The position numbers and the translations under genes are program-made. DNA of 64,000 nucleotides from Apostichopus japonicus. Its lineage: Eukaryota; Echinodermata; Holothuroidea; Aspidochirotida; Stichopodidae. How positions within the stretch are numbered: position 1 is the first letter of the stretch; the number at the start of each line of letters is the position of its first letter. Below, one piece after another: positions 1 to 64,000 of the stretch. The notes below the pieces were generated by a model. That model did no database searches. It was not told the DNA's origin and saw only the letters and a program-made list of their open reading frames with translations. Location: the NCBI RefSeq assembly GCF_037975245.1, contig NC_092572.1, positions 5,667,001 through 5,731,000 on the forward strand, read 5' to 3'.

Positions 1-1260
1 TATACATCAATGTGTCAGTGGTTAGTGGGTAAAAGACCAACACAGGTTTACACTTATTTCAATTCATTGAGTTGCTCATAACACTTTACTCAAACTTCCA
101 TTACGTAATACTATTGGTCCCAAGATTATCCTGCATTTATTAACATTTGTAGTAACTGTTACGTATCAGACGTTGGTTTGATTTATACTTGTGACTTATA
201 AAGAAGGTTGAGTTTAACACTGTTACCGACATTTATATTAATTACTTGAAGTTTATTTCACAACCGTCGGTGATTTTACAACATAACATGTAACACACAC
301 TATAGCACCGTTCTTATTCATAGTGTAATGGCACCGTTTCTACTTCCTTAAGCCATCGTATTACTGTGTGAAATAAGCAATGTCTATACATATATGGATG
401 GTAACGTATTAGGATCAAACTTATATCTATTATAATAATACGAACTTGTGGCTTTTGACAAACAATAGGTTCCTGGGAATTTGAAAAGAAACATTCCAGC
501 AGTATATTTGCATAGGCAGTCGTCTGTTTTCAACCTTTACACTTTTTATCAATTGTTATGCTGCACCAGTGTTTGTCTTACGGTGGTCACACATATTTGA
601 CTAGGTGTGGGCGGTATTTAAAAATGATTAATTTATCGTATCAGGTAGCCTTGTTACGATGCCTTGACAATTGCTACCGTTTCTGTGTTGTGTTCGTTAT
701 ATTGTCCTTGAAGTACCAACGTGCTCTAACTCAATAGTAAATATGTGACGCGCATGTCATGCTGACATCAGGAAAATACAAATGCCACAACTTAACTGGT
801 GTAGTATAATATATGAGAAAGCAAAATCTTATACAACAATGAAAATTCGAATGCAAACATATTTCGGAATTTAAAGCATTTCCATTACATTCTGGAATTA
901 AGTAATAATAAAAATAATAACAATGGCCTTCCTTCTCAAAATTATAATTACCGTCAAACACATCAAATTACAGCTATATTCAATTGATTAATTCCATGTT
1001 AATATTTTATAGGTTGATATTCAGATTCCACACGATTCTGTGTATACCATGATGCTAATTCAAAGTCATGAAACATGATCAAGTTTCTCGCGTTTTGCTT
1101 GACATTCTTATTATGATGAAACTGAAGAACAACCGTCAATATGATATACGTCACTAAGTGCAAAAATGTAGGTAAAATTAAAAAAAAAATAGTAGTTGAG
1201 AAGCTCTGTATAACAAAAACAAACAAACATATAAACGTGTCCTTTTACTTAAATCGGTAT
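1..1260. repeat. Non-coding duplicated module, copy 1
   Basis: This stretch is similar over most of its length to 34980-36270. Shared stretches include the segment around 20-180 (matching about 35010-35160), the one around 260-360 (matching 35230-35340) and the one around 1010-1170 (matching 36060-36210). A shorter third copy lies at 36425-36830, and a fragment of the opening lies at 32610-32760. I see no exon in it. Parallel short minus-strand open frames near 1226 and 36259 are a by-product of the duplication. It may be a low-copy family-specific spacer or an unrecognised transposable element; no terminal repeats were found. Confidence 0.7.
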
Positions 1261-4200
1261 GTAAATATCAAACTCAAAATGTAGCAACCTTTTGCAGATA
1301 TATGTGATTAAAGTCAGAATTATAATCTGTAAGGCAGAAAAATATTCAATCAGTTTCACTTCAGGAATAATATTGATTTGAACTAATTTAAAGATACGTG
1401 TGATAATGTAACTACAAGGTTATGTTCTTGCAGTTATGTCATATGCATCACCATTTCAGCAAACGAACCATCAACAAGCATAATAAGTCCATTGTGATTT
1501 CCGAGGCAACATAACCGATCTAGTGATGTGCACATAATTAAATTATTCAGTCTAGTATGTGATTTTTTATTGTGTGTGTGTGTGTGGGGGGGGGGGTAAT
1601 TCTAAATCCCCTAACTGTTTGAATTTTGGGCAGTAGCTGGTGTAGAGGTCCTCCTTAGCTTAGACGTCAAATTGTGCATTCTGGGGCATATTGGAACTGC
1701 AACTGCCGGTAAATATATCTAGGCAAAAAACTATGCTCATGAATTGAATTGAATTTATGTGTACGATTGAAAAACGGATGTATTCAACTTAAACTGCAAA
1801 TACCTCTCCCTTGTTCACGATTGATTCAACACATCAGCGTTTCTTGAGACTCGAGAAGTGATATAATTCTTCCACATCGCATGTAAATAAATCCACGACT
1901 GGAGATGAAAGTTGGCAATGAGCACGCCATTGAACGGCATCATTGGGGAAGATAACAACTAAAGGTGTTCTTTTGACTTACGGTCTGTCGCATTTTGCGG
2001 TGAATTGGTGGAATATTTTATATTTTTTCACAACTAAAACCCTAGTTAGAGCAGTGTATTATCGTTGACACGTTAATTTCTATGTAAGAACAAAAGAAAC
2101 AGCCAAGAACGTATGTATAATTAAGAAAGAGAAGAAACTGATTTGGTTTAACGCAGGTATCCAGAACTGCACAAGCAACAATTGCTTAGTATCGAATTAT
2201 TTTCCCTAGTTTCCCACAATTGGTAAAAACAAGCCCAGTGACGCGTCGAGATTGGATGAGAATACATTTTATTTCAAAAGCCGGAAACTGCTATACTTGC
2301 AAAATGATTAAAGATTCGAATTCAAGCCGTAATACTACAAAACAATTGTTTAAAAATTTGATACAATAGTTCTCTGCTTTATGTTATTGAAATTTTATGT
2401 CTTTGTCCAACAAAACCATGTAGAAGAGAAAAATTAAGTTTACCTTTCTTCTCCCTAAAATCGACAGTTATGTTTGTTTGTAACAAAACATGATGGTACT
2501 ATTTCATGTTATATTTTATTATCGCAGTGTCATTGAATATCCTAAAACAATGTTGTATAGAACGAGCTACAGAACCATCGCATAGGGAGTGAAAACACAG
2601 CGATATGTATGTTCTGTCGTAGACAAGAAATTAATATATGTTAATGTGGAGAGAGAGAGAAAAAGAGGGGGGGGGGGGCGAATCTTGAAGGTTATTATCG
2701 AATTCGACGAACATGCTTTCGAATTTGGTTGTAAGTTTAGTAGCAGTACGGTAGGTACCATGCCTGTTGAAGGTTGAAGTAGAGTGTGCCAACATATCTA
2801 AAATATGGACAAGAAACAGTTTGCTTACTCAAATAAACCGTATCACTTTAGATCTTATATCTAACTTAACCAACAACTATACAACAAGACAGAAAGGGAA
2901 CCACATTATGCTCTTTTGATTAAAACGTTTTGAGAAATGTCACCAATTATAGAGACTGAACACTAACAGCAAACAGCTCTATCAATTTTCAACCTCAGAC
3001 CCTTACATCGAGAGTATAATTGTATAAACACTCTTAATGCTAACATGTTCTAATATACTTACAACATGGAGTCTGGCCAATTAAGTACAACAACATAAAT
3101 AGGTCAATGTTGCGATTTAATAAGAAGAAACAAACCTAAACAATACGAATCATTGCAGCATGCATCGACAAATGCCAATTGTAAGACATCGCGGTGAATA
3201 AAAGAAATGATTAAATGCATTGAAAACTCGCCCCAAACGGCGTGCGGCCATCTGAAAAAGTTAACTTTCTGTTGCTTGCAAGTGACTTTTTGTTCGTGTC
3301 GCTAAAAAATGCAGACAGTTATGAAACGTGATACCTTAATTGTTATCTTTAGCTGGACCTGAGATGTCCATCGCTGTATCGTTTGTTTACTGTGCTGTGG
3401 GTATAGACCGCAGCTGTATGTACTGACTGAACACTTGTGTATAATTACCGACGGTAGCAAGCTGTGTGTTTGTATTTTCTGGGATCGATGGTGTTGTTTA
3501 ACACTTCTGTTACACCTCATTCGAAAATAGGTCAAAATACCGGCATTAGACGTTTATTTTTGCCCTAGTATTCACACCTTTTAAGTGGTTATCGCTTATG
3601 TTCTTGTTCTCCAAAAACAATGTAACTTCGTTCTTAAAAAATAAACTGTATTTCAAATTATTTTGGTGGTTAGAAGAAGTTAGACTTGTAAATGTTTTTG
3701 CTATTATCTCATGGAAGAACCTGATGTGCAAGATGAAAGTTTATATTCTAAGCACAGTAACTCAAATTACACTGCAAAACCACATAGTACCTCCAGCTTG
3801 TCTATATAGAAGATGACGATGCATGGTCGGTTTACCGCAAGAGATGGATGTACTTCTGAAAATCTCTATGGCATATGTCATAGTGCCTAAAATAAATTTC
3901 TTTCTCGGAATTAAATTTTAAAACTACGGCAACACACCACTTCATCACTAACAAGTGATCGGGTTTTGTTTTAGTAACGTCTAGAGGTCGTGCGCTGACC
4001 TACATGGAGTGTGACCACTCCCGATTTTGCAATTTCCCAAGATCAGGCCCCGAAAATCCCAAGAAATCCCAAAGACACTGTACTGTATGGATATCTAGCA
4101 ATATCTATCTATAGGAATTCCCAAGATCATCCCTTAACTGAAGGCAAATAGATACTTGAAGCCTTCACTGTATAATGAACTTTAAACTGTGCGTCTTTCG

Positions 4201-5020
4201 AAATGAAAAGATTGTGGGGCGTTGCTAAAAAACAAATACAAGGTATTTATTTCAGTCTCATTTCAATTATTCGAATTTGTAAGCAAACAGCCGATATCAC
4301 ATCATATCAGTGACCATGAAATTGGCGTTCCAGTATGAACAACTTCCAAACTGTTAGTGTGTGTAGTGTTCGGTTTCGGAAATATCTGGTATTTTTCCAT
4401 TCCTTCAACGAAGTTTTATATTAGCCGTTATAAGTGGTTTTAATATATGTACACCAATGCATGGGCGCAGATCCTGGCCTGGACAGCGGGACGTGTCCCC
4501 ACTAGCTTTTTCATTAGTGGGGACATGATATATCGTGTCCCCATCAAGTTGTCTTGACCAAACGTTGCATTTCAAAATCCCCTGTATTGAACTTTGGCGC
4601 AGTTTGATCCAGCATTGTGCAAATGACATGCTATAAAAGAAAAGAATTATTATAATTGACACTGTTAGGCGTGACTTCTCCGCTTAAGTATCAACACATT
4701 CAATCATGTGAAACATACTCTGTACACGAGACTGGTAAATTGTGGTCAGCAAAACGGACTGAGTGCGAACCAAACAATCATTAACAACTCACACTGTGTG
4801 TTGCCAATTTGAGCTAGATTCACGTACGGTTCTCATTTTATTATATTTATCCACAGTTGTTAAATATAGGACGGAAATCGCATTTGCGGCAGTCTATACT
4901 TGTTTTCTGGGATAGGACTCCAGACCCATCGTATACAAAAGTCTACCTGGATTGTTTGTCCCCTGATTTTTTTTTCTGCAGACGCCTATGTATTTCCCCA
5001 AACTAAATTTCTAAGCCATG
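1261..5020. other. No gene recognised
   Basis: AT-rich sequence with small simple tracts: TG then G at about 1572-1597, and GA then G at about 2649-2679. No exon with a convincing domain and no RNA gene was seen. If locus A ever had signal-peptide and Ig exons like those of locus B (42.4-52.3 kb), they are not recognisable here or lie outside the window. Confidence 0.5.
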
Positions 5021-5029
5021 AGATCTAAA

Positions 5030-5735
5030 ACTTAGGGAGGTTTGGGAGCATCATTGGGTCTGGGAAGTGTTATTTCCGGCGATCTAGGAGGTATATATTT
5101 GCCCAAAAAATTCTTGTACGCTACGTGAGAACCCGTGGTCGCGCTCCACTTAGATAGTATCAGAGAACAGACAAGCGTCCCCACCATTATCCAAGACTGC
5201 ACTGCGCCCATGCACCAATAAATTAACCGACTGTCCCTGACCAACATTCTTACACATACCTTCCTCTACCTGTGCAATTTTGACCGGTCTGTTAGGGATT
5301 GAAGAAGGTTTTTTACTATATTGGTTGTCCATAGATGAAAATTTGTGCAACATTATGGGTATGTTTTGAAGTGAATTTATTTCACGAGAAATGTGAATTG
5401 TCAAATTCTGAACACATAATGGGCTTAAAACTTTAAAAAGTGGGGCTGACGGGTATTGTGGTCCGCGACGTAGAATCACCTACAAAAGCAATGACCCACA
5501 GGAGATGCGATGAGGTCGCACATGATGTGACTGGTGACAATCTTCTAAAAGGTTATGGATGAAAAACAATTATTTGGTTCTCGGGCAAAAGTGTAAATCT
5601 GGTTGGTCATTTTCAAGCCCGAGAAGTGCCATTTCCGGTGATCTGGGGGGTATCAAAACCAGAAATTTTCTTGTACGCTGCGCGCCAACCGATGGTGGCG
5701 CTCCGCTTAGATAGTAATTCGCGCCCCCCCCCCCG
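5030..5735 (-). mobile_element. Two fragments of the hAT-like non-autonomous family
   Basis: Segments at about 5040-5160 and 5610-5722 are diverged reverse-complement copies of the element seen at 29080-29190. All share a diagnostic stretch on the minus strand reading ATCTAAGCGGAGCGCCACC, followed by a GGTTGGCGCG-like core, a CAAGAAAATT stretch and a pyrimidine/purine block ending near a CCGGAAA...CACTTCCCGAG-like sequence. The 5610-5722 copy is nearly base for base the same; the 5040-5160 copy is more decayed. No intact ends were found here. A homopolymer of C follows at 5727-5735. Confidence 0.7.
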
Positions 5736-6559
5736 GGTTAGAAAATCCCTGATAACGGTTAATTTCTAACAACATCAATCAATAACCTGTTCCTGATCAG
5801 TTAGCCTAAAAAATATCATTTTTTGTTTTAAAACAAAATGGTTACGAGTGTAAACTTGGTCAGTTAATGTGTGACATTCTCTGTGACTATGTTTGTAGTG
5901 TATATGAGATCTGTTCATGGAATATTACCTTATAATGTGTACATTTGATCTAATGTATGCTGAATGGCGCAAGTATATGGGCTCACAGTAGGTGGTAATA
6001 GGGTCTCATTTAAAATGTGGAAAGGCAAATCTAAGCCAGTTGGCTTTCTAGACCATTTATTTCCTCTCTAGTTATTAGTGAGTTCAATATCTTGAAGAAA
6101 AACAAGTATTTCAAACTAAATTGCTTGTTGAGATCATTCACTCGGTTGTTCCTAAAAACATTTGCAAAATATCACTCCATTTGAAAAAAAACAATCATAC
6201 CTTAACTATACAAACTGCTATAAGGAGTGGCTTTTGACTTAAATATTCAGCATTTTGTTTAGAGTAATTAACTTCTGCCAAAGGTTGTCCCATTGAATAA
6301 ACATTGTTTTTGTACATGATTCATAATTACTGTGCATTAACTAGTGATGGGAACGTTCTAGCCAACTGCTCCCGGGTATACGTTTGTTATTTTCGGCCGT
6401 TTCCCCCAGGGACCCGTAGGGGATGCGACGGTGTTTAATATGGAGATAGCGAATGGTTCACAAAATGTGCAAGTTTAGCAGAAGTATAGGTAAAATAAGT
6501 GTTAAAGTGTTGTACTTTGGTTGGCCTATGTTTGATTATTTAAATGTAGCTCATTATCC

Positions 6560-8465
6560 TGCTTGGTTAAAAGTAGTACTTAAGAATAAAATAAATGTAA
6601 TTGTAGTTTGAAAAATATAATAGTATCGTATCATTTTACTGGGCTTCACTTCCTATGAGGTTGTTTAGACAGTAGGAAATTATAGCATTCCAACATATTT
6701 AATTTACATTTGGCAATATATGTACTTAACATAACCTGTTTCCATTGAGTTGTATTAATCATCCTAAAATTTGTAATAAGTATGATAAAATAGGCTAGGT
6801 TACATTAATGTATATCTTAAGTTAGGTATAAGCCTAGTCATTGACCTGTCATATAGCCATCTATGTTGGATTTCAGACGCATGTTTCTAAAATGTAATTT
6901 ATACTTGGTGAATCAAAGTGATGATACCTTTAACATTGAAATGCGAATGCCAGTTCCTGTTGACGAGTACAAGCGCAAGTAGCATGCAAAGCCGTGAGTA
7001 TTTTTCAATATTTTGACATTTGCTGATTACGAGAACGATTGCAAATTAGCTATTTGTACTTGCACGAGTACGAAGTACAAGTGTGTTGCATTTAAGACGT
7101 ATAAAATGTACTTAGTACTATTCGTCGATGCATGTGGATTCTTACATTTAATAAGCAAAATTGTCCCTTTATTAACCTTTAGATTACAATACAAAATTGA
7201 TTGAAACACTTTTAGGTCATGTAATGGATGCCAAATGTCACATTTGTAAAGGAAACATTTCCTTGCACTTATAACTTGTCTCACTGTTGGAGATCTTCTC
7301 ATAATTAAAACGGCAAACGCATTTAGGTCGGTGCATGCACCAGCTAAACAAATTTGCAACCTGACAACCTCAAAGAACTGTTCGGTAATTAATTTCTAGA
7401 TAGTGTTGATGATTGTTTCTATACGTTTAGACCATTAAAAGGTCAATGAGTGGCCTAGAAATTTTGCGGAAAGGATTGGTGGGTGGCAGAAGGGAAACAC
7501 AGCTAAATTTGGGCCCTTCCTTTAAAGAAAGTGATATTTTGTTTTGGTACTATACCAAAATGCAGAGGATATGCAATCGCTTACTCTACGAATGTAACAT
7601 TGTTATATTAATGTACATTTCCAAAAGAAGGCTTCACCGAAATGCTCATACGTACCCACGTGTTACTGTGACGTGTGCTTCAGCGGAAATTCTCTAGCTG
7701 AGCTTGTACTTCAGAGTGTAATTTTGATTAGTCATGGATGGAAGCATCACACCAGGTCGGACAATGTCTTCTTGGTCAGGAAACACGAGAGCTCAACGCA
7801 TCAGACCAGACAGCTGCAAACTCACCAGTTGCATGTATTATACCAGGAAGTATATATCTTCGTGTCCTAGGTTTCCTGGTATATTATCTTTAATAACGCG
7901 TAATGCGAACGTGATCTCCAATGATCATGGAACATCTGAGAAAGGATATCTCAATTGTAACATCACGGCTGATATTTCAATTGATTACAACATGCAGCAA
8001 CATTTTACCCGACCTGACGATTAAGATGAAAATGACATAAAATAATACACACGCAAACGTTAATACTTTCCCTTTTCCTGATGTAAGTGATAGTTCTTAA
8101 TAATTACTCACTGCGAAGTGTGACTTTTTTGTTCTAATTATATTACTTCCTCCCTGTTTAATGCAATGTTTGCTACTGACATATTAACATGATCGAACAT
8201 ATTTGGAACTAAATTTCTGCATGTTAATCATAACTGTATTTAATTCAGATTTTGCTTCTTATCATTTACTATTATAAAAGAGATACCCATTTGCATTCGT
8301 CAAAGGAAAAGTAATGAACTAAATTAAAGGCCTTCCAGTTCTCATATTTTTTTATAATCCTTTGTCCTAATAGGTATCACGCGTTTTTTTTTTTTGATAG
8401 CAAATGTTTAGCAGGTATTTTATAACATTGTAAAGTTAGTGTATAGGCTGATAAGAGTACTATTG
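6560..8465. other. Copy-A-only segment, unexplained
   Basis: Copy B passes directly from the sequence matching about 6540 to the sequence matching about 8475 (junction at about 53650-53680), so roughly 1.9 kb is present only in A. It could be an insertion in A or a deletion in B. I found no terminal repeats or target duplication, and no protein domain in its short open frames (for example 7446-7697 and 7734-8024). Confidence 0.55.
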
Positions 8466-8469
8466 GGGG

Positions 8470-8880
8470 CTTAACAGAGAAAAATACGCCGATGTCGTTG
8501 TCGGTAACTCCGTCGCTTCAAAGATATTCTGTTTCCCTGGCTATCGTTTACATTTAAACATTCCTACTGTGACAAGTAATGTAAGCCTGTGGAGCAGGCA
8601 AATTGCCTGCTCCACAGGCTTACATTAATTGCCTGAGGCAATAATACAAATCATAACATAGGAGCCAGATTCTCTTCCACCTTAAACTTATTAACAAACA
8701 AAGATCCATTGAGAATGAACAAAATGCCACTCCGCAATATGGTATATGTAACATGTAATACTTAACAAATGTTACATTTGCATTTTCAATGTTTAATTGA
8801 CCCTTTATACTTATCCTAGTATCACAAACGAAACATCTAACCACAGCTGTCATCACAAAATATTCTCTACCTTTGAATCA
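8470..8880. repeat. Older triplicated segment, copy in A
   Basis: This segment recurs in copy B (53680-54060) and, more diverged, in an intron of gene A at 18630-18970. All three share a GCTTCAAAGAT stretch, a block containing TTCTACCTTttatTTACTAACAAA-like sequence, and a downstream block with an AGCTGT...TCACAAAATAT pattern. It is an intronic repeat or an older internal duplication. No coding potential is conserved among the copies. Confidence 0.65.
8577..8627. repeat. Perfect palindrome with 25-bp arms
   Basis: Arms at 8577-8601 and 8603-8627 are exact reverse complements around a single central base. The left arm starts TAATGTAAGCCTGTGGAGCA. Copy B (about 53773-53810) keeps only a diverged left arm, so the inverted arm is specific to copy A. 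Confidence 0.9.
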
Positions 8881-11299
8881 ATCAATTATCGTTGAATCCT
8901 AAAATACCATAAGAAAGGATATTTTAACGATGATGTATTTGTTATTGAAGTTATTTTTGTTTCTTTGTTGTTTAGAATAAGCGAGTGAATGGCTTGAGCA
9001 AAGTCCAATGACCTATCCATTCGACCCTGTCTCTTTCTGTGCGTGCCTATCTAGTAGTTTTGTGTTTTCCATGTTCTCAAATAAGCCATAACAAAAAACC
9101 GACATTTGAATAGATTCTTGCGCGAGGCTATTCAATCAATCACGAGACAACTAATTCCATCACCCGATGAATCCGGTGTACTCTTCCGATGTTATGAACA
9201 CACGTACGAGCACACAGGAAGACAGCCAGACATCGGAAAGGACGTAAAATGGAAGCTGTAATAATTTTAGATAAAATGAACCGTACTTTGACTTGGTTAC
9301 TGGTAGGGACATTGTAAAGATCTACAAATGTAATTGAGTGGTAGTAAGAAACTCGTTGTTTTAAGTTTAGGACCCAAATATTTGTGTTTGGAGTCAACCG
9401 AGTTCGTAGACATAACAAGGGGCTAGGCTTGTTAGGGTGTATGTGATTCACTGCAACGTTAGACACTAGATTATAAACCACCCTTTTTTTTGTTTCGTAA
9501 GAGTATTTGCGACCTAGAGAGCATTTGTACATTTGGCTCAAATATTTATGATCTTGAAGAAAACAATTGAGGGGAAGAATATTGAAAGGTAACAGCAAAT
9601 TGTACATTTTAGTATTTTCACTCAGTAAGGCGAGGCTGTACTACTCAATATACAGGAGCGATATACCTTCGCACGAGTCATATTCGCCAGAGTCATTATA
9701 CTCACGAGTCATTACACTCACGAGCCATTATACTTACGAGGCCCTTGTTTTAAACAGTTGTTAAATTGGAATAACTTGATTTGTGGATACATGTTATTGA
9801 GTACAAGAACACTCTTCTTTTCTGTAAAGTTCACAGGTCATTTGAGATTAAACGAGATTAAAGTATGAAAACCCTGTAAACACGATAACTCAGTAAATAC
9901 ATCTATCTTGTAATCAAGGGTAGACATTAGCTTGTGAGAACACTATCAAGGAAAGTGGTTCTTCAATCATCTCTTTGATATACATATGAGACCAGCATGG
10001 ACCAGCAGCCAGTTTGTTATTTAAACGATAGATACGTGTAGTTTTTACCTTATTCTGTGTAACGAATCAGTTCAAGAATGATTGACAACTAGCCCGTTGG
10101 TGTAAACATTGACCAAAATATGACCAGAATTTTAAAGAAAGTTAGCTTTCAGCCTTAAGTATACTTACGGGAGAGCTTGTTAAGAGCCAGACGACCATCC
10201 ACAAGAAAGATTACTAGACAGGTTTGTCATGTATGAGAGCCTATATATCAGCGACATTTAAAAACAAACAAAAAACAAACAATAATCGCTATTTGGCAAG
10301 CGTAACAACAGTTCATTGCACCAAATAATTGATTAACTTGTCACTAATATAATTTGTATTCTCTGTAAATGTTACAGGTATTGCAAGATTTAAAGTCAAT
10401 TATTTCCAACCTTTGCAAGGTACATACAATCTGCTTCGTAACTCACACTGAAAATGATATTTCTATGCAATAACAAATTCTCCGGATGTATAACTTAAAA
10501 TCAAATGTAACAGAATAATTGAAATGCTGGTTGCACCAATGTTGTCCCAAACAAATCCCGAAGAGCTTTAGCTATAACTGGTGCCACTTTTTTTTCTTTA
10601 AAGTTACTTTGTATCTGTACAATAGCTACATAGCTATAGGCTTGGGAGAACCTCACTGCACCTCTGCATAATATGTTCTTGCCATCTTCATTACAAAATA
10701 CTATTGCTCCAATATCCAATATTGACCCCCAACAGCTTAGCTATGGCAATATTAATCTTATACCCATACCCAAGGCGGTTGGAAAGGCATTTGTCGAGTA
10801 GAAAATTCGCAACTAAGGTGCCGATGAGAATTGGAAACTTTGCATGAAATCACGATACCGAAGTTTTTCAGAACTCCTCAAATTGTGTAAATTAGGTGTC
10901 AATCATGTGGAAAACACACCGAAAAGTCCTTAATAAGATTTTCTATACATCTCGTGTATTTGTGTTCTGACTCGAAACGGTGTTTTTCTTCACTTCTTCG
11001 TGTAACCAAACCAAATTCTATTTATCTTTGTGAGCATATGTCAACAACGGGAAAATCCGAATCGAGAACTATTAATTTTTTGGGTAATTAATCTTTTCCC
11101 GTATGACAAAGATATTAGGTAAAGTATTCTAAATAAAATAAACTTATTTTTCTGTATTATCACTATTCAAGCAAAGATATGTGTGATTAATAGCAATTAG
11201 TACATACACATAGCACAACTGTAAGCAGGCTGCTTGTAACTCTGTTCGGGGACAAATAAAAATGTTATCCAAAAACTCATTTAAACAGAATACCGGGCC

Positions 11300-12295
11300 G
11301 CGAATATTTTTTCCCAAACTGAACTGACACTGATATAATATCCTAGATTCTGATTGGCTCTCAGCGAGCACGTGATATACTTTAATATTCAACATGGATC
11401 CCTCGATAATCTGTCGATATCAGTATGATATTCACATTAGCAATTTTCTAGAACTTTTGGTAGGTATATATGAACGAAAGTATATAGTGTTCTTAACACA
11501 ATGAAGCAACTATTCCCAACTACTGCGCCCATTATAGGCAGTCCTCGAACGTTTGTTTACTCGCTTGACTCCGCTCTACACAACACATGTGATGCAGCCT
11601 ATTGTACTGTGTATAGTATACAACACAATAAAACACAGTGCATTTGTAATTGCATACACATGTAGCCGATGTACATATGTACGAGTTGTTTGTGTACATT
11701 CGGAGTTGCGATACTTTTAGTTTTATCATCATTAATTCAAAATGTATTCAGTCATTGAATCATGGTAGGCCTAGTCGAATATGCAGTGGCCATGAAGACG
11801 GCGAGCGAGTGTGTGCCAGCCAGTGAGTGTATACAAAAAAAGGCATTTGACGATATGGCTGTGTCTTTTGACTTGTTAACTAGTTGTATATAGCCTTATA
11901 AACTATACGTACGGAAACACAAATGTTTGCCGGCACCATTAGACGTTCTTGTACATGGTGACCTAGTAGGCCTGCATTAACCGTATATACGTATTCGTAT
12001 TAGTTCGAGATCTCAAATTCACTATAGGCCCTACCGCCCTTACAGTAGCTCTCGATAACTGGAAAGCCTCACATTTTATCTACACGTATAGGCACACTTA
12101 GGCCTACAGACTTTAACTTAGCCTGTATAAGGCCTAAACACGTATTTTTGAAATGATGTGGCCCATGAGGATTGGTATGATCAACACTTACAGTGTCACA
12201 TACATTCATTGATAAACGCAGACTACCATTCCGGTTTTGATCAACCAATCAGAAATAATTTCAGTGTCAGTTCAGTTTGGGAAAAATATATTCGC
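11300..12295. mobile_element. Mutator-like (MULE) non-autonomous element
   Basis: A 996-bp insertion with long terminal inverted repeats: the left end begins GCGAATATTTTTTCCCAAAC, and the right end reads as its near-exact reverse complement for about 33 bp, with weaker similarity beyond. It is flanked by a perfect 9-bp direct repeat, TACCGGGCC (11291-11299 and 12296-12304). The paralogous site in copy B (57095-57103) has one TACCGGGCC and no insert, so this is a clean filled/empty pair. A 9-bp target duplication with long TIRs is typical of Mutator/MULE transposons. No transposase frame is present, so it is a MITE-type derivative moved in trans. Confidence 0.85.
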
Positions 12296-12923
12296 TACCG
12301 GGCCTACACACTCATCAACTCTACGAACGTACCAAAGTGTTATTACTGTACATTTTCAAAATGATGCATTATCAACAGCTTATGCATATCAATATACTAC
12401 TTTCACGTGTGATTCAACAGAGTTTCTCTCTCTGAGCGTGCACATGATTAGTCACTGCACCACGTATCAATGTATTGTTTAATATTGACTAACGTGTATG
12501 TGTGTTTTTTGTTTGCATTGGACATTATGAAAATATACCCGTGTGCTTGCGTAAATGAAGGATCAACTCAATTAACTGATTAATTATCTTTAGGTTCCTA
12601 ATTGTCAATATACCTAAACTTGACACTCTGTTTGGTATGTTAACTGTTCGTGTAAGTCTCTCTTCAATACACACTTCAAATGGAAGTTTATTCGACTGCT
12701 CTATCCAACAACACTGTTACCCTGTCGGGGTAGGTGGGACTTCTGCTGACAGTGTGGTCAACTATTAATGATAACGATGCAGATAATGATGATGATAAAG
12801 ATCAAGATCGTGATCGAGATCAATATCGAGATCATGTACATGATCATGATAATTGTCCACGACCCCGTCCCGGTCCCATCCCCGTCCCTGTCCCCGTCCC
12901 GGTATCCATATTCCAGTCCCCGT

Positions 12924-14025
12924 TGTTACGAGGGCCCATTGTAGCCTAACGCTAGTCACTGCTAGTGAGGAACCTAATGTTATAATATAGAAAGTATTTG
13001 AAATTGCCTACGTAACAAATCAATATTTGAGAAATTAGGTCGGGTTATCGTGTCAGAATGTTATAATACACGATTGTTCTAGTATATTCCTTATGATGAC
13101 GCGCTGGTCTCGTGTTAACGTCGGCTTACGTGAAATAGCGTGCAAGCTGTGCACGCATCTTCGTGGATTCTCTGGAATGTTCGCGAGATGTGCAAAGGAC
13201 TTCCGCGAATAGAGAAACCTGGTCGCGTTGTTACTCAGGTGTATCGAGAAAGATCTGGATGATTCTTGACATGACGAAGCGTATAAAAACCCGCCCGGAT
13301 TGAAGAGTTTCTCAGTTTCTGTACGAATACAAGCGTCGACACATACTATACCTTTCTACTATATATCGTCAGTGCTCAACTGCCAGTACTTTCTGAGGGA
13401 TTGCGATATCGATACCAAGATTGATTCTACACTTCCACTCAGAAGTTTGAAGAGGACTTTGCTGTGAAACTACAGTTTTCCAGTCGTTATTTCGGAGAAG
13501 GTGAAGAATTTCTGTCTCCGTTGAGGAAGTTCGTTACGCCAGGAGTTGGTAGCTATATAGCTGATTTTGGACTAACTCTGGTAATATTTAGTCGGAGAGA
13601 AGTTCGACTTGTGCTTCACTTGATTGTGGCTGGAAGTCCGTCTTCAATTTTGGAGCATCGCCGGAAAGAAGGTGACTGCTGTTTCTGGGATCGCGAGAAA
13701 CTTCGTCGAGGGCCAGTGAATTTCGCGGTACAACGGACCGAGAATCGTCGTCATCAAGGTAGCGTGGCCGCTGAGGGATATCGCCGTTGGAAGAGACCAG
13801 CGTGTTTTAAAGTGTATCCTACCTTGTTAAGTTTGTGAGTAATTTTCTATATATTTCTAATTACCACTTGTTGTTGTAAGTTCAAACTCCATTGTTCAAT
13901 ATAGTTTACGTTCTCATTCAAATTCTCTAGACTCTTCAATTTGTCTGTGTTCCTCTCAAAAACGAACCTAGGCTTGTGTCTCGTTTAAAATTAATTATCG
14001 AGACCTCTCGCATTCCAACGTAACA
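12924..14025 (+). mobile_element. Solo LTR of an LTR retrotransposon
   Basis: An 1102-bp insertion present in copy A and absent from copy B. It begins TGTTACG and ends CGTAACA, a 7-bp terminal inverted repeat of the TG...CA type, and is flanked by CCGT on each side (12920-12923 and 14026-14029), a likely 4-bp target duplication. A TATA box (TATAAAA, 13282-13288) inside a more GC-rich region suggests the U3/R boundary and a + strand orientation. No gag or pol follows, so this is a solo LTR left by recombination. The 124-codon open frame at 13464-13838 lies wholly inside it and resembles no known protein. Confidence 0.8.
13282..13288 (+). promoter_or_regulatory. TATA box of the solo LTR
   Basis: TATAAAA stands within the 1.1-kb LTR, with a GC-rich stretch just downstream. 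Its position in the first third of the LTR suits a U3 promoter. Activity is inferred only. Confidence 0.5.
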
Positions 14026-14029
14026 CCGT

Positions 14030-14460
14030 ATTAATTTCGTCGTCTTTATCATCGTCGTTGTCAGCGTCCTTGTCATCGTCGTCGTCATCGTCATCGATAT
14101 CGTCATTATCCTCCCCTTCCTCATATTCATCCTCCGCTTCCTCTTATTCATCCTTCTCCTTCTCTTCTTCCTCCTCATCCTCCTCATCCTCCCCATCCTC
14201 CTCAACCCCATCATCCTCCTCATCCTCCTCATCCTCCTCATCCCCCTCATCCTCCTTATCCTCCTCCTCCTCCTCCTCCTCCTCCTCCTCCTCCTCCTCC
14301 TCACCCTCCTCATACTCGTCATCCTCCTTCTAATTCTCTTCCTCCCCTCCTCTTCCTCAACCCCTCCTCGTTCTCGTCCTCCTCGCCGTCGTCATCGTCA
14401 TTGTCAATATCGTCGTCGTTGTCGTCGTCGTCGTCATCGACATCATAATCATCACCATGC
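14030..14460. repeat. TCC/TCG polypyrimidine low-complexity tract (copy A)
   Basis: About 430 bp of imperfect TCC, TCG and TCA triplets on the + strand, with an uninterrupted (TCC)n core near 14262-14304. The equivalent copy B tract is 61515-61860. Apparent poly-Ser or Arg-rich frames across it are artefacts of triplet composition. Just upstream (12770-12920) are GATC-rich and GTCCC-rich simple repeats, shared with 61390-61510. Confidence 0.85.
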
Positions 14461-14527
14461 GAAAGAGAGTGCGAAGGCGAAGGCTAAGGATAAGGCTAAT
14501 TAATAACCTCCATATTTAAACCTTCAG

Positions 14528-14602
14528 GTACCACTGCCTTACCTTATACAGCCAATGTAACAAATTCGTCCCCGTCTACCAATGAGCGTACAAGAACTAA
14601 GG
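14528..14602 (+). CDS. Receptor gene A: Thr/Ser-rich stalk exon
   Basis: A 75-nt phase 1-1 exon with acceptor CCTTCAG and donor GTATGT. It reads G-TTALPYTANVTNSSPSTNE-RTRTKG, with two adjacent N-glycosylation sequons (NVT, NSS), and has no predicted globular fold. The homologous exon in copy B is 61940-62014. In B a stalk exon follows Ig exons; here the stalk leads to a transmembrane exon at 19690. I infer that it is the membrane-proximal stalk of an Ig-type receptor. Upstream ectodomain exons of gene A were not found in the window. Confidence 0.65.
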
Positions 14603-15559
14603 GTATGTGGACTTACATTCACTTTTTGGCCAACTGTCCTTGCTAGGAAATAGTTTCTTAATAACGCTCAATTAAGTCTTTCTGTACTCGAAAACGGGGA
14701 ATTCAGAACTGATTCTTTGTTGAAATTTTATTAATGCCTCTTTGCATTTAAATTTCGAAAGCTAATTTATATTTACAGAATATCAAAGCAGGGTGTTTAA
14801 TTTAGTGGCCGCAGCATGTGTGTATGTTTAGTTTTAGATAGCATTGTAAGAACAAGCGCAAATTCTAAAAAATGTATAATGTTTTGGTTCGGTGTCATCA
14901 CGTCTCCAAGTTAGACATATCAAATACTATGAAATGTAAACACTATCATTCTGTATTATTATGAAACGTCTCCGCTTTGAACAAAATCTTATTACTTTTG
15001 TAAGGTGAGTTGTAGTACATCAAATGGCTTTAAGCAGCATTTTGAAACATGTATGAAAGAACCAAAGAATAGCATATATTCTCATCAGCTTTTCATTAAA
15101 ATTGGCGAAAATCACCTTAGCACTTTTATTTCAGGAAAGTCAACTCACTAATTGAACATTGTCAACGAGATCCAAGTCTTACTACACTCTTAAATATTCA
15201 TTTTACTACATGGCATTATATGTAAATCGTCTTCTGATGTACGAAACATCACCAACTTTTGTTACTATCAGCAAATCTTGTAAAATGAGTGCAAATAGAC
15301 ATGTACTTCTTTGTCTGGAGAGTTGACGTGTCATTCTTTATGTGGTGTTACTTTATCCTTGGATGTCAGCGATTTAGCCTTTCCGTTTCTTGCCCTGGGT
15401 ATTCTCCACGTATTTCATCATTTTCATTGTGGAGAAACATGTGCTATTTCGATATCTTTGTTTGCGTTGCATGTAGCTGGTTTCGTGGAACTGGTATACT
15501 TATAATTACGTTTTAATTATATTTTTGTATTAAAACTGCTCTCCCTTAGTGCAATGAAC

Positions 15560-16180
15560 TCTTACTTCTTCGTTGAAGTTTACAAGCTTTTACTTTTTGA
15601 ACTGGAATAGTTAATTTTACCCAAATAATGTACGTTTATGTGCTAGAGTCACTGTTGTGGGATGCAAGATCCCAACAACTGCTCTATTATTTTGTGACAT
15701 AAGAACTAGTTCGATAACTGTCCAACAAAGGCCTATCCGCCTTAAATTAAAGTTTGGTTCCCAATTACCGGTGGTGAAGTTGAGTTGAATCTCGGCACAT
15801 ATGTGTGTCACTCTGTCAGCTGTCAACGAAATATGAGAGGGAAGAGTGTAGCAGTTGGATGCTATATTTGTAATCAGTGGACTCATGTCAAATGTTCTAA
15901 AGTGTGCATTCAACAATACAGATGTCTTGCATTGCCTGATGATGATTTTAATACTTGATTGTGTGCAATATATTTTCTACTTTTTACATGTTGAATATAC
16001 TCACTTATTTCAAGAGGACCCAGTGTATATAATCCTGGTTATTCTATCACTAAGAAGTATCATGATCTTCATTGCACTAAAACGCCTACCTCTGATATTA
16101 CTGGTGCTTTTTCTAAGGTCGATACGTTGCAACCAACGTACTCATTTAAATCTTAGAATCTGAAAGGGAACCAATTTCTA
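15560..16180 (+). mobile_element. Decayed CR1-type LINE relic with 2A-like motif (copy A)
   Basis: At 15770-15796 the + strand reads GGEVELNLG, a decayed form of the 2A-like DVExNPGP motif known from CR1-clade non-LTR retrotransposons. It runs on in frame to 15958 through a Cys/His-rich stretch (CYICNQWTHVKCS) that looks like the PHD-type zinc finger of such elements. A LRILKGTNF-like stretch near 16142-16174 may be the start of the endonuclease. Frames are interrupted. The copy B counterpart keeps the motif better (62974-63000, GGDVELNPG) but has TGA in place of one finger cysteine. This is a fossil that predates the segmental duplication. Confidence 0.6.
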
Positions 16181-16189
16181 CGCGTAGCA

Positions 16190-16268
16190 CTGTGTCTGGC
16201 AGGGATCCCAATTAGAGGAAGTTGGTTTATATCTGGCAGGGATCCCAATTAGAGGAACTTGGTTTATG
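16190..16268. repeat. About 38-bp tandem duplication, copy A only
   Basis: The unit starting TCTGGCAGGGATCCCAATTA occurs twice in a row, with one mismatch near the end. Copy B (about 63388-63425) has a single unit, so the second unit arose in A. Confidence 0.85.
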
Positions 16269-17097
16269 CCGAGAATCCTATGGTGGATGTGGTAAAGATG
16301 GTTACAAAATAATACCTTTACCCTCCTCTACCCCTCTCAACTAAAACAAATTGAGGTAGATCATCCCAAAGGTAACCCCATGAGAACACCCTGTATTTAA
16401 TAACCACAATCTCAAGGGCTTGAAACAGGGATGCCAGATGTCTACAAGTATTTTTTTGTCTTAACAGAGTATTTGATGTACACGTTTTGAACAAATCTCT
16501 ACATTAGCGTTCAGAAAAAGCACCATAAATTTTTAACTATTAACGCGATTAAAATGACTATTTATAGCAATGTACATCTTTATGTTCGACGAGTTCGATA
16601 TGAGCAGTTTTACTTGCTTTAGCAAACGTGCTGTTTAGATCAAATCTGATTGTAGACTTACAGCAGTCTCAATTTTAAAATCAACTTCAGTATATATTCA
16701 CTTAATCACCACTATCTCTGAATTACCTGTTATATCTTATTTTAAGAAAGTCATTGAAATATTATGCCGACAAGTCGAAAATACTCCTTTGCTGTCTGCT
16801 ATTGTATGATAAGAAACAATATTGCATTTTTTAACTATGACAAACTATTGAACAGTTGAAAAAAACGTATGTTTGTATTTCTCAAATGTTATTATGCATA
16901 TAGGCTACATTTATCGCATTACATGTGACTCCAACGTTTTATGCTTCATTGACGTTTCGTTCAGTTTATGCTACTTTACAATACAAACGTGTCGTAATAA
17001 TATGTGCTGCTCAATGATTTAGCTGTCAGTTGTTATTTTTAACCCGACAAATCATCATCTACTATTTTTTCATACGTTTTAATTTCAATTTTTGCAG

Positions 17098-17148
17098 CTA
17101 GTGTAGTGACAACTGAACAACAACCTTTCACCGATCCTCAGTCTTTAG
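17098..17148 (+). CDS. Receptor gene A: stalk exon 2
   Basis: A 51-nt phase 1-1 exon with acceptor TTTTGCAG and donor GTTTGT, reading ASVVTTEQQPFTDPQSL. Its length and TTEQQP core match the two exons at 18052 and 18251 (TTTKEQPSN), so it looks like the oldest member of a small repeated stalk-exon series. The donor is suboptimal. Confidence 0.5.
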
Positions 17149-17345
17149 GTTTGTGGAATTTCCAATCTTTACCTTTATGTTTAATTGCATTATTTGTTAC
17201 AAAATCGGCTTGGTATTCGAACCAGTACGGTTATTTTACCAAATTTCTGTGTCACTCTTGAAGGTTTGAACACTGTGCATGATTTATAAGTAAGAGAGTT
17301 GAGACAGGTTTAACTGTTTTGTCAGAACATGAGTATTGTGTTACC

Positions 17346-17348
<3 letters not shown>

Positions 17349-17422
<74 letters not shown>
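17349..17422. repeat. (TA)n microsatellite
   Basis: About 37 uninterrupted TA units in an intron of gene A. Poly-Ile/Tyr frames across it are artefacts. Confidence 0.98.
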
Positions 17423-17426
<4 letters not shown>

Positions 17427-18051
17427 AGTGTTAATTTTAAATGAAAAGTTAAAGATCTGTAACAGAAGGGCCTTTGTCGTTAAGAATTCACAAGTCTGTG
17501 CGAGAGGAAGAAACCGGGATACAACATAGGTATATTCACCTATATGTGATAATATTGTACACAATATATATGAACGTTTATGCGGCTATGAAATGTTGTG
17601 CCACCTTTTTGCCCTCCTGCACTTAAAAATCAAACTACAATTGTTTATTCCCAGACCCTAAGAAATACAAGGCCTCGTTGCAACTCATAAATATCACGGT
17701 TATCACATCATTAACATATACAATTCCAACTACGGTTTGATACAAGTCGTTTCTGAAGTTTGTTTTATTTAAATTATATAAATTATACAAAAAGTAATCG
17801 AATGGTCTGAAGCGACTCTTTTCGAAACAGATACGTACCAATTGATTGCAACGTTTTACTTCTTTGTTTTTAATCCATCGATGACCAATGGTACAATGCA
17901 ATTTTTTTCTAAATTTGACGTACTTATAATATCAAACACATTTGCAGTTTAATAATTGATTGTCAAGAAGTAAATATATATCTCAATGGTTTTAATAATT
18001 TGCATAATCTATACCATTTATTATGATTTAGTTGACGATATTAATTTGCAG

Positions 18052-18102
18052 CTAGCACAACAACAAAGGAACAACCATCTAACAATGATAATATGTCTAT
18101 AG
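18052..18102 (+). CDS. Receptor gene A: stalk exon 3a (donor lost)
   Basis: A 51-nt exon reading ASTTTKEQPSNNDNMSI, acceptor TTTGCAG. The expected donor after position 18102 is CTAAGG, where its twin at 18302 has GTAAGT, so the donor G has changed to C. Unless a GC donor one base upstream is used, this exon should not splice normally. Skipping it would keep the frame because it is symmetric. Confidence 0.5.
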   Translation, partial: LAQQQRNNHLTMIICL

Positions 18103-18250
18103 CTAAGGGTAGTTTACAATCTCTCATGATCAGTTATCTTTCATTGCTAGAAATAATTTGCATACTCTATACCATTTATTATGATTTAGTTGACGCGAAA
18201 TTCCGTGGATCCCTATTTTTATTGTTTTCATATAATTCCCAAATTTGCAG

Positions 18251-18301
18251 ATGGCGCAACAACAAAGGAACAACCATCTAACACTGGTAATATGTCTATA
18301 G
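18251..18301 (+). CDS. Receptor gene A: stalk exon 3b
   Basis: A 51-nt phase 1-1 exon reading D-GATTKEQPSNTGNMSI with a good acceptor (AATTTGCAG) and a consensus donor (GTAAGT). It is the tandem twin of 18052-18102. It is Thr/Ser-rich and probably part of an O-glycosylated stalk just outside the membrane. Confidence 0.55.
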   Translation: MAQQQRNNHLTLVICL

Positions 18302-18629
18302 GTAAGTGTAGTTTACAATCTCTCATTATCAGTTAACTTTCATTGCTAGCAATAGGATTGGTATTGCGATGAGTATGACTAATCTTTAGAATTTTTTTTC
18401 ACTGTTGACGATTTGAATACCAGCATGATATACTAATGCTAGAGAGAGGGGTTAAAAATATCGGTCTCGTGCTACCAAATATGTGTAAGTGTGAATGTTT
18501 CTTGGAACATATGAATTAATGACTCTCAAAATATCCTCTTGCAAATCTGGGATTGATAGCCGATACATACGTTTATCAGATAATTAGAGAGTTGCATAGT
18601 GAGGGTAGGCTTCTTATGGTACCATTAGA

Positions 18630-18970
18630 TACTTAACAGAGAAAAAAAGGTGTCATTGGCAACAAAAACTTCGCTTCAAAGATGGGATACCCTGTCCTTT
18701 GACACACTTCCGGTGTAAAGAGTCCTGTAATGCTTCGGAGCAGACACCAACACAAGTTAAGAACTGTGTTTTCTTCTACCTTTTATTTACTAACAAACGA
18801 AGATCAATGAAAATATACATAATGCCATTTCTTAATATGTTTGCTTGCACTACTCAATATATGAAGAACTTTATTTTTCAAAGGCTGATTGACCCTCTTT
18901 CAAACTTATAAAAGTTTTAAAGAACAAACACCTCGGAGCTGTTTTCACAAAATATCTTCTCCTTTTTAGT
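18630..18970. repeat. Diverged copy of the 8.47-8.88 kb segment
   Basis: Alignable by eye to 8470-8880 and 53680-54060, but much more diverged than those two are from each other, so it separated earlier. It sits in the intron before the transmembrane exon. The open frame at 18699-18911 is not conserved in the other copies. Confidence 0.6.
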
Positions 18971-19689
18971 TTACATAGTACATCTGCTTTTCGTTAATTT
19001 TCACGATTTCCTACGAAAATATATAACTTAACTGCAGTATAAGAAAATGTATTTTATCAGCAATTGCAGGTTTTATCCATCCAGCACACGGAGAGAGATG
19101 CTGCGTAATTTTCTTTTCTGTCTTTTTTTATTCTAAATTATACAACTTTGAAACTAAAGCCCAAACGCGACTCTATCCAAAGTGATTCCCCAAATCTCAC
19201 TTGTCCGATTCATTTCGTCAACTATACTCAATCGATGGTTTACAAAGAAATGAGAGTAAAAGCAAATACAGTGCATTTCAAGAACTTATCTACTCACCTC
19301 AAGCAACCATCAATATCCCCAAAACAGTACACATTACCAATGCCTATTTGTATCCTACAATTTTGATAGTGTAAAGTGAAAGACGAATAAGGAAACATGA
19401 AAATTTTAAGAGGTGGATTTCCCAGATGAAATCATTATTAACTTGGCTGTTTCGAGTTGCTCACCATCTCTATTATAACAATATATGATGATCATTGGAA
19501 ATCAAGTGTTACACTTGACTAAGACTTCGCCTTTGTAGCGAAAGCATTCTTCAGTAATTCGCATTAGATACAACGTCCCCATAACGTAATGTGAAAATGC
19601 AGAAAAATATGTTTGACATTTCTTCTCAATCTTAACGTGTACGGCTGTTCATAGTAACAATTATAAACGTATTCTTTCTGTATCTTCAG

Positions 19690-19791
19690 AATGCATCTAT
19701 ACAGGGCGTATTGCTGCCTGCATTGTAGAGGCCATCATCATTGTGGTGTTAATCATTGTAATCATTTATTTGATCGCACGTGACAGACTAG
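19690..19791 (+). CDS. Receptor gene A: transmembrane exon
   Basis: A 102-nt phase 1-1 exon with acceptor TATCTTCAG and donor GTATGC. It encodes a short extracellular lead (ECIYTGR), a hydrophobic run of about 20 residues (IAACIVEAIIIVVLIIVIIY) and then a basic stop-transfer stretch (LIARDRL). That is the layout of a single-pass type I membrane protein, with the outside encoded by the stalk exons and the inside by the kinase-like exons that follow. One Glu sits inside the hydrophobic run, which is unusual and could matter for partner association. The link to the neighbouring exons rests on strand, order and matching phases. Confidence 0.75.
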
Positions 19792-20527
19792 GTATGCCGT
19801 TTTCCTCTTCTTCTCTTTAAGTACATGTTTCTAGTATTGACTTAATATTTTCTACGTGGATGAAAAGTATATGGTCACATATTTAGCTGTAAAAAGATTA
19901 CATACATTTTCAGTGTCTTTGACATCTAAATTCAGTAGAGTTTCATTTCGATAACGAGGCCCAATAACATCTTCACATATGAAACAAAGTCACATATTAC
20001 ATCAAAATTTAGCTTATTGAGCACTGATTCACCTACATGTGTATGAACCATTCAGAAAATTAAGTACTACAATATAATGTATACAACAAAAACAATATTT
20101 CAGTTAAATGATAGTGTATAAACTCTTTTTCAAAGTTGTTTAATTTATAATTAAATGGAGATTTTAAATTTACATGTATCAATATACCTTTCAATAGTTA
20201 GTTTCAATACTAAATATTGTGACTCATTTCTTTAACTTTCTCCGTAAAATTCCTCTAAAATGTTATGATTGCACCAGACAAACTAGTATTTTTTAACTAT
20301 TTTGTTCAAAAGGGTGATATATGAGCGGCGCCTTGGGTCAGCCAAATAACCTTGTCTGCATTTCTCTAACAATAAGTAGCAAACATATGCCAGTGTAAAA
20401 AATCTACTATTAATTTCAGTTACTGCACAATGATTTTTAGTTTAAGCGCTTAAATACGTCATTAACTGCATTAATAGTTTCACTTTGTTATCTTGGCAAT
20501 TTATTATATTGTTCTTGTTTGACAAAG

Positions 20528-20552
20528 GACCCGGAAAGAAAACAGAACCCAG
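20528..20552 (+). CDS. Receptor gene A: juxtamembrane micro-exon
   Basis: A 25-nt exon, acceptor TTTGACAAAG and donor GTAAGA, reading GPGKKTEP with 2 nt left over. It enters in phase 1 from the transmembrane exon and leaves in phase 2, which fits the next exon. The Lys-rich content suits the cytoplasmic face. Such a small exon is hard to prove without RNA. Confidence 0.4.
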
Positions 20553-20982
20553 GTAAGAATACTTTTTTTTTCCAAATGCACCATTTCGTTCTAAATTTAC
20601 AATTGTTTTTCCTTGGGAGAATCCTAACCCTCCTTCATTAGATTCTGCTTCAAAGACCCCAGGGCAACAACCCTCGATTATTAAATACTTTATTCACATC
20701 TTGCCTCCCATGAAGAGCTAATTGTTTGGACAGAATGCACTATTGGACGTTTAAATCATATTTGTTATTTGGAAGAGGAGGTGGGGTGGAACACAGGTAC
20801 CTCTATATAGAGGGAAATGAACCATGTGCAACCACACCCTATTCAAAATCGTTTATTCTCCTATGGCCCTTCCACAAAATTTCAGCCCAAACCTTAATTA
20901 TTCGGGGGAAATTTGAATCCCTCCCCCTACACATTTGAAATCCACGCAAATAACTGACCATTCAGGTCTACTTCGTTTACAG

Positions 20983-21026
20983 ATCCACTAACCAAATCGA
21001 AGAAATAAAAGGAGCTGAAAATAGAG
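20983..21026 (+). CDS. Receptor gene A: juxtamembrane exon 2
   Basis: A 44-nt exon, acceptor TTCGTTTACAG and donor GTAGAT. It continues the frame from 20552 as RSTNQIEEIKGAENR and leaves in phase 1, the phase needed by the first kinase exon at 26481. No motif is recognised. Another exon could lie in the 5.4 kb between. Confidence 0.4.
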
Positions 21027-21509
21027 GTAGATTGTTTAATTAATAATGTTGACATTTTTTTCAAATATAAGATGGATATTTCACTAACAGTTTGGCAATT
21101 TGTTACAATGTTATTTTGTTTTGCTAAGGGACATAAAGGGTCTGGTCCAGTTTGAAAATTTAAGAGGAGGTGGGGTATGGGGTATGGGGAGGAGGATAAT
21201 ATTTACAATTAAATTGTTAAAAGAGAAATATATGCCGAGCCCCATCCCTGTTCCTCACCGATGACCAAAAACTTGAGAGTTTCTCAAGTAACTTATACCT
21301 GCACTTTGTATTGAATTCGCTACAAGGTGGTCTACCAAATAAACTCTACCAACAATAGGGACAATCGCGTAGCATATTTTGTATCGCGAATATATGGGTT
21401 ATATTTTCTATTTTTCTATTTTATTTCTTTGATATAATTCATATAACAAATTATGATGAATGTGGTCATGGCAAGCCTAATGAAAAGGTAACTGTTTCTA
21501 AAAAAAATT

Positions 21510-21860
21510 AATACACAAAAAGTCGTCCCCGTTTTCGCGTAGTGGCGAACGTGCACTTTTGGCGAAATTGAGTTAAATATTATTCTTACCTATTCGAGGG
21601 TGAAGAATCGGTTAAGCCGGGTTAGAAGTTTTAAAACTGTTTATTTTTTCGTTTTTTTCTGACTCATTTTTGACGAATGTCCACCTAAGACCCACTCTCG
21701 TTTTTACATACTGACGAATACTTTAGTAATCATTACAACCATTCAGTAACAATATTTGTCTAAGGTCCATGCATTTTTGCATATCGACGAATATGTCCCT
21801 TTGGAACAAGCCGAACATAACAACCATGTCATACTGACTTGAGAACCAACTGACTGCCAT
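21510..21860. repeat. Left arm of a diverged inverted repeat pair
   Basis: About 30 bp around 21523-21555 (GTCCCCGTTTTCGCGTAGTG...) matches the reverse complement of 25677-25708 with a handful of mismatches. Both arms are followed inward by several GACGAAT words. The arms enclose 3.8-4.2 kb and may be the ends of an old DNA transposon, but no transposase was recognised between them. Confidence 0.45.
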
Positions 21861-21940
21861 TTGAAAACACCCAGGATTATGGGAAGGTAATATCTGTATT
21901 AGTTCATCTCGTCATTTAATTGATTAATACAGTATTCATA

Positions 21941-22582
21941 TACTACGGAAGCGTAGAAAGGACATGGTGATGAAAGAGAAACAAACTCGTCAAAATGACA
22001 AAATTCAGAAAAATGACGTTTTGCCGAGTTTAACAACTCGTCAAAACGACAAAATTATTTAATTTGCCGAGATGCAACAAGTCGTCAAAATGACAAAATT
22101 CTGAAAATTGACGTTTTGCCGAGATACAATAACTCATCAAAATGACAAAATTCTGAAAATTGACGTTTTGCCGAGATACAACAAGTCGTCAAAATGACAA
22201 AAATTTGAATCTCAACGTTTTGCCGAGATACAACAAGTCATCAAAGTGACAAAATTTTGAAAATTGACGTTTTGCCGAGATACAACAAGTCGTCAAAATG
22301 ACAAAAAATTGAATCTCAACGTTTTGCCGAGATACAACAAGTCGTCAAAATGACAAAAATCTGAAAATTGACGTTATTGCCGAGATACAACAAGTCGTCA
22401 AAACGACAAAATTCTGAAAATTGACGTTTTGCCTAGATACAAAAACTCATCAAAATGACAAAAACCTGAAAGTTGTCGTTTTGACGATTTTTATCTCGGC
22501 AAAACGTCAATTTTCAAAATGTTGTCATTTTGTTGAGTTTGTTACTCTTTCATCACCATGTCCCTTCTACGCTTCCGTAATA
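21941..22582. mobile_element. MITE with long TIRs built around a minisatellite
   Basis: The ends are inverted repeats (left start TACTACGGAAGCGTAGAAAG; the right end at 22582 is the reverse complement with few mismatches, extending at least 40 bp) flanked by TA, compatible with a Tc1/mariner-type TA duplication. The interior (about 21985-22520) is a tandem array of roughly nine units of 50-60 bp. Each contains CGTCAAAATGACAAAA..., TTGACGTTTTGCCGAGAT and ACAACAAGT, and a last unit is inverted. It encodes no protein. Confidence 0.75.
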
Positions 22583-23117
22583 TACGATAGCATAACTCGT
22601 GAAAACAGAATGAGGTGTGGGTCAACAATAGCCTAGTGTTAGGATTGCAGAACATTCTATGCTTGTATCTGTTGCTATAGTAGCTATAGAGGGTAGACTG
22701 GAGTAACGCTATTTATCTCTACTGAATCGGTGTAACAGTGTGACTGTCGGTACATTTAATTAGAGCTGTTTACGTGTAAATGAGGAAACAGGTGGTGTGA
22801 GTCACTGACGGACATTGATGACAATGGGTGTAACTCGTATAAAAATGATGAATAAATCACTCAAATTTTAATTGTGACCGCGAAGACTACAATACCTAGA
22901 CCAATGTTAATTAATTTAAGCCATTCTTAGAGTTAGCCTAACCATACCTAAGGATTAAAGGGAAGGAATCCCAAACCATCATAATGAACTTATATCACCA
23001 AGATCCTTGTGATGAACTTATCCCTAAAAAGTCCATTTTCTTGCACGGTACGGGAGTAAATTGGTTTTAAAAGTCGTGGCATGGACCAACTTTTTGCCAA
23101 TGTGTAATGTCACAGTG

Positions 23118-23148
23118 CCACTTGGGATGGTTGGGGGGGGGGGGGGGC
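23118..23148. repeat. G homopolymer tract
   Basis: A run of about 16 G preceded by GGTTGG. Length is unreliable in any assembly. Confidence 0.9.
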
Positions 23149-23589
23149 GATATAATGTAATATTTTGGTGTCCTGTCACCTTTTCAATGTGAATGTAAAC
23201 AGTTCAATAAACAAATACCAGTTTTATGACAAATTAAAACATGCAAACGCCAGCTCATTTCCATTTAAGACTTCCTCCAGTCTTCAATTTCATATATAAA
23301 TAAACGTTAAAAATGTAACATCTCCTTAAAGAAGTACGGTTTCTCTTAGCTGTTGGCGGCTTTGCTCATCACGAGCATTACTCTAGCCTAACTTAAAACT
23401 ACCTTTTTCTAGCTAAGTAATACCTAGTTACATAATTGAAGGTCACATACTTTTACATGAAACTTTGGAAGGTACTAGCATAGTTTATACTTGAGTACCG
23501 TAGTTACTTTGCTACACAGGACGAGGAGGGGAGGAGGGTGGGCGTTTGGACCGAATTACTAGAAAATCTGTATAGCAACCTTTAATACT

Positions 23590-24030
23590 GTCTTGCCAAA
23601 TCAATTAATGAAGGATCTTTTACGATTTATCGAAGAAACATCGCTTATTCATTGGCTGACACAAATTCTTCAAGGATGGTCCAGACAAGTAAGGTTGGAT
23701 AATGGGTTATCGGAAATATTGGAAATAAAGGTTGGTGTGTCTTGGGGTGGGAGGAGGGGGTCCATTATATGGTATATTATTTACTATATATACTGATGAA
23801 ATTAGGTCAAACTCACAAATTTATATAACAAAATATGCCGTATCATTTAGAATATTTAGAATACAATATACTTTTAGAAAAGGTAAATGCTGCTGCAAGA
23901 CCTGAGTTTACAAGAATGGCTAATAGGATTGACAGTGATCAGAATAACCCTCTGTATACTGTACTAAAAACTCTCCTGCACAAATCGAGCAGAAATCTAA
24001 GAAATCCACACAAAATACCGAACGTAAGTT
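23590..24030 (+). other. Unrecognised open stretches
   Basis: Two neighbouring open stretches: 23593-23740 (LPNQLMKDLLRFIEETSLIH... followed by a GTTGGT possible donor) and about 23835-24025 (ending RNLRNPHKIPN with a possible donor GTAAGT at 24025). Composition looks protein-like (amphipathic, charged), but I recognise no family and saw no clear acceptors. They could be unidentified exons of gene A between the juxtamembrane and kinase exons, or remains of a transposon bounded by the 21.5/25.7 kb inverted repeats. Confidence 0.25.
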
Positions 24031-24297
24031 TACAACAACTCATTTATTTACCGTGCTGCTTTATACATTCCATTCGAGCACTTAGAATGTTTGTTATAGT
24101 CTGTTTGTTATATCGTTTTATGTAATAACTTTTGTATTAGTAGATGTATTTCATATGATATCCTATCATCTTGACATTTTCTCCCTTTTTACATTAGCTA
24201 TTCTTGGACTGTTTGCTATCCTATCATCTTAAAAAAAACAACTTTTATATGAGTTATTCTTCTTGTTGAGGTGTTATATGACTCCTCTCTATAAATT

Positions 24298-24575
24298 TTA
24301 TATGTATACTGGAAGGAAATAAAAAGAAGGAACAAGATACCGCAGTACAACTTGGAAACACTTGAACAATGACACAGTTATTTCCTTCTTTAAATCTGAG
24401 GATTCACACGAGGTTGGGTTGGATATTATGAATGTGCCTGTGAGCGTAAGAATTTTTTTATATGTATACTGGAAGGAAAAAAAAGAAGGAACAACATACT
24501 ATTGTACAACTTGGAAACACTTGAACAATGGCACAGTTGTTGGGTTGGATATTATGAATGTGCCTGTGAGCGTAA
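24298..24575. repeat. Direct duplication of about 115-150 bp
   Basis: 24300-24446 and 24459-24573 share TATATGTATACTGGAAGGAA, an AACTTGGAAACACTTGAACA stretch and TTGGGTTGGATATTATGAAT. The second copy lacks about 35 bp in the middle. No function is evident. Confidence 0.85.
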
Positions 24576-24804
24576 TACAATTTCACATTCCGTTTAAGGG
24601 GATAGTATAGTGGAATAGCTTCCCAAAGCGTTTGAAGGATACTTAGAAACTATTGTCAGAGACATTTCACGTAATACACTAACTTGAAAATGAAGAATTG
24701 CACACAATTTTCCGTAGTCTGTGTGCTTTATAAGAGTTCCGACTTAACAGATTACGCCACTGGAACTATTATTTTTGCAACTGCATGTGTTCACATTTCA
24801 TCAT

Positions 24805-25275
24805 ATACCTTGTCTATTTTATACATTATAGAAAATGGTGGGGGTTCTTTAAAATAAATAGGACCAATATATAACCCTTTCTGCAGCCGGCTCTCCTTGC
24901 CCTCCCTACCTCAACATCTCTTTATCCGACACCCTACATTTCACCCAAGAAACACATACTAAAACACTTACATCCGCCCATAACCCATACAGATTCCTTG
25001 TCTATTTTATACATTGCAACTTAACGTGGGCGTTCTTTTTAAATTAATAAGACCAATATAACACCATTTTAACAGCCGGCTCTCCTTGCCCTATACACCA
25101 CCTACCCTCGTCATATCCGACTCCATCCATGCCACTCAAGCAAAACATACTAAAACACGTATGTTGATACCTGCGTATAACCCATTCCTTGTCTATTTTA
25201 TACATTCAAGTAAACCGTGGACATTCTTTTTAAAATTAATAAGACCAATGTACCACCCCTTCGATTATTTTCTTC
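24805..25275. repeat. Three tandem units of about 185 bp
   Basis: Units begin near 24808, 24995 and 25187 with CCTTGTCTATTTTATACATT, followed by a TTCTTTWAAA...GACCAATATA block. The first two continue through GCCGGCTCTCCTTGCCCT. The third is truncated. No coding role is evident. Confidence 0.8.
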
Positions 25276-25319
25276 TATCTTAAGGTTATTCCACCTAACC
25301 ACCCCCCCTTCCTCTCCCC

Positions 25320-25735
25320 ATGTGACAGTGAACATTCACGGTGTACCCTATGGCTACTACACACAAAAGTGACGAATACAAGTCTGTGACAGGACGAAAC
25401 TTCAAAATTTAGTTCTAGCATAGTGACGAATGTGTGGCGAATGTCTAAAATTAACTGAAAATGACTTGACATAACGACGAATATGTTTACACTAAAATTA
25501 CTACTATGTAAGAATTTTTTCGATCAGCAACAAACATGAGAACTCAAAGTTCTATTTGTTATATTTAAAATATTGACAACTTTCGGTAAAAAAGATCCTC
25601 TTTTAGTTACGCTATACTCAAGTCAAAATATGAAAATCTTTAGAACACGTTTTCTCAAAACTCACATTTTGAACATTCGTCACTACGCCAGAACGGGGAC
25701 AAAGTGTTCACATTTTTTTTAAAACTTTTTTATTT
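25320..25735. repeat. Right arm of the diverged inverted repeat pair
   Basis: Reverse-complement counterpart of 21510-21860 (core at 25677-25708), with the same GACGAAT-type words in the inner part. Confidence 0.4.
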
Positions 25736-26480
25736 TTTTATTTATTAAACATCATTTTCTATTCAATTTTGTCTGCCATATGAGTATTTGACCTAACGAC
25801 CTGTACGATAGGGCAAGTAGAACAGCCACTTCAATTGATGAGCCGAAGATGTGCAAAGTTTGAATTCTTAAAAAATTAAAAGTACATCAAATATAACACA
25901 GACTGGCAGCAGTGTTCCTTAACAATAAACAAGATTTTGAATTTAATTTCCCACTTATCATCTGCCACCGAAATATCTCCTAACGGAAGCATACACTTTC
26001 ATCGCTGAAATTGTATATTTTTTCGCAGATAGACGCATTGATGTGAAAGTAAATCTCTCAAGAAAAATTCTTCATGTCATCAAAAATGGCTTTAAGATCA
26101 AACAATGGGGAGACCAAATATTGAAACACTATGAAGTATGCACCTAGTAATGTAGCAGAGTATTCACTTTTGAAAGTGTTCAATAGCTTTTCCACTTAAC
26201 TATCTGCTTCTAGAGGTTGCTTGATAAGCACAAAACAAGCCTGCCAATCATCTTATGACAATATTGGGTTCTCTATGTTGATAACAAAATCCATAGCACG
26301 GTTTTCAATATTCACTAAATTGGAGATTGGGAATAAGTGGTATCTAGCTATGTATTATGTTACCAAACACCATCAGTGTGACCAAATCACGACACGACTG
26401 GCAGTTGTATGCAATATGTATTATTCTTAAAGTTAAAGTTAGTTATGATATCACACCAAGTCACGCTTCCGTCTTTATAG

Positions 26481-26660
26481 CTTACATGGATCTGCAGGAA
26501 CTTGAAGTTAATAAGAATAAGAAGAACAAGAATCTTGAAGTCCCAGAGACGAATGTGAAATTAGTTTCAAATTTACCTGGAAAAGGAATGTTACGATATC
26601 ACAAGGCTTTGGTTATGAGAGCAGAAGGGAATCTAGAAGCTGTGGTCAGAACTTTGTCAG
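26481..26660 (+). CDS. Receptor gene A: kinase-like exon 1 (N-lobe start)
   Basis: A 180-nt phase 1-1 exon, acceptor GTCTTTATAG, donor GTATTT. It begins AYMDLQELEVNKN, a juxtamembrane-like stretch with a tyrosine, then a Lys-rich linker, and from about residue 33 the start of a tyrosine-kinase N-lobe: LPGKGMLRYHKALV replaces the glycine-rich loop and EAVVRTLS replaces VAVKTLK. The glycine loop is degenerate and the ATP-anchoring lysine of strand beta-3 aligns with Arg, so ATP binding is likely poor. The kinase assignment rests on this pattern together with the following exons. The start codon is upstream in an earlier exon. Confidence 0.75.
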
Positions 26661-26943
26661 GTATTTACTTTGAATATTACCTTAGCAGACTAAAAGAAAG
26701 TAACATCTTCAATACATATTGTTTTACAATGACATATATAAAACATAACGCGTGTGAATGCAGTATGATATTGTAAGGAGAATGACTTGTGTTAACCCCG
26801 TCGACAATTTCATCGAATGTTATGTGATTAAAAGAGATAAAACAAACATTTGAAAACTCAACTCGTCCTAATCAAAGTGTACAGTGGATGAGACAGTGAT
26901 AACCTCAATGCGTTTAACAATCTACTAACTGATTGCTTAACAG

Positions 26944-27051
26944 GTGATTCAACTTTGCGGATGAATAAATTACAAAGTTCAGAGGTTCAACACATATTAA
27001 AACTGCCCGGTGATAATAGTATTATGAAGCTTCTTGTATGGTGTGATACAG
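26944..27051 (+). CDS. Receptor gene A: kinase-like exon 2 (helix C region)
   Basis: A 108-nt phase 1-1 exon, acceptor GCTTAACAG, donor GTACGA. It reads GDSTLRMNKLQSSEVQHILK then LPGDNSIMKLLVWCDT. The second part aligns with the tyrosine-kinase pattern L..H.NI(V/M)KLLGWC at strands beta-4/beta-5. Glu of SSEVQH is a plausible helix-C glutamate. The frame is intact. Confidence 0.75.
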
Positions 27052-27335
27052 GTACGAATACTCGCACTTGTCAAAATGTGGTATTAACCATTCAACCTTA
27101 ACAGTGCAGGCCTTTTTCTTGGCATATATGTTGTGCTCTAAGGAAATACTAAAATATATACAAATAATGACAAATGAGAGAACAAGAAAAATATATGATT
27201 AAAACTTGAATTCAATAAGGTCATTTTGTTTGTTCTTGTAAATAAACTACTAATCACTGATTTGCATTCGAATAACTTTATATGGTTACTACTTTTCAGT
27301 ACCAAAAAATCTGATTTGTGAATATTAAAGCGGAG

Positions 27336-27502
27336 GAACTCTCTCAGATCACCTAACTGAAGAGTTCAGTTCCCAGAAAGTACATCAGTATGGCAATACT
27401 AAACAGAAGCGTTTTCAAGTTGCGGAGAAGGGAAACGCCGATCATTTACCAAAATATGCACTTCAGGTGGCGAGAGGATTAAAGTGTTTGACAACACATA
27501 GA
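27336..27502 (+). CDS. Receptor gene A: kinase-like exon 3
   Basis: A 167-nt exon, phase 1 in and phase 0 out, acceptor GCGGAG, donor GTAAGT. It starts GTLSDHL, the hinge and helix-D motif of tyrosine kinases (G-T-L-x-x-x-L), has a variable Lys/Gln-rich insert, then YALQVARGLKCLTTHR, matching helix E (A.QVARGM.YL...). The frame is intact. Using the AG just before GAACTC rather than an upstream AG is forced by phase and by the GTL motif. Confidence 0.8.
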
Positions 27503-28072
27503 GTAAGTTTATTCCACTCCAGTGTATTTTCTCCTTATAGTGGGAGGATATGTAAATCAACACATGTGGGAAATGTTAAATATGGATACGAAAATGGCAC
27601 CAATGATATCAAATAGCCTTGGTCAAATCAACATCAGAAGAAGACTGATGATGCTTTACTTGTATGTGCGGCACAGCAAAACAGTGTGGCTAAGTTTATT
27701 AAAAGGGGTTAAGAACATGGACTGCCGTTAACGTTTATTTTTTAATTGTGCAGTCTTAATATTTATGATATGATCTCAGTTGTGACTGCTTAGGCACTAT
27801 GATCCAAAAGATATGTACAATGGTTCATAAACAAGAACTAAGAGGAGAATAATAATGAAAAGATAATAAATACTTCCAAGCAACATATTGTCCAAAGGTG
27901 GAGGAGTAGTTTCTCCTGTAAATAATTACACTTCAGCAAACAACAAAAACATTGGGCCCAGGTATCAAAAGTTAAGGCTTTTTAAGGAAGTGCTATATCA
28001 TTGATTCTCTTAGATTTCGATATAGTGCTTAATTACTTTACTAACTAACAATTGCTTAAACTGTATTAACAG

Positions 28073-28192
28073 TTCATCAGCCCCGGTCTTCGAAGTAAGA
28101 AAGTCTTGTTGACAGCGTCAGGGAAGTGCAAGTTATACAACTTTGTTTCTGTATAAAAGGCTAAAGAATGGACTGAATTAACTTGGAATGAA
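28073..28192 (+). CDS. Receptor gene A: catalytic-loop exon, catalytic residues lost
   Basis: Acceptor TATTAACAG. It reads FISPGLRSKKVLLTASGKC then KLYNFVSV. Aligned to (I/V)VHRDLAARNVLL...KIADFGLA this gives His-Arg-Asp to Ser-Pro-Gly, the loop Asn to Lys, and Asp-Phe-Gly to Asn-Phe-Val, so proton acceptor and metal-binding residues are all absent. The next in-frame codon after NFVSV is TAA (28154-28156). Beyond it the same frame reads KAKEWTELTWNE to 28192. Joined to the next exon, that gives an activation segment of normal length, so I favour a longer exon with a nonsense codon. The alternative is splicing at 28151 (GTATAA), which avoids the stop but leaves an activation segment of only about eight residues. 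Confidence 0.7.
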
Positions 28193-28362
28193 GTCAGTAT
28201 TTGCTCAAAAGTGTTGTTTCCAATTTAGCTTAGAAATAAACTTTAATTAATTATATTTACAGGGATATTTATGTCCCCAATAGCTAATAAAACCTCCTAT
28301 ATTGTTCCATAAATACAGGGGATTTCATTCAAAGTACCGGATAATGAATATATACATATGTA

Positions 28363-28370
<8 letters not shown>

Positions 28371-28437
<67 letters not shown>
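28371..28437. repeat. (TA)n microsatellite
   Basis: About 33 TA units after a short TGTG stretch, directly upstream of the kinase exon acceptor at 28459. The acceptor tract is only about 20 bp from the repeat. Confidence 0.98.
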
Positions 28438-28443
<6 letters not shown>

Positions 28444-28459
28444 CATTTCTTTCGCACAG

Positions 28460-28568
28460 AATGTTCCCTTTCAGTGGATGCCTCCAGAGTTTCTCTTACA
28501 TGAAACGATTTCTGCCGCAGGAGATGTCTGGTCATTTGGTGTTCTCCTCTGGGAAATTTTCAGTTACG
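28460..28568 (+). CDS. Receptor gene A: kinase C-lobe exon
   Basis: A 109-nt exon, phase 0 in and phase 1 out, acceptor TTTCGCACAG, donor GTATTG. It reads NVPFQWMPPEFLLHETISAA then GDVWSFGVLLWEIFSYG. This is the best-preserved part of the kinase fold: WMPPE stands for the APE motif, and DVWSFGVLLWEIFSYG is the helix-F signature of tyrosine kinases, including the conserved Asp. It places the domain in the tyrosine-kinase group. Confidence 0.93.
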
Positions 28569-28841
28569 GTATTGGAATTTAAATTATATAACTGGATATT
28601 GTAGATCATATGCGATTGAATCCTTTACTTTCTAAGTAGCTTGATTTCGTATTATTGCATGATAGGCCAATGGTGTTTTTGTATGGCATTGTAATTTAAC
28701 ATCAATGAAAAGGCGCAAATAATTTATTCTTTTCTATGCGTTGTAAATATATATTAAGCAAATAAAATTCCTTTTGGGAAATGGAAAAAGAAGACACTTT
28801 CTTTATTTCTATGGGGTATCCAATTCTTTACCGCTGTGTAG

Positions 28842-28935
28842 GATCGGAACCGTACCAAGGAAAAGCCAGAGCTGATGTCGAGAAGAGCCTTCGCGCAAAA
28901 CAGCAGCTCCTTCCTGATAACTGCCCAGGGGTCAT
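28842..28935 (+). CDS. Receptor gene A: kinase C-lobe exon 2
   Basis: A 94-nt exon, phase 1 in and phase 2 out, acceptor CCGCTGTGTAG, donor GTAAGC. It reads GSEPYQGKARADVEKSLRAK then QQLLPDNCPGV, matching the helix-G region G..PY.......V...L..G.RL..P..CP. The frame is intact. The next exon must supply one base, which the exon start at 29033 does. Confidence 0.85.
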
Positions 28936-29032
28936 GTAAGCAAGCCTTTTTGTATTTCCTGTACCAGTCTTTCTCTTATCACCCTTTCCATGTTTTTCAT
29001 ATATACATTGGCTCCGTTTGTTCTCATTTCAG

Positions 29033-29040
29033 CTGGCAGG
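29033..29040 (+). pseudogene. Receptor gene A: first 8 nt of an exon split by a transposon
   Basis: The acceptor TTCTCATTTCAG is followed by CTGGCAGG, and then the hAT-like element begins. Joining these 8 nt to 30132 restores (AT)C-TGG-CAG-GTG-ATG, read IWQVMITCW, the expected kinase motif (I-Y-x-V-M-x-x-C-W) in the right phase. As it stands, reading through from 29033 enters the element and meets TAA after about 14 codons, so the kinase would be truncated before its last helices. Confidence 0.85.
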
Positions 29041-30123
29041 CAGGCGCGGCGGAACGGAAAAATTATTGGGGGGGCTAATGTGTGGAGACTATCTAAGCGG
29101 AGCGCCACCATCGGTTGGCGCGGAGCGTACAAGAAAATTTTGGGTTTTTTCAAACCCCCAGATGGCCGGAAACGGCACTTCCCGAGTGTTTTATGCTTCG
29201 AATACCTAGCCCTAAAATATGGGTCTCAAGCCTGCAATTTCTCTGATTGCACGTAAAAGTCTGTAAAAACATTGTTATTTGTATATCCGATGGTGGTTTA
29301 AGAGATTAGCTATTACTCGTAGTGTACTCGCAAAGACGTTTTTGAGTGTAGTAAGGACAGTGGCGGAGCTAGGGGTATTGGTCGGGGGAGGGGGGCAAGA
29401 ATGGTCTGTAGGGGCACTTTCGACACTATCTAAGCGGAGCGCCACCACAGGTTGGCGCGGAGCCTACAGAATTTTTTTGAGTAAAGATACTCCCTAGATT
29501 GCAGGAAATGACCCTCTCCGGGCCTTGCTAATTTGCAGATAAACGGAGAATAAATAGGTGTCGTCGCCATTTTGTCGGAAAATTACACCAACAGAATATG
29601 ACAAATGTCAATAGATAGATGAGAGCGCAATAAAATAGTCAATAATCGCGAATAAGTAAAAAGTAGTGAAAAGCTGAAAAGGGCGCCAGCAGTCTATTTG
29701 AGTCCGTCAGGGGGGTGGCATCCGCCCCTGACTGTATGGACGCTTCGCCACTGAGTAAGGGGATGTTGGAGAACTGGCTGAAATGAGGCAAGTCATTGGC
29801 CTAAGACGAAGTTGTGTTGAGCTTACCGGTACTCACACTCACTGCTTCCACTTTTCACGGGGCGTGAAGAAGCGGTTGGGGTGACAATGTGGTCTATAGC
29901 CAGGGGACGGCCGAGGGTCCCCCAGCATTTACTAAAATTATTACACCTGTATAGTATACGTGTGCATCGGACAGATCGACAAGTATACTGCATTGAAAAA
30001 TGGGCAGATGCACGTTTAGGAGCCTTGGTAAATATTGGGGGGGCTTATCATGCATTTGCCCCCTCAACTTTTTTATTGGGGGGGCTGAGCCCCCCCAAGC
30101 CCCCCCCGGTTCCGCCGCCACTG
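29041..30123. mobile_element. hAT-like non-autonomous element inserted in a kinase exon
   Basis: The ends are inverted repeats: left CAGGCGCGGCGGAACGG, right end the reverse complement of CAGTGGCGGCGGAACCGG. It is flanked by an exact 8-bp duplication, CTGGCAGG (29033-29040 and 30124-30131). An 8-bp duplication with CAG-type ends suits the hAT superfamily. G-rich runs sit just inside both ends. It has no transposase and contains a second, related element (29358-29753). Removing both and one target copy restores the kinase reading frame, so the precise boundaries are well supported. Confidence 0.85.
29358..29753. mobile_element. Nested hAT-like element
   Basis: Begins CAGTGGCGGAGC and ends with the reverse complement of CAGTGGCGAAGCG. 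Flanks are AGTAAGGA (29350-29357) and AGTAAGGG (29754-29761), an 8-bp duplication with one mismatch. It carries its own copy of the ATCTAAGCGGAGCGCCACC block (about 29430-29448), as does the host element at 29089-29107, so a relative jumped into a relative. Confidence 0.8.
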
Positions 30124-30224
30124 CTGGCAGGTGATGATAACTTGTTGGGAAGCGGCTGCAGAAAAAAAGACCTAAAATTGATGACGTATCATTTAAGCTG
30201 GCTGCCTTGTGCAATGAGGATAAG
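30124..30224 (+). pseudogene. Receptor gene A: last kinase exon, displaced and frameshifted
   Basis: The remainder of the exon split at 29040, after the 8-bp target duplication. From 30131 it reads VMITCWEAAAEK. A run of seven A (30162-30168) then shifts the frame: with six A it would continue RPKIDDVSFKLAALCNEDK to the donor GTAAGA at 30225. CW...RP is the closing signature of tyrosine kinases (helix H/I), so the shift is a real break or a homopolymer error. As written the frame ends at TAA four codons later. Confidence 0.75.
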
Positions 30225-30452
30225 GTAAGAACAACAAAGGAATAAAAAGTTATATTAACATATTTTGCTTCATCCAAGGATTGCTTGTAATACGATTGAG
30301 TTGTAACCCACCTTTCGAGAGTTAAACAAAGGTTTGTTATCAGGGTGATATTTATTCTGCAAATCATAGATAATCCTTGATATTTTAACTTCCTTAATAA
30401 CCAATGTGGATCAGTAATTCAACTACATCGATTTTTTAACTTTTTGTCAAAG

Positions 30453-30473
30453 GAATATCAGGAAATCGTATAA
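30453..30473 (+). CDS. Receptor gene A: possible C-terminal exon
   Basis: Acceptor TTTTGTCAAAG. In the phase expected from 30224 it reads EYQEIV and stops (TAA 30471-30473), giving a tail that ends just after the kinase-like domain with one tyrosine in a YQEI setting. A different frame of the same DNA is open for about 36 codons (NIRKSYKKTFLDGS...) up to a (TA)n tract. I prefer the short tail on phase grounds, with low certainty. Confidence 0.35.
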   Translation, partial: EYQEIV

Positions 30474-30560
30474 GAAGACCTTTCTAGACGGAAGCATTAA
30501 TCGCCGACTATCAAAATCGATGAGTATGGAAAAATTAGTTGACGGAAGAACTACCGAAAG

Positions 30561-30562
<2 letters not shown>

Positions 30563-30599
<37 letters not shown>

Positions 30600-30606
30600 T
30601 ATATAA

Positions 30607-30645
<39 letters not shown>
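30563..30645. repeat. Interrupted (TA)n tract
   Basis: Two TA runs separated by TATATAAAAAAAAAA. Non-coding. Confidence 0.95.
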
Positions 30646-30646
<1 letters not shown>

Positions 30647-30699
30647 AATATCGATGAACACATTTTGGTATTTTGCCATCGTTTTGTCTTCCTTAAATG

Positions 30700-33600
30700 A
30701 ATGTATACATTGTTTGATAGTGTCAGTACTTGGCAAGAATAAGTTTTTTATATAGTTTACATTATATTTTAGATTTCTTTGAAAAACATTTTGGTACGTG
30801 GAATATGCAAATTCTTTTAATATTTAATTTAAATAGAAATCAACTTATGTTATCATTTCATGAAGTGATATATCTCTAAGAAACAAATTTGATGAGAGAA
30901 TATGTTCTCTTTTGAAATAAATAATGTGAAAATATTGTCAAACTAAAAGTCAAATTATGATGTATTTAGTACATCATACTACAAACTATGTAAGTAATTA
31001 CAATTAAATCGTAAGCGTCAAAGATGATGATGCCTTTTTTTATTGCAACTGCATGTATGATTTTCATTTCCAAATTAACCACAATGTGTTGCACAGTGAT
31101 GATACGGAAGAAAGATTCTTTGCTTTCTGTATTGCCCTGGTGATATTTTCTGTAGAGTATAAGGCTCAATGCTACCGTTAGTTCAATCATCGTTTACTTA
31201 CTTCTTGTTAACTACAATGGGATATAAAAGCATTTGACCTGTTATCGAAACCAGACAGTGTGATCGTTTAGCTGTTCTTATGCACGAGAGTATCGGTAAA
31301 GTTTAGGGGATTTCCCGAACGTCGATCAAAGTCGAAAACAACGTTAACAATGCCATTACTTCAAAGGGCACCAGTTTATTTACTTACTTGTATACAAAAG
31401 TAGCGTTCGTGGAAGAAAAAGTGTGTGTGACCTTTAACAAAACTTATTGTTGCAAATATGATGTGTTGCTGGATCTGTCGGTGCTTACCAAACATCGACC
31501 TATCCACTAATTCATTTATTGGTTGCTGATCATATATGGGATTTTGGTCTACTTTTACTTCAATACAAAATATTTTCTTATTTCATCCAGTCTATAATTG
31601 TTTGTTTTAATGGTATTATTGATTGATAGTAATTAGCAGTTCATTGTACTCGTATTAACACAGATAAGCCTCGAAGACTTATCATAAACATTTTGACGAC
31701 ATTAAATCCAATACCTTCAATACGCTTCGTGAATATGCCCATAGCTATGAAAATGTGTAACTTTGTTTATGACACTGCGTTGTTAATTTATTTGAGCATT
31801 TTCTCGTTTCAGAAATTATATACCCAGTATTAATTTGAATATATACGGTTCATATGCTAGAGGAATAAGAAACCTATGTGATCCTAAGTCTGTGACGTAG
31901 CTAACATACATAAACTGTAATATTGTTGAATGGTACAGGATATAGAACGTGGTATTATTTATAGTTCAGTCTTTAATCATATGATTTCTTAATATCCATC
32001 ATATCAAATTATATACAATACATGCTGTTACAAATTCCGTTTATGAGATTGTTTGCATCATTTGCATCATTTTAATATTGAATAACAATAACTCTTTCAA
32101 ATGTATAAGTGCTCTTACTTGACACCGTGAAAATATAGGCTCTTCTTTTATTTATCTGTATCCCACATTCAGCACAAATTCGTTGAATCAATATTAACTT
32201 TGTTTCCATTTTATTCCCATTACCCTTCTTACTTCATGTTAAACTAAGTTTACGTTTAATGAAAATATATCTGAGTTATTCTTGTTAATTCACATAGCCA
32301 CATAAAGACGATAACTTACAAAGTGTATATAACCATGACCATAATACGACAACGACAACTCCGATATAGGTATAGTTATACCGAGTGTATAATAGCAACC
32401 GTTTTGTAGACAGTCACGCACGACTTCTTCCCTTTGTAATAATCTATTCATGCAATCGAAGCGATTGCCAATCTTTGTTTGCTAATATTTTCTTGCAAAT
32501 CACTGTGAAATTTATTTGAGATCTATAATGAAAGAAGTAGTATTGGTAGTAGCTTTGAAATAAAGGCAGTATATGATGCTAACACTAATAATACTAACAC
32601 TATGGCACATTTATTTTACTGGGTAAAATACCAACACAGGTTTGCACTAAATTCAGTTTATTGAGCTGCTTATCAATTTTTACTCAAACTTCAGTGATGA
32701 TATAGTATTGGTAACAAGCTGCATTTATTAACGTTCGTAGTAACTTTACGTAACTCAATCACAATCATCAGTGCTCTAATTTGACATCGTTTAAACGTAT
32801 AATTTTGTTTTATTGCTTTGCAATTATTAGTCACCATGATAGACGTTTAAACATCTTTATTTATATTTTGTTTTCCTTAATTTCCTTACGTGATGTTTTA
32901 TGCAGAGTTTACGATAGTGGACAAAATAAAGAGTTTCATCCTTTTTCACATTGCCACATATTTCTTTACTTTTTTATGGATGATAACTAACAAAGTGTAT
33001 ATATCCATACCAGACTACGACAGCAACAATTTATATCTAGTTACAGTTATACCGAGTGTATAATAACAACCGTTATGTAGCCAGTCAGGTACGATTGCTT
33101 CCAACGGTAAGAATCTTTGTCATCGAAGCGGTCTTTGTTTGTTTAGTTTTATATACGTTACAATGAACATGTTGACTACAATGAAAGACAACTAACTATT
33201 CACTAGCAAAATCTTGTACTTAACATGGCCTCCTAAAACTCTGAAGCACGGAAAAGATCTTCAGATACAAGGGAATTGGATACAGTTAATTTTCAAATGA
33301 AACGACAACCTGTACTCCAAGAAATCACTGACAAATGACATAATCTACCATAACTAACTTTGAACCGCACCGTTTCAATTAAAACAAGAAAAGTGATTTC
33401 AAAGACAATGAGAGAAAGGTATATGTCATCAACCAAATGTTTTTTAAAGTAAACTGTGAAATTGATTTGAGCTCTGTATTAAAAACAGGTGTATGGTAGT
33501 AGCTGTAAAATAAATGCAATATATGATGCAGACACCAAAATGACAGTCTGATTACAAGCATATGTTTGGGAGTGGTTATTTGGCACTCTTACTTTTCTGA

Positions 33601-34860
33601 TGGGATGGGATAGTCATTTGGTTACGTGTTACTTATCATGAATGTATCGTCATAAAAGACGTAGGTTTGTGAAATTCAAAGCAATTCACTGAAATCAAAT
33701 TAACGTTTCACCTCGTAAAAGTGAAGCAGTAGGTTTTTATTTCAAATCTTTCCTTACAAAATTTGGCGGGGATGGAGAAATATTTTATGATTATTCATTG
33801 AACGTGTTCCATAATACCAGCTCGCTTACCAACCTCTCTATCAGGCAATGTTGACATTACATCGACTTCAGTTCAAATGATCTGATATATTGATTTTCAG
33901 CATTCAGATAGTGTATAGGCGATAGTGTATAGGCGATAGTGTATAGGTTTTAATAAGTTACTCTCATTACTCACCGTAGGGTTACACCTCCAATAATAGC
34001 GTGAAGGAAAACGCAATCACAACAACCAACATTGCCCGTTGTCATAGGGATACTTGTTATACACAAACTCCTAAAGCAGTTAAGAAAGATCCCTCTTCAT
34101 TAGAGTAGATTCAAAATGTTTATGCTACTTAATGACCGATAACTCGAGCAAACCTCATATTTAGCATTTTGTGCCACATTATTAGAATTTGATGGTTTCA
34201 TTTATATCTTAAAATGTTAATATAAAATATATGAGTTTTGCAACATGTTGAATAAAAATCGTGACGTTCATAACATGTAATAGTATACCGGCATCGGCTT
34301 GAACTTTGTCTATCGTCATATTGGTTATTATTGGTTATTAATGAAACAAAATGGTACTGAAACGTTAGACAGAGGTCTCCCAAACCGACTGAGATCATTC
34401 TGACATACTTGGGCAACATTTTAAGAAAAAGCTTGTATCGCATCAGATTTATGTGATGTTAATGTAAGTAAGATACACTATATGTTTAATGTCACATAAC
34501 TTGTTATGTTTTGTCAGAGGATATTGCCAGTGAATGCCGCTGTGATCTAAATACAGACACACACGCAAACATTTCATATATTTATGTTAATTTTAAAAGC
34601 ATTCCCAAAACCATACTGTCAAGCACCCGATCAGATTTACACAAGTTACTGTAATATCTGTGTGAATCGGCTGAATGTAGTCTTAACTTGGTAAACATGA
34701 TACAAGGATCCATGGGGTATCAAAGTCAATTCCATCTAGTACAATGAGTCACCGCATTCACAATCACGTATAATAATGGTAATGCTTTATGTGCCTGTGT
34801 TAAACGGCAATGGCATCGTAGCATAGGTTAATGGGTTCTATATAGTTCCTTATGTGTTTA
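30700..34860. other. Intergenic DNA, no gene recognised
   Basis: AT-rich spacer between genes A and B. It contains local direct duplication: the block at 32290-32600 (GATAACTTACAAAGTGTATATA, TATACCGAGTGTATAATA, GTAGTAGCT...ATATGATGC) recurs at 32970-33530. A fragment of the 1-1260 module lies at 32610-32760, and a small triple repeat GATAGTGTATAGGC lies at 33906-33948. No exon or RNA gene was seen. Confidence 0.6.
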
Positions 34861-36270
34861 AAGATGATATAACAGTGAATTACGAAATCTGAAACAAAAC
34901 AGATTGGAATCGATAAAACCATTAGCACTTCATTTTTGGAAGCTAACGCAAGTCCTTCGAATTACTAGTACATAGTACATTTTGGCTTAAACATATGCAT
35001 CAATGTGGCAGTAGTTAGTGGGTAAAAGACCAACAGAGGTTTACAATAATTTCAGTTGCTCTTTACATTTTATTCAACTTCAATGACGTAATAATAATAG
35101 CCTCAAGCTTAATCTGCATTTATTTACGCTTGTAGTAACTGTTACGTAACATACATTGGTTGGATTTATACTTGTCATATAAAATAGTTTAACACTTTTT
35201 TACCGAAATTTGTTTTAATGACATCTACTCTCTTTCACAACCGTCAGTGATTTTACAGCACAACATGTAACACACCTTAAAGCACAGTTCTTATTCGTAG
35301 TGTAACGGCACCGTTTCTACTTCCTTAAGCCATACTTATTACTGTCTGCTATATGCCATTTCTATATATATATATCAATGCTAACGTATTTGGATCAAAC
35401 GTACCTCTATTATAATAATACGAACTTGTGGACTTTGACAAACAATAGGTTCCTGGGAATTTAAAAGTGAACATTCCAGCAGTTTCTCTGTTTGTATAGG
35501 CAGTCGTTTATATTTAACCTTCAAACCTCTCAACAATTGGTTTACTGAACCAGTGTTTGTCTTACGGTGGTCGCAAATATTTTGACTAGGTGAGGGCAGT
35601 ATTTTAGAAATGATTACCTTATCGTATTAGTATAGGTGGCCTACTTTTGCTGCCTTAGCAATTATTGCAACTGTTTCTGTTTTGTTGTTACTCTTATTGA
35701 TGCTAACAAGACAACTGTTCAATCCCACCGAGTCGTCGTTGTTTTGTCCATGAAGTAGTAACGTGCTCTAAATTAGTAGTACATACGTTACCCGCATGTC
35801 ATATGATATATCACAATATTGCGACACCAACCGGCTGACTTCAGGAAGTAACAAATGACACAGCCTGATTGGTGTAGGGCAGGTGTAATATATGAGAAAA
35901 TGATGATGCAAACATCAACACGGAATTTACAGCATTCCCAGACCATTCTGGGTAAAAATGAACAGAATGGAATATCTTTCCTTCTCAAAAGCATGATAAC
36001 CGTCAAACACATCAAATTGCCGCTATTATCAATTTATCAATTAAATCTAAAAATTTTATACGTTGGTATTGAGATTCCACATAATCTTGGTATACCATGA
36101 TGCTGATTCAAAGTCATGAACAGTTATCAAGTTTCTCGCATTTTGCTTGACACTATTAGTATGAAGACACTGAAGAACTACCATCAATATGATATACGTC
36201 ACTAAGTGCAAAAAAATGAAGGTGGAAAGAAATAGACAGTATTTGAGGAACAACAACAAATAAACATATA
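34860..36270. repeat. Non-coding duplicated module, copy 2
   Basis: Matches the window start: the stretch from about 34994 pairs with position 1 onward and continues to about 36260. The part before 34994 corresponds to DNA upstream of the window in copy 1. No exon recognised. Confidence 0.75.
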
Positions 36271-36349
36271 GGTGATGTTACAGCATAATATGATAATAAA
36301 TAAATAAATGGTAAAGGACAAAGCAAATGATACTGCAATATTAAGCTAA

Positions 36350-36830
36350 GACATTCTGACATATTTGGGGAACTTTTATTTGAAAGCTCTGTATCAAATA
36401 AGCTAGATACTATGGTAATGTATATAAAAATAAAATTGCAGACTGAATTCTAAAATCTGAAACAAGGCCTATTAGAATCCGATAGAACCCTTTTAATATT
36501 AACAATTACATATACGTACTAGTACATATAAATCAATGGGTCAGAAGTTGGGTGGCAACCGTCGGTGATAGGCATAATATGTAACATACCCTATAGCACA
36601 GTTCTAATCTATAGTGAAACTGCCCCATATGTACTTTCTTAATCCATTGTATGACTTTGCAATTGGTATACACATATGAATTGTAAGGTGATAACATCTA
36701 CCGTACCTCTATTATAACAATATACGACCTTGTAGACCTTGACAGACAATATCATACTGGGGATATAAAGGCAAACATTCCAGCATGATCCATATCTACA
36801 TAGTCGTCTATTTTTAACCCAACACACTTG
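36350..36830. repeat. Non-coding duplicated module, copy 3 (partial)
   Basis: Shares with copy 2 the CTAAAATCTGAAACAA, CTAGTACATA and TCAATG...GTCAGAAGT stretches, then jumps to the CAACCGTCGGTGAT part. About 250 bp present in copies 1 and 2 is deleted here. A direct tandem neighbour of copy 2. Confidence 0.65.
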
Positions 36831-36839
36831 TTTATCTTA

Positions 36840-38440
36840 ATATTTTACTTTGTAGTTTTTTCTATAGGTAGGAAATTAAAACAGAGTACTATTACTGCAT
36901 GTTGCACATTACCTTTTGACTAAATTTTCACTGTAAGCAAGAGACTGCGAAGAAGGATGTACCACCCGGATCCCTCTTCCCTTCCTCTCCCATGGCCGTC
37001 CATTACAACCCATTGGCACTTTTCCTGCCCGTCAGCTCCCCCCCCCCCCCAACTTATTAACTTTCCATTGGCATTAATATTGCATACGTCTCACCACTCT
37101 CAGCTTTGCATAGCGTTTTCTCCCCTAAACTATTTTGGTATCAAGTTTTTGTTTAAGACAATCAAGTTAAGATTGGCTTTTTAACATATTTTATTCAACA
37201 TTTCTTGGCAAATATAGCTGTAATTATTACCAGCGGATGATTAAAAATGAAACATTCTCTCCTTTTGTATCAGTATATGGTATAGTATAAGATAACTCTT
37301 CTGTGTAAGAAAGACATTACTGACTGTTGTTTGCTCTAAATCCCTTCCTCATGTTTCAAATTCCAAACAGAGTAATATAATCTGTAGCAGTGGACAAGGA
37401 AAGGCAATAACCTATCTAGGCACTATGGCACATCAATATTTGTTATTCTGTTTAATGCCTGCAAAAACGTTCGAGATTAAAGCAAGAATCTAAAGATAGC
37501 ATGTGGAAATTTTCATTTCAAGATAAATATGTCAAAGGTTGATATAGCGCGCCTCGTTATTGAAAAATGAAAAACAGTTATCTTCAAATCCTTTAGAAAT
37601 TAAAGTTCTGGAGTTTTAAACTCTCTTTATCACCAGTTGCAGCTACAAAATAAACATCTTCTTGGGAATACACCCAAACTCCACCAATTTTCCTCAATTT
37701 GTGATAGATTCCTAAGCTACTGCTCTTGAGGTTTGGACCACAAACCATCATATGAAATTATACTTTTACATTGTTGTCAGGAGGAAAGCTACACAAGAGC
37801 AACATTTAGGTAGCATAAAATGCGGATAATGCAAGCTGTCGCCAAAGGCGCTGGTGAAGGTCTTTCACAGTAGGTCTACAGAAATTTGGAAGTAGACAAA
37901 GTGAATTGTAGTCCGTAAAGTCAAAGTGTCTTCCTGCTATTTACGAAAACTTCCACAAATTTCAATAAGGGAACCATGGGTGGTACCAAAGGTAATACGT
38001 GAGCGGGTAGTTGGGGCATGTGAGACGCCAGATCTCTGAAGTGACGTAAACGATAGATACACAGGCACATAATCTTGATTTATTTCGTTTTTTCACTTTA
38101 TTTGGCAAAACGTTATGCGTATGGGTTGTATTGACACATTATATGAGCAATGTGACGATGTGTGAAGGAGTAGAGTCACGGTCGATTGCTTCATGTGGGT
38201 AAATGTTAAACAATGAAGATATGTGGACCTAGTTGCGCGAAAGAAAATGTTTTAAACATTTTTGAAAAAAAACCCTCCATTTTGAAGTGCTAGACGAGGA
38301 GGGACAAATTGCTGCACTAGAGAAGCTTGGAATCAGGTTCTCACAGCTAGTGCGTAAATAAAGGCCATAGCAAACCAGTATCATACTACGATCTAACCAG
38401 ACTGGTAGTAGTTGTCGACTTTGTAGTATTAACGTATGAA
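36840..38440. other. No gene recognised
   Basis: AT-rich spacer with a short C-rich tract near 37037-37052. Nothing coding was recognised. Confidence 0.5.
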
Positions 38441-38469
38441 TATCTACGCTGACTTAGAATAGCCTATAC

Positions 38470-38876
38470 CATAGTGACAATGGTGTTGTCTTTCCTTGTG
38501 TACTGTGGCCCAGTTTGGTTATCATCCTGTTCTAAAGGACAATTAGACTACTTTGATAAATCCGTCAAGTTGTATTCTACCATCACGGATGATTTTATTG
38601 ATCGTATCATATGTCTATGTGCTTCTTCTATAGTCGAGGATTCCGATCACCCTCTTTTTCATTTTTACATGAAACCACGTAGATTTTACACGATCCCACG
38701 TATGCGGACAGAACGGTTTAAGCGATCATTTTTACCTTGAAGTATTAAAACTTTGAATTGTATGATACATAGATGACTTGTTTAACCTATTTTTAAGATG
38801 CTGTAGTTCATTTTATGATATTGTCATTTTATGATGAATATCAATCAATTTTACTTTACTTTACTTTACTTTACTT
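38470..38876 (+). mobile_element. LINE 3' end (5'-truncated)
   Basis: The frame 38480-38740 (MVLSFLVYCGPVWLSSCSKG... ending HPLFHFYMKPRRFYTIPRMR-TERFKRSFLP) has the layout of the C-terminal tail of a non-LTR retrotransposon ORF2: Y-G-x-x-V-W, then HPL, then an R-T-x-R-x-x-x-S-F-(V/L)-P ending. It is followed by about 100 bp of 3' UTR and a (TTTAC)n tail at 38852-38876. The reverse transcriptase part is missing, as usual for 5'-truncated copies. The clade is not certain. Confidence 0.65.
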
Positions 38877-38879
38877 AGC

Positions 38880-40040
38880 AGCATTTTCGTTTCATTCAAA
38901 GATTTACCAATAAAGTATTTCACTTGAATCTAAGTTAGCATTCGTACCTTCAAAGTAGTTTATTTGCTACTGCTTTACAAATCGCCAGGTAAGATTAAGA
39001 CATTACTCATGATGTTTGTATCTTATTTTGGCTGTTAAATGAGACATATTCGACGTGAAGTTTGTTCGTAGCATTTAGTAACAGTCGGTCAATAAAGGCA
39101 ACTAAAGGGCATTCTAGTACTTTATAAATTGGCAGAGAGCAGTTACATCATGATTGGTGAATATCATTCCCCATAGTTACATCTTCTAGGCCATCATTTA
39201 ACTTGACTAATGACAAATGACTTCATTGTTAAACGCTACTGGCAAAACAAAATAAACATACATTATAATTGTTAATCCGGAAAGTTTGATAAAAAACATG
39301 CGGTTTATATAATAACGTAATTTCTTTACCTCATCAATATTGAGAACAGGTCAAATCATAATTTTTAGGCGGTTACAATTTGCATTTCAGCCTTAATGTA
39401 TCAAAGGTGAAGGGGAACACTACCCAGGCATAGTGTGTGCCCACCCTAGAATTTTAAATCTATTGGCCTCAATGTATACCACACTTTATTTCATTAATAC
39501 AACCAACAGAGTGATTATTATGTATATGTGTGGCCCACCACCGTATGATTGAACATTAAATTTGTTAGTATTTTCTTAAACAGAAAGTTGTTTGTTTTTG
39601 AAAAATCATTGATAGAGTGATGTTTTCACGCAATGTTTGGAAACGCCTCCTTTGGACGTTTGGACGTTAGACTAAAACCTGCTGAAACGCATCAAAATTG
39701 TAACACATCACTTTGTTGTATAAAGGGCTATGACCACATAACACCATTTGATATATTTAATTATTTGACAGTGAAGCCTAGGCTTTAAATTGACTTGCAA
39801 AGCACATGGATTACCATGTTTACGCCTAGGTCAATCAGCAGCATATAAATTGACTTAAATCAACTGTTTTCAATACTTGGTTAAAATCTTTATCAAATAG
39901 TACCAGCATGAACAAATAGTTGAAGAAATGGATGAAACCAACTACACGTAGGTAAGATCTTGGCATAGCCTATCCAAAACGATGTGTTTGGCTAATTTAC
40001 ACTACCGTTTAAATTGCTATGAAATAACAAGTATTAATCA
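38880..40040. other. No gene recognised
   Basis: AT-rich spacer without recognised features. Confidence 0.5.
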
Positions 40041-40564
<524 letters not shown>

Positions 40565-41479
40565 CTATGCGATAAAAGAAGAAATATATATATATAAAAC
40601 CTATCCAGAATGTTCTAAACACTGTACAAGAGGCCTGAAATGTTCTTGGAATCTTGCCAACAACTTGTTGAAGCCTACGCAGAACGGTCATCGTAACATT
40701 GTAAGATAGCAACTAGTGAGCAAGGAATCCAACATATTTGATATGAAAAACAGATAATCCGTAAATGGATAGATGGGGGTAACTAAGACATATCTGACAA
40801 TACTTAATATGTAAAAACCGTTTTCAGTTCAATTTTCTGTTCTTGATAATATATGCAAATTAAACTAAAATATTTTGTTTGCAACACAAAATGTTGTATG
40901 GTTGATAGAATATAACCTATTTTGCTCAGATTAAAGTTCCTTTACTTCAGAAGGTGGATCGCATTACTATAGGAGGTCTAGATATCACTGTGGCAGATAT
41001 TCTTCACAAGCTGTCTTTCCTATTCCAATATCGTTAAGAAAGTTTATCTTACAATTGTGATGCATTTTGAATGCTTGATCAGCTGTAAACGTTTATGTGA
41101 AAAATACGGTTTTCTGTTCAAAGGTGAAATGGAACGAAAAAATTCTAACAGAGGTCTTAAGTAGACATTTTTCCTTAAACGGTCATTCATATCACTTCTT
41201 CTAGAATTAATAAGATCCAGATAGGATAGACAATCTAAACTATATATTTTTCTGCACAGGCCTTTCAGTAGGTAAGCCTTTTTTTTACAGTTTGCTTTTT
41301 TGCCCCTTGATATTTATCATTTCATTAAATGCAGCTCTTTTTAGGAATATTATGTTTCTGTAGGAGAGGGTCTTAAATGTTATAAAGAAAAGCATACAAG
41401 GTTATATTTTAATTGCCATAATGACAGCATACACAGTAGTGCTGCCAGGTGCACTTACATTTCCAATAAATGACCTTCG

Positions 41480-41800
41480 CCGAACAAATTCCGTGTAGCA
41501 GGCCAGCCTCTGACCACGGCGACTTTGTCACTTTAGCGTCGGACCAATAGCGGTCAACAGGCTGCATTCAATATGCGGCATACTGACGGTTGGTCGTCGA
41601 TGGCGGCGTCATACCGTGCTGTTTATATAATTACGTCATTGGCAAGCGGCATTGGAGGAGTGACATGCCAATATCGACTGTACAGAGATGTTGCGCAGGT
41701 GTGGATATGCTGGCGACGCCACTGTCGGATTTCCACGGTATCCGGGCATCTAACCACGAGTGGTATGCGCTGCTGTCCGGAAATGGTAGTTCTAGAAAAC
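41480..41800. other. CpG-richer island-like stretch
   Basis: About 300 bp clearly richer in G+C and CpG than the surrounding AT-rich DNA, about 0.7 kb upstream of the signal-peptide exon of gene B. It could contain the promoter or an untranslated first exon, since the coding exon at 42432 has its own acceptor and therefore needs an upstream exon. The open frames here (41573-41935) look like nothing known. Confidence 0.35.
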
Positions 41801-41920
41801 AATGCATACGTTATTTCCATTTTAAAAAGCAACATTCATGTTACATCAATTAGCATTAGACTACGGATTTTCATTTCATTTTACTTCTCTGTACGGTTAC
41901 TTCTGTCCCTAGTTCTTAAT

Positions 41921-41953
41921 AGGTCTCACTCTTAATTTAAGAGTAAGGAGACC
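41921..41953. repeat. Short imperfect palindrome
   Basis: GGTCTC-ACTCTTAA-T-TTAAGAGT-AAG-GAGACC, a hairpin with 8-bp inner and 6-bp outer arms. Function unknown; it resembles transposon ends but no partner was found. Confidence 0.7.
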
Positions 41954-42431
41954 CTAACTTATAGAGCAAATGTTACTGCAAGGCAAACGCTTGTTTAAAT
42001 AAAAACAGTATTTGTAGCACTCTCTGAAATACATACTACCTCCTCTCTCGTCATGAATAATATCATTATATAACGTGTACTGACTAATTGTGTACGGAGA
42101 ACCACTATTACCACTGCCTTTAAGTTGAAATGTTCTTAACCAAAGTGACTGCAGTTTGTCCAGACGAAGTAACTGTATTTTTGTTCTTTAGTAAGTCACT
42201 GTCCAGTGGTCGATTTTCTAGGAAAAAACAATCGGGAGGTAAGAACAAGATTTAACAATCTGAATCTTTAAGGTAAGCAGTCTCAATCAGTCCGCTAAAT
42301 GGTCACTGTAATGTTGGCTTTTCGCACTTCTCGAAGCAGATATTTTCAATGTTAGTCAATTGCATCATTCCACTGGTAGGTAATATTTTTTAATGAACTA
42401 ACGTTTGCCTTTTCCTCACGTCTTTTCACAG

Positions 42432-42517
42432 AGTATTGAAGATGGCTTGTCCTGCCAGCAATATTAAACTTAGCAAGTTTAACTCATTCCTGTTTATCCC
42501 ATTTTGTTTTGTTATAG
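42432..42517 (+). CDS. Receptor gene B: signal-peptide exon
   Basis: The acceptor TTCTTTTCACAG opens the exon at 42432; ATG is at 42442 and the donor GTACGT follows 42517. The coding part reads MACPASNIKLSKFNSFLF then IPFCFVI, a short polar N-terminus and a hydrophobic core, typical of a secretory signal peptide. It exits in phase 1, the standard phase before an Ig-domain exon. An acceptor ahead of the ATG implies an untranslated exon further upstream. Confidence 0.7.
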
Positions 42518-43401
42518 GTACGTTTGTTATTTTATGAGTGAAATTATTTTATAATGGTCACAATCAATATTTCATATACCTTTCCAACGCTAGCAGTGTA
42601 ACAAATATATGCTAAGCTGATATTCAGTCTCATGGATGAATGAATGAACGAAATAATGAATGGATGGGTGGATAGATAAGCAGAATGCTTAAACAAAATA
42701 TTGATATTTATGACGAACACAGACAAAAATCCCAAAAATGTGCATAAGAGGTCTATGCTTTAAAGTTAATGGAATTAAAGTAATAGTGTATCTAGATCAA
42801 CTTAACCTGTTATATTTTATTACAAAATGCTGAGTTGCTGATATATCTACTAGTGCACTTTTTTTTTAAAGCTCTGAATTCAGCATTTGCATGAGATCAG
42901 GTATCGGTGTATGGGAAGGGGTTTTATTATGAGTTGCTCATTATGCTCTCTCAAATCCGCCTACGTTAATTTGAATTGTAAAGGTTTAATTACTACAATG
43001 TTATACATGATGACTCCGACGAAACAAATTCATAAGAATGTTACAACGGGCGACATCAAAGAAATGCTATGTAAATGGTTTCAAATAGTGCAACAATTAG
43101 ATGAGTAATAAAATGTTGGAATGTAGATTATTCTGTTAATATTAAAGTTATCTATATTTGCCATAAATCAAGATTGTACAATGTTAAAAGATCCTTACTT
43201 TATGTAAATATTTTTACATGGTCTCATCAACATGATGAATAGGAATCCCAACCCAACTCAAAATGCAGCTTAACATATGGGTTCGTTAACATTTCCCCTA
43301 TAATAGTTTCTTTAAGTGAGGAGAGGAAGCAATTTTAAACATGGATATTAAACAAGGATCTTGATTGAGAGCACTTGGTTAACTTTTGAATTCATTGTTA
43401 G

Positions 43402-43719
43402 GTGCATCATGTCAGACTTTGGTGACCTACAGCTCTAAGTCATCTGAAGAGTTGCTATGTCCAATTACTGATCACACAATTGCTGCTACATGGAGGGATG
43501 AAACCACTGGGAATAACTTAGCAAACTATGTGAGAGGAGGACAACCTGACATTGAAATTGTAGATCCAGGTTCCAAACATAATAACTACATGTATTATGT
43601 TAGTTCTACATCATTCAGTATATTTATCCAGCCTGTTCAAGCAGAGGATGGAGGTGATTATATATGTTCTATTGTTGGAGGAGGAGGTTTCAGAAATGAG
43701 TACACTGTTGTAGTAGAAG
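43402..43719 (+). CDS. Receptor gene B: Ig V-like domain exon 1
   Basis: A 318-nt phase 1-1 exon, acceptor ATTGTTAG, donor GTAAGT. It encodes one Ig-like domain: ELLCPI (B-strand Cys), TWRDE (C-strand Trp), then SFSIFIQPVQAEDGGDYICS, the F-strand D-x-G-x-Y-x-C signature, ending YTVVVE (G strand). An extra Cys stands near the start (GASC). Extracellular, probably the membrane-distal ligand-facing domain. The Ig fold is clear; the ligand is unknown. Confidence 0.9.
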
Positions 43720-44019
43720 GTAAGTTTCTCACTTTCTGCAATATAAGCCGCATCATTTCAGAGGTTTATAAAGTAAATACGTTAATTTTGAAACATATTG
43801 CTTACCAAAATGTGTAATTGTCTAAACAACTGCACGCTTTTAAGCATTTTTAATACAAAGTTGTTGCATGTTTGGGATCAGCTTGTTTCAATGAGATATA
43901 AAAAATATATAAAGACCAGATAAACCTTTTTTGATATTAACATCAGTTGCAGAATTGTGAACTGTTATCACACTGAATTGTGATTTTAGAACCCTTTACC
44001 TTGATACTGCAGTTTCTTT

Positions 44020-46618
44020 AGTAAGTTTATACTATTTAACAATCTATTGGAACTATTGTTTCTGACATAAGTGACCATTTTCCAGTATATTCCATTTTAC
44101 ATACTCATTGAAGCCCAATCTCAGATCAGGCCTTGAACGATGATAGATATTATTTCAGAAGAGATACCTCTTTAAATGCTATGAATGACTTTGACATGAA
44201 ACTTGAAATGGTAAACTGGGATTTCTTGTATAATTTTACTGATGTGAATATTGCTTATAATACGTTTATTGATGTTATTTCCTCTTTATATAGCAGTACT
44301 TGTAAGTTAAAGCGAATTAGAGTTAAAGCTAGACATAGACCGCCGATAACAAAAAGCATTACAAATTATATCAAAACAATAGGAAACTATATATAGCATA
44401 TATTTTTAAGCCCACACAGGTAAAAACAAACTAGATATACTATTTACAGAAACAAACACACTAGTGTTATTAGGGCTGCTAAAAAGTATTATTTTGCTGG
44501 AGTATTCGGAAAAAATAATAAAAATAATTTTCATAAAACTTGGCAAATAATAAATAACAGTATTGGTTTAAATAAGAAAAATACCATGAATTTTATTTTT
44601 AATAATAAGAACAAAGTTTTTACTGATCATAGGGAAATTGCTAATGCTTCCAATGATTATTTTATTACAACATGGTCCAAACGTAGCAAAGATAATACCC
44701 GATTGCTCTTCTAAAATCGATGACTATCTTCCTCAAAATACTAACTTATATTCCTTATTTCTTTCACCAAAAATCCTTTTGAAATAATAAGCATTACAAA
44801 CAAATTACTAAAGAATTCTGCTCCTGAAATTGATGATTTCCCAACTAAAATTATTCAAAATAATAGTTACAAAATTACTGCCCCTCACATATTATTAATT
44901 TATCACTTTCTTCTGGTATTGTGCCTGACCAAACCAAACTTGCAAGAGTGACTCCTATTTTCAAATCAGATGATCTATCCGCATTCAACAATTACCGTCT
45001 CATTTCAGTTCTGTCATCTGTATCTAAAATTTTTGAAAGGATTATTTACACTAGAACTATTCATTTTCTCAATAAGCAAAATATCATTAGAGATCGTCAG
45101 TTCGGTTTTCGTCAAAAGTATTGGACATATATGGCAGCGTTAGATATCTCCAATTTTATTTCAAAAGGTTTTGTTAACAATGAATATACCCTAGGCATTT
45201 TCTTAGATTTATCCAAAGCATTTGATACTGTCGATCATAACATACTCTAAAGTAAGCTTTCTCACTATGGTATACGAGGTGTTGCCCATGAGTGGTTTCG
45301 ATATTATTTATCCAACCGTAAACAACTTGTAATGTTAATGATTGCTCATCTTTACTTAGAGATATTTCTCGTGGTGTGCCCCAGAACTCTATACTTGGAC
45401 CTTTGTTATTTATTTTATATATAAATGATCTTCCATTATTTTCTAAGAAATTGTCTTTTTCTCTTTTTGCCGATGACACCAGTACTCTTTTCTCTATCTC
45501 CTTAATCAATCATGAACGCACGCACGTTTCTGACTGGTTTAAATCAAATTGTCCCTTAATGCTAAAAGACACACGTCATGTTATTTTATCAACTTCGCAA
45601 CAAGTTTAAAAGTCTCAAAATATGCATCGACGACACCTTTGTTACACTCATTCTGACTCATTCTGTCAAATTCCTTGGACTTAATCTTGACCCTCAACTT
45701 AACTGGAAACTTCATATTTATTCAGTATGCAACAAAACGGCAAATATTATAGGAGTCCTTGATAAAAAAAATAAGTCATTTTGTACCCAAAAAATGTTCT
45801 CATTACGCTTTACCATTTTCTTATCTACTCGCACATATCTTATTGTAACATTGTATGGGGTAATACTCATCCCACTTACCTTAATCGCTTGTTTATTCTT
45901 CAGAAAAAAAAATTCGTATAATCACACTGTCAGACTATAGAGCTCACACTTCGCACAGGTCTCTTTAAAGATTTAAAGATTCTCACCTTGTCTGACATTC
46001 ATAGATTTCAACTAGGTATTTTCATGTATAAAGTTAACAATAACCTTCTGCCCTCCCTGCTATGCAGACACTTAAGCTTAAACTCAGACATCCATGGCCA
46101 TTTTACAAGACATTCGAGTCATTTTACATTTGTATAGTATCCGCTCTAACATTCAATGAAAATCTTTCATTTTCTCAGGTACCCAATTATGGAATTATCT
46201 TGATAACACGGTTAAAAATGTCCCATCACTTGCAATCTTTTCTAAAAATCAGAAGCATTTACTTTTATCCAATTACTGAACAGTTTAAGATGGCTAAGAT
46301 AATACATATTTTTAGTTTTTTTTCTTTTAATTTTTTTAATTTTTATAACTTATATAATATTTCTTTAAATTGTATAATGTTAGCTTATGTAACGTAAGTA
46401 CAGTTACATGGTTTATTTGTGTGTGCAACCTTTGTTTTATTGCATGCATTGTTAATTGTTTTTTCTTTTCTTATTGTCTTTGTACGGGGGTCTGCTTCGT
46501 AAGAGCCTCGGCTTTCTCAGACCTCCTCCACTTGTCACATACATTTTCTTCTATTATTGTGTTATATATTTTGAATGTTGAAACAAATAAATAAATGAAA
46601 TGGAATGAAATGAAAATG
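44020..46618 (+). mobile_element. 5'-truncated, decayed non-LTR retrotransposon (LINE)
   Basis: It starts within the endonuclease (SDISDHFPV, the C-terminal SDHxP motif, about 44062-44090). Then come a linker (44133-44396), reverse transcriptase motifs NNYRLISVLSSVSKIFERI and QFGFR (44970-45115), motif A FLDLSKAFDTVDH (45200-45240), motif B PQNSILGPLLFILYINDLP (Gly to Asn) and motif C FADD (45378-45480), followed by a C-terminal part and a 3' UTR ending in AATAAATAAATGAAATGG repeats near 46583-46618. Stops and frameshifts break it (for example the stop after HNIL at 45248). The motif order suits the jockey/CR1 group. It lies in the intron between two Ig exons of gene B, in sense orientation. 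Confidence 0.9.
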
Positions 46619-46639
46619 AACGAAAACCTTCAGTCCTAC

Positions 46640-49600
46640 TCAAAACTCGGTGAAAATTTGGACTCTCAAAGAGAGTGAAGCATACCACATACACATGACA
46701 GAGTGTGGTTCAGCACACTAGCATCATTCTGTAGAAACAATTGTGTTTGTAATGTTCACGAGATGTGAAAACAACTCAAAGTCGCTCTCATTGCCACGAT
46801 ACCACAGCTCAGATCGTGGAATGATATTTACAAATATACATACTACTTAAAATACAGTGTAACAGTCAAATAATTACGTACTCAGTAACATTTTAAACTG
46901 TCAGCAGTCATAAAGTTGCCCACTGAAAGTATTGCCGAACATGGTCCCGGATTAAACAAAATGCACTGGTTAAATTTCTAAACGTACCGATCAAGAATAG
47001 TGAAAATGTTGCAGTTATGTACCCGATTTACATGGCCTGATCAGTTTATACTGTGAATAAGAGACAACCGTTAATCAGTTTAAACTGAAGTGCGTGATAA
47101 CACAAAACACATTTTAGACTTGTAAGCAGATGCTACTATGGACAGAGTTACTAACTAAATTCATTACTTAAAAGCTGTTTTAACTAAGGCTGGCTATTAG
47201 TCTAAACAACTGTTCCTATGTTTGACTAAGTTTGGATACCTTGTGAAAATGGTTCAAATTGCAGATTTTAAGCGTTTTGCAGTAAAATGTCATCCACCTT
47301 CTGGTAAAATGTGGACGAAACCTTTAGAACAGTATGATTAGTCCAGGCAAACGGGTACTCACCCTGATCAGTTTTAACTGATTAAGCCATGAAAGTCGGC
47401 TGATTTTTGACGTAGAGATTTATGTTATTCTATACTGCATACAATAAACCATTATTATCCCGTACATATACACATGTAATGTACCAGAGATGACATTTTG
47501 TAGTACGTTTGCTGTTAAACCCTATAAGTGCTCTAGCAGTTATCACAGCAACAGTTGCGATAGAATTGGTGGCTCCACACCCGATTCACCTAGTCAGTAC
47601 AGTACAAACTGTTCAAACTATGATTCATGTGCCAGTATAAACTGTATCTCGTATTTTAAGCACTAACAGTATCTACTGTACTAGTATAACAGTAAGTATG
47701 ACAAAGCTTTGATACAACGAAATTATCTGACGGATGGAAGGCGAAGTCACCGAAAATAATACAGTGCGAAAGTCTATTATTACTGGTACACCGATCGATA
47801 GTGTTCAATGGATGGGTCATTTAACTTACGTTACGCTTTCGTATAATATAAAAATAGGCTTAATAACCAGACAGCTGACCTAGCCGAAAGAGAAGAGACT
47901 TATATATAGACTTAGATATTTAAATACAATATATCATTAAAAAATCTCTGATCTGAGTAGCAGAAATGCATCCCTCATGATTGACATCTGTCATATGATA
48001 TTCCTATCATATTTTTATGACAACAATCAATGCTTCACAAATCTGTTGTTCTCTATGTGAACTGGATTGAGGTATTGCAACAAGTATGAATGGGATATTT
48101 ACAGATGTTGATTCATCTAAGATTACTGAATTGTTGTCGCAAGAAGACCATTGGTATTTAGTCATCATACGCATAGCAAAATGTAAAATTGGCCGAAACC
48201 ATCAAATTACTGTGGAATGCATATTATGTTAGTTTAGAGAAAATAATGAATGTAAAATTTCTACAATTTTTAATAACCATTTGTATTCATTTTTACCAAC
48301 AAATGTGTCGTGAACTCCTAAACCATACCTATAGCTTGACTTTTTGATCATTACCCACATACTAAAATAACAAAATATCCGAAACTCACAAATCGATGTA
48401 GGATATCAGACTCTACAAGTTTGCAACGCATTTTGTAATGCAAAGTACGAAAATTCAGGTAATCAAAAGAGGTATGATGTGTAGCCCTCCTTTGTGCGAA
48501 AACGTATGTCGTGAGCTCCTAGACCTTAATAGTAAGTGCTAACTTCGTGAACAATCCTAGTCCTACTACGATATTCAGTTTATCCAGAATATTGAAGCAG
48601 AGGAGAAAGGATATTACTTTATGTTCTGCTGTCGGATGAGAAAGAAATCGATGAGATCCTCGTTGTGTGTGAATGATCTTCAACGACAACAAAGAATGGA
48701 TCAACACTCGATATGTGGATACATCTTAGGTATTAGAAAACCAGTTGCTTATGTGCACCGGCCAAGGTTGTTTAAAGCTTATGCATGGTCTGTAACATAC
48801 AAATACATAGTACACATATTATCATCCTCGAAGTTGCGGTACACAATTGCAACAAACCGAGACTTATAGCAGTTTAAACATTACATAAGGCTCAATGCAT
48901 CAATCGCATCATGCCGTAAGCAATTACAAGCTCTTATTTTGTATGTGGTATTGTCATCGTAAGTAGATGGATCTAGAGATAAAACTTTAAAAACTTTGAA
49001 AATGCGATAACTTAATATCATAATGAACTTCATACTTAATATTTGGATACATGTATACTAGTACTGCTATTTATTATTGAGGTAAGTGTTTCTTGTAATC
49101 ATAGAGGTGGATTCCCATATAATATATTTGTACTTTTAGATTTATCGTACTAACAAGTTTTCAGACTATGACCTCTCTTAACCTCAAATGAACTTTGACC
49201 TCGACAGTAAACAAAAGGGGCCTTGTAATCAATATGGTGGATCCAGGAAACAAATATGATTATTATGTTCATCTAAGTTTATGGTTTGCAAGGTTACAAA
49301 CTTTGCGATAAATCAAGTAATATTCATCCTCTCCAATTTTTAAAGGCTTCTTATCCTCACCATTGTGAATCTGAATACCACGTAAGTATTCCATCCAAGC
49401 TTCAGCCTGTGAGTGAACAAGATGTTCTGACTTTGGTTTCTGTGAAACTCTAGTCATCTCATGCCTTCACCAAGTCCAATAGGAATATTGTTATTGCAAA
49501 GAAGAATCTAAATAGTAGTATGCAATTCATCCAAACTTAAGTTTGTTCATTATGGTGTTTAAATGCTTTGAGATATTGACCTCAAATGACCTTTGAAATC

Positions 49601-50140
49601 CCCAAATTTCAACACTTTTCTTGTACTAAATGAAATGCACTTTAACACGATTCATAAATTTATCATGTACTTTTTTGGGTAATCGTGTCTACGAGGCTAG
49701 GCGTCGCACAGACATACACATCCACAGAAAACCGCAGACAGGCACGCGTGCACGAGGTCACCATCGCACAATGAACGAAAATAGTAAAAAAAAACGTACA
49801 TATTTACATAATCATCACAAGATCAATATTTCGCGTCGCGCAGATGCACGGTTTACACAAGTAATCAAGTCATCATATGTAATCAGCGTTTAGATGTACA
49901 TATCTAAAAACCATATATAATCTATGTGAGCTTTTAGGGGTAATAATTTGTGTACATTGGTTTAGCCTCCATGCATGGGCTATATCATTTTGACATGTAT
50001 ACGAATTAAGAAAACATTGACTGAGAATAAAACCTACAGTTACACGTACTACTGCATTCGTTTAATATGGTCATTATACTTCGTACGATTGGACATTTTT
50101 GTGTCAAGTTGGGAAAAAACTCAGAAATTTGCTCTTAATT
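46640..50140. other. Intron of gene B, no feature recognised
   Basis: AT-rich sequence. Short open frames (48621-48869, 49630-49893) show no domain. Nothing supported. Confidence 0.5.
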
Positions 50141-50164
50141 AATTGTACTTTGGCTTGCTTTCAG

Positions 50165-50482
50165 TTATTCCAGGAACATTTTCTCTGAATTGCTTCGTTC
50201 CTCCTGATGTCACTTGCCCTGAACAAGGTGTGAATCCTCCATCGGATCTGATCTGTGTCTGTGCAGCTAACGGAGTGCGTCCAGATACACTATATTTGGA
50301 TATTCCTGACGCTTACAATGTGCAGCAAAATGAAAGCATTGAAAATGGTGAACTCTATGACTTACGCCTGAAAGCAACAGTACCAGTAACTGAGTCTACG
50401 TCAGAAGTTACCTGCAGTGTAATAGGATACAACACCACGGAACCAATACCATCAGAGCTCATCACTAAAACATTTGTGTTAT
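50165..50482 (+). CDS. Receptor gene B: Ig-like domain exon 2
   Basis: A 318-nt phase 1-1 exon, acceptor GCTTTCAG, donor GTTAGT. It reads VIPGTFSLNCFVPPDVTCPE through DLICVCAANGVRPDTLYLDI to STSEVTCSVIGYNTTEPIPS. The spacing of Cys (VTCP, LICVC, VTCS) and the final S-E-V-T-C-S-V strand look like a divergent Ig C2-type domain without a clear Trp. It has one N-x-T sequon (YNTT) and one N-x-S (QNES). Exactly the same length as the first Ig exon, so probably an old exon duplication. Confidence 0.75.
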
Positions 50483-51655
50483 GTTAGTTGCTTACATTTT
50501 TACTTTCTGCAAAATTAATGACATGTCAAATATATTGAAATTCTTTGTTGATATTTCCCAATTGTTCGACACCAATTGTGGATTTCAGCCAACCTATGGG
50601 GCTCTTATTTATGATTATTGAAAATTGTACATATATTACCAATGACTTGTAGGAAAAGCATAATTTGTCTTTTTTATTTGTCAAGAATTTACTTTTGTGT
50701 ACTAACAAACAAAACACAGTATCTTCTAAATCCCTTACAACTACCAAAGTGATTATAACCACTTCGGCAGTAGTAGTGACATCGTTTGAACCAAAATATC
50801 AATAAATGATGAATACTGGACGATATTCGTTACCTCATATCGGTGCTGGCATGTGATTGTGTTACTAACGCTTGGATTTTAGCAGCAGAAGCTTTCAGAT
50901 TTGTTAAAAGGTAGCAATTTTTACTTAATTTACCTTGTCTTAATATCTTTTCAGAGGCCTAATTAAATGTTAGGATGTATCATTTATTTGATTACTTCTA
51001 TTTTTCTTGTTTCAATCATTGATCATTTAACTATGTTTAATACCGTGGCAGTATGGTCAGCCCATGTAATATCACACAAGGCCGTTGCAAGACCTTCGTG
51101 CAAAATACCAGCCTCATTGCATGGTTAGACCACTATGAAATAAGCTTACTCAAAAATGCTTAGTTGCATTGCTTCCAATTGTCTGATTTCTGACATTTTG
51201 GAAGTTCGTAATTTGCCGGCATTTTGCCATTTGGTCCTTTCACTCAAGTGAACATTCCTCTATCCTTCCGTGACAGAAACCTGTAGATGATACAATGCTA
51301 AGATATGTGCATTTTTTGGTGATTATCTCCTAATTGTCAAAGATATTTGAGTTTTATGAGTATAATGTATCACCTACACAATACAAACAAATGTTACCCT
51401 TGCCAGGTTGTCAAATTACAAATGCAAGTCTGAATATTATGTTATTTCAAACATTCCTTGTTATATATGTGATCCATTTGATTAATTTGAGTCCTTTGAA
51501 CCTACATACACAGCCTCTGAAATATTCATTATTTATCCATATATTTATTGTATGTTAGGTAATTCATGTGTTATACTATTTTCATAATATAGTGTTATTC
51601 TAGTCACTGTAGCATGAATATGTGTTTGTTTTAATTTTTTGGGTCTTTGCTTTAG

Positions 51656-51832
51656 TAATGATGGGGGCGGAGGTCTTAGAAATAACCGAATATCGCACAC
51701 GTACTCTTCACAATGATGTTGTACTACAAGCCTCATTTACTTACACAACAGATGGCAATCTTTTCAAGTGTTATTTAAAACAAAATGGTCAGCGAAATAT
51801 AATCTCCAATCTCAAGTAGATTTCACATACAG
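51656..51832 (+). pseudogene. Receptor gene B: Ig-like exon 3 with an in-frame stop
   Basis: A 177-nt exon with acceptor TTGCTTTAG and donor GTGAGA. Phase 1-1 usage fits both neighbours. It reads LMMGAEVLEITEYRTRTLHN then DVVLQASFTYTTDGNLFKCY. TAG at 51817-51819 interrupts the frame (SNLK-stop-ISHT). The donor choice is fixed by the phase of the next exon. Because the exon is symmetric, skipping it would still give an open protein. It holds only one Cys, so it may be half of a domain completed by the next exon. Confidence 0.55.
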
Positions 51833-52053
51833 GTGAGATGATAGCATATATTAGAATATTCGCTACATCTTTCTGTAAATAAAAGTTAACAGTCTGGGTC
51901 CATTTCTTTGTATATATTTGTACTAGAAGGATATAACTTCTGTGCAAGTTAATTGTCATTAATTTGGTGAATAATACCCACTTCCTTTTTATGTTCATTA
52001 CAATTGGGTTTGACATGAAATACACATTTATTAGTATTCCATTTATTTTACAG

Positions 52054-52341
52054 CTCCACCAACATGTAGCCTGGATATTTCATTTGACCAAGAGTGCAAA
52101 GTAGCCACTTTAACCTGCTCTTGTACTGCCTCACCAACTGATGGAGAATCACCGTCTGATAAGGGCATGGTATACAGCTATTTCAATGGAACTGGTCACA
52201 TGATAGAGAGTGAAACTACTACCACAGTAGAAACTAATGATGTAGCAGCTGGTGCAGTAAATACATATAGCTGCAGAGGATGCAATGGAATTTACTATGG
52301 AGATACCTCATATGTTACACAAAGTTCAGATTGCACACTAG
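52054..52341 (+). CDS. Receptor gene B: Ig-like domain exon 4
   Basis: A 288-nt phase 1-1 exon, acceptor ATTTTACAG, donor GTAAGT. It reads APPTCSLDISFDQECKVATL then TCSCTASPTDGESPSDKGMV, and near the end VNTYSCRGCNGIYYGDTSY. Cys at the B-strand (LTCSC) and F-strand (YSCRGC) positions support a divergent Ig C2-like fold with a second Cys pair two residues further on each strand, suggesting an extra disulfide. One N-G-T sequon. Next known exon downstream is the stalk at 61940. Confidence 0.8.
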
Positions 52342-52344
52342 GTA

Positions 52345-52785
52345 AGTATCAAATATTTTCTAGTGTTGTTAATAATGCCGTCCCTATTGGGTATTTGGGC
52401 TATTCTTGGTTTCGTATGTGACCCAAAATGGGAGGTTTTCTTGTTTTAATTACCTATTGTTTTTCTGAGAACAGTACTTTGTCTTGTGGTCCTTTAAATT
52501 AATGGACACTATGTGATCCTGGTCTTAGATAATTAAGTACAGTCGGCTCTCTCCCTCTCTCTTAGTTTACTAACTGAGGTCACACAGCGGTCAGTTACAT
52601 GTGTGACATAATAAACCTGTGTAGAAAAAGCTGCAGTTCCTTAGTTGGCTGTTGAACTCTTAACTTATCATGCATTACCAACACCATAATATGTGTATCT
52701 GAATCTCAATGAATAATTTCGTCCTCATCTGTATGCCTGAAAAATATTAATTTCTGTTAAAAGAGAATTGGTTACAAATGCGACA
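52345..52785. other. Intron start, nothing recognised
   Basis: The sequence between the last Ig exon and the start of the detectable segmental duplication shows no recognisable feature beyond a short CTCTC tract near 52547-52562. Confidence 0.4.
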
Positions 52786-54103
52786 TTAATCACTTACTGT
52801 GTGACGTCCTCTGTGAATATGTTTGTGGTCTGTATGTGATATTTATCAAAAAAATAACTAACTATGTGTACATCTAATGTAGTGTCTGTTGACTGGCCCA
52901 GGGATTGGATCACAGTAGGTGGTTAGTGATGTCACTGTGAAAGATGCTTTAACAACTAAACGTTTCTATTATCATCTTCTTGTTCATTAATATCCTTGAT
53001 ATGTGATACATTGGAAGAAGTACAAGTCTGAAAACAATGGGAAGACAAACATCTCTAGAGATGTTAAAGTAAAGAATGAAGGAACTTGATAGTTGATATC
53101 AATTTTTGCATAATTGCAAGACCTTCCATATCACATGGAGTGAGTAGCAATGCTTAGCACTTTGTGCAGTCTTACTGTAAATATATCTGTAAAATGTTCT
53201 CATATAAAATGTGAAACGTTAGCTTTCTTGTTTCTAGAACATCATTTTCCTCTGTGAAATTAGTGAGTTAAATATAATAAAGGAACAAGTATTTTCAACT
53301 AAATTGCTGGTTGACATCATTCACTTGGCTGTCCCTAAAAACATTTGTTAAATATCACTTAATTGAAAAAATGTTTGTAAAGTAGTTGACTTCTGCCATA
53401 GTTTGTCCCATTTAATCAACATTGTTTCAGTACATTGTTCATAAGTAGTGTGCTTTGATTAGTGATGGGAACGGTCTCAACATTTGCTGCCGGGTACCCG
53501 TTTGCGTTTTTCAGTCAGTCTCCCCGGGTATCCGTTCATTACTCCGAGGAAAAACAACGGACTATACCGAGATAGCTAATAGGTCACAAACAGTGCAAGT
53601 GATAGAAGAGGAATGTGTAAAATAAGTGTTAAAGTTTTGTAACGTTGCTTGACCTGTGTCTGGTAATTTCTGGAAAAAAATACGCCGATGTCGTTGTCAG
53701 TAACTCCGTCGCTTCAAAGATATTCTGTTTCACTGACTATCGTTCACATTTAAACATTCCTACTGTGACAAGTAATGTAAGCCTACGGGGCAGGCACCAA
53801 TTAAAATCATAACATAGGAGCCAGATTCTCTTCCACCTTAAACTTATTAACAAACAAAGATCCTTGAGAATTAACAAAATGACACTTCGCATTATGGTAT
53901 ATGTATCATGTAATACTTAACTAATGTTACAATGCATTTTTCAATGTTTGATTGCCCTTTATACTTATACTAGTATCACAAAGGAAACATCTAACCACAG
54001 CTGTCATCACAAAACATTCCCTACCTTTAAATTAAATCAATTATCGTTGAATCCTGAAATACTATAAGAAAGGATATTGTCACGATGATGTATTAGTTAT
54101 TGA

Positions 54104-54364
54104 AGTAATTTTTTATTTATTTTTTTAAATTTATTTCAACTTTATTTTAAGAGGGTAGCTCGTTTAGCAATAGCTAATCTTCCACGAGGCCCTCTGATAA
54201 GATATATAATAATATAACAAGTATGAAAATTTAAGAAGTCATAAATACATTAATAATGCTTAATAAAATAGTTTAAAAAAAAAAAAGTTTTTAAAAAGAC
54301 ATATAATAAAAATAAAAAAAATATTAAAAAAAAATAAATAAATAAAAAAAGTTTATAAAAAGGT
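54104..54364 (-). mobile_element. LINE 3' tail fragment, copy B only
   Basis: The paralogous site in A (about 8950) goes straight from TTGAAGTTATTTTT to GTTTCTTTG. B holds about 260 bp between these points. On the minus strand it reads a GAGGGCCTCGTGGAAGATTA block followed by a CCTCTTAAAATAAAG end and an A-rich (AAAT)n tail, similar to LINE 3' tails. No coding sequence. The upstream side is A/T simple sequence. Confidence 0.6.
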
Positions 54365-55491
54365 TGTTGTTTCTTTGTTGTTTCCTGAATAAGCTGGTTA
54401 ATGGCTTGAGCAAAGTCTAATTACCTCTCCATTTGACCCTGTCTCTTTGTTCGCGTGCCTAGCTAGTAGTTTTGTGTTTTCCATATTCTCAAATAAGCCA
54501 TAACAATAATCCGACATTTGCATAGATTCTTGCGCGAGGCTTTTCAGCCAATCACGAGACAGCTAATTCCATCACCCGATGTTTCCGGTGTACTCTATGA
54601 GAGTAATATCCATGCTTCCAATGTTTTGAGCACACGTGCGAGCACACATGAAGACAGCCAGACATCGGACAGGATGTAAAAATGAAAGCTGTAACAATTT
54701 TAGGTAAAATTACCGTACTTAGACTTTGTTACTGGTAGGGTCAATGTTAAAGATCTATAAATGTAATTGAGTGGTAGGGAGAAACTCATTGTATTAAGTA
54801 TAGGACCCAAATATATATTTGTTTGGAGTCGTCCCAGTTCGTAGACTTGACAATGGGCTGGGCTTGCTAGGGTGTATGTGATTCACTGCAACGTTAGACA
54901 CTAGATTATAAATCACCCTTAGTTTTGTTTCGTAAGAGCATTTGCGACCAAGAGAGAGCCTGTGTACATTTGGCTCAAATGTTTATTATCTTGAAGAAAA
55001 CAATTGAAGGGAAGAATATTGAAAGGTAACGTCAAATTGTAAATTTTAGTATTTTCACTCAGTAACGCGAGGCTGTACTTCTCAATATACAGGCGCGATA
55101 TACCTTCGCACGAGTCATATTCTCAACGAGTCATTATACGCACGAGCCATTATACCCTTGTTTTAAACAGTTGTTAAATTGGAATAACTTGGTTAGTGGA
55201 TACATGATATTTTTTGAGTACAAGAAGACTATTCTGTTCTGTGAAGTTCACAGGTCATTTGAGATTAAACGAGATTAAAGTATTAAAACCATGTAAACAC
55301 GATAACTCAAGAAATACATCTATCTTGTAATCAAGGGTAGACATTAGCTTGTGAGAACACTATCAAGGAAGTGGTTCTTCAATCATCTCTTGGTAGACAT
55401 ATGAGACCATCAGGGACGAGCAGCCAGTTTGTTATTTAAACGATAGATACGTGTAGTTTTTACATTATTCTGTGTAACGAATCAGTTGAAG

Positions 55492-55962
55492 TATTTTTTA
55501 GATTTGTTGTTGTTCTGTCGTGTTGGTTTTTAGGTTCTATCTTAAATTGGAATTTTTAATTTTTAGCATTCAAATTTTAGATTTTGTAGTCATTCTGTTT
55601 TATCGCTTTACGCTTCACCAGTGCTTTTATTAGTTTTTCGATCTCATATTCCTGTTTATATCTGCTTTATATTGTTCTGTCGTGTTGGTTTTTAGGTTCT
55701 AACTTCATTTGGATTTTTCACTTTTTTGCATTCAAATTGTAGTTTTTGTAGTCAATCTGTTTTATCGCTTTTCGCTTCACCAGTACTTTTAATAGTTTTT
55801 CGATCTCATATTCCTGTATATTTCTGTAGATGGTAATATGTATTTTTTTTTTCTTTTTATTGTTTTATGGCATTGTATTTTCTAGATTGTAAAGCGCACA
55901 GATGCATCGCGCGTAGTGCGCTATATAAGATTTTATTTACATTTATATTTACAAGTATTATT
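55492..55962 (+). mobile_element. Retroelement tail with internal duplication, copy B only
   Basis: About 470 bp absent from A at about 10080. Two direct repeats of about 170 bp (starting GTTCTGTCGTGTTGGTTTTT at about 55512 and 55675) precede a TGTAAAGCGCACAG...GCGCTATATAAG block, which is typical of 3' tails of some LINEs and their SINEs. Flanks share AAGTATT (about 55491-55497 and 55953-55959), a probable target duplication. Confidence 0.65.
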
Positions 55963-57381
55963 GACAACTATCCCGTCGGTGTAAAAATTGACCAAATGAT
56001 GACCAGAATTTCGAAGAAAGTTAGCTTTCAGCCTTAAGTACACTTACAGGAGGGCTTGTTAAGAAAAACAAAAGAACAGACAATAATCGCTATTTGGCAA
56101 ACGTAACAACAGTTCATTGCACCAAATAATTTATTCACTTGTCACTAATATAATTTGTATTCTCTGTAAATGTGACAGGTATCGCCAAATTTGAAATCAA
56201 TTATTTCCAACCTATGCTAGGCATATACAATCTGCTTCGTAGTACACACTGAAAAATGATATTTCTGTGCAATAACAAATTCTCATAAAAAAGTGATGAA
56301 TAACCTAAAAACAAATGTAACATAATCATTGAAATGCTGGCTGCACCAATGTTGTTCCAAGCAAATCCCGAAGAGCTTTAGCAATTACTGGTGCCACTGC
56401 TTTTGCTACAAAGGTACTTTGTATCTGTACAATAGCTACATAGCTATAGGCTTGGGAGAACCTCACTGCACCTCTCCAAAATATGTCCTTGCCATCTTCA
56501 TTGCAAAATACTAGTTCCCCACTATTGACCCCCCACAGCTTAGCTATGACAATATCTTATACCTATACCCAAGGCGGTTGGAAAGGCATTTGTCGCGTAG
56601 GCTTTTCGCAACTAAGGTGTCGATGAGAATTTTAAACTTTGCATAAAATCACGATACCGAAGTTTTTCAGAACGCCTTAAAATTATGTACATTAGGCGTC
56701 GATCATGTAGAAAACACCCCGAAAAATCCTTAATAAGATGTTTCACCACCTCTCGTGTATTTGTGTTCTGACTCGAAACGTTTTTCTTCTTCACTTCTTT
56801 GTGTAACCAAACCAAATTCTATTTTATCTTTGTAAGCATATGTCAACAACGGGAAAATCCGAATCGAGAACTATTTTATTTTTGTGTAATTTATCTTTTC
56901 CTGTATGACAAAGATATTGGGTAACAGTATTCTAAATCGAATAAACTTATTTTTCTGTTTTATCACTATTCTAGCAAAGATATGTGTGATTAATAGCATT
57001 TAGTACATATACATAGCACAAGTGTAAGCAGGCTGCTTGTAACTCTGTTCGGGGACAAATAAAAAATATTATCCAAAAACTCATATAAACAGAATACCGG
57101 GCCTACACACTCGTCAACTCTACGTACGTACCAAGGTGTTATTATTGTACATTTTCAAAATGATGCATAATCAACAGCGTATGCATATCCATGTGTTACT
57201 TTCACGTGTGATTCAACATGAGGTGCGTTCGACTCCTCTACTCGAGTTACACGAGTTCAGCTGATAAACGTTCGGCTTGTGGAAACGTCACGAAAACGTC
57301 ACAACTCGAGTAGCAGAAATGTAACCACCTCCGGGGGTCGGTTACTTGTGTAGATATGACGTTATTTACGTCACAATTAAG

Positions 57382-58935
57382 ATGGTAACACACGAAGTAA
57401 CCCTGCCTTCGGGCAAAACAGTGCCAGTTAAGATACAAAGTGGCCAAGAGGAAACATTCTCAAAAAGTAAGTTTGTTATGTGTACAGAGTATTAAGTACC
57501 AGAGATCTCCACGTCAGTGTTTACGGCCCAATTGGCTTGTAAACCAGCACATGGCCCTTCATTTTGACCTACGAATAAGATCTCGAACGTGTTGACAACT
57601 GAAATGCATCGGTGTACCGTATCTGTAGTGTAGGCTATTACTCTAGCCTATACAGTCTATTGATTGAGATTCGTCAACATAAGATTATTATGAAAGTTAA
57701 GGTAGGCTAGCACCCTCCAGAAGCGAATAGTGCTAGACATTACAGGCTATCGAACGAGATCCAGCGACCCATTGTTGCCTGTTAATGTTACGATAACAAA
57801 TATAACCATATAATTGTACTAGTAAATTGACAGTCAAATTAGGTAAGCTATACATGCATAGTCTAGACAGATAAAACATTCCAGATTTATAATTAGGTCA
57901 CGCCAGCATCGCATAGATTCATTGGCCTTCGGCAACCAAAAGTCCTACGTTTGGTCTACAAAGTCATACGTATGTTCTGTTTTATTGAAAATTTTGTTGA
58001 TCATACTTTTTCACCCGGGTCCACTTCAAGGCCTGCCAGTAATATTTTTAATGACTGCTTAATATTCTGTCTGGCCAACAGTATAAGAACAGTATTAGAA
58101 CAACTGTGTAAAAGTTTGATCTCACAGTAAGTATCAGTTTACAGTTGTACTCTATGTGCATCATATTTTAAATATATTAATCTTCTGATTTCCAGACTTT
58201 ACAAGAGTTGTGCAGGTTCTACAAGACTTACCGCAGGGTGTAAGCTACCCGGTAGCCCTTGAATTCAGTGAGAAGGCTGCAGTAAGTACACCAGCTGCAT
58301 TGAATGACAATCTTCTCCAGCCTTCAAAAGCTTCATCTACTACAACCATCACACCATCTACCGAACCCAAGACAAGTGAACCAGTAGCGTCATGTACCCC
58401 ATATAAAGAGTTGGTTTCATGGGAAGATAGCCAGGTAAAAACTCTACTGAACATCATAAAGGAAAAGAAGGACCTACTCAAGGTAAAAAACAAGAAACCA
58501 ATCTGGAAAAATATTTCATCTGAGCTGTCTGACACACTTGGTGTGAAAGTAACTGCTGATCAGTGCTATGACAAATACAGAAACATTAAACAGGCTCTGC
58601 GCAAACATGAAGATAAACGTCGTCAAACAGGTAATGGTCAACCGAAGCCGTTCAAATTTCCAGACATTTATGATATAGTTGGTGATGACCCCTCTCTTCA
58701 ACCAGCCTATACCTGTGATTCAGAGGGAAACATGTCAGAAATTGGGGGCCAGCTAACAAGTGATGAGGACACAGAACCCACGCGTAAGAAGATTAAAACT
58801 CGAAACCGGTCATCTCTCATAGTAAATGAGATGAAGGGTATGTTCATGGAAAGCCAAACACAGTTGCAAGAAACCCTAATGACTATGCACAATGAAAACA
58901 AGGCCCTTCTTACAAAACTTATTGATAAACTGTAG
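57382..58935 (+). CDS. Harbinger Myb/SANT-like DNA-binding protein (two exons)
   Basis: Exon 1 is 57382-57466 (ATG, MVTHEVTLPSGKTVPVKIQS..., donor GTAAGT); exon 2 is 58196-58935 (acceptor TTTCCAG). Joined in phase they give 274 residues with no stop. Residues 103-195 form a Myb/SANT-like (trihelix-type) domain: SWEDSQVKTLLNIIKEKKDL, a Trp in KPIWKNIS, then DQCYDKYRNIKQALRKHED and a basic stretch. An acidic segment and a basic KKIKTRNR stretch (possible nuclear signal) follow, and the last 30 residues look helical (ETLMTMHNENKALLTKLIDK). In known Harbinger elements this partner binds subterminal DNA and helps bring the transposase to the nucleus. It appears intact. Confidence 0.88.
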
Positions 58936-59372
58936 ATACATTCGAGCTCAGATAGCATAGGTGTTTTTGTTGAACAAGTTAACTCTTTAATTTTTGTTCT
59001 TTCTTTTATTAACTTCATGTATTAAAATCATCTTGAAAAGAGGTTGGATTTTACAAAAGGAGAAATTACTAGACTACATAATCAATAAATTAAAAAATGA
59101 TCCTGTTGAACAAAGCACTTAGAAGACAAATGTTGTACTAGAAAGACAACCTTTGGAGAAGTTGTAACATATTTTACAAGAAAAAAAAGGACAAAAAAAG
59201 TTATCTATAATCTCATACTTAAAGAATTATAAGAGCTGCCTTAAATTGTTTGTTGTTTAATAATAACTTTACAAAAAATGCTTTCCAGTGTAATCTTAAT
59301 TTTATTTGCATATGTAATTGTTCTGTTAGCATCATGCTTTTTATCTGCTAGAAAGCAAACAAGCTTATAATG
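58936..59372. other. Intergenic part of the Harbinger element
   Basis: An AT-rich stretch of 437 bp between the two convergent stop codons. An AATAAA lies near 59083-59088 for the + strand gene. No other feature. Confidence 0.5.
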
Positions 59373-60873
59373 TTAGTTGAACAATGCCATAAGCTCCTGT
59401 CGCCTCTCCTGACCTGTTACTTCTTCGTTGTAAGGATAATCATGCTGCTCTCTGTCATGGTCACGGTTTTCGTGAAACTCCTCCATAAGCTCATCGTCAT
59501 TCATGATGCACACATTATGAAGGGTGCAGGCTGCCAGTATGGTCTTACAAAGAAACGTTGTATCCTCTGCTCTAAAAATTGTAGGCGAAGAAACCGCCCC
59601 TTCAAATGACCAAACGCACGCTCTATGACATTCCGTTGGCGACTCAATTCTTGATTGAATATTCTTTCCTCAAATCCCAGATTTCCATAATCTCTAAAGG
59701 GAGTTATGAGATACCGCAAAAGTGGGTAGGCAGAATCAACTAACAAGTAATATCCAGGAGGGAATTTGTTATCATCCCCCATTAAAGAGCAATTTCTGAA
59801 CACTCTTGCATCGTGAACACTGCCAGGCCATCCCGTCAGGACGTGTGTGAAAAGTAAATTACTGGTACAAACTCCCTGTAACTGCATTGAATAGAAGTGC
59901 TTCCTATTGAAATATGACTGTGGGAACTCTCTCGGTGCTGTTATTCTGATGTGTGTGCCGTCGACTGCACCAAGAGTATTTGGCAGCCTCCCAATCCTTC
60001 GGAATCCTTCAGATACAGCTCGCTTGCTAGCATCACTAACTGGCCAGGAAACAAGTCGGGCCAAAACATCTGTTACTATGGCTTCAGCAACTCTGCAGCA
60101 AACATTGTGATATGTGGACTGAGACACCCCAAATCTGTCAGACATTGTCCTGAAGCTCTCAATGTTGCCTATAGAAAAAGAAAATGTGATCTTACTGAAA
60201 GATTATTAAGCCACTCTAAAAAAACCCAAACAAAGCCTGCAGGTCGGCCTGGCAGCTAGGTAAAGCTAATATGGACCTATATATACATCGGCATGCTGGC
60301 CAGGGTACTTTACAAAGAGTACGTACGGGCCGGACCAAGCTTATAAAAGTTGTTTACTAGCATAACTTTATGATTGCTGATGTATGCGGGTCAATGGAGG
60401 CACGAACAGGGAAAAGGATGGTGTTGTAGGTGCAGTACCAGTGTCACACCATTTCTTGGAATGAATTTCAAGGGAGACCACAAAGAAAAAGCAGCAGCAA
60501 CTATAGGCGTACTTACCAACGAACCACAGAAACATTAGGAGTTGTTTTTTCAGTGTCACTGATTTCGTGCCGCCTAGGCAGTTTTCAGGCGTTGGAATAT
60601 TCGAGCTCGCTAATTGATTTATAAGTATTTCTGCGGTGGAGCTGTCCAATCTAAAATGAAACTTGAAATCAAGGTCGTCGTATCGATGCACAATGTTGTC
60701 TGCAAATCCAACTACTCGAGGGACCTCTTCCCTTTCCAGCTTATTGCCGACATGACTGGAAAAATCGCTTTAGTATGCTGCATAGCAATTAATTGTTGCA
60801 TCTCACATTCCTGGAGATAAATCTGTAGAATCATAGCAATGCAAACTTTTCTCCTTCTTGTCTGAGCATCCAT
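59373..60873 (-). pseudogene. Harbinger DDE transposase (HARBI1-like), frameshifted
   Basis: Minus-strand gene in two exons. Exon 1 ends at 60517 (donor GTAAGT) and reads HRYDDLDFKFHFRLDSS... to LMFLWFVG. Exon 2 runs from 60168 (acceptor TTTCTATAG) and joins as GNIESFRTMSDRFGVSQSTY, the expected helix-turn-helix region. DDE residues are visible: GAVDGTHIRI, LLVDSAYPLLRY, and RNVIERAFGHLKGRF. After LQFLEQ (about 59558) the frame shifts by one missing base; the other frame continues EDTTFLCKTILAACTLHNVC and ends at TAA 59373-59375 (QELMALFN), which is the normal end of the family. A second shift near 60735-60770 seems needed to reach the likely start ATG at 60873 (MDAQTRRRK). Either the copy is inactive or the sequence has indel errors. 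Confidence 0.85.
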
Positions 60874-61389
60874 GCTCTGTTGATAACATATAAACCACAC
60901 TGTCAATACGACTAATTCATGACGTTTTGCCCATTCAGTCGTTCGTGTCGTCTATTCACCACGCATGCGTAACGAAGTTAACTGACGTCGAGAAGATTAC
61001 TCGAGTTGCTACGCGAGTAGAGGAGTCGAACGCACCTATAGTTTCTCTCTCTGAGCGTGCAATTGATTAGCCACTGAACCACGTAACCATGTATTGTTTA
61101 CTATTGACTAACGTGTATGTGTGTTTTTTGTTTGCATTGAAATTTATGAAAATATACTCGGGTACTTGCGTCAATGAAGGATCAACTCAATTAACTGATT
61201 AATTCCGGTTCCTAATTGTCAATAGACCTAAACTTGACACTCTGTTTGGTGTGTTAACTGTTCGTGTAAGTCTATCTTCGATACACACTTCAAATGGAAT
61301 TTTATTCGACTGCTCTATCCAACAACACTGTACCAGCGTAACCCTCTCGAGGTAGGTGGGACTTCTGTTGACAGTGTTGTCAACTATTA

Positions 61390-61870
61390 ATGATAGTGAT
61401 GATGATGATAATGATGATGATAAAGATCAAGATCGTGATCGAGATCAATATCTAGATCACGATCATGATCATGATAATGGTCCCCGTCTTCGTCCCCGAC
61501 CCCGACTCCGCCCCCGTCCCCGTATCCGTTCGTCGTCTTCATCATCGTCATCGATATCGTCATTATCCTCCGCCTCCTCGTAGTCATCCTCCTCCTCGTC
61601 AACCTCCTTATACTTATTCTCCTTCTCTTCTTCCTCCTCGTCCTACCCATCATCATCCCCATCCTCATCCTCATCATCTTCCTCATCCTCCTCCTCCTCC
61701 TTCTGCTAATTCTCCTCCCTCGTCCTCCTCATATTCCTGCTAATTCTCCTTGTCCTCCCCCTCCTCCTCCTCAACCCCTCCTCTTCCTCGTCCTACTCGT
61801 CATCGTTATCGTTATCGTCAACATTGTCGTCGTTGTCGTCGTCATCGACTTTAATATCATCATCATGCGA
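61390..61870. repeat. Low-complexity GATC, CCCCG and TCC/TCG tracts (copy B)
   Basis: Equivalent to 12770-12910 plus 14030-14460 of copy A without the LTR in between. Triplet-rich pyrimidine strand, non-coding. Confidence 0.85.
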
Positions 61871-61939
61871 AAGAGAATGCGAAGGCTAAAGCTAAAGCTA
61901 AGGATAAGGCTAATTGATTACCTCCATTGAAACCTGCAG

Positions 61940-62014
61940 GTACCACTGCCTTACCTACTGCAGCTACTGTAACAACTGCATCCCCGTCTACCAATGAACG
62001 TACAAGAACTAAGG
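61940..62014 (+). CDS. Receptor gene B: Thr/Ser-rich stalk exon
   Basis: A 75-nt phase 1-1 exon, acceptor CCTGCAG, donor GTATGT, homologous to 14528-14602. It reads G-TTALPTAATVTTASPSTNE-RTRTKG. Compared with copy A, the two N-glycosylation sequons are gone. It continues the phase of the last Ig exon at 52341. Transmembrane and kinase-like exons of gene B would lie beyond the window. Confidence 0.65.
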
Positions 62015-62849
62015 GTATGTGGACTTACATTCACTTTTTGGTCAACTGTCCTTGCTACGAAATAGTTTCTCAATAACGCTCAATGTAGTCTTTCTGTACT
62101 CGACAACGGGGATTTCTGAACTGATTCTTTGTTGAAATTATAATAATGCCTTTTTGCATTTAAATTTCAAAAGCTAATTTATATTTACAGAATATCAATA
62201 TCTGGTGTTTAATTAAGTGGCCGCAACATGTGTGTATGTTTTGTTTTAGATACCATTGTAAGAAAAAGCGCAAATTCTTAAGTTTAATAATGTTTTGGTT
62301 CAAAATGTAAACACTATCATTCTGTATTATTATTAAACGTCTCCGCTTTGAACAACATCCTACTACTTTTGTGAGGTAAGTTGTAGTACATCAAATGGCT
62401 TTAAGCAGCATTTTGAAACATGTATGACAGAACCAAGGAATGGCATCTACACTCATCAGCTTTTCATTAAAATTTGCGAAAATAACCTTAGCACTTTTAT
62501 TTCAGGAAAGTTAACTCACTAATTGAACATTGTCATGGATATCCAAGTCTTACTACACTCTTAAATACTCATTTCACTACATGACATTATGTGCAAATCG
62601 TCTTCTGATGCACGTATTTCATCGTTTTCATTGTGGAGAAACATGTGTTATTTCGGTATCTTTGTTTGCGTTGCATGTAGCGGCTTTCGTGGAACTGGTA
62701 TACTTATACTCACGTTATAATTTATATATCTGTATTAAAACTGCTCTCCCTTAGTGAAATGAACCCTCACTTCTTTGTTGAAGTTTAATAGCTTTTACTA
62801 TTTGAACTGTAATATTAAATTGTATATGCATAATGTACGTCTATTTTCT

Positions 62850-63200
62850 AGAGTCGCTGGTGTGGGATCCATAATCCCAACAACAGCTCTATTATGTTAT
62901 GACATCAAAACTAGTTCGATAAATGTCCAAGAAAGGCCGTTCCGCCTAAAAAATAAAGTTTGGTCCAATTACCGGTGGTGATGTTGAGTTGAATCCCGGC
63001 CAATATCTACATCACTGTGTCAGCTGCCAACGAAATATGATACGGAAGAGTGTTGCAGTAGGATGTTATATTTGAAATCAGTGGACTCTTGTCAAATGTT
63101 CTAAAGTGAGCATTCGACAATACAGATGTCTTGCATTGCCTGGTGATGATTTTAATACTTTATTGTGTGAAATATATTTTCTACTTGTTACCTTTTGAAT
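62850..63200 (+). mobile_element. CR1-type LINE relic with 2A-like motif (copy B)
   Basis: 62974-63000 reads GGDVELNPG followed by Gln, one residue short of a canonical 2A DVExNPGP. Downstream the Cys-rich stretch CVSCQRNM...VGCYI is interrupted by TGA where copy A keeps Cys (CYIC). See 15560-16180 for the sister copy. Confidence 0.6.
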
Positions 63201-64000
63201 AAACTCACTTGTTTCAAGAGGACCCAGTGTATCTAATCCTGTTCATTCTACCACCAGGAAGCACTTGTACTTAAACGCCTACCTCTGATATTACTGATGC
63301 TTTTTCTCATATCGATACATTGCAACAAACTTCCTCATCTAAATCTTAGAATCTTAAAGGGAACCAATTTCTACGCGAAATACTGTGTCTGGCAGAGATC
63401 CCAATTAGAGGAAGTGGGTTTATGCCGAGAATCTATAGTGGATGTAATAAAGGTGGTTACAAAATAATACCTTCACCCTCCTCTACCCCTCTCAACTAAA
63501 ACAAATTGAGGTAGATCATCCCAAAAGTTACCCCGTGAGACCACCCTGTATTTAATAACCACAATCTCAAGGGCTTGGAACAGGAATGCAATATGTCTAC
63601 AAGTATTTTTCTTGTCTTAACAGAGTATTTGATGTTCACGTTTTGAACAAATATCTACATTAGCGTTCATAAAAGCACCATAAATGTTTAACTATTAACG
63701 CGATCAAAATGACTATTTATAGCAATGTACGCCTTTATGTTCAACGAGTTCGATATGAACAGTGCTTAGGTTTTTACTTGCTTTAGCAAACGTGCTGTTC
63801 AGATCAAATCTGATTGTAGACTTACAGCAGTCTCAATTTCAAAATCAACTTCAGTATATATTCACTTAATCACCACTATCTCTGAATTACCTGTTATATC
63901 TTATTTTAAGAAAGTCATTGAAATATTATGCCAACAAGTCGAAAATACTCCTTTGCTGTCTGCTATTATATGATAAGAAACAATATTGCATTTTTAACTA

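Follow-up and report, generated by a model that had tools for sequence, protein, structure and literature searches.

Two questions are raised by exon E7 of a kinase-like gene in the holothurian Apostichopus japonicus, whose sequence is split by a 1083-bp insert: what the insert is and how it arrived, and what its arrival meant for the gene. The locus lies within a 64,000-nucleotide stretch (C12:5667001-5731000, here the window) of a genome of 671.6 Mb in 35 contigs. The two parts of E7 lie at 29033-29040 and 30132-30224, so that the exon with its insert covers 29033..30224 on the + strand.

The insert occupies 29041..30123 (+), and its ends, its flanking duplication and its family copies identify it as the composite form of a non-autonomous hAT element. 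Its terminal inverted repeats, CAGGCGCGGCGGAAC on the left (29041..29055, +) and CAGTGGCGGCGGAAC on the right (30109..30123, read on the - strand), begin CA(G) and match at 13 of 15 positions. Immediately outside them stands the 8-bp target-site duplication CTGGCAGG, exact on both flanks, with the left copy (29033..29040, +) forming the first bases of E7 and the right copy at 30124..30131 (+). When the window was scanned for inverted ends accompanied by 8-bp flanking repeats, with 10 composition shuffles as the control, the element ranked first of eight hits, compared with 12/15 and 7/8 for the best shuffled result. An exact 8-bp duplication around a 1083-bp element with inverted ends had been claimed in the earlier note, and the observation of insertion, ends and duplication is confirmed to the base.

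The empty site is preserved in paralogs of the gene. The alignment covered seven paralogous loci from the window's contig (L010-L013 and L015-L017), more distant kinase matches being left out, and the exon is uninterrupted in every one. The insertion point reads CTGGCAGG, once, in six of the seven, and CTGGCAGT in L016. Because the paralogs show an unbroken exon with a single target copy, the insertion is exact. These unbroken exons, and the near-identical copies elsewhere that share the ends of the element, uphold the claim of a transposon insertion. The absence of the element from all seven paralogs fits an insertion that would have occurred later than the gene duplications.

A genome search with the element, in which the best 40 of 3731 first-look candidates were scored (window included), returned at least 39 further matches that are 93-98% identical, a count that is a lower bound. 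Among these 39, 35 span positions 1-1083, and the remaining four cover 1-1079, 2-1083, 3-1083 and 43-1083. The family ends thus coincide with 29041 and 30123, the point at which the earlier note had said that its reading could fail. Thirty of the 40 scored copies, those cut out as loci and including the window copy, were read. At the expected, unshifted ends the 8-bp duplication matches at 8/8 positions in 28 of them, at 7/8 in one and at 6/8 in one. The duplication sequence is identical within the pairs L037/L042 and L038/L040, and therefore the copies are not all independent insertions. An exact left end CAGGCGCGGCGGAAC is present in 24/30 copies and an exact right end CAGTGGCGGCGGAAC in 28/30; since the usual ends are kept across copies, the two-position mismatch between left and right is a trait of the family and not decay at the window locus. 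The 30 copies fall into two groups, one of 14 and one of 16 that includes the window copy; this copy is 0.8% away from the column majority and carries five private changes.

A genome profile search gave at least 150 matches to the hAT dimerisation domain, the best scored of 633 candidates, and four loci with long transposase frames were fetched (L060, L061, L062 and L063). L061, on C17, carries an end of the 1083-bp element and both of its terminal blocks; the ends were not found in L060, L062 or L063 within the stretch fetched for each. Two transposase-bearing elements with the same ends lie at C17:6832476-6837994 (5519 bp) and C17:7007863-7013383 (5521 bp). Their identity over 5521 aligned bases is 99.96%, and each is flanked by its own 8-bp duplication, ATCGGATA and AGGCTGTA; two near-identical copies with different, intact duplications point to recent movement. 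The terminal blocks, each 92% identical to the 5.5-kb element, comprise element positions 1-314 on the left (29041..29354, +) and 845-1083 on the right (29885..30123, +). Between them, the 5.5-kb elements hold a 796-aa transposase frame with Pfam matches to DUF4371 (5.1e-19) and, over its cut-off, to Dimer_Tnp_hAT (PF05699, 4e-08). Its best match among solved structures is the Hermes transposase, which is weak (E 0.012), and Pfam gave no match to a BED finger in the frame at E 0.01.

With both termini as in the transposase-bearing copy and the transposase missing, the 1083-bp element has the structure of a non-autonomous derivative. Its hAT membership, previously drawn from ends and duplication length, was tested here and is borne out by 8-bp duplications, inverted ends and a relative that has the same ends and a hAT dimerisation domain. 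The genome-wide search that had been proposed for a family and an autonomous partner found the family and the two 5.5-kb transposase-bearing relatives. Given the 8% difference at the termini, these elements are relatives of the source and not the source as such; the enzyme for the 1083-bp family could still come from them. Another long hAT frame, of 804 aa, is present in four copies with identical scores (C1:1198075, C7:9747129 in L060, C7:9836554 and C7:9878765), and perhaps represents a second recently active hAT family.

Within the insert lies a related inner element of 396 bp (29358..29753, +), flanked by AGTAAGGA on the left (29350..29357, +) and AGTAAGGG on the right (29754..29761, +). 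In the window scan it reached 11/15 at its ends and 7/8 at its flanks, no better than the shuffles and below two other hits; because this score alone is at shuffle level, the reality of the inner element rests on the family copies. All 30 copies read have its left junction, where the AGTAAGG-type flanks differ by one base in some copies, and 29 of the 30 have its right junction. As these copies were picked as the best hits of a query that includes the inner element, they show sharing and not the frequency of the composite. The outer junction without the inner element, bearing a single AGTAAGG, was found at 241 places with up to three mismatches, compared with none for a reversed control, and the 100 places listed have zero mismatches; all 241 are known as a 30-base junction and not as whole elements.

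Insertion of the inner element at the window locus itself is ruled out, since it is common to 30/30 copies and the inner-less junction exists elsewhere. The nested relative described in the earlier note is accordingly present with its 8-bp AGTAAGG-type flanks, but the nesting is older than the insertion in the window. Homology of the outer element to the 5.5-kb relative breaks off within AGTAA, the five bases that open the inner duplication, which suggests that the site where the inner element landed adjoins or spans an older junction. For the approximately 123 bp that separate the right terminal block from the inner element, the 5.5-kb element offers no convincing match.

A block of approximately 100 bp, starting near CTAAGCGGAGCGCCACC, recurs in the outer element (29085-29184), the inner element (29422-29523), the 5.5-kb elements, two fragments in the window (5062-5161 and 5617-5715 (-)) and L063. 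It may be a subterminal region at which the transposases of several hAT families bind. A search with one exact pattern for it gave no match in viral or prokaryote contig collections, and its single-strand fold is modest (z -1.72, with 13 of 200 shuffles equally good).

The host gene was read on the + strand from exon E2 (26897..27051), whose boundary is our own reading and whose true start may lie a few bases earlier, through E3 (27300..27502), E4 (28073..28192), E5 (28460..28568) and E6 (28842..28935) to the split E7. When the window exons E5-E7 are joined, their matches are to receptor tyrosine kinases; for the paralog L056, the joined exons match Pfam PF07714 at 2.7e-47 over profile positions 49-256 of 258. 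Three separate kinase pieces from the window exons gave no kinase match, one of these queries being in the wrong frame. Aligned with FGFR3, L056 has SPG at the HRD position and DFV at the DFG position. An alternative reading of the catalytic loop as HRF is ruled out, as the alignment sets SPG at HRD. In the window, E4 with its changed catalytic loop and DFG motif reads SPGLRSKK...NFV and then a stop. The description of a kinase exon therefore stands as regards the tyrosine kinase fold, but the HRD and DFG motifs are changed in the family, which thus lacks the standard catalytic motifs of an active tyrosine kinase.

Several further lesions accompany the insert. In-frame TAA codons occur in E3 (27326-27328) and E4 (28154-28156), both absent from the four paralogs compared, and E6 has a 3-nt deletion relative to 7/7 paralogs aligned. 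In E7, one extra A in a run of seven (30162-30168) causes a +1 frameshift relative to all seven paralogs; by itself it could be a sequencing error. Removal of the element and one target copy does give ...CPGV|IWQVMITCWEAAAEK, as had been claimed, but the frame then shifts in the A7 run and a stop follows two codons on. Without the insert, translation of E7 gives the 17 residues IWQVMITCWEAAAEKKT, the final two already lying out of frame, before a stop; reading into the insert, a stop follows IWQAGAAERKNYWGG. An intact exon after removal of the insert is excluded by the A7 frameshift and the early stop, and a rescue splice from 28935 to an acceptor at 30131 by three stop codons at once. The host copy is, on this sequence evidence, a pseudogene with several disabling changes besides the insert, and in view of these other lesions the insertion cannot be read as the knock-out of a working kinase. 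In sum, the structural reading given in the earlier note is supported as accurate, with corrections to the age of the nesting, the host motifs and the other lesions.

Pairwise dN/dS among four close paralogs (L056-L059) is 0.20-0.27 over 672 aligned bases. The window copy has 0.42 against L056 and 0.24-0.27 against L059, L057 and L058; as these values are mostly no higher than those among the paralogs, dN/dS does not establish that constraint on the window copy is relaxed. As a separate observation, L058 (C12:5925501-5935500) has CAA before E4, in contrast to CAG in the window and the other paralogs, and this copy may also be impaired through loss of that splice acceptor. The gene is also a mosaic when compared over window positions 21416-30565. 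From 21416 to 27661 the window is 94-96% like L058; from 27.7 to 30.6 kb, with the element excluded, it is 68-75% like L058 and 78-88% like L056 and L059; beyond 30.6 kb this contrast is absent. Such a pattern points to exchange between copies, by gene conversion or unequal crossing-over.

Cut-and-paste movement of a non-autonomous hAT element into E7 of a duplicated kinase-like gene is very probably the explanation of the locus. Misplacement of the element, or of the extra A, from another copy during assembly might be suspected in a repetitive family and at an error-prone homopolymer; the perfect flanking duplication of a sequence found once at the unbroken site of the paralogs, together with five changes in the insert that are not common to the other 29 copies read, makes such an artefact highly improbable. 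The element could also be read as a new intron that leaves the exon unchanged: with a GC donor (29040) and an AG acceptor (30130) both taken from the duplicated CAG|G, splicing would yield exactly the coding sequence of the empty site. Introners, described in PMC9860276, are transposons whose splice sites come from their target duplications. For the present element, the same reading depends on a GC donor, which is non-canonical, and on a micro-exon of 7 nt, in a gene copy that has other stops, and it is to be given very little credence. If it were true and general for the family, this would be a hAT element that generates introns in an animal-like genome.

A more serious alternative accepts the insertion and reverses the order of decay, with the element killing a working gene in which the stops and the frameshift came later. 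The constraint apparent among the four paralogs fits this view, and the window values of 0.24-0.27 against three of them would fit recent loss, with 0.42 against L056; the order of the lesions is not directly visible. What counts against it is time: an insert only 0.8% from the majority leaves little in which less than 1 kb of coding sequence could have gained a frameshift, a 3-nt deletion and two nonsense changes. An insert of that age implies about five substitutions since insertion in the 672 aligned coding bases, among which two nonsense changes would be unusual, so that earlier decay is favoured and a killing insertion is unlikely.

The preferred reading, insertion into a copy already in decay, can be put as a sequence of events. 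The inner element would have entered the outer element once, and the composite would then have used its outer ends to multiply. The family was probably moved in trans by the hAT transposase that the 5.5-kb elements, or a close relative, supply. One composite would have been inserted by cut-and-paste into E7 of one gene copy, duplicating 8 bp of target, when that copy was presumably decaying already. The insertion mechanism is a textbook one, and no new mechanism was seen.

Elsewhere in the window, a large direct duplication with blocks 81-92% identical joins 8477-16837 and 53673-64000, and may belong to the unit in which the gene family is repeated. A Myb/SANT-like frame (58189-58935, +) adjoins a DDE_Tnp_4 transposase frame (59501-60202, -), which we take to be the usual pair of a Harbinger-type transposon. 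A reverse transcriptase fragment (RVT_1, 44867-45250, +) probably derives from a LINE-like element, and an Ig-like exon (43383-43817, +; V-set 1.2e-4, below the curated cut-off) perhaps belongs to a neighbouring receptor gene.

Among known systems, the element resembles non-autonomous, MITE-like deletion derivatives of hAT transposons in its many copies, its missing transposase and the termini it has in common with a transposase-bearing relative. A typical MITE is shorter than about 1.1 kb, whereas this element reaches that length partly by carrying a second element. With the hAT superfamily (hobo/Ac/Tam3) the family has in common varied 8-bp duplications, short ends starting CAG and a frame with a hAT dimerisation domain. 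It departs from that superfamily in the two positions at which left and right ends differ; the Pfam search of the 796-aa frame gave no BED finger. Members of the superfamily are characterized, in the review PMC2874221, by 8-bp duplications, inverted repeats of 5-27 bp and lengths of 2.5-5 kb, which the transposase-bearing copies at 5.5 kb slightly exceed. Like Introners, the element is a DNA transposon in an exon with CAG|G in its target duplication; unlike them, it sits in a host copy with other disabling changes, and splicing of the insert is improbable. The host, for its part, belongs to a duplicated kinase-like family with changed catalytic motifs, a dN/dS of 0.20-0.27 among four members and one member in decay. 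Ultimately, a hAT family is resolved here within one genome, through a composite with its passenger, an inner-less form of the junction, an unbroken site in paralogs and transposase-bearing copies whose near-identity and intact duplications suggest recent activity.
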